In this document: positions 1 to 28,722 of the stretch, piece after piece | Numbering within the stretch: the first letter of the stretch is position 1 | How the letters are laid out: every line of letters begins with the position of its first letter | Virus record (IMG/VR): IMGVR_UViG_3300031740_000128 | Location: 1-28,722 of that record | Strand: one strand, 5' to 3' | Length of the DNA stretch: 28,722 bases | From: a virus | Program-made: the position numbers and the translations under genes | Notes under the pieces: generated by a model | Told to the model about the DNA's origin: nothing | Seen by the model: the letters and a program-made list of their open reading frames with translations, nothing else | The model's database searches: none

Positions 1-294
1 AGCGCCAGCCGCCAGCCGCCGCACGACCCCTCCGCCTGCGGCCTCTGCCGCACCAGCCACCCCTTGATGCGCTACGACTGCGCCGCCCAGTCGCTCGATC
101 TGGCCGAGATCACCCTTCGCATGAAGGAGGCCGGCACCGCCCATCTGGTCCGCTTCAAGCAAGGGCGGCGGGTGAATCTCAGCCGCGCCCAGGTACTCGA
201 ACACCTGCGCATCGGCCTCAGTACGGGCGCTTGCTCCGGCGGCTGCGTCAAGGTTTTCGAGGCCGCGACAGCCAGAGCCGAGGTGCAACCATGA
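1..294 (+). CDS. Partial small protein with Cys pair (5' end outside window)
   Basis: The frame is open from the first base, so the gene probably starts upstream; TTG (64) and ATG (67) are internal start candidates without a clear ribosome site. The visible part reads through a C-G-L-C pair followed by a short helix-rich segment and ends in a Gly/Cys-containing tail (GACSGGC) at a TGA that overlaps the ATG of the next gene in an ATGA junction. The two Cys pairs suggest a small metal-binding protein, but no family is recognised. It sits first in a run of plus-strand genes that includes two zinc-ribbon proteins. That it is a gene rests on the continuous frame and the coupled stop/start; its function is unknown. 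Confidence 0.55.
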   Translation, partial: SASRQPPHDPSACGLCRTSHPLMRYDCAAQSLDLAEITLRMKEAGTAHLVRFKQGRRVNLSRAQVLEHLRIGLSTGACSGGCVKVFEAATARAEVQP

Positions 295-602
295 AACAAC
301 GCCACCGCCAACCTCAACACGCGTCGCGCCAGAATGCCGACCAGTCAGGCGGCAAGCTGCCCCCCATGCCCCTCTCTGATGCCTTGCGCAAGGCGCTTTT
401 CACGGAAGCCTACTCTGGCTTTCGCTCTCCACGCGATCAGGCGCTGGTCATTCTGCAATGGTACTTCGGCCTGTTTCCCTATCATCCGGCTGATTTGACT
501 TGCGGGCAGACCTGCGAGCCGCCGCCCCGTTACAGCGCCGATGAGATCAACCGCGCTCTGGCCGACATCGAGCGCCTCTCAGGAGATGAGCAAGATGATT
601 AG
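291..602 (+). CDS. Small hypothetical phage protein, 103 aa
   Basis: The start is taken at ATG 291 because it overlaps the preceding stop (ATGA), the usual sign of translational coupling; a TTG further upstream would force a longer overlap. The N-terminal 25 residues are basic and polar (MKQRHRQPQHASRQ). They are followed by a probable globular part with an aromatic stretch (LQWYFGLFPYHP) and an acidic helical tail (SADEINRALADIERL). The stop overlaps by 8 bases the good start codon (ATG 595) of the next reading frame. No known domain is recognised. It belongs to the same tightly packed plus-strand operon as the zinc-ribbon genes, so it is most likely an accessory or early phage gene; this is inferred from position only. 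Confidence 0.6.
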   Translation: MKQRHRQPQHASRQNADQSGGKLPPMPLSDALRKALFTEAYSGFRSPRDQALVILQWYFGLFPYHPADLTCGQTCEPPPRYSADEINRALADIERLSGDEQDD

Positions 603-770
603 CCCATCGGCAAACCCGCCCTGTAAGCACTGCGGTGCTCGCACCCAGAAGCGCGGCAGCAAGGGCGGCAAGCCACTTCACATCTGTACGCGCGCCTGTA
701 GGCGTGGGGTGCATACGGGCGGGCGACAGCGCGACTGTGCAACCCGCACTGCGCCCGCTGTCGCCGCCCG
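595..770 (+). pseudogene. N-terminal zinc-ribbon segment, out of frame with the following gene
   Basis: ATG 595 has a well-placed AGGAG (581-585) and opens a frame containing NPPCKHC, 17 residues, then a C-T-R-A-C pair. This has the same NPxCxxC layout as the two ribbons in the next frame and the ribbon at the start of the endonuclease gene. The frame then leaves homology after about position 705, while the continuation (…CNPHCARC, from about 735) lies in the frame of the 771-1295 gene, open since 702. A one-base change in the GGGG run at 706-709 would join them into one protein of about 233 residues with three ribbons. It could be a real disabling mutation, a sequencing error, or a -1 slip; I cannot tell which. 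The downstream ATG 771 has no ribosome site, which favours a joined gene. Confidence 0.5.
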
Positions 771-1295
771 ATGGTCAAGAGCGGCACCAAAGATGGGGTT
801 CGGATATTCAAGTGCGCGCCGTGTGGAACAAGCTGTCTGGCCTTCCGGCATCACCCCAGACAGCCGCAGGTCAACCCCTGCTGCATCAGGTGCAGAAAGC
901 CGATGAACCGCAATGGCTTCAGGAATGGGGTTCGCAAGTTTCGCTGCTTGAAGTGCAAAGAGACCTATCTAGCGGCTGGAATCACGCAGCCCGTAGCCCC
1001 GCACATCCGGCAGGCGCGGCAGCAGCGGGCGGCACAACTCGATGCCTCCTTGCTCGATTTAATCAGCGCGGCGCTGCCTGATTACTTGCCGCTTGATCTG
1101 CGCGAAGATGTGATGCAGGAGACGGCAGTGGCGGCGCTTGATGGTGAGTTTGATCTGTCGGAGATGGCGCGCATGGTGCCATTCTATCGCCGCAGGATTA
1201 ACCGATTGAGCAGCGACAGGTTCAGGTTCGTGTCGCTCAGTCAGCCCATACCCTACAGCAACGGATTGACGTATGGCGATGTCATTATGGGGTAA
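771..1295 (+). CDS. Tandem zinc-ribbon protein with sigma-factor-like C-terminus
   Basis: The protein has two related zinc ribbons. The first (C-A-R-C at about 750-761, C-A-P-C at residues 15-18) begins just before ATG 771, and the second uses residues C38/C41 and C59/C62, with 17 residues between the Cys pairs in both. Residues about 95-172 (LPLDLREDVMQET … VSLSQPIPYSNGLTYGDVI) resemble the region-2-to-3 part of sigma-70-type factors, where an S-L-D-x-P-I…DG..LGD segment is typical; this is my pattern judgement, not a search result. The likely role is nucleic-acid or RNA-polymerase binding. The frame is open back to 702 and probably continues the upstream frame through a frameshift, so ATG 771 is a nominal start. 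It is followed 2 bases later by the endonuclease gene, which carries a related ribbon. Confidence 0.6.
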   Translation: MVKSGTKDGVRIFKCAPCGTSCLAFRHHPRQPQVNPCCIRCRKPMNRNGFRNGVRKFRCLKCKETYLAAGITQPVAPHIRQARQQRAAQLDASLLDLISAALPDYLPLDLREDVMQETAVAALDGEFDLSEMARMVPFYRRRINRLSSDRFRFVSLSQPIPYSNGLTYGDVIMG

Positions 1296-1297
1296 AC

Positions 1298-2518
1298 ATG
1301 CTCAAAACCAACAATCAACGCAACCCTCCTAGTCGCATACTTTCGAATCCTTATTGTGTTAAATGCCGTGGCTTGATGATTAAGCATGGTCAAAACCGGA
1401 AAGGCCATCAGTGTTACTTTTGTCGCGAGTGTCGCATTTTCTACCAAGGGGGCAAGTGCCTGGCTGAACTGGGGCCTATCAAAAAGAAACGACCCAATCT
1501 AACTCCAATCGAGCAGGAGCAGTTAATTCGCGCTTATGAAAGCGGGCTTTCATCAACAGACGTAGCGACTCTGTATGGTGTTGGGGAAACAACGCTGTTG
1601 CGCTGGCTCGATAAATATGGAATTGTCCGACGACAACCAAAAGATGCCCGAAAAAGTAAACAATGGCGCATGAGAAAGGATGGCATATCCGAGCAGGAAC
1701 GAGCGGCTATTGTCGAAATGCTGCGCGCTGGATTATCCCGCCAAGAAATTGCAAAGCGTCTGCATCGTCCTGCTGTTACGATTTGTCGCGTCGCTGAGAT
1801 CGAAGGCTATCCTCACAAATGTAAACTTGACGATGAGACTCTGGCTCGCGCTTTTTCGTTGTATCAATCGGGGCTTGCCGGGCAGGCATTGGCAGATCAG
1901 ATTGGCGTAACCCGTGAATATCTTAACCATAAGATGAAGGAAGCTGGTCTAGCAATTCGAGATGTGAAGGAAGCAGCAAAAATCAGGAAGTTGCCGTATC
2001 GCCGAGCATTACCCCCTGAGCAAGAGATAGAAGCCTGCGAAATGTATAAAAAGGGCGCGAGTCAGAAGGCTGTCGCACAACATTTTGAGGTTTCGCAAAC
2101 AACAATTATTCAGATCAGAAAAAGGTATGGCATTCCTACTATGAGACGGACTTATCTGCCAACAAAGAGCGGCAGACGACTGCCCTACAGAACACCAGAT
2201 GGCAAAACTACATATTTTCGCAGTTCTTGGGAGATCGCGTTTGCCGAATACTTAGACCGCAAACAGGTGAGTTGGGAGTACGAGACGATTGAATTTCCGC
2301 TCTCAGATGGGACAATTTATATTCCTGATTTTCATATCCCTGAATGGAACATGATTGTCGAGATTAAGGGTTATATGTGGAAGGACGCAAAACAGAAAAT
2401 TTCGGGTTTCCGTGAAGAGTATCCCGACAAACATCTACTTCTCGTAAACAAAAAGGCTCTGCCGCTCTATGGAATTCGAGCAGATAAGAAAGGACACGCT
2501 GTTATCACCGGCTTGTGA
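1298..2518 (+). CDS. Homing-type endonuclease: zinc ribbon, four HTH repeats, PD-(D/E)XK domain
   Basis: This 406-residue protein has an N-terminal zinc ribbon (C20, C23, C42, C45). Four helix-turn-helix-like units follow at about 70-107, 130-165, 178-217 and 240-278, each with an x-G-x-S-x-x-x-[VI]-A pattern. The C-terminal nuclease domain carries E312 in SSWEIAFAEYL, D344 in IPDF and E355/K357 in VEIKG, the PD-(D/E)XK signature seen in TnsA-like and free-standing phage homing nucleases. Array-type HTH DNA readers joined to a nuclease are typical of mobile site-specific endonucleases. The gene is clearly more AT-rich than its neighbours, a sign of recent transfer. It starts 2 bases after the zinc-ribbon gene and ends inside a strong terminator hairpin. 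It could instead serve as a phage nuclease in host DNA attack; homing is inferred. Confidence 0.75.
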   Translation: MLKTNNQRNPPSRILSNPYCVKCRGLMIKHGQNRKGHQCYFCRECRIFYQGGKCLAELGPIKKKRPNLTPIEQEQLIRAYESGLSSTDVATLYGVGETTLLRWLDKYGIVRRQPKDARKSKQWRMRKDGISEQERAAIVEMLRAGLSRQEIAKRLHRPAVTICRVAEIEGYPHKCKLDDETLARAFSLYQSGLAGQALADQIGVTREYLNHKMKEAGLAIRDVKEAAKIRKLPYRRALPPEQEIEACEMYKKGASQKAVAQHFEVSQTTIIQIRKRYGIPTMRRTYLPTKSGRRLPYRTPDGKTTYFRSSWEIAFAEYLDRKQVSWEYETIEFPLSDGTIYIPDFHIPEWNMIVEIKGYMWKDAKQKISGFREEYPDKHLLLVNKKALPLYGIRADKKGHAVITGL

Positions 2519-2536
2519 GCAGCAGCGTGTCCTTTT
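2489..2536. terminator. Bidirectional intrinsic terminator between convergent operons
   Basis: A perfect 13-bp stem pairs 2489-2501 with 2523-2535, with an inner TCAC/GTGA pairing in the loop. TTTT follows on the plus strand, and the A-rich 5' side gives a T-rich run on the minus strand. It lies over the 3' end of the endonuclease gene (stop 2516-2518) and just past the stop of the minus-strand gene at 2550, so it can end transcription from both sides. Confidence 0.85.
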
Positions 2537-2549
2537 AGACGTTAGATGG

Positions 2550-3455
2550 TTAGCTCAGTGGAGCGCCAAATTGAATATAGAAAACGGTGATTCTCAAAGC
2601 CCCTCCACTTGCGACCCCGGTCGTGGTGATCCGTAGCTTCGCCGCCGCCACCTGGATCGGCCCGGCGTTGGCCGATGTGGTATTGGCCAGCCACTGCACC
2701 GAACTAATATCGGTAGTGCCGGCAGTGAGCGTCGAGTTGGCCGCCGTGAACCTCCCCGCCACATTCGCATCGCCAAGCTTCCAATCGGTCGCCGTGGTGA
2801 TTGTCGTCGTCACCCTGGCGACTACCGCGACGATCAGCGAGTTTGCCGGCAGCAGGTTTGCCGAGGTGTCCGTCGTTGCGCCTCCTGTCGATAGCGTCAC
2901 CAGCTCGGAGATCGACTTGATCGCCACGGTTTCACCGCTTGAGCCATTGACCTGAAGCGACGTGCCGGAGAGCGCCGCGCCAAGATTGGTAGTGATCGCC
3001 ACCGCCGGCCCTTTGTAAGCCATCAGCTTCAGCGTGTAGGTGAAGGTCGGCGTCGAAGTGCCTCCCACCGTGCCGACGGCGCGCACGAAGGGCAACGGCG
3101 CGCGTGTTGCGGCAACGACCTGGTTGCTGGTCGAGCCGGTCACCTGCGTGAAGCTGAACAGGTCGAACCAGGGCGAATTGCCATCCGCCGAATCCTGAAA
3201 TTTCACATCCAGAGTCGGCGACGAGCCGGCATTGGCCGTCACATCAAGGAAGCCGACGAAGCCATCGGCGTCAAGAATCGAGAAGGTCGAACTGGTTGTC
3301 GTGCCCCTGGCCGCCGACGCGAAGACCGTGCGGACGATCTTGGTGAATGCCGACTGCTGCGCCTCCACGCGGGGCGCAAGCGGCGGGGTCATCAACGCGA
3401 GCGTAAGCAGCGGCAGCAGGATCAATCGGAAAAGGTTCTTCAATTTCATGTTCAT
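2550..3455 (-). CDS. Exported beta-rich virion-region protein, 301 aa
   Basis: The start at ATG 3455 is chosen for its GGAGG ribosome site 4-5 bases upstream and because it opens a textbook Sec signal peptide: charged MNMKLKNLFR, a Leu-rich core, then a P-L-A-P-R-V-E-A / QQ cleavage region at about residue 32. The rest is Ser/Thr/Gly/Ala-rich with alternating hydrophobics. It has two beta-sandwich-like halves: about 40-170 (FVGFLDVTANAG … YTLKLMAYKG) and about 180-301 (LPANSLIVAVVARV … LRITVFYIQFGAP). The second half resembles repeat modules in phage fibres and decoration proteins. It is the last gene after the capsid gene and ends at a strong terminator. A role as head fibre, decoration or surface protein is inferred. 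A secretion signal on a virion-module protein is unusual. Confidence 0.75.
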   Translation of the reverse strand: MNMKLKNLFRLILLPLLTLALMTPPLAPRVEAQQSAFTKIVRTVFASAARGTTTSSTFSILDADGFVGFLDVTANAGSSPTLDVKFQDSADGNSPWFDLFSFTQVTGSTSNQVVAATRAPLPFVRAVGTVGGTSTPTFTYTLKLMAYKGPAVAITTNLGAALSGTSLQVNGSSGETVAIKSISELVTLSTGGATTDTSANLLPANSLIVAVVARVTTTITTATDWKLGDANVAGRFTAANSTLTAGTTDISSVQWLANTTSANAGPIQVAAAKLRITTTGVASGGALRITVFYIQFGAPLS

Positions 3456-3526
3456 GGTTCCTCCAATGAGTCGCGTGAAGTGGAGGGGAGGCCGTGCGAC
3501 CTCCCCGTTGCCCGTCACTGCCGCGC

Positions 3527-4840
3527 TTAGTTCGACGCGGTCGGCAGGTTGTCGGTCGACAGGCCCTTGAGGAAGCCGCTCGACAGGATGTCTTTGTTGG
3601 CGATGTCGGCGAGCGTCGCCATGAAATAGACGTACTCCCACTTGAAGGAGCCGTTGCCTGACGAGTCGTAGGCCGGCACCATGTACAGCGTCTGGCCATT
3701 ATCATCAATAATGCCCGGTTGCTTGGCCATCAGCTTGCGGAAGCTATCGCGCTGCAACAGGTCCATGATGTCCGGCGGGCAGTCCACGTCAGGCAGCATC
3801 TGCCGCCCGTTGTGTTCGAGCACTTGCCAGCCCAGGTCGAGCTTCACGTCCGTCCCGGCAAACTGCTTCATCACCTTCGTGTCAGTGTTGTAGCCCAGGG
3901 TGCGGTAGGCATAGATCTGCGTCGGGCTGGTTAGCCAGAACAAGGAAGCCATGTTGTGCTGCGTGCCTTTCGCAAAGATCACCTTGGTCTCAAGCCAGTC
4001 CATCAGCGCCACGGTCAGCGGCCCATTCCGCGCGTCCTTGATCGGTGGCACGATAGTGTCCGAATAAGTGGTGCGCGAAAGATTCTGATAGGTGCCGGTG
4101 TTGTTGCCGTGATAACCCAGGCCGTGAATGTTCAGCCCCCATGAGCCGTCCATCACCACCGAGCCGCCGGCCTGGATGGTCGTCGCGCTGATCACGTCGG
4201 AAGTCGCCGCGCCTTCATCAACTGAGAAGCCCACGGTGGCTGTAGACTTGGCATTGGTGACCGCGTAGAAAGTCGAGTAGGCGAGGCCGCCCACGGTGAT
4301 CGTGCGCTTGGTGCCGGCTGCCGGATCGACGATGTTGAAAGCGCCTCGCTTGTAGATGAGCTGGCTTCCGAGCGATCCGGACATCACCACATCGGCGGTG
4401 CCGGCGGGCGCGCCCTGCGCCGTGGCGAGCGATCCGTCGCCTGTGCCGTAGGCCAGGCGGTTGAGCGCCTTGGTGAAGACCTCGGAGTCTTCTTTCATCA
4501 GCGGCGTGAGCCCCTTGATGATCGAGTTGCGGTCGGTGTAGAGGACCTGGCCGGTGAGCCGGCGCGCCAGTGTGAAGGTCGCATAGGTAACCTTCATGCG
4601 CCTTTTCTTCGACGTGGAGCCGCGCGGCATCACGCCGCCGTCGCCGATGGCGGCCATCGACGGATTCGGCTCCAGGTAGACGGCCCATTCCATCCCCTTG
4701 TCGTGAACGAATTCCGCTTCGGCATCAGGCCATAGATTCCAGAGCACCGAGCCGACTTCAAACTGCATGTAGACGCGCCCGTCAAAGATCTCGCGCATGA
4801 CGTTCTGCGCCTCTGCGGTGTCGTACTTCTGCTGAGCCAT
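3527..4840 (-). CDS. Major capsid protein (HK97-fold type)
   Basis: The 437-residue protein fits phage major capsid proteins in length, position after the scaffold, and content. The N-terminal part (GSVLWNLWPDAEAEF … KGMEWAVYLEPNPS) leads into an E-loop-like segment rich in Gly and Lys (GDGGVMPRGSTSKKRRMKV). A long conserved helix region follows (TGQVLYTDRNSIIKGLTPLMKEDSEVFTKALNRLAYGTGDGSLA at about residues 95-140), ending in the GTGDG motif common in these proteins. The C-terminal half carries the expected mixed alpha/beta domain (GLGYHGNNTG, MASLFWLTSPTQIYAYRTLGY). ATG 4840 has a G-rich ribosome site. It forms the shell monomer assembled on the scaffold encoded just upstream. The family is assigned by reading, not by search. 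Confidence 0.8.
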   Translation of the reverse strand: MAQQKYDTAEAQNVMREIFDGRVYMQFEVGSVLWNLWPDAEAEFVHDKGMEWAVYLEPNPSMAAIGDGGVMPRGSTSKKRRMKVTYATFTLARRLTGQVLYTDRNSIIKGLTPLMKEDSEVFTKALNRLAYGTGDGSLATAQGAPAGTADVVMSGSLGSQLIYKRGAFNIVDPAAGTKRTITVGGLAYSTFYAVTNAKSTATVGFSVDEGAATSDVISATTIQAGGSVVMDGSWGLNIHGLGYHGNNTGTYQNLSRTTYSDTIVPPIKDARNGPLTVALMDWLETKVIFAKGTQHNMASLFWLTSPTQIYAYRTLGYNTDTKVMKQFAGTDVKLDLGWQVLEHNGRQMLPDVDCPPDIMDLLQRDSFRKLMAKQPGIIDDNGQTLYMVPAYDSSGNGSFKWEYVYFMATLADIANKDILSSGFLKGLSTDNLPTASN

Positions 4841-4877
4841 AAGGTTTGCCCCCCAAACAATGCAAATGCCTGTCGCC

Positions 4878-6179
4878 TTAACCGGAGCGGGCGTTAGCCT
4901 CGGCGATCATCTCGCCAGTGTCCCAGATATTGCTGGTCTTCTTCTGGGGCGGCTCGATGGGCGCGGCTACGCCACTCGACCCGGTTACGACTTTGCGTTC
5001 GCCTGCTTTTGCCAGAGTCTGTTGATCCACCTGACTCTGCGCACCGTACACCTTCTCGAAGTGCTTGATGTGGCGCTTGGTCGTTTCGTCAACCTTTTCT
5101 TTCAGCTCACGAATTTTCTCGACCACGCCCTTCGCCGCTTTGTTGGCCCTGAGCTTATCGCCGGCAAGCATCGCTTGTTGGTACTCAACGACGTGAGCGC
5201 CGTGGATCTCCCGGTAAAGCGCCCTGGCTTCCTGGTTGTTTTCGAGTTCGCGCACCACCCGCGCCTCGATGTCGGCGCGGATCATCGCGTTCTCGGACTC
5301 AGCCTTTTGCGGATCGACTTCGGTGCTGAACCTCACCGGCGCGATCAGCGTCTTCATCGGGCCGAAGACGCGGCCATTCAGATCGGCGGTGCGCTCTTCG
5401 ACGCGTTCTCGATCCTCTCGCTCGCGGCGCTGCTGCTCGGTTTCGCGGTACTTATTAAGGTCGGCCATCTGCGCTTCGAGCACATCGAGCCGTTTCAATC
5501 TTGCCTGTACAGATGGCGGCAGGGTTGTGAGGTCTTCGTCGCCGGCAGGCGGGTCGGCGTCGGATTCCTCATAGCCGGTTCTTCGTGGCGGATCATCATC
5601 GGTGTCGCCGGGTCGGGCATTCAAAAGAGACAGTACTCGCTGGCGAACCTCCGGGTCTTTGATGGTGTCGGGACGCTCCAAGGCGCGCGCGATCAACCAG
5701 TCGTTATGACGATTGATCACTGCCCATGCCACCGACTCATAAGCATCCTGGCCGCGCTCTGCGGTAATCGTGTCAAGAACCGCATCGCCATTGACTTCAT
5801 TAGCAAGTAATGGCGCTGCAACGCTCTTCACCAGGTCAAGGCCGCCGAGGGTTTCAACTTCATCAACGACGGGCTTGTATCTCTCTCGGATGTCCGTTTC
5901 GAGACCCTCGCCCCACGTCCGCACCCTGGCGAGGTTCGTTGTGGTCTTCGGGTCATCTTCGACGACAGCTTCTGGTTGCGGCGGCTCTTCACCTGTTTGC
6001 GCCGGCGCTGCGCTTTGTTCGCCTGTCTCAGTCGTTATCGTCTGAGCATGTTCCGGTGAATCGCCTACGGTTGCCTTGTCATCGTTGGGGGGCAACGACG
6101 CATCAGGCGGCGGCGCGGCAGGCTGGTCGAGCCTGCCGGCCTCTTCGAGTATCTCCCCCAGATCGAACGGATTTGGCAT
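4878..6179 (-). CDS. Scaffolding-type protein, acidic and coiled-coil rich
   Basis: The start is ATG 6179, with AGAGGA about 7 bases upstream; a longer frame to 6227 lacks a ribosome site. The 433 residues begin with MPNPFDLGEILEEAGR. An acidic, Pro/Thr/Glu-rich disordered region follows (about 20-90), then helical segments, then a strongly charged coiled coil (about 250-380: MADLNKYRETEQQRREREDRERVEE … KGVVEKIRELKEKVDETTKRHIKHFEKVYG). The short C-terminal tail (IWDTGEMIAEANARSG) is where scaffolds often contact the coat. Placement between the small virion genes and the capsid gene matches phage scaffolds. A copy of the repeated CTTGACC/CTTACACTC element lies 59 bases upstream, suggesting it starts a capsid transcript. 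Confidence 0.75.
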   Translation of the reverse strand: MPNPFDLGEILEEAGRLDQPAAPPPDASLPPNDDKATVGDSPEHAQTITTETGEQSAAPAQTGEEPPQPEAVVEDDPKTTTNLARVRTWGEGLETDIRERYKPVVDEVETLGGLDLVKSVAAPLLANEVNGDAVLDTITAERGQDAYESVAWAVINRHNDWLIARALERPDTIKDPEVRQRVLSLLNARPGDTDDDPPRRTGYEESDADPPAGDEDLTTLPPSVQARLKRLDVLEAQMADLNKYRETEQQRREREDRERVEERTADLNGRVFGPMKTLIAPVRFSTEVDPQKAESENAMIRADIEARVVRELENNQEARALYREIHGAHVVEYQQAMLAGDKLRANKAAKGVVEKIRELKEKVDETTKRHIKHFEKVYGAQSQVDQQTLAKAGERKVVTGSSGVAAPIEPPQKKTSNIWDTGEMIAEANARSG

Positions 6180-6238
6180 AAATTTCCTCTCAGCTTGGTG
6201 ACGCGGTTGCTTCCGCGCGAGTGTCATTCACGCGGCGA

Positions 6239-6259
6239 GAGTGTAAGGGGAAGGTCAAG
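6239..6259 (-). promoter_or_regulatory. Repeated 21-bp element, copy A (upstream of scaffold)
   Basis: Reading on the minus strand, CTTGACC, then five bases (TTCCC), then CTTACACTC, 59 bases before the scaffold start. It is one of five copies with identical spacing in this window, all between genes and in the same orientation. It is probably a promoter or activator site for the scaffold and capsid genes. Confidence 0.7.
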
Positions 6260-6270
6260 AGGCAAAGGGT

Positions 6271-6291
6271 AAAAACGTCCCGGTCTCCCGG
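6271..6291 (-). terminator. Possible weak terminator after the 188-aa gene
   Basis: On the minus strand the sequence forms CCGG / GAGA / CCGG, a four-pair stem with a GNRA-type loop, followed after four bases by TTTTT. It sits between the stop at 6325 and promoter-like copy A, a sensible place to end one transcript before the next begins. The stem is short, so this is tentative. Confidence 0.35.
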
Positions 6292-6324
6292 CGCACAGTC
6301 CTCTTCCCTGGATCAGTCAGAAAA

Positions 6325-6891
6325 TCAAACCGTGTAATAGATCGTTATGCGAATGTGATCGACGCTGAACGCGGTGTTCAGCGCCGTCCGCCTGAAGGCG
6401 ATAGCGACTCCGAAACCAGGGTCGCTGACATCAACGGGGCGAAGCGTGCTGCCCCAGCGGTCAACCGCAGAGCCGAGGAGTCGATAACTTTCAGTGCTGG
6501 TTATCGTCTGTGGCAACACATTCGTATCGCTCGGCGCGGTGCCAATAACAATCTCGCCCGCTATTACCAGAGCGGCCTCGCTCAGTCGGCCTACTGAACC
6601 ACATTTGCATTCCACTTCGACCAGCACGCCGTTGATGTCCGCCTGGTCTGGAATTGTGAATCCGAATCCGGTGGCCGCTAGAAAAAGAGTCTGGGGATCA
6701 ATCGAAGTCACGGTGCCACTGACCGTATAGGTATCATCAGACGCTTCGGCATTTTCGGGATTAGTCCAGTGAATCGAGCCGTCCAGCTCATCCTCGACGA
6801 CCTGGCTCGGCGAATGCGGGCCGCCTACCTGCGGCCCGCTGAGCGCAGCCGCTGGCGCTTTCATTCCGCTGGCGATGCTAATGCCGATCAT
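6325..6891 (-). CDS. Conserved phage virion protein with beta-sandwich pattern, 188 aa
   Basis: ATG 6891 shares its A with the TGA of the preceding gene (TGATG); a TTG one codon earlier is possible. The protein has a segment IHWTNPENAEASDDTYTVS … FTIPDQADINGVLVEVECKC and ends IRITIYYTV. This pattern (Trp-x-Asn-Pro-x-Asn-Ala, a 'FxIPxxAxIxG' strand, and a terminal 'IxITIYY') recurs in many phage structural gene regions as a small beta-sandwich decoration or fibre module; that statement is from memory of such proteins. Its position between the portal and scaffold supports a virion role. Exact function is unknown. Confidence 0.65.
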   Translation of the reverse strand: MIGISIASGMKAPAAALSGPQVGGPHSPSQVVEDELDGSIHWTNPENAEASDDTYTVSGTVTSIDPQTLFLAATGFGFTIPDQADINGVLVEVECKCGSVGRLSEAALVIAGEIVIGTAPSDTNVLPQTITSTESYRLLGSAVDRWGSTLRPVDVSDPGFGVAIAFRRTALNTAFSVDHIRITIYYTV

Positions 6892-7172
6892 CAATACACT
6901 CCAAGGATGTCGGCGGCGGTCGTCCCCGTGGCAAACACCCGTGTCGCGCGAATCGGGTGGATTATCCCAGCAGCAAGCCCCTTGAAGGTAACGGTGTCGC
7001 CGCCGGCGGTCGTCAGCTTAACATCGCCCGCTGTACCGAGGTACAGTCCGCGAGTGACAACGGCAAGGTCATCGTCATTGCTAGCTGCTATTGCGAAGGC
7101 GTGCTTAACCGGGAAGAGCATCGAAACGCCCGCCTGGCCTGAGTTTTCGGGAGTCTTGTCAACTGCTGACAT
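6891..7172 (-). CDS. Small conserved phage head-region protein, 93 aa
   Basis: ATG 7172 has GGAG with 7-base spacing. The protein contains DDDLAVVTRGLYLGTAGDVKL … GGDTVTFKGLAAGIIHPIRATRVFATGTTAADILGVY. This is a compact all-beta pattern ('DLxxVTRxLYxGTAGxxxxTxxGGxxVTF … PxRxxRVxATGTTA') that I recognise from small proteins in phage head and neck modules, often described as spike-like or simply hypothetical. It follows the portal by 24 bases and is coupled to the next gene (TGATG), so the portal and the two small virion genes form one translation unit. Function beyond virion association is unknown. Confidence 0.7.
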   Translation of the reverse strand: MSAVDKTPENSGQAGVSMLFPVKHAFAIAASNDDDLAVVTRGLYLGTAGDVKLTTAGGDTVTFKGLAAGIIHPIRATRVFATGTTAADILGVY

Positions 7173-7196
7173 ATGGTTTCTCCATTTCCAAATCGG

Positions 7197-9788
7197 TCAC
7201 TTCGCCGTGGGACTCGCACCTGCCTGCTGCTGGCCAGCCGAGCGAGTCGGCAAATGCCTTTGCTGCCTGCCGGCATTGGCCGCAGGAGAAGAGCTTCCCT
7301 GCTTTCCGCTGCCTGGCTTGCCATCACCTTTACCTTGCGCCTGGCGCTCGGCATCTGCGTTGGCCTGCGCTTCTTGCAGGGCCATCTGCGCGGCCTGCGC
7401 TTCAATCGCCTTCTCGCCCATGAACTGCTGCACCTTCACCTTGTTGTCGACGTGCGCCATGATGTGCGCCTCTAGTGCCGCCCACATCACCGGGCGGCAC
7501 TTCATTCCCTGGTCGGTCTTGCGCCACTCGACGATGGTCTGGATATGCACGTCGTCGTTATCGACGATGAACTCCGGCTTGATCTTGCTGGCCAGGAACT
7601 GCACAACCATCGGATGCGGCATGGGCTCTTGCGATGTGGAGCCATCCGGCAGCGGCATCCCTGGCGGCAACTGCTCCGGTATGCCCTGCGCCGCGAAAGC
7701 CTCAAGAACGTGCGGCAACATATCCTCAAGCTGCTTGATCTCCAGGCGTTGCTTGCGATAGTCGGGCGCTACGTCGCCGGCGTCGAATGACAGACCGTAC
7801 TGTTCGAGCAAGTAATTGAACAGCTTCGGCTGGCTGCGCACCGGATCAGAGAAGATGCCGCCGGGCAAGCTGCCCCAGTTGCCCGCGTCGATGATCGTCG
7901 CGCGCTGGTCGGCAACCGACTGCACCTCGGAGGAGCCAGGCACTTCCCATAGCTCGAAATCCCCCTGGATGTCAGAGCGACCGAACCACTGGCCTTCCTG
8001 GTCATCATACTGACCGCCCATGAAGTGGTACTGTACGCCCACCCAGTTCTTCTGTTTCTCCCGCAGAACAATCTCAGTGGTGTGCATGTCGGCTTCGGCT
8101 TTGAGGTCGAGCGTCGGGCCGTGCAGAATGTTGTTCTGGTCGCGCAGGATGGCTGTCCGCGTCGCCGGCTCCGAACGCCCGCCGCTGTCGCCGACGAAGG
8201 CATCGAAGGCTGAGAACTGATGCTGCATGTTGGATTGCTTCTTCTCGATGAAAGCCGGCAGATCGGGGGTCGCGCCGCCGCCAGGCGATTCCCAGATGTA
8301 CTCGCCTGGCCGGTCATCTTCCTGCGCGTTCTGCAACTCCATCAGGTCGCGCGGTGAGCCGGTGATGTCTTCGGCGTTGTACTTGAGAGGATTGTAAGCC
8401 GTCTTACGCGAGGCGTGGTGCATCAGGATTTCATACCAAAGGGATTCAGCCTCATTGAGCTGTTCATTCTGAGATACCGCGTCGTCCTGGCCGCGCCCCC
8501 ACACGGAGTTAGGCACGATGTCGAAGCGCCCATGCACCCACCAGTCGTTTTTGTCTTCGGCGCGCTCCTGAACGATCTGGTTGCCGATGCGTCCTAGGTA
8601 CATGCCATCCGGGTACAGCTCGCGAAGTTGTGTCTTCGTGGGAAACTCAACGTCGCCGGCGACCTCATCTGGCGTGATGTAGAAGCTGTACATCGCCGGC
8701 GCAAGCCAGGCTTCCTCGAATTCGACCATGTCGTGATAGGAATCGTTGAATACCGAATAGGAGCCGCCGCCGTTGGATGCTTCAAGCGAGCGCTGATACA
8801 TCAGGATCAGGTCGCTTGAGGCGGTAGAGCGCGACATCTCAGCGAAGGGGAAATGGTCTTCGAGAACTTCCTGTAGGAACAAACGGCGGCGGATGAAGTA
8901 AGGCGAGGTCTCGAAGAATCTGCTATGCAGGTGCAGCTTGCCTTCCATCGGATCGACCGCATCTGCAATCAGGTCGCCTGAATCGATCTGCTGGTGGCCG
9001 GTGACGACATTCATCGATAGCGCCGGCAGGCCCATCTGATAGATGTCTTCCGAACCGCATGTCGGGCAGAGGCCGTTATCGAGTGGCGGGCGGGCCTGGC
9101 CGAGAGCTGCGCCGGCGGTCGTAAAGCCGCCGCCGGAGTTGGTCTCAGTCGGGCCGAAGGTGCCGCACTCGTTGCACTGGTAGCCTTCCTCTTCGCCGGC
9201 GATCTGGATCTGCTCGGTCTTCGGGATGAGCGCCGGCACGCCGCCTTTCATCGACCAGTTAAAATTGCGCAGGTAGTTGCCGGTGAGTTGCGAATACTTC
9301 GATTCCATCTGGCGATGCGATGCCTTCCAGCGCCTGCGCCACCAGTCCTTTTGCACGACATCGGCGACTTTGGCCGCGCCGACCAACTGCGGGTCGTCGG
9401 TGCGGGCGCGCACCTTGAACTGCGCCTGGGAACGCCCCGCCATCGCCGCGACCGAGCGTACGAAGAAACCATACTGGTTGTTCGCGTGGATCGGGTTGTC
9501 GGGATCAGGCGAGTTCGGCACCCAGAAGCCTGTGCGGTTGTCCCAGTGGCCGTCCTGATTGCCGAGATAGAAGTCGACATTGCGCTTCCAGACGCGGACG
9601 CGCTGAAGATCGACGTAGCGGTTTTCGGCGCGTATGCGGTCAAGCAGGGTGTTCAAGAACGTGCCGGGCTGGACGCCTTTGAAGCGGTCGGCGAGTCGTT
9701 GAAGGGTGGATTTGGCGCGCAGTCTCGCGTCAGGGCCGAGGGCGCGTCCGGCGGTCGTGCTGTTGATATTGGCTATGCCGGTTGACAC
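7197..9788 (-). CDS. Portal protein, long form with a Cys4 insertion
   Basis: The 863-residue protein has portal features: an N-terminal helical region (residues 40-115, RIRAENRYVDLQRVRVWKRNVDFYLGNQDGHW), a central wing/stem region, a DQNNILHGPTLDLKAEADMHTTEIVLREKQKNW helical segment, and a C-terminal Gln/Ala-rich helical tail with low-complexity Gly/Ser/Lys. An insertion at about 205-244 carries C205-x2-C208 and C241-x2-C244, a possible zinc knuckle. The only nearby start is GTG 9788: no ATG/GTG/TTG follows for a long way and a stop lies at 9810-9812 upstream. No ribosome site is seen, and the repeated 21-bp element ends only 5 bases before it. The portal forms the dodecameric packaging/ejection ring. 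Its length is above most portals. Confidence 0.75.
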   Translation of the reverse strand: MSTGIANINSTTAGRALGPDARLRAKSTLQRLADRFKGVQPGTFLNTLLDRIRAENRYVDLQRVRVWKRNVDFYLGNQDGHWDNRTGFWVPNSPDPDNPIHANNQYGFFVRSVAAMAGRSQAQFKVRARTDDPQLVGAAKVADVVQKDWWRRRWKASHRQMESKYSQLTGNYLRNFNWSMKGGVPALIPKTEQIQIAGEEEGYQCNECGTFGPTETNSGGGFTTAGAALGQARPPLDNGLCPTCGSEDIYQMGLPALSMNVVTGHQQIDSGDLIADAVDPMEGKLHLHSRFFETSPYFIRRRLFLQEVLEDHFPFAEMSRSTASSDLILMYQRSLEASNGGGSYSVFNDSYHDMVEFEEAWLAPAMYSFYITPDEVAGDVEFPTKTQLRELYPDGMYLGRIGNQIVQERAEDKNDWWVHGRFDIVPNSVWGRGQDDAVSQNEQLNEAESLWYEILMHHASRKTAYNPLKYNAEDITGSPRDLMELQNAQEDDRPGEYIWESPGGGATPDLPAFIEKKQSNMQHQFSAFDAFVGDSGGRSEPATRTAILRDQNNILHGPTLDLKAEADMHTTEIVLREKQKNWVGVQYHFMGGQYDDQEGQWFGRSDIQGDFELWEVPGSSEVQSVADQRATIIDAGNWGSLPGGIFSDPVRSQPKLFNYLLEQYGLSFDAGDVAPDYRKQRLEIKQLEDMLPHVLEAFAAQGIPEQLPPGMPLPDGSTSQEPMPHPMVVQFLASKIKPEFIVDNDDVHIQTIVEWRKTDQGMKCRPVMWAALEAHIMAHVDNKVKVQQFMGEKAIEAQAAQMALQEAQANADAERQAQGKGDGKPGSGKQGSSSPAANAGRQQRHLPTRSAGQQQAGASPTAK

Positions 9789-9793
9789 GCGAA

Positions 9794-9814
9794 GAGTGTA
9801 CGGGCGAGGTCAAG
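9794..9814 (-). promoter_or_regulatory. Repeated 21-bp element, copy B (abuts portal start)
   Basis: The minus strand reads CTTGACC, five bases (TCGCC), CGTACACTC, one mismatch from the other four copies. Only five bases separate it from the portal GTG, so a transcript started here would be leaderless or nearly so, or the copy acts as a regulator of transcripts from copy C. Confidence 0.65.
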
Positions 9815-9855
9815 AGGAAACGCAGAGAGGCAAAGTAGAGATTGATTACCATTCA

Positions 9856-9919
9856 CAGCAAAGGCCCTGATCTGCGGTTTCGAGGTGAAACCATGCCCAA
9901 AATGCGCGAGCCTTTGCTG
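9856..9919 (-). other. Nested inverted repeats between the two portal promoter elements
   Basis: An outer 10-bp perfect stem (CAGCAAAGGC 9856-9865 with GCCTTTGCTG 9910-9919) encloses a 6-bp hairpin (GGTTTC 9876-9881 / GAAACC 9887-9892, five-base loop). No T-run follows, so it is not an obvious terminator. It would lie in the leader of any transcript from copy C. Confidence 0.5.
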
Positions 9920-9925
9920 CAAGGT

Positions 9926-9946
9926 GAGTGTAAGGGTTGGGTCAAG
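9926..9946 (-). promoter_or_regulatory. Repeated 21-bp element, copy C (portal, distal)
   Basis: The minus strand reads CTTGACC, five bases (CAACC), CTTACACTC. It lies between the stop of the membrane protein gene (9969) and the portal, 138 bases before the portal start. With copy B it makes a tandem pair in front of the portal-scaffold-capsid genes. Confidence 0.7.
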
Positions 9947-9968
9947 GGGAAGGAGAGGCGCGGCAATC

Positions 9969-11006
9969 TCACGATGTTGGCGGATTGGCGGCAGGTTCGA
10001 GTGTGGCGGGGTTGGAATGTTGCACATCAGACATATTCTTCCTCTTAAATACCACACTAAATCCCTGACCCGGCAACATCACACCAAAAAAAGTCCACTG
10101 GCGTTTGTCAGAGTCGTATCTAAATTCGTGGGTCGGAAACCAGGTATACACCTCGACTTCTATGTCACCCGGAACCTGTTCCAATAAGGTTAGAGTAATT
10201 GTTGGAAGAGGATCTGCGGAATTCGCAGTCGTTGGAGCAGGAACGACCATTTCCGGCATCACCAGGGTGTAGATACCTGGAATATTTATTATCTCATACC
10301 GTTTTATCTGTATTGTTGCAGGTTGTTTCTTGTCTAAATGTGGAAGCCTGATCCCATCCTTTCCTTCTAGGCTGAAACACCCCTTTTCAGTATCAATGAT
10401 ACTTATTAGATCAGCTCCTTTGTAAATCTTAGCTTGATGTTCACCAGGCTTAATTACTCCTATTTCTTCGAAGCGCGGGATCTTCTGATGGCCGTCCCGC
10501 ATATGGTAGTCGAGATAATGCTTTACGCTTATAAGAGGATTTCCTGTCTTAAGCCCATAAAGCTCATAACTTGAGTCGGTCCACAGGACTGCCTGATTGA
10601 TTGGCAGAGTAATGTCTTCCTCGCCTGAGAACTTCCCGTCAGGGAAAAGACGCATACTGAATTTTAGATTTCGGCGTAAGACCAATCTATGCAGCACCTC
10701 TCTATTGACTTCATCCCAAACCTCTTTAGTAATCTGCGTAGCCATTACTAACCCAAGTACCTCCTCAATCTTTTGGTGTTCGGCAGTTGTTCTGGTGCTC
10801 CATTCATACATGAATGAAACGATGCCTGCGACTATAAATGCGATTCCTATATCTCTGACGATTTCTTCCCAGCGGTGGTAATTTTCTGTGACCTCCTTAA
10901 ACCAATGCCAAAGTTTAAGCAAATTGGGGGAAAGCAAAATTAGAATGCCAATCACAATGCCTACAATAGCAGCCCTCCAAACATCTTTGGGTACTCCAAA
11001 AAGCAT
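9969..11006 (-). CDS. AT-rich two-TM membrane protein (moron candidate)
   Basis: ATG 11006 is preceded by AGGAG at 8-base spacing. The 345 residues start with two hydrophobic helices (about 11-30 AAIVGIVIGILILLSPNLL, and 53-69 IGIAFIVAGIVSFMYEW). A helical linker follows (EHQKIEEVLGLVM), then a long soluble domain (about 100-345) with many beta-type segments ending near GVMLPGQGFSVVFKRKN. It resembles bacterial membrane-anchored proteins of unknown function with the 'RDIGIAxIVAGIxSxxYE' second helix. The gene is far more AT-rich than flanking virion genes, sits between the KTSC gene and portal, and has its own sigma-70-like promoter. Those are marks of a moron expressed independently of the late genes. 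A role in lysogeny, exclusion or host physiology is speculation. Confidence 0.75.
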   Translation of the reverse strand: MLFGVPKDVWRAAIVGIVIGILILLSPNLLKLWHWFKEVTENYHRWEEIVRDIGIAFIVAGIVSFMYEWSTRTTAEHQKIEEVLGLVMATQITKEVWDEVNREVLHRLVLRRNLKFSMRLFPDGKFSGEEDITLPINQAVLWTDSSYELYGLKTGNPLISVKHYLDYHMRDGHQKIPRFEEIGVIKPGEHQAKIYKGADLISIIDTEKGCFSLEGKDGIRLPHLDKKQPATIQIKRYEIINIPGIYTLVMPEMVVPAPTTANSADPLPTITLTLLEQVPGDIEVEVYTWFPTHEFRYDSDKRQWTFFGVMLPGQGFSVVFKRKNMSDVQHSNPATLEPAANPPTS

Positions 11007-11060
11007 TAGACTTTCTCCTTCGATAATGAACGATTCGATACATCTCTTGAAAGTAGGTGA

Positions 11061-11089
11061 TATGTATCACAATTAGCAAGTCATATCAA
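11061..11089 (-). promoter_or_regulatory. Sigma-70-like promoter of the membrane protein gene
   Basis: On the minus strand TTGATA (11089-11084) and TACATA (11066-11061) are 17 bases apart, about 55 bases before the start codon at 11006. The -35 matches consensus at 5 of 6 positions, while the -10 is weak. The surrounding 130-bp intergenic stretch is AT-rich. Confidence 0.45.
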
Positions 11090-11136
11090 ATTAGAATTCC
11101 AACAGGTCACGATTGCATAATCAGGTCAAGGCTTGG

Positions 11137-11370
11137 TTATTCCAACTCGTGTTTCGTCCACTCGTGGTTAGGCTTGATCTGCGTGTGCAAGAAAGAGCCG
11201 ATAGAGTCGGCTTCCATCATCTCGGTGTGCCTTTCCGGTGACACATCGGAATAGTGACCCTCTGTTGAGATAACACCATCCCGGTTTTTGAAGGCGACGT
11301 GTAGCTCGCGCTTCTCAGGGTCATAGCCAACGGAGTGGACGTGATTGCTTTCAACCGCTGTGCGTTGCAT
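11137..11370 (-). CDS. KTSC-domain small protein, 77 aa
   Basis: The sequence VESNHVHSVGYDPEKRELHVAFKNRDGVISTEGHYSDVSPERHTEMMEADSIGSFLHTQIKPNH follows the KTSC domain layout: a beta strand with 'VGYDPxxxxLxVxF', a short aromatic strand, a helix ending 'ADSIGSFLHxxIK'. In most KTSC proteins the last part reads K-[TS]-S-x-G, replaced here by ADSIGS. The domain is thought to be involved in RNA or nucleic-acid binding but is poorly characterised. The start at 11370 overlaps the end of the coiled-coil gene by 20 bases. The 130 bases beyond its stop (11007-11136) hold the promoter of the membrane protein gene. Confidence 0.75.
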   Translation of the reverse strand: MQRTAVESNHVHSVGYDPEKRELHVAFKNRDGVISTEGHYSDVSPERHTEMMEADSIGSFLHTQIKPNHEWTKHELE

Positions 11371-11776
11371 CTTGCCCTCCCTGCTCTTCCATAAACTCTT
11401 TCACTTCCCGCTGAATCTTCTCGAACATCTGATCGCCCACTTGCTGCCCGCGCTTTGCAGACCTGGCCATCGGCCCGCTGCGCGCCATTTCCTTCATCTG
11501 CGGCGTCGCGGTTGAAGGCTGCGGCCTGTTCTCGAATATTGGGAGCAGGCCGCTCTTCTGACCGACGCGATCAACGACGCGGGTGAAGGCTTTGAAGAGT
11601 TCCGCGTAATCGCCGCGCATCTGCTCCACCGCCGCCTCGTGCTTCTCTTCCAGCTTGTAGACTTCGCTGGCGTGATCCGAGCGTAGCGCCTCAAGCTCGG
11701 CGGCGTGCAGTTCGCGCTCGCGCCGGAGCTGCGCGGCGAGCAGCGGGTAATTAAATATGCGGGCCAAGATGTTCAT
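11351..11776 (-). CDS. Coiled-coil phage protein, 141 aa
   Basis: ATG 11776 starts 12 bases after the previous stop (11788). After an N-terminal hydrophobic segment (MNILARIFNYPLLAAQL) comes a heptad-patterned coiled coil (about 17-70, RRERELHAAELEALRSDHASEVYKLEEKHEAAVEQMRGDYAELFKAF). A polar linker with KRGQQVGDQMF and a short acidic helix (EKIQREVKEFMEEQGG) follow. No enzyme motif is visible. It lies in the small-gene run after the large terminase and could be a head-assembly or scaffolding accessory or an inner-membrane-associated protein; the sequence does not decide. No clear ribosome site is seen. Confidence 0.65.
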   Translation of the reverse strand: MNILARIFNYPLLAAQLRRERELHAAELEALRSDHASEVYKLEEKHEAAVEQMRGDYAELFKAFTRVVDRVGQKSGLLPIFENRPQPSTATPQMKEMARSGPMARSAKRGQQVGDQMFEKIQREVKEFMEEQGGQDATHSG

Positions 11777-11787
11777 CTGGAGCCGGG

Positions 11788-12564
11788 CTATTGAGTGACT
11801 GGCTTCTGGTCTGACACATTTGATAAAGCGTCAGAAGTGTCAGGCGCGGCCTTTGCCTCGCCGACCAAGGCGAGTTGGTCATCGGCATTTGCTTCAGGAG
11901 TATCACTCGCAGAATGCGCCGCCGGCTCGTCGCCGCTCGCGGTTTCAAGGCGGCGTGCCACATCGGGTGGATAAGCATCGCCAGGAATTTCGATCATTTC
12001 ACCTGGCACCTGTACGGCTTCAGCATCAGCGCCAATCCGCGGGTCTGCGCAGCCGGGGCCGGTCTGCGTCTCATCCGCCAAGCTCATCGCATAGGCGACA
12101 TCGCCGTGAACCGGCACGCTGGCCGCAAGCTCAAGCGGGATGCTATTGAGTTTGACGATGGTGCCGGTTTTCAGGAGAGGCAAATTCCAATCTTGATCGA
12201 AACCGGCGGGAGACTGCGGCGGGTTACTCGGCGCACCTTCGAGGCTGTTGTGATACTCCAGCGATTCCAGGTTGTCGTCGTAAGGCTCACCCGTGCAGCG
12301 CGACCTGATGCGCAGCGCCAGCTTATCCTCGCTGGCCACTTCATCCAGGTTGATCAGCACCGCAACGGGGACGAGGCCCAGCGCCACCGCCGCGCGCCGC
12401 CTGCCGTTTTCAATTGGCTCGCTGGTGATTCTCTGGTTGCCACCTTCTACAACCATTGACTCTGCGCAAAGTTGCTGCGCCAGCGCTTCAGCCAGCTCAC
12501 GTAACAACACGGCCTGCTGATAATCATGCTCGTGGAACAGTTTCCGAACGGGTTGTGAACTCAT
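11788..12564 (-). CDS. Hypothetical phage protein with acidic disordered tail, 258 aa
   Basis: ATG 12564 overlaps the preceding TGA (ATGA) and has GGAG 5-6 bases upstream, so a longer frame to 12588 is rejected. The N-terminal 60 residues are helical (HDYQQAVLLRELAEALAQQLCAES). A region with a hydrophobic strand cluster follows (about 65-100, RRRAAVALGLVPVAVLINLDEVASEDKLALRIRSRC). A middle part rich in Asn/Pro and a strongly acidic Ala/Asp/Ser tail (about 190-258) follow. No domain is recognised. Its place downstream of the terminase, coupled to an 83-residue gene, suggests a packaging or head-completion accessory, inferred from location only. Confidence 0.6.
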   Translation of the reverse strand: MSSQPVRKLFHEHDYQQAVLLRELAEALAQQLCAESMVVEGGNQRITSEPIENGRRRAAVALGLVPVAVLINLDEVASEDKLALRIRSRCTGEPYDDNLESLEYHNSLEGAPSNPPQSPAGFDQDWNLPLLKTGTIVKLNSIPLELAASVPVHGDVAYAMSLADETQTGPGCADPRIGADAEAVQVPGEMIEIPGDAYPPDVARRLETASGDEPAAHSASDTPEANADDQLALVGEAKAAPDTSDALSNVSDQKPVTQ

Positions 12565-12812
12565 AGAGGCTCCTCTGTTTCTTGGCATTCAAGTGCCGGT
12601 TTCCAAACCACGTAGTCGACGCCTTCAAGGTGGCGTCGGATTTTCCCCTGCCTCTCAAGCTCCAGGCAGGCTTCGTGCTTCATGCGTTGATCGGCATCGG
12701 AATCCAGGTAGGTCGTGATGCCGGTCCCAAGGTGAGGCAATAGTCGCCCTTCGATGAAAGCCAGAAGTTCGGCCAGCGCATCGGCACTTATCTTTGTTTC
12801 TTTTTCTTCCAA
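12561..12812 (-). CDS. Small hypothetical phage protein, 83 aa
   Basis: The only good start is TTG 12812, overlapping the terminase stop (12788) by 25 bases, with a purine stretch upstream. The protein is helical and charged: EEKETKISADALAELLAFIEGRLLPHLGTGITTYLDSDADQRMKHEACLELERQGKIRRHLEGVDYVVWKPA. The second half (HEACLELERQGKIRRHLEGVDYVVWKP) looks like a small winged-helix-type C-terminus, where a basic helix is followed by a beta hairpin. That would fit a DNA-binding role, but it is only a fold impression. The stop is coupled (ATGA) to the next gene. Confidence 0.6.
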   Translation of the reverse strand: MEEKETKISADALAELLAFIEGRLLPHLGTGITTYLDSDADQRMKHEACLELERQGKIRRHLEGVDYVVWKPALECQETEEPL

Positions 12813-15028
12813 TGCACCGCTTTCTTCGGTTTTGACTTGATGCCCCGCAGGGCAATGGTCACCTCGCGCGTCAGCCGGCGCTGCGCCAACTCTTCCTGCT
12901 CCCGCGCGCTCATCTGTAACCTACCATCGGCGTCAAGCTGTGGGCGCAGGTTCTCCTGACGCAGGTGCTCAGGCAACTGCTCCTCGAAATCCTCTTCCGT
13001 TGTCTTGTTGGCAGGCGACGGCCCCCAGATGCGGCAGAGGTAGCGGTCATCATCGATGCGGTCATCGTCACGCTTGAACGGCTTGCGCGCCGCCACCGGC
13101 TTATCCTTCTCGGTCGCCGGGTAGTGATAGAGCGGGTACTCGCGGCGCGCCTCCTTCTGGCCGCCGAGGCTGGTCTTTGCCGGCGGCCGATAGAGGCGCT
13201 CGCCATCCGCCAGCAGCTCGCCCTCATCCTTGTTGACGATCAGCACATAGCGCGTCCTGCCGATCAAATGCTCGCCATCGTGGGTCGCCTTACAGACCTT
13301 GCATTCGTGTTCAGGTACATACGCTTGCACTGCCTTAGGGTCGGTAGTGCGCGGGTCGATCACGAAGGGGTTGGCTTCGGGCAGCGCCGTCATCAGCGCT
13401 CGCATCTCTGAGATGCCGGCGTTGGCCTGTGGCTTCTTGATGCGCTTGAAGCGGATCGGGTAGCGCTTGCAAGTATAGCGATAAGTGCGCTGCTCGCTCT
13501 CGCCCTCCTGGGAGATCTGCGAGACCGTCATGCGTTCGCCTTCTTTGAGGGGCGTTTCAAATTGCTGGATGCCATCCTCGACAACATTGCCCTGCTCGTC
13601 GCGACGGCCCTCGCCGATCCACTCGACCGGCCAATCAGTGGGCGCAACGAACTCGCGGTAGGCGAAGATAGTGTCGGCGAACGGATCATCCTTGCGCGGG
13701 CGCGTGTACCAAGCCGTGACGTTCAGGTGGTCTTCAGTCGTGCCCACGTCTTGTAGGCGGGCGAGATTCCATGTCCTGGGAATGTGATCGACCCCATAGA
13801 CGCGCTTGAAGTCCTCCCAGGTGATGATGCTGAGAATATCATCCCACATCGTCAGGATGCGGCCAGGCTGCGAGGCTTTGTAGTCACGATCAACTTCGGA
13901 GGCGATCTGCTCCGGAGTCATCGGCTTGCCGCCGTAGCCGTATGGCAGCGCATCATACCAGCGCTCGTCTTTCCAGGGATGCTCGTGCCAATCCATCACG
14001 AAGACGTTGGCGCGGCCAGAATGCCGCTCGTCGGCGTAGGCGTTGAACATGCCGTCGGGCGTGCCGAGTTTGAAGAATGACCTGGTCGTCTGCGACAGCG
14101 CCTTGTCCTGGGGATAGCCGCCGAAGGGCCAGGTCGGAAATTCATCGGCGAGCACAACCGTGGCGCGGCGCTGCCGGCCTACCCTGGCGGTCGGTGGCGA
14201 CCCGGTGATCACCGCGCTATTCTCCGGGTTGGCGATGTTCATATACGGCATGTCGCGGTCGAGGCTGAAGCCCTTCGGTAGCATCCAGGAAGGCAGCAGG
14301 CGCATTTGAAAGCGCGCTTTTTCAAACAGGGTGTCGGGATCCTTCTTCGAGTCGATCAGGTCTTCGGTTGCTGAGGTAAGCAATGCCGAGAAGCCGTCCT
14401 TGAAACGCCACTGCTTGATCGCCCAGCAGATGAAGCCCACCGTCGCGCCGGCGTCGCGGCATTTTTCGATCAGGCCGCTGGTGCGCCGGTTGAATGCCGT
14501 ATCCTCGATCCAGCGCAGGTAGCGCTCCTGGAAGGTGAAGGGGTAGAAGGGCATCACCGCCAGGGGCGAGTCTTCGCGCGGATCGTAACCCCAGGCGTAA
14601 TACCTGAACCAGCGTAGCGTGCCTTCGATGCCGTTGCTGCACAGATCGAACTCTTCTTCGTAATCCCCGGATTGTTTGAGCGTGGCGAGGTGTTCGAGTC
14701 GCTTCTCGGCGATGCGCGCGGCGCGCGTCAGTTGCGCATTGACCAACTCAAATTGATACCAGCGGAACTGACGCTCGATGTCAGACTGCGCCGCATCGAT
14801 CAGCTTGCGGATCTTCTCCTGCTCCGGCTCGATCAGCGCCTCGGCAGCAAGGCAGGATTGTAGCGCCGCGTACAGGCGTTCATCTGGGTCGAAGGCTTTC
14901 TCGCGCAGCAAGGGCTTATTTGCCTGTGCCCTTCGCAGGCCGCGAATCGCTGGCTGTACCAGCATCGAGTCGGATGGTTCCCCATCGCCGTTCGACAGCC
15001 TGGCAAAGCTGGGTACACATATCCCCAT
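12788..15028 (-). CDS. terL: Terminase large subunit (packaging ATPase/nuclease)
   Basis: The 746-residue protein has an N-terminal helical region (1-150). The ATPase core follows: a deviant Walker A at 188-198 (EKCRDAGATVG, where terminases often read KSRxxGxSw), a region typical of this terminase branch (LLTSATEDLIDSKKDPDTLFEKARFQMRLLP), Walker B with catalytic Glu at about 291-297 (VVLADEF), and a coupling-like segment KLGTPDG near 321. The C-terminal half should hold the RNase-H-like nuclease but its acidic motifs are not clearly readable. It contains a possible knuckle EHECKVCKATHDGEH (about 571-586) and ends in a Lys-rich tail. The start at 15028 has AGGA about 11 bases upstream and overlaps the upstream gene by 113 bases; ATG 14965 is an alternative. 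It packages DNA through the portal. Confidence 0.85.
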   Translation of the reverse strand: MGICVPSFARLSNGDGEPSDSMLVQPAIRGLRRAQANKPLLREKAFDPDERLYAALQSCLAAEALIEPEQEKIRKLIDAAQSDIERQFRWYQFELVNAQLTRAARIAEKRLEHLATLKQSGDYEEEFDLCSNGIEGTLRWFRYYAWGYDPREDSPLAVMPFYPFTFQERYLRWIEDTAFNRRTSGLIEKCRDAGATVGFICWAIKQWRFKDGFSALLTSATEDLIDSKKDPDTLFEKARFQMRLLPSWMLPKGFSLDRDMPYMNIANPENSAVITGSPPTARVGRQRRATVVLADEFPTWPFGGYPQDKALSQTTRSFFKLGTPDGMFNAYADERHSGRANVFVMDWHEHPWKDERWYDALPYGYGGKPMTPEQIASEVDRDYKASQPGRILTMWDDILSIITWEDFKRVYGVDHIPRTWNLARLQDVGTTEDHLNVTAWYTRPRKDDPFADTIFAYREFVAPTDWPVEWIGEGRRDEQGNVVEDGIQQFETPLKEGERMTVSQISQEGESEQRTYRYTCKRYPIRFKRIKKPQANAGISEMRALMTALPEANPFVIDPRTTDPKAVQAYVPEHECKVCKATHDGEHLIGRTRYVLIVNKDEGELLADGERLYRPPAKTSLGGQKEARREYPLYHYPATEKDKPVAARKPFKRDDDRIDDDRYLCRIWGPSPANKTTEEDFEEQLPEHLRQENLRPQLDADGRLQMSAREQEELAQRRLTREVTIALRGIKSKPKKAVHWKKKKQR

Positions 15029-15581
15029 CGGTTATCACTTCCTGCGCCGCCCGGAAAACCTCATAGCCCAGTTGCTCGATCACCCGGTTGAGCGTTCCGA
15101 GGCTTACCGTCGTCGAGGCTTTCATTTTCTGCACGCGCTCGACCATCGCCCCGACGCGATCAACCAGAGTGCTGATTGAGGCAAAATCGGGAAGTTGTTT
15201 CGGCTTGGGATTGGGATTCTCCGCGCTTGCAAAAGAATCATGCCAAGCGAGCAGGGCACCATCGGGGCCATAGATTTCATTCCAGCGATTGCACAGGTCC
15301 TCGGTGATGGCGCGCAGCAAGGCGACTTCCGGCAGCAGATCGAGCGGGTCCGGATCGGCTTTGAACCGCGCTATCGCGTCTTGCAGATCGACGCGTTCAA
15401 TGCCGGAATAGCGCCCATGCCGGATTGGATTTGAACCGCCATGCAGCTTGCACTTGCCTGTGCCGGGATGATCGGTTCCCCAGCCGGCAGCCTGTGTGCA
15501 AAGCTCGTCAACGCCGTGCTTCTTGCCGCCGCATTTCGCCGCCGCTGGCTTCTTCGCCTTCTTTTTCTTGCTTACCGTCAT
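14916..15581 (-). CDS. Candidate terminase small subunit with Cys/His HGG motif
   Basis: Position just upstream of, and overlapping, the large terminase gene suggests the small subunit. With ATG 15581 as start (TTG 15602 is possible) it is 221 residues. It opens with a Lys-rich stretch (MTVSKKKKAKKPAAAK). Then come C17, C28, C44 and H47 in CTQAAGWGT…GKCKLHGG, followed by PIRHGRYSG. This HGG-x2-P-x2-HGRYS arrangement is familiar from phage small-terminase-like or terminase-adjacent proteins and may bind zinc. The C-terminal 120 residues are helical (SISTLVDRVGAMVERVQKMKASTTVSLGTLNRVIEQLGYEVFRAAQEVI), suited to an oligomeric ring. DNA recognition by this protein is inferred. The start region carries a duplicated 16-bp segment. 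Confidence 0.65.
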   Translation of the reverse strand: MTVSKKKKAKKPAAAKCGGKKHGVDELCTQAAGWGTDHPGTGKCKLHGGSNPIRHGRYSGIERVDLQDAIARFKADPDPLDLLPEVALLRAITEDLCNRWNEIYGPDGALLAWHDSFASAENPNPKPKQLPDFASISTLVDRVGAMVERVQKMKASTTVSLGTLNRVIEQLGYEVFRAAQEVITDGDMCTQLCQAVERRWGTIRLDAGTASDSRPAKGTGK

Positions 15582-15617
15582 GAGCGACCTAAGGATGGAC
15601 AACCGTCATGAGCGACC
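15574..15617. repeat. 16-bp direct repeat across the small terminase start
   Basis: The 16-base sequence ACCGTCATGAGCGACC occurs twice, at 15574-15589 and 15602-15617, with 12 bases between. Each copy contains, on the minus strand, an ATG-ACG-GT start-like string; the upstream copy opens only a 6-codon frame ending in TAG. It looks like a small local duplication of the translation start. Confidence 0.75.
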
Positions 15618-15640
15618 GATTCGGATTATCAGACGTGGAT

Positions 15641-16006
15641 TCACTTCGGTTTCGCTTCAGATCCTTGCTGCTTCTTCAGCGTGAAGAAGATGCGCGACTG
15701 GCGCTCATCGATGTTGACCTCGTACTTCTCCGGATCAACGCCGAGCGCCCTCATAAAGCCGTCGAGCATGGCTTTCTTGCCTTGCTCCTGCTTGTCGGCT
15801 TGCAGATCGGCAAGTACAGCGTTGGCGCGCAAGGCTTCGGCGCGGTTGCGGGCCGACTCGATCTGGGTGAGTGTGAGCGCGTATTCAAGGATTTGCTCCT
15901 TGGTCGCCTGGATGACTTCAGGCGGCGTAGCCTTGGCAGGAGGCTGCTGCTGCCCGAAAGCGGTGAATGAGAGCACCAGAACCGTGATAGCGAGCTTTAT
16001 GATCAT
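15641..16006 (-). CDS. Exported small coiled-coil protein, 121 aa
   Basis: ATG 16006 has AAGGGGA 4-6 bases upstream and gives a clear Sec signal peptide (MIIKLAITVLVLSFTAFG / QQQPP, cleavage near 18), so the longer frame to 16063 is rejected. The mature part is a single amphipathic helical region (about 30-85, EVIQATKEQILEYALTLTQIESARNRAEALRANAVLADLQADKQEQGKKAMLDGFMRAL) ending in a short charged strand segment and a Lys/Ala tail. It starts 25 bases after the tail-fibre stop, so the two exported proteins may act together, for example as a fibre chaperone or periplasmic partner. An o-spanin-like role is less likely, as no lipobox Cys is present. Function unknown. Confidence 0.65.
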   Translation of the reverse strand: MIIKLAITVLVLSFTAFGQQQPPAKATPPEVIQATKEQILEYALTLTQIESARNRAEALRANAVLADLQADKQEQGKKAMLDGFMRALGVDPEKYEVNIDERQSRIFFTLKKQQGSEAKPK

Positions 16007-16031
16007 AAATCCCCTTTCAGGATTGGTATGG

Positions 16032-18506
16032 TTATTTCCAAACCGGAACCCAGACAGTCGCACCGCTCGAATCCTGCATCTTCATCCAGCCGTTCTGCGC
16101 TGCCGTCGTCGGCCCGCCGGTGCCGCCGATGAAGTTGGTGCCGAACGCGGGCGTTGAGCCGCCCGTGGCAGTGATCAGCGCGGTCGTAGTCTTGAATACT
16201 GGACTTTCAACCGACGTGCCGACGTAGATGGTTCGCGGCTTATTGCCGCCCGACAGGCCGATGTCATTGGCATTGTTGGTAAAGGCGATGAAGTGACCGC
16301 TACTGTTTAGTTGCCAGTATTCGGTATTGGCGACTCTGAAGCCCACCGCTGTCGTGCCGTTGAAGATGGTCTCCTGCAAGGCCGGCTCATAAAGGATTGC
16401 ATAGTTTGAGGTCGTCGGGACTGAAGAGGCAAGCGGGCCGAACCAGAGGCCAGCATAGGTGGTATCGCCGTCGGCAAAACCAATCCTCACCTTGTTGGTG
16501 TAGTTATTGTTCGCGGTGAAATTCGCACCGCTGAAGACATGCCTGCCGTCCTTATCGAGCATCACCTGGTTGCTGGCGTTCATGCCGAGCAAACGGTAGT
16601 CATTGGTGCCATCGGTCGCCGTGATGTAGGACGGGCGAATCAAACGCAGGGGCATGACGGTCTTCGTCAGCGACTTTCCTGAAGCCGTCGAGCCTGCGAA
16701 ATTCGTAGTAAGAGTTAAAGAGGTATCCGATACCGGCGTGCTCGCCACCTCGTACCAGGTGACGCCGTCATCAGCCAGAGTGACCTGGTCGCCGCCAACA
16801 AATTCCTTAGTGAACTTGGTGCCGCTGCCGGTGATGGTCGCCGAGCCGTTAGTCACGGTGACTGTACCTGTAGGCCCGAAAAGCCCGTCGGAGTTATCGA
16901 TGATGTAGCGCCTGACGGAATCGCGCTTCGGTTTGATGCCAATCGAGAAAGAAGTTGGCAGCGGCGCTTCAAGCTGAATGCCGAGCGAGCTTTCGGCGTT
17001 GCCGCCGGCGGCGACATTCAAGGAGATCAGGCTGTTGAGGCTCGCCCCGTTCAGGTCGCCGTCGATGCCGCTGTTGTTCACCGATTCAGTCTGCAATGCT
17101 ACAGCGCGAACGCCGCTGACGATCCGCTCGACCATCATGACGTTGTAGCCATAAACATTCACCCCGCCTGGGATGTTGGTCGGACTGAGAACCACATGCG
17201 ATTTGATGCCGTGGTTGTTGTAATCGCCGGCGGCAAAGCCGGTCATGTCCTGGGACACCCGGTTCAAGAACCCGGCGATGTAGGTGTCGCCAGGTCCGGA
17301 GATCTTGTTGAAACCGAATTCGTAGCCAAACACCCCAACGCCGAGGCTGCCGCCGCTGCGCGAGGTCTGAAAGACCATCGAGGGGTTGCCGCTGTTGATC
17401 GGCGAGCCGACAGTCGAATCCGCGCCTTGCGCCATCAGCGCCATGGCTCCAGTATTCGCCCAGCCAGTATCGTTCACCGTGGCATTCTGAAATCTCAGCA
17501 GCGCCGGCATCAGCGCTGGATTTGCACCCGTCGAGCGCTTGAGTGTCTTGCCGCCCGTGCCGCTGAACAAAACGATCTCCGAATCCGTCGACGAGCTAGT
17601 ATTGGTGCTCGCATCGCCGCCCGCTCCGGAGCCGTTGCTTGCGGCGGTAACTCTGCCCTTCGCGTCTACGGTGATGTTGGCGTTGGTGAATGAGCCTACG
17701 TTGCTGTTCACCGTCGCTAGGGTAAAGGAGGTGCTACCCGGTCCGCTCGCCGAGCCGTCACCGGTGAGCCCGGTGAGATAGTTGCCGACCGACTGTTTGC
17801 CGGCCAACGCGCTGGCCAGGTCGCTCTGGCTGCCGAGCGTGCCGATGATCTGTCCCCACTGGCCGCCAGTGGGGACGCCCCAGCGAATGCCGAGCGCCTG
17901 CGTCGAGTCGGCTATCGGCACCTGGCCATTACTGCCTACCGGAAGCCGCGTGCTGCTGCTGCCGAAGACATAAAGGTCGCCTTTGGTCGTCAGGGGAGCA
18001 AGCCCCGCAACAAGTTGGAGTATCTGTGTGCGGTTGAAGGTCACGCCATCGATGTGCGGCACGCTCGTGGCATTAAAGATGATTATGTCTGCCCATGTGG
18101 TTGTGACAGGCTGAGCGGGAACGGAAAACGTCGAAAGACCATCAAAGGATTTTATCTGCTGCCCCTGCGCCGTGTAGAACCATGCGCTGTATTTCGCATC
18201 ACTTCCAACAAGCGCATCGGACAGGCTATCAATGGTAGTGAGAGGAATCGTAAGGATGCCGCCCGCGACGGAACAGGTGATGTCTGCATACACCGGCCCG
18301 CCGTTCTGTACACTCCCGGCGATCAGAGTGTGCTTATCGCTTGTAACAACCACCTTATTTACATAGATGCGCAGGTGCGGATTTGTGGCTGAATTCTGCC
18401 AGTTGCCGATTGTAGTGCTGGTTATGGTGACCTGTGCGGCCTGTACCGCTGCCGTGGCCGAGAAGAGAAGAAAAAGGATTGTCGCGAGTTGAAAGAAACG
18501 TTTCAC
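16032..18506 (-). CDS. Tail fibre/spike-type protein with Sec signal peptide, 824 aa
   Basis: GTG 18506 is preceded by AGGAGG at 9-base spacing. The first 24 residues are a signal peptide (MKRFFQLATILFLLFSATAAVQA / AQ). Next come a beta-rich N-terminal domain (25-150) and fibre modules typical of phage tail proteins: DLYVFGSSSTRLPVGSNGQ…IRWG (about 205-235), GLTGDGSASGPGSTSFTLATVNSNVG…ITVDAKGRVTAASNGSGAG (about 270-325), and a strand-rich module GTVTVTNGSATITGSGTKF…GDQVTL (about 570-630). No S74 peptidase or known depolymerase motif is seen. It is Ser/Thr/Gly-rich throughout and probably binds the host surface. The signal peptide is odd for a tail fibre, which normally folds in the cytoplasm. 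A copy of the repeated 21-bp element lies 34 bases upstream. Confidence 0.75.
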   Translation of the reverse strand: MKRFFQLATILFLLFSATAAVQAAQVTITSTTIGNWQNSATNPHLRIYVNKVVVTSDKHTLIAGSVQNGGPVYADITCSVAGGILTIPLTTIDSLSDALVGSDAKYSAWFYTAQGQQIKSFDGLSTFSVPAQPVTTTWADIIIFNATSVPHIDGVTFNRTQILQLVAGLAPLTTKGDLYVFGSSSTRLPVGSNGQVPIADSTQALGIRWGVPTGGQWGQIIGTLGSQSDLASALAGKQSVGNYLTGLTGDGSASGPGSTSFTLATVNSNVGSFTNANITVDAKGRVTAASNGSGAGGDASTNTSSSTDSEIVLFSGTGGKTLKRSTGANPALMPALLRFQNATVNDTGWANTGAMALMAQGADSTVGSPINSGNPSMVFQTSRSGGSLGVGVFGYEFGFNKISGPGDTYIAGFLNRVSQDMTGFAAGDYNNHGIKSHVVLSPTNIPGGVNVYGYNVMMVERIVSGVRAVALQTESVNNSGIDGDLNGASLNSLISLNVAAGGNAESSLGIQLEAPLPTSFSIGIKPKRDSVRRYIIDNSDGLFGPTGTVTVTNGSATITGSGTKFTKEFVGGDQVTLADDGVTWYEVASTPVSDTSLTLTTNFAGSTASGKSLTKTVMPLRLIRPSYITATDGTNDYRLLGMNASNQVMLDKDGRHVFSGANFTANNNYTNKVRIGFADGDTTYAGLWFGPLASSVPTTSNYAILYEPALQETIFNGTTAVGFRVANTEYWQLNSSGHFIAFTNNANDIGLSGGNKPRTIYVGTSVESPVFKTTTALITATGGSTPAFGTNFIGGTGGPTTAAQNGWMKMQDSSGATVWVPVWK

Positions 18507-18539
18507 TGTTCCGCGCCTCCTAAGGTGAATTGGCGCAGA

Positions 18540-18560
18540 GAGTGTAAGCAGAGGGTCAAG
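18540..18560 (-). promoter_or_regulatory. Repeated 21-bp element, copy D (upstream of tail fibre)
   Basis: The minus strand reads CTTGACC, five bases (CTCTG), CTTACACTC, 34 bases before the tail-fibre GTG, whose AGGAGG follows at about 18519-18524. It lies in the 74-base gap between the small basic gene and the fibre gene. Confidence 0.7.
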
Positions 18561-18580
18561 GGGCCGTATAAGACGGACGC

Positions 18581-18826
18581 TTAGACCGATGCGCTGAAGC
18601 GGCGCTTGCGCAGTTTGCCGGCTTCAGGCGCGCCGCCGCGCTTGCGGCTGCCGGTGACGGCCTCGTGGCCGCGCTCGATCTCGCGCAGATCGGCGAGCTG
18701 CTCATCCTCGGCTTTGCTGACCACTGAGGGGTTTTTACGCCACGGATGCTCCTTGCGGCGCTCTCGTCGCTCGGCTGGAGTTGCCTTCTGTTTTTTAAAC
18801 AGATTCGATAGTGTCGATTTTGCCAA
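18581..18826 (-). CDS. Small basic phage protein, 81 aa
   Basis: TTG 18826 is preferred because GGGAG lies 7 bases upstream and gives the phage-like start MAKSTLSNLFKKQ; a TTG at 18853 would add nine residues without a ribosome site. The protein is highly basic (RRERRKEHPWRKNP, RKRGGAPEAGKLRKRR), with one acidic helix (EDEQLADLREIERGHE). Such composition suits nucleic-acid binding or a packaged internal protein, but no family is recognised. It is preceded by copy E of the repeated element and faces away from the plus-strand cassette. Confidence 0.55.
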   Translation of the reverse strand: MAKSTLSNLFKKQKATPAERRERRKEHPWRKNPSVVSKAEDEQLADLREIERGHEAVTGSRKRGGAPEAGKLRKRRFSASV

Positions 18827-18865
18827 TGCCCATCTCCCAACGGAACTTGCCAATTACAATGCGGA

Positions 18866-18886
18866 GAGTGTAAGGGCGCGGTCAAG
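18866..18886 (-). promoter_or_regulatory. Repeated 21-bp element, copy E (upstream of small basic gene)
   Basis: The minus strand reads CTTGACC, five bases (GCGCC), CTTACACTC, 40 bases before the TTG at 18826. It lies in the divergent region between this gene and the plus-strand cassette starting at 18918. Confidence 0.7.
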
Positions 18887-18917
18887 TGGGGTTTTGCTAT
18901 GTTGTAGAATTGCGCCT

Positions 18918-19175
18918 ATGGCATATCGATCAGTATTGATCACTCAACCGAGCTATCACGGTGTCAGAACCTGTGATGTGTGTAAGGCAGATATAGACAA
19001 GGTTGTAGAAGGGGCGACCAGCACTGGCTACGTTAGTACGAATCAGGAATGGTACGATCTCACGGTCATATCACCCCTCGGCGACGAAGAAAATCAGCAA
19101 CTCGATATATGCTCGCTGGCCTGCTTGACGAAGTGGTTAGCAGAGTACAAGGCAAGATACCCCGGCTTGGAGTAG
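18918..19175 (+). CDS. Small protein with two Cys pairs, 85 aa
   Basis: ATG 18918 opens MAYRSVLITQPSYHGVRTCDVCKADIDKVVEG and ends in KWLAEYKARYPGLE. C-x2-C (residues 19-22) and a second C-x3-C (CSLAC, about 68-72) with an intervening aromatic/acidic segment (NQEWYDLTVISP) suggest a treble-clef-like or zinc-ribbon fold. No ribosome site is visible, and a TAGAAT box ends 7 bases before the ATG, so a leaderless transcript is possible (weak). It is the first of three tiny genes in a cassette opposite in direction to the virion genes, between the tail fibre and the polyvalent protein. Its role is unknown, probably accessory. Confidence 0.6.
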   Translation: MAYRSVLITQPSYHGVRTCDVCKADIDKVVEGATSTGYVSTNQEWYDLTVISPLGDEENQQLDICSLACLTKWLAEYKARYPGLE

Positions 19176-19177
19176 AC

Positions 19178-19363
19178 ATGGGGGTTCTGGACTTTCTATT
19201 CGGCGGACATCAATATTCCAACCTGCGACCCGGAGAACCATGCTCGCCGGGCTGCCAAGGGCACATCGCTCATCCTTGTGAGAAGTGCGGAAGAATCGCA
19301 GCGGGACTCATATCGACAGAAAGCAACTCGCCGAAAGAAAGAGACGCAGAGGAAAGTAGATGA
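19178..19363 (+). CDS. Tiny Cys-rich protein, 61 aa
   Basis: ATG 19178 follows the previous stop by two bases; the longer frame from 19049 lies over the preceding gene and is rejected. The protein has a Cys cluster C-S-P-G-C … H-P-C-E-K-C (about 23-38) and then a Ser/Lys/Glu tail. This spacing would suit one zinc site made by two Cys pairs with His nearby. The stop overlaps the next start (ATGA). No family is recognised; small DNA- or protein-binding adaptors of this size are common in phages. Confidence 0.5.
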   Translation: MGVLDFLFGGHQYSNLRPGEPCSPGCQGHIAHPCEKCGRIAAGLISTESNSPKERDAEESR

Positions 19364-19545
19364 AAGCATCAGAACTTATCAAGAATCTGGAATCGCTGAT
19401 TGCCCAGTTCGGCGATGCCGAGGTTCACGCCTTTCCGGGTTGGGATACGAGCTATCCTGTCTCCCCCGAAACCATTGACTATTACACCGGTGACATCACC
19501 GGCGGTGAACCATATATACTTATCACAGGCCAGGCTCCCGAATAA
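19360..19545 (+). CDS. Small acidic phage protein, 61 aa
   Basis: ATG 19360 overlaps the preceding TGA and has GAGG about 8 bases upstream. The sequence MKASELIKNLESLIAQFGDAEVHAFPGWD … EPYILITGQAPE has the layout of short phage proteins with a helix 'LIxxLxxLxxxxGDAEV' followed by a strand and acidic turn, usually of unknown function. It ends the plus-strand cassette and runs toward the polyvalent protein, whose stop is at 19601. The 55 bases between hold only an imperfect hairpin without a T-run. Confidence 0.65.
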   Translation: MKASELIKNLESLIAQFGDAEVHAFPGWDTSYPVSPETIDYYTGDITGGEPYILITGQAPE

Positions 19546-19600
19546 TCACGGCTCGCGTAGCGCCTGCTCGCGGAGTCCGGGGTGAATGCGTCGGTTATGT

Positions 19601-22600
19601 TTATGGCAGATACTTCTTCGCCCTCTGCTGTAACTGCTTCGCTTTCGCATCGGGAAGATTGTCAAGGGAGTCCTCTGCGTCGTCCAATATCGGCACGAGC
19701 AGCTTTCTTTCTTCCGTCGTCGCCTTATCCAGCACGTTCAGCTTTTGCTCATAAGAGAGGCGCTTAAAGCCAGCCTCCAGCGGCGACATCTCAGCATGAT
19801 CCTGCGCGCGGTCGACATCGTCATCGGTCACCACGCCGGAGCGGATCAGCTCATCTGACCGCTTGCCCATCGGCACATTATTGCGAAAGCCCTTTTCCAG
19901 CTCACGCATCGCCTGACGCTTCGCCATCTGTTCTTTGGTGACGACACCAGACGGCAGGCGGTCGCCCACATAGGAGCGAGTGAGCGCCAGCGCTGGCGAC
20001 TCATCGACGCTGGCCGGCGCACTCTTAATGCCGAAGACGCCAGCGACCTGCCGCCCCGTACCTTGCCCCTGCTCTTTTGACTTCTGAATATTTTGCACCG
20101 AGATGGGCAGGACTTGCTTGCCGAGATAGCCGGCCACATCTTTGGCCTGCTGCATGATCGAATCTTCCGGATTGCGGATCTGCACATTCTGGAAATCCGC
20201 GTTGCGCACAACCAGATCGTTGAACAGATGCAGCGCCGGCGAGATTTTATGCGTCGCTGTTTTGCCCGGCGCGGTGAGCCAGTTGTAAGCCTCGCTGGCA
20301 TAGGTTGGGAATGCGATGCGCTCAGGCTGGCCATTGTCGAGTGTGCCGCCGGTGCGCGGGAAAAAGTAATCCTTCGCACCCTTCGGTTTCTCGCTGGTCA
20401 TCAGAGCCGTCGTGATGCCGCCGGCAATGCCGGTCAGCAGCGTCATGCCCATCACGTAGCCGGCCCGGTCGGAGATCGGCGCGTTGCCGACCGTCGAGCG
20501 ATTGGCTACCGCGCGCACGATCCGGGCCGGAGCCGCCGCCGTCTCAGCCGCCGCGCCACCGAGAGCGCGCAACGTGCCATACTGCCAACCGAAGCGCCCG
20601 ATGGTCGATTTGAGGACGTCTTTCACCGCGTTGTTAGCGAAAGAGTTGTCATAGACCACCTGGCCGAACATATCATCGACAATATCCCACTGCTTCGAGA
20701 GCGCGCCGCGTTGCGCATCCTCAGAGGCGCTGGGGCCGAGCCGGTCAAGCTCAAGCATGGCGCGCTTGGCAAAAGCGGCGGCTTTCAGACGCGGCACCAG
20801 CCCGCCGAGAATCGGCGCGGTGCCCACCTCCATCACCGCGCCGAGCGAATTCTTGATTGCTTTCGGATAGTCGCCGGCTCTCACCGCCTCGACGAATGAT
20901 TTGCGGAAATTGGTTTGAAAGGCGCGATCCTCGCCCGGCCTGCCGCCAGCCTTCATTGTCGCATCGACCATGCGGGCAATCGCCGGCGGCTGACTCCCCG
21001 GCCTGTTGTATTCGGCGATGATCTTATGACCGAGCCGCACATCGAGCACCGGAGCAACCGGGATCTTGGCGGCTTCCACGGCAGCGCGGCCAAGCCTGCC
21101 AGCCTGCGCATGTTGCAGCGCGTTGTTGAACTGGCCGAACATCGATTGCAGACCGGTAAAGGAACCATGAAAAGCCGACCAGCCGAGCGTGAACATATTC
21201 ATCCAGTTGTTTGACCGATTCAAACCTCTGAAGCCAGCGCCGAGAAGGTCATCGCGGCTTTTGATGTCCGGGCTCAGCCAGGCATTGACCACCCGCGCCG
21301 CATCATCGGGCATGTGATAGGAGCCGGCACTGTCGCCGGTCTTCGTACTGATGCGCGGATCGACTTCGACCCAATCCGCATGCAGCGGCCCCTTGCCTGG
21401 CGGCACGAATTCGGCCAGGCCCTTGCTCTGCATCTCACCCATGAAATCTTGGCCGAACCTGAAGCGCCGCGCCGTGTCATAATGCCAGAGCGCCACGTCA
21501 ACCGGATTGGTTGATTTCGGTTTCAAGCCAGCCGCCAGCCCGTCCTTCACGGTCGGCGGATCGGTGCGCGGGTGCGTTTGAAACCAGCGATCAGTAAACT
21601 GCCGCGCCGCCTCCGAATCAGTCCAGAAGGTGCTTAGATAATCCGTAGCGAATCTCACTTGCTGGCGCGCGGGCAGCCGCCGTACTTCCGCATCATAGGC
21701 ATTGCGCAGGGTGTCATGCGCCGCTTGCAGTTCAGGCGTCGGCTGTGGCTGGCGATTCTGTAGCCGGTCGAGAAAGTCTACCTGATCCCGCTCCGGCATC
21801 TTCAGGAAAGCATTGCGCAGGCTGTGCAGTCCTGACTCCGCTGCCTTCACGTCTCTTTCATACGCGCCGCGATTCGCCCTGATCGCATTGCCGGTGACGC
21901 CAGCCCGGTCGCTGAGCGTATCCGGGGCAAAGAGCTTGCGCACGTCGGCGTTGATCTTGCGCACCAAAGGAGCCATGCCCAGCGTGAGCAGATCGAGGCT
22001 CACCGCACCCTTTTGATTCTCCAGCGCCCGCGCCGTCTTCTCGCGTAAGTGGTCTATGTCGCCGGCGTCGGCTTCATCGCCAGCGGCAAACCCTCTCACC
22101 GTATCCCAGACGTTGCGCAGCAGCGGCTTTACACGCTCGCCGAGGCGATCCACCATCTGCTTTGACCAGGAGGCGAAGTCTTTTGCCGAGCGCGCCAGGT
22201 CATAACCGAGCACTGCTGCCGCCTTCATTGCGCGATCAGCATTGACGCCGAAAGACAGCTCATTCGACCGCTCGCCCAGGTCAGTGCGCCACTCGACGAT
22301 TTGCGGGTGATCATCGCCGCGCCCGCCAAGCTCGACATTGCGGCTGACTCTTTCCTTTGCCGCCACGCGCGCCTTGTCGAGCTTGGCAATGGTCTCATCC
22401 GGCAGGTCACGCTCCAGCGCCCAATCGCGTAGCTCGTCAGGCGACACGCGCGAAAGGCTGGGCCGTTCGCCGGGTATCTCCGGCGCAAGCACATCACGGA
22501 GCTTGCTGTGGACTTCGCTGGACTTCGCGGATTCGGGCAGGCCGAGCGCCAGCTTTACGGCAGGGTCATTGAAGAACTGCCCGCCCTCTTGCCTGTGTAA

Positions 22601-25600
22601 GAAGTGATGAAAGTAGCCATGCTCCGTCTGCTTCGGAGGTTCGGCAAGTTTAGACTTGGACGTGTAGTCAGGAGGCCCGGCGAATTGGCCGGCATCGTCG
22701 CGCGGCTGAAGTTGGGAATGGTGGGTTACATCACTTTGCGGCTGGCCAGCTTCGCCCGGCTCACCACGCGCTGGCGCTGCTGCTGATTGTGCAGGACTCG
22801 CAGCAGTGTTTGTTTCGCCGGCGGCGTCAGTACGGTGTTCTCGGCTATACGCAAGGGTTTCGCTGATGAAGTCTTCGGGGATGCCATATCGCTGCGCTGT
22901 TTCATAGAAGGCCCTCTCATCGGCTGCTGTCGCGTCAGGCTCATGCAGACGATTCAACCACCGGGCGAATTCGGGATCATTCGCCGCGTCAGAGATTCTA
23001 TCATAATTCGCGCGGCCTGACTCATCTGCCTTCGATAAATATTCATGCTCCGACGCCGCCAGGTCATCGTCAATCTGCCGCTGGCGCGCTTCGTCTTGCT
23101 GCGAGTAGGTCTTTTGCCCCGCCGCGTCGCGCTCGACGGTTTCAAGCATATCGCTAATGGTTGCATCCTCTGGCAAGTACCCGGCTTCAACCATCGCTTC
23201 GCGCATCTTGTCCGGCGGCAGGCCGCGCGATCTGCTTCTCGACACAAGCCCGGTTGTTTCTGCTTCTTTGGGATTCAATCGACGGGTTTCGCCACTGTAC
23301 ATTTCATCGTACTGGATGCCGCCGCGCTCTCTCACAAACTGTGAGGCTGACTGCGGCCCGGATTCATCGCCGACCGTCAACCCTTTAGCTCTGGCCTGCT
23401 TGCGCAGATCGGCAAGAACGTTGCGCGCTTCTGATTGGCTCAACTCAGCAGCGCTCTTGCCGTACTGCTGGCGTGTGAGCGATTCGACCCTATCGCGGCC
23501 CAGCGCATCGGCCAGTTGCCCAAGGCTTGCTCGCTGATCGTCGCTCATTCGTGGCGCAGCGGCGCGCGCCAGCTCATCAGCCGTTGATAGCTTGCCCGTC
23601 GCCGGTCGCACATCACCAGGTTCAAGCGTGCGCATCTGCCCATCAGCCATCTGCACGCGCACCTTGCCAAACGGCGTGCTACTGACCGCGCCGGTCACCG
23701 TGCGGCCATTCAATTCAAATTCTACCCGCTTGCCCTTGTAGAAACTCTCATCACGCGCAGCTTGTGCCGCCTGCTCTTTGCCAGTCAATTCGCCGGTGAT
23801 TTGCCGCTTGGCCGTAGCAAATTCAAACCCCGCTTGTTTTCTCAGCGCCGCGCCGCGTTCACCGCCGGCGCGCTTGGCAAGCTCGATCTGCCGATCATAT
23901 CTCCCCTGCGCTTCATCAAGGGCGGCGATCTTCTCCGGGTCTGTCAATGTAACCTGCTTATCATTCACACTGACGACGCGCTCGTTTTGCCTGCCAGAGG
24001 CAGCTTGGGCGGGGCTCCGGGCGTCTGCGATTCGATCTTCTCTTCTGCCTCTGTCTTCTGCGGTGGGCCTGGTCGTGTCGCCGTTCTTCAACCAGTCGCG
24101 GAACTCGACAGGGGATTTGAACTCGCGAATAGGTCCGACTTTCCAGCCCTTCGTATAGTTCTCAGCGTAGCCGGCCCGCGCCGCCGGCTCATCAGGAAAT
24201 CCCAGCATGATTTTATGTTCATCGAAGCTGCCATCTTTGCCGAGTTGATCAACGACGAACACCGGACCGTTGTAGTCTTGCGGTGTGCCAGGCTTCACGA
24301 ACACATCAAGGTTTTCAGAGTCGGCACCGACCGTGCGTCGAATGTAGCCATAATGACTCTTGAGGGGTGGCCATTCAGGTTTGCGCGTCGAGCCTTGAGG
24401 GTTTTCAATCGTCACGTCGAGGCCAGCAATCCGAGTATGCCCCTTAACATAATTGCCCGCCTCTTTCATCGCCGCACTTGGTTCAGACAGGTCGTTAAGC
24501 GGCGAGGTGGCCGCCTCGTGCGCAGCCTGGTCGGTTGCGTCGATCAGTGCAGGCGTTTGTACTCCCTCTCGCGGCGGCGCGGCTCCCAGCCGTCCGATTG
24601 ATTCAGCCAGGCCCCGCTGTGACTGCGGCGGGTTCGCGAATGAGATCCCGGAATGATTGCCAAACTCATCAGTCAGCGCCGAGTACAGGTCAGCGGTTTC
24701 GGGATCATCGCCGCCGCGCACCACCTGTACGTGCTTGCCCTGCCGCAAGGCATCTTGGATCTCCCTGACTGTGCCCATCGCATCACTGCCGCGCGCGGTG
24801 ATCAGGACTCCGGCACGGCTTTCCGTTGGCGCAGCGACCGGCGCACTGGTCGGCTCTGCTGCCACGTCGCCTTTTCGGAGCCGAGGCATCCCGCCATAGG
24901 CCGGCTGGTCGCTTTCCTCTGCGGCGCGTTGCGCTTCATACTCGACGCGTGCAGCAGCTCCGGCGCGCGGATTGACCGCTTCGCGGCCCATCGCCGTCGC
25001 CATGCCTTCAGGTACATCGAAAGCCTGCATGCGCGGCGCGGCATCGGTAGGCACCGAATGCAAGCCACTCTCATCTTGACGGCCACCAGCGCCGGTCAGG
25101 TTCATCGCCCCGAATTGCACAGCCTGTGAGATTGCTTGCTGGTCTGTCGCGCCTTGCGCTTTGGCGATGCCGTAGCCGGTCACGGCACCGAGGCCAGCCC
25201 TCGCCCCGGCCTTTATCAAAACATCTTTCGCACCGTCGCCGACAGCGCCGGCCAGGGGCCGCAGCGGTTCAGCCGCGCCGATCATCGCCCCGGCCAGCGC
25301 CGCTTCTTTCAAGGCGTCCGCATCGGACGCGCCGCGCGCCTTCGCATTATGAAAAGCGAGATTCGCCCAATACGCCAGATGCACGGCTTTCCCTTCAGGC
25401 AGAAGTATTGAAGCAGCGACTTCAGGAGCCATCCTGCTGGTTGATTCTAAAATCTCTCCGTAGAGACCGGAAGGCTTGTGTAAATTCAATTCCTTTTGCG
25501 CCTTGCTGCTTACTTCATTCACGAGGCCATTGATTTGATCGTCGCGCCAGTTGAGTAAGTCACGGACGCCGGGGATGTGATAGAGCGGCGCATTAACCAA

Positions 25601-27181
25601 TTGCTGCGCGCCCTCTGCCGAGCGCATGACGCCGCCAACCCCTTGCGCCGCCGCGTTCATGCCGGTTGAAACATCATTAGCAGTTGAACCCTGCGCGCCG
25701 ACCATCTTCCTTGCCATCGGCAGCCAGGGCATCAGTGATTCAACCGTGCCAGCAATGAGACGAGGCGCAGCGCCAGGCGACACATTCAAGGCTTGCCGGA
25801 CATCTTCAGGCACCGGCCCTTGCTGCGCGCGCTCATAGGCTGCTTGCTCGCGTTGCTCCGGCGACAAGGCTGCTAGCCGTTCGAGCGTCGACTGATGCCA
25901 GCCCGCCATGCCTTCCTGATACTCGCGCCGGCGCTTGTCGTTGATCCAGCCCTGTGCATCCTGAATAGCCGATGAAGTCAGGCCGGGGATGTTGACGCGG
26001 CCCAACGCAGACGGGTCAGTCTGAGCGGCTTGCTTGACCGCCCGCGCCGCTTTCAGAGGATCACCATAGTTGGCGTAAAACGCCGACGGCGCATCCGGGT
26101 AGCCTTTATCCTTCGCGTACTGTTCGGCCTCCGAATCGGTGAAGCCGAGCGAGCGATAGACCCGCTTGCCGATCTCTTTCACGTCCGGCGTTTCATCGTC
26201 GCCGATGGTGATTTGCACCTTGCCGGCGAAAGGCTGCTCGCTCTGGCCGGCTCTCACCTGTGGAACGGCATGAGCATCTACTGGCGCGGTTGGTTGCGAG
26301 ACGCCCGTGGCCCTGCTAATTTCCGGCGTTACATCAGTCGCCGCCCTTTGCTTGATTGTGTAGCCCTGATTATACAGATCGGTCGTCGCGGCCAGCTCAT
26401 CGCCGGCGTACTTTTCTTTCGCTAGTTTCGCCAAGTCATCAGCAAAGATTTCTTTCGGCGGCACGGTCGAAGACGTAGCAGGCTGGTCATACTTCGACTT
26501 GATCGATTCCAGTGTGGAGAGCTGAGCGGGCGCAGCCGAGGCGTCAGGCTGGTCATACTTCGACTTGATCGATTCCAGTAAAGAGTTGCCCGTCGGTTGC
26601 GCAAATGGCTGCTGCCCATAACGGCCAACAGCCTGATTGTAAGCCTCATCACCGAGGATCGAGCGAACATAAGCATGCGTCTTTGGATTGCCGCGCGGGT
26701 TGCGCAAAGCTTTCTCTGCATCTTCAATGCCCGCATGATAGCCGGCGACCGAAAGCGCCTCATCACCGTCCCAACGCTTGTAGCTCCTGCCGAAATAATC
26801 CAGGCCGGCGCGGACATTCTGCTCCGGGTCGTTCACGTCATAGCCGAGAGCGCGGCCAGTGGCCGGCAATACCTGCATCGCGCCTCTCGCGCCCCTAGGA
26901 CTGGTCAGCACCGAGCCATCGGCGTTGTATTGCCTGCCGCCTGATTCCTGCCCCAACACTTTCAACGCCAGGTCCTCAGGGACGCCATATTGCGGTGCAA
27001 GGTCACGTACACGCGCTTGTACATCGAAAGCAGAGCGCGCCCGGCGCGGCTCGCGCAACGGCTGATCGCTTCGCGGCGCGTCCGCCTGGTCATACTTCGA
27101 TTTGATCGATTCCAGCAGGGATCCGCCCGCCGATTGATCGGCGGGCGGATCGGGCTCCATCTCACTCAGCGGCATGTTCAT
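19601..27181 (-). CDS. Giant polyvalent internal virion protein with SLT lytic transglycosylase
   Basis: This 2526-residue protein starts at ATG 27181 in an ATGA overlap with the upstream gene. Residues about 52-185 are a lytic transglycosylase domain with catalytic E79 (LGQESGG) and YHAG near 148. Three copies of LESIKSKYDQ lie at about 23-32, 202-211 and 224-233. At about 905-1035 is an inorganic-pyrophosphatase-like polyvalent domain (GNYVKGHTRIAGLDVTIENP … HYGYIRRTVGAD … HKIMLGFPDE). An SH3-like segment (about 1145-1190) and large-polyvalent-type regions at about 1600-1700 and 1740-2100 follow. A hydrophobic helix sits near 2240-2262. Such phage or plasmid polyvalent proteins are packaged and delivered with DNA. 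The likely role is cell-wall passage plus protection or takeover on entry. Ala/Arg/Asp-rich linkers separate the domains. Confidence 0.8.
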   Translation of the reverse strand: MNMPLSEMEPDPPADQSAGGSLLESIKSKYDQADAPRSDQPLREPRRARSAFDVQARVRDLAPQYGVPEDLALKVLGQESGGRQYNADGSVLTSPRGARGAMQVLPATGRALGYDVNDPEQNVRAGLDYFGRSYKRWDGDEALSVAGYHAGIEDAEKALRNPRGNPKTHAYVRSILGDEAYNQAVGRYGQQPFAQPTGNSLLESIKSKYDQPDASAAPAQLSTLESIKSKYDQPATSSTVPPKEIFADDLAKLAKEKYAGDELAATTDLYNQGYTIKQRAATDVTPEISRATGVSQPTAPVDAHAVPQVRAGQSEQPFAGKVQITIGDDETPDVKEIGKRVYRSLGFTDSEAEQYAKDKGYPDAPSAFYANYGDPLKAARAVKQAAQTDPSALGRVNIPGLTSSAIQDAQGWINDKRRREYQEGMAGWHQSTLERLAALSPEQREQAAYERAQQGPVPEDVRQALNVSPGAAPRLIAGTVESLMPWLPMARKMVGAQGSTANDVSTGMNAAAQGVGGVMRSAEGAQQLVNAPLYHIPGVRDLLNWRDDQINGLVNEVSSKAQKELNLHKPSGLYGEILESTSRMAPEVAASILLPEGKAVHLAYWANLAFHNAKARGASDADALKEAALAGAMIGAAEPLRPLAGAVGDGAKDVLIKAGARAGLGAVTGYGIAKAQGATDQQAISQAVQFGAMNLTGAGGRQDESGLHSVPTDAAPRMQAFDVPEGMATAMGREAVNPRAGAAARVEYEAQRAAEESDQPAYGGMPRLRKGDVAAEPTSAPVAAPTESRAGVLITARGSDAMGTVREIQDALRQGKHVQVVRGGDDPETADLYSALTDEFGNHSGISFANPPQSQRGLAESIGRLGAAPPREGVQTPALIDATDQAAHEAATSPLNDLSEPSAAMKEAGNYVKGHTRIAGLDVTIENPQGSTRKPEWPPLKSHYGYIRRTVGADSENLDVFVKPGTPQDYNGPVFVVDQLGKDGSFDEHKIMLGFPDEPAARAGYAENYTKGWKVGPIREFKSPVEFRDWLKNGDTTRPTAEDRGRREDRIADARSPAQAASGRQNERVVSVNDKQVTLTDPEKIAALDEAQGRYDRQIELAKRAGGERGAALRKQAGFEFATAKRQITGELTGKEQAAQAARDESFYKGKRVEFELNGRTVTGAVSSTPFGKVRVQMADGQMRTLEPGDVRPATGKLSTADELARAAAPRMSDDQRASLGQLADALGRDRVESLTRQQYGKSAAELSQSEARNVLADLRKQARAKGLTVGDESGPQSASQFVRERGGIQYDEMYSGETRRLNPKEAETTGLVSRSRSRGLPPDKMREAMVEAGYLPEDATISDMLETVERDAAGQKTYSQQDEARQRQIDDDLAASEHEYLSKADESGRANYDRISDAANDPEFARWLNRLHEPDATAADERAFYETAQRYGIPEDFISETLAYSREHRTDAAGETNTAASPAQSAAAPARGEPGEAGQPQSDVTHHSQLQPRDDAGQFAGPPDYTSKSKLAEPPKQTEHGYFHHFLHRQEGGQFFNDPAVKLALGLPESAKSSEVHSKLRDVLAPEIPGERPSLSRVSPDELRDWALERDLPDETIAKLDKARVAAKERVSRNVELGGRGDDHPQIVEWRTDLGERSNELSFGVNADRAMKAAAVLGYDLARSAKDFASWSKQMVDRLGERVKPLLRNVWDTVRGFAAGDEADAGDIDHLREKTARALENQKGAVSLDLLTLGMAPLVRKINADVRKLFAPDTLSDRAGVTGNAIRANRGAYERDVKAAESGLHSLRNAFLKMPERDQVDFLDRLQNRQPQPTPELQAAHDTLRNAYDAEVRRLPARQQVRFATDYLSTFWTDSEAARQFTDRWFQTHPRTDPPTVKDGLAAGLKPKSTNPVDVALWHYDTARRFRFGQDFMGEMQSKGLAEFVPPGKGPLHADWVEVDPRISTKTGDSAGSYHMPDDAARVVNAWLSPDIKSRDDLLGAGFRGLNRSNNWMNMFTLGWSAFHGSFTGLQSMFGQFNNALQHAQAGRLGRAAVEAAKIPVAPVLDVRLGHKIIAEYNRPGSQPPAIARMVDATMKAGGRPGEDRAFQTNFRKSFVEAVRAGDYPKAIKNSLGAVMEVGTAPILGGLVPRLKAAAFAKRAMLELDRLGPSASEDAQRGALSKQWDIVDDMFGQVVYDNSFANNAVKDVLKSTIGRFGWQYGTLRALGGAAAETAAAPARIVRAVANRSTVGNAPISDRAGYVMGMTLLTGIAGGITTALMTSEKPKGAKDYFFPRTGGTLDNGQPERIAFPTYASEAYNWLTAPGKTATHKISPALHLFNDLVVRNADFQNVQIRNPEDSIMQQAKDVAGYLGKQVLPISVQNIQKSKEQGQGTGRQVAGVFGIKSAPASVDESPALALTRSYVGDRLPSGVVTKEQMAKRQAMRELEKGFRNNVPMGKRSDELIRSGVVTDDDVDRAQDHAEMSPLEAGFKRLSYEQKLNVLDKATTEERKLLVPILDDAEDSLDNLPDAKAKQLQQRAKKYLP
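26483..27115 (-). repeat. Three dispersed 30-bp coding repeats (LESIKSKYDQ)
   Basis: A 30-base unit starting CTGGTCATACTTCGA on the plus strand occurs at 26483-26512, 26549-26578 and 27086-27115, the last with one base change. On the minus strand it encodes LESIKSKYDQ, twice preceded by Leu. Two copies are 66 bases apart, and the third lies on the other side of the transglycosylase domain. Near-identity of the DNA suggests recent duplication or gene conversion. Confidence 0.85.
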
Positions 27182-28722
27182 CGCTTGACCTTCGGCGCGC
27201 GGCCATAGTGGCGAGCGAATTCTCCCTCGTACATCGTGCGATCCTCCAGGCTCATCTTCGAATAGTTTTGCTGATACCAGGATTCATCTGCCGCCGCCTG
27301 CTGCGCAGGCGGTTGTGAAGCCGGACCAGGGCCGCCATGCTGATTACTTTGACCGACGCGCCGGTCTACCTCAGCTTTGAACGCCGGCGAATCTTCGGGC
27401 TTGACGCGCTTGGATCTCATGATCCGCTGGCGCTCTGCTTCTCCGGCATCGGCCCCATCGCGCGCCGCTCGCCTGATTTGCTTCTGTTCCGCAGCGGTCG
27501 GCGAGGCATTCGGGTTGGCCATATAACCATCCGAATCAATCAAGCCGCGTTGCTGAAATTCCGCTTTGACCTGTGACCGGATCTGCGCGGCGCGCTGTTC
27601 GTGATCGACAGAGGTTTTGGGCGTGATCGGCAACGTCCGCACGGCTGGAGGCTTGCCGCCCTTGCCCGGCGTCACCTCGAAAACTGTGTCATTACCCTGT
27701 GCATCTTTGCCTGATATGTAGTGCGGTGCAGGCTGCGTCGCATCTTGAATAACCGGGCCGCCCCCGTCGTAATTCACCGGATAACCCACCCCGTTCCTTA
27801 GCTGAACCGTTCGACCGTCTGGCCCCTTCACGTAGTGTTCGCCTGTATTCTGATTATGCCAGACAGTAGCCCCTTGCGGCATACCTGCGGCAATTGCAAT
27901 GCTATCGGGAACCTTTGACCCAGGAGCGGCATATTTTGCCCAGGCGTCGAAAGCGTCAAGCGCACGCTTCGCGGCATCATTCCTTGCCTGCGCATCGCGG
28001 CGCTCATCAAGAGATTGCATCGCGGAGTTCTTATAGTCCTCGTTAATCAACATCTGCCTGTCGGCGCGGTCGTTATCGAGCATGCGGTCGCTGAGGCTCA
28101 TCTCGGCACCGGCCTGGCCAAGCAGGCGCTGCTGCCTGCTGAAGCTGCGAGGCTCGACCGAGACGCGGTAATCGGCGCGCGGCCCGGCGGCTGGATCGAT
28201 GGCGTCTTCAACTCCCATAGCCAGCCCCGCAACCGGCCCGCCGCGCAATGCCGCCTTGCCCGTCGCTCCAAGCACGCCGAGCACGCGATGCCCAAAACCA
28301 TGCGGCGTGTGGGACTGAATATAGTCTTGCTCGCTGGGTAGCGCGGCTTTCTCAGTGAGATAGCCTTTGTATGACGGCAAGCTTTCCTGAAGGCGATCCT
28401 GCAAATACCCTTTCGGTAAGGGCGCTTGGCCGGCATCAAGGGAAGGACCGGGTATCGACAGCGGTGCAGGCGATACCACAGGCGGCTCGTTAAGCGGCGC
28501 AATCGTCACCGGCTGGGTTGTTGGTGGCTCTCGCAAAGGTCTCCAGCCGTCAGGCATGGCGGCTTGCTTCACTTCATTCAGATTGATTGCCGGCGGATCG
28601 ACCGCCTGCTTGACCGCGAGCGCCTGCATCGATGCGTCGGTCGGCTGCACGACGGGCGCGACAGGTTCAGTAAGCGGAATTACACGACGCGGGCGCGTCT
28701 CGATCAGTGGGAAATAAGACAT
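27178..28722 (-). CDS. Proline-rich virion-type protein upstream of the polyvalent gene, 514 aa
   Basis: The frame begins with ATG exactly at the right edge of the window, so the true start may lie further upstream. Residues 1-130 are Pro/Thr/Val-rich with PLTEP, PLREPP and PLNEPP repeats; a PLREP also occurs near the N-terminus of the next protein. A Gly/Ala-rich hydrophobic stretch follows (about 142-170, HRVLGVLGATGKAALRGGPVAGLAMGVEDA). Helical and Gln/Arg-rich segments make up the rest, with GEHYVKGPDGRTVQL near 295. The C-terminus is ESWYQQNYSKMSLEDRTMYEGEFARHYGR. No enzyme motif is recognised. It is coupled (ATGA) to the giant protein, so the two are probably co-packaged internal or ejection proteins; this is inferred from the neighbourhood. 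Confidence 0.65.
   Translation of the reverse strand: MSYFPLIETRPRRVIPLTEPVAPVVQPTDASMQALAVKQAVDPPAINLNEVKQAAMPDGWRPLREPPTTQPVTIAPLNEPPVVSPAPLSIPGPSLDAGQAPLPKGYLQDRLQESLPSYKGYLTEKAALPSEQDYIQSHTPHGFGHRVLGVLGATGKAALRGGPVAGLAMGVEDAIDPAAGPRADYRVSVEPRSFSRQQRLLGQAGAEMSLSDRMLDNDRADRQMLINEDYKNSAMQSLDERRDAQARNDAAKRALDAFDAWAKYAAPGSKVPDSIAIAAGMPQGATVWHNQNTGEHYVKGPDGRTVQLRNGVGYPVNYDGGGPVIQDATQPAPHYISGKDAQGNDTVFEVTPGKGGKPPAVRTLPITPKTSVDHEQRAAQIRSQVKAEFQQRGLIDSDGYMANPNASPTAAEQKQIRRAARDGADAGEAERQRIMRSKRVKPEDSPAFKAEVDRRVGQSNQHGGPGPASQPPAQQAAADESWYQQNYSKMSLEDRTMYEGEFARHYGRAPKVKR

Follow-up and report, generated by a model that had tools for sequence, protein, structure and literature searches.

A repeated element in the virion gene cluster

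What is the repeated sequence that stands before several virion genes in the 28,722-base virus record analyzed here (the window, probably a fragment), and what reads it? The initial annotation took it for a phage-specific promoter class, and its description of the copies is accurate. Five copies of CTTGACC-N5-CTTACACTC are present, all on the minus strand, four of them exact and one (9794) with a single mismatch, and all five are wholly intergenic, compared with 5.3% of 21-mers. In 100 dinucleotide-preserving shuffles, matches with up to three mismatches averaged 0.10, with a maximum of 2. The sole further match at this threshold in the window itself, 15869, lies within a gene and is treated as chance.

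The elements and the main genes of the virion cluster, which comprises the window's minus-strand genes, are as follows (G001 is the relative described in the next section):

3527..4840, minus strand: major-capsid-like gene, 40% identity to G001 gene 27
4878..6179, minus strand: scaffold-like gene following element 6239; 28% identical to G001 gene 26
6232..6259, minus strand: predicted 28-bp late promoter element preceding the scaffold-like gene, with its core at 6239-6259, its -10 at 6240-6245, and +1 predicted at 6233
7197..9788, minus strand: portal-like gene beginning with GTG and preceded by elements 9794 and 9926; 42% identical to G001 gene 23
9787..9814, minus strand: predicted late promoter element preceding the portal-like gene, with its core at 9794-9814, its -10 at 9795-9800, and +1 predicted at 9788, the first base of the portal GTG
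9919..9946, minus strand: second, upstream element of a tandem pair (9926) preceding the portal-like gene, with +1 predicted at 9920
12788-14965, minus strand: large terminase gene, annotated TerL matches at 29-37% identity
16032..18506, minus strand: tail-fibre gene, downstream of element 18540; PHROG tail fibre matches; aligns with G001 gene 14 over 281 aa at 44% identity
18533..18560, minus strand: predicted late promoter element (18540) before the tail-fibre gene; predicted +1 at 18534
18581..18826, minus strand: small gene of unassigned function following element 18866, with GGAG before its TTG start
18859..18886, minus strand: predicted late promoter element (18866) before the small gene 18581-18826; predicted +1 at 18860
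19601-27181, minus strand: gene for a 2,526-aa protein with a transglycosylase domain, part of the virion cluster

The names portal, scaffold, and capsid are based on gene order, size, and G001 homologues, since the family search gave no match for these three window genes; G001 gene 26 sits between the portal and capsid genes of that phage. The reported location upstream of late virion genes is borne out for the portal-, scaffold-, and fibre-like genes but not for 18866, which precedes the small gene of unassigned function. Similarly, the flanking CCNC described before the element is found at the window copies but not in G001, where sequence upstream of the element is not conserved. The initial annotation did not mention the conservation that lies downstream, TYYnCRY at positions 22 to 28.

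The 2,526-aa protein also carries a domain named for inorganic pyrophosphatase (PF18823), which is widespread in DarB-like phage proteins. On the plus strand, positions 1298-2518 encode a protein that combines several helix-turn-helix domains with an endonuclease-I-like domain at its C terminus; G001 has no homologue of this protein. Positions 9969-11370 have a lower G+C content, encode a 345-aa putative membrane protein and a KTSC-domain gene, and part the portal-like gene from its upstream neighbors; the G001 counterparts of the genes flanking this segment overlap, with no element between them. In the window, the insertion is followed by two elements, as if restoring portal expression.

A distantly related phage carries the same element

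When 2.9 million viral contigs were scanned for the exact motif, 12 stretches matched, and among these only L015 of IMGVR_UViG_3300005546_000011 (G001), an IMG/VR contig of 70,987 bp, also encodes a homologue of a window protein. The protein match runs along the head genes (identity, 42% for portal, 47% for terminase, and 40% for capsid). DNA similarity is limited to short stretches, mostly of about 77% in the terminase gene, so that leftover DNA identity does not simply account for the shared elements. The window phage and G001 are two distantly related uncultured bacteriophages. Searches for further relatives with the portal, terminase, and capsid proteins returned G001 alone from viral contigs and none from genome contigs; in a phage collection, the portal and capsid queries found no match and the terminase query matched distant TerL proteins only.

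By its gene content, G001 looks like a temperate phage. It carries an integrase, cI- and cro-like genes, an O-like replication protein, and an exonuclease, and between the cI- and cro-like genes lies a canonical promoter, TTGACA-N17-TAAGAT, which is predicted to be an early promoter. Both contig ends enter one tandem repeat, which lies in a reading frame (SGSASNSG-type repeats) and has a period of about 27 bases, and this repeat common to both ends suggests that G001 is near-complete, with little sequence missing. Its virion cluster encodes a 3,923-aa protein (L027:5047-16815) that combines a transglycosylase domain with a Strawberry-notch-type helicase (AAA_34 and Helicase_C_4) and a 2H phosphoesterase-like domain, the last weakly matching Acb1 (anti-CBASS); this is possibly an ejected counter-defence protein. 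In the early region, Prok-E2_D (prokaryotic E2-like), JAB, and ThiF genes lie together (L025:4905-8013), like plasmid PRTRC-type cassettes, and a response-regulator receiver domain is encoded amid the late genes (L025:13662-14210).

Allowing up to three mismatches, five sites were found in G001, all on the forward strand. A 28-bp matrix trained on the five window sites alone gave exactly six clear sites in this relative, the same five plus 24426, with scores of 17.2 to 34.4 and the next match at 7.6. Conversely, a matrix trained on G001 recovered the five window sites at 17.7 to 30.6 (next match, 11.6). In 100 shuffled G001 sequences, the best score averaged 11.7 with a maximum of 18.6, and 3 of them reached 17; the weakest G001 site is unconvincing alone, whereas the whole set is convincing. 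All six sites are on the coding strand, intergenic, and before late genes, and G001 holds no copies of similar score within genes or on the other strand. Counting both phages, 11 of 11 core sites (five in the window, six in G001) are wholly intergenic against the 5.3% of 21-mers, and the element precedes the scaffold-like gene in each (6239 in the window, 24426 in G001). A relaxed search added a seventh G001 site, 43418 (TTTGACG-N7-TACGCT), in tandem with 43540. Tandem pairs are also seen at 24426/24477 in G001 and at 9794/9926 in the window, and the second element of a pair can be degenerate.

Beyond G001, the exact and relaxed motif scans of IMG/VR gave isolated matches only, most of them inside reading frames, and these look like chance. 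One stretch, L007, scored well as a motif carrier and was rejected, its match being antisense across a phage structural cluster. Among the contigs searched, the class is carried by two genomes only, the window and G001, and literature searches for the motif returned nothing relevant.

That G001 shares the element, its strand bias, its intergenic position, and the kind of gene downstream strongly supports a phage-specific promoter class. The sites are repeated, oriented, intergenic, placed before late genes, and conserved in a relative, as expected of phage late promoters, and we put the probability that they are promoters of one shared late class at about 0.9.

Anatomy of the element and the predicted start site

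Across 12 sites, the conserved unit spans 28 bp, YTTGACS-N7-TANRCT-N5-YRY; neither the 20 bases ahead of it nor the sequence past position 28 shows clear conservation. The two boxes keep a rigid distance: there are 12 copies of TTGAC-N8-TANRCT, all of them on the late coding strand, whereas any other offset from 2 to 25 yields at most one match per strand. TANRCT is present in all 12, almost always as TACACT, and YRY occupies positions -1, +1, and +2 in 11 of them, the exception being 43418, with G at +2. The element and its rigid spacing, orientation, intergenic position, and conservation in the relative are read directly from the sequence, as is the limit that the portal GTG sets on the start (see below).

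The initial annotation had called the element unlike sigma-70 promoters, which is true of one half of it. A sigma-70 promoter has the form TTGACA-N17-TATAAT. In 12 of 13 sites, TTGAC, the core of a -35, sits 7 bp from the -10, which is ten short of 17 and outside the 16 to 18 bp that separate a sigma-70 -35 from its -10; with this spacer in 12 sites, plain sigma-70 was rejected as a full explanation. The other half does resemble such promoters. TANRCT with YRY would make a fair sigma-70-type -10 plus initiator, in that the sites match TAnnnT with a start about 7 nt past the last T, in a register picked after viewing the alignment. The likeness to sigma-70 promoters thus comprises the TTGAC core, the TANNNT-type -10, the start 7 nt after it, and one G001 site with a 17-bp spacer. 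This site, 9058, lies before the fibre gene, which in the window has a site as well, and reads TTGACG-N17-TACACTCTCC; the -10 region (TACACT) is kept, and TTGAC is at the canonical 17 bp, ten more than elsewhere. Ten base pairs amount to about one helical turn. As a single case, 9058 could be an ordinary sigma-70 promoter sharing the -10.

The portal gene bears on where transcription would start. Its GTG at 9788 is the only usable in-frame start nearby, and the portal of G001 begins at the corresponding residue. If 9794 serves the portal gene, its transcription start lies no further than position 27, and the portal message is predicted to be leaderless, with the GTG exactly on the predicted +1. 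Two G001 genes have their start codon 4 nt past the predicted +1 and lack a Shine-Dalgarno sequence, and the leaders of the others measure at least 15 nt. The window's tail-fibre leader, 28 nt from the predicted +1, contains AGGAGG.

Could the element act as RNA instead, signalling translation or processing from within the leader, rather than as a promoter? It is always upstream of genes and in sense orientation, as this would require. However, its distance to the start codon ranges from 5 to more than 130 nt, and the genes without a Shine-Dalgarno sequence include those with the predicted +1 only 0 to 4 nt before the start codon. No excess folding was found (z, -1.9 to +1.2), and on this ground an RNA structure was rejected. 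We hold an RNA signal to be most improbable.

Candidate readers of the element

The initial annotation suggested a phage RNA polymerase or a phage-coded factor, and of the two we favor the factor (see Discussion). A single-subunit, T7-like polymerase would suit the length (21 to 28 bp) and asymmetry of the element, which resemble promoters of that kind, and ACACT recalls the SP6 and K11 promoters. However, no match to the PF00940 (RNA polymerase) profile was obtained for G001 in a search run without a positive control. No RNA polymerase or sigma family is among the Pfam and PHROGs matches listed (25 per table) for its non-structural genes or was matched by its largest late protein, although profile searches would miss very divergent sigma or polymerase genes and the contig may lack a little sequence. 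Because G001 looks near-complete and yet has no recognizable RNA polymerase gene, a phage polymerase is not borne out. In addition, no A+T-rich melting region precedes the start, and the early region is lambda-like. A T7-like reader is very unlikely.

That the phages encode no obvious factor could also mean that a host alternative sigma reads the element, exploited by both phages without need of a phage factor. If the host used such a class throughout, unrelated phages infecting it might be expected to carry it too, and the finding that 2.9 million viral contigs gave, beyond G001, isolated chance-like matches therefore counts against it. We regard this as distinctly unlikely.

The spacing invites comparison with sigma-54 as well. 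As a variant -24/-12 promoter, the element has the same distance between boxes, TTGnC-N7-TTnCA corresponding to TTGGC-N7-TTGCA, and most flanking bases agree with the consensus (PMC4591121). Five bases are important in sigma-54 promoters, and transcription starts 19 bp from the motif centre (PMC4591121). Here, however, two of the five (the second G of GG and the G of TGC) are A, and site 24426 loses the C too. Membership was rejected on the basis of G-A and T-A-C (T-A-A at 24426) in the sites instead of GG and TGC. Likewise, a start at 19 bp would land inside the portal GTG, the start here being too close, and the extra conservation downstream, ACTC and YRY, would be left unexplained. A sigma-54 variant is very unlikely.

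Possibly, a divergent phage-encoded sigma steers the host core polymerase to TTGAC plus TANRCT, as in phiEco32 and 7-11, whose late promoters are read by a phage sigma on host core (PMC8948821). The element is bipartite, rigid, and confined to late genes, and distant phage sigmas can share as little as 15% identity, with promoters that differ between related phages (PMC8948821). The promoters of phiEco32 and 7-11 are likewise phage-specific and repeated before late genes, with the phiEco32 start 6 to 8 bp past the element and early genes using host sigma-70. In contrast, their consensus is tAATGTAtA or GTAAtg-16-aCTA, compared with TTGACS-N7-TANRCT here, and their sigma gene is known, whereas none is recognized here, no sigma family being among the matches listed for the G001 non-structural proteins. 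The 7-bp spacer also argues against this proposal; to our knowledge, it is much shorter than in any known sigma-70-family promoter. We consider a phage sigma unlikely.

Candidates for an activator, selected by position in G001, gave no informative match. For gene 12, a positional regulator candidate, the predicted fold is of low confidence (pLDDT 57). Gene 13, directly before the late region, encodes a 64-aa protein with two CxxC pairs and is an activator candidate by position only.

Discussion

We infer that transcription initiates at these sites, that it does so late, and that their reader is host polymerase together with a phage factor. In its stated form, with host RNA polymerase on the -10 and the phage factor on CTTGACS, this mechanism has in our estimate somewhat better than an even chance of being correct. 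TANRCT (-12 to -7) would serve as the -10, opened by a sigma-70-family sigma on host RNA polymerase, and the start would fall on the purine of YRY, seven bases past the last T of TANRCT. A -35 at the usual distance is absent, and CTTGACS at -26 to -20 would replace it, contacted either by a late activator that the phage encodes or by sigma region 4, which such a factor would have displaced. Ordinary bacterial machinery should not read the element unaided, so the phage probably supplies a helper factor, and the virion genes would be switched on only after an early phage protein has been made. Tentatively, and with a rather low probability, the phage factor might reposition sigma region 4 during initiation so that TTGAC is read about one helical turn too near the -10. 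If so, the 17-bp fibre site of G001 would represent this promoter in uncompressed form.

The proposed reading by host polymerase plus a phage factor is reminiscent of the T4 middle promoters, which depend on sigma appropriation by MotA/AsiA (PMC2988021). There, too, the host -10 is kept and the -35 is replaced by a phage box nearer the -10. However, the MotA box, (a/t)(a/t)(a/t)TGCTTtA, and the -10 are 12 plus or minus 1 bp apart, a distance not found here, where CTTGACS lies at 7 bp, and no MotA or AsiA homologue was recognized.

Lambda has a single late promoter, pR', at which host polymerase is helped by the phage protein Q through antitermination. The likeness is that of a temperate phage whose late genes are read by host polymerase with a phage protein, as is proposed here. 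In contrast to the one promoter of lambda, many predicted promoters lie along the late genes in the present phages. The pR' sequence has a normal 17-bp spacer (PMC4604602).

In summary, sequence alone allows the probable control of late genes to be defined in a phage lineage for which no cultured member was found, and the element yields predicted start sites and predicted leaderless virion genes. None of the tested promoter classes accommodates a TTGAC box exactly 7 bp from the -10, and the element is short enough that the question of what reads it is directly testable with reporters. If host polymerase does read it, these phages would provide another route by which a phage redirects that enzyme.
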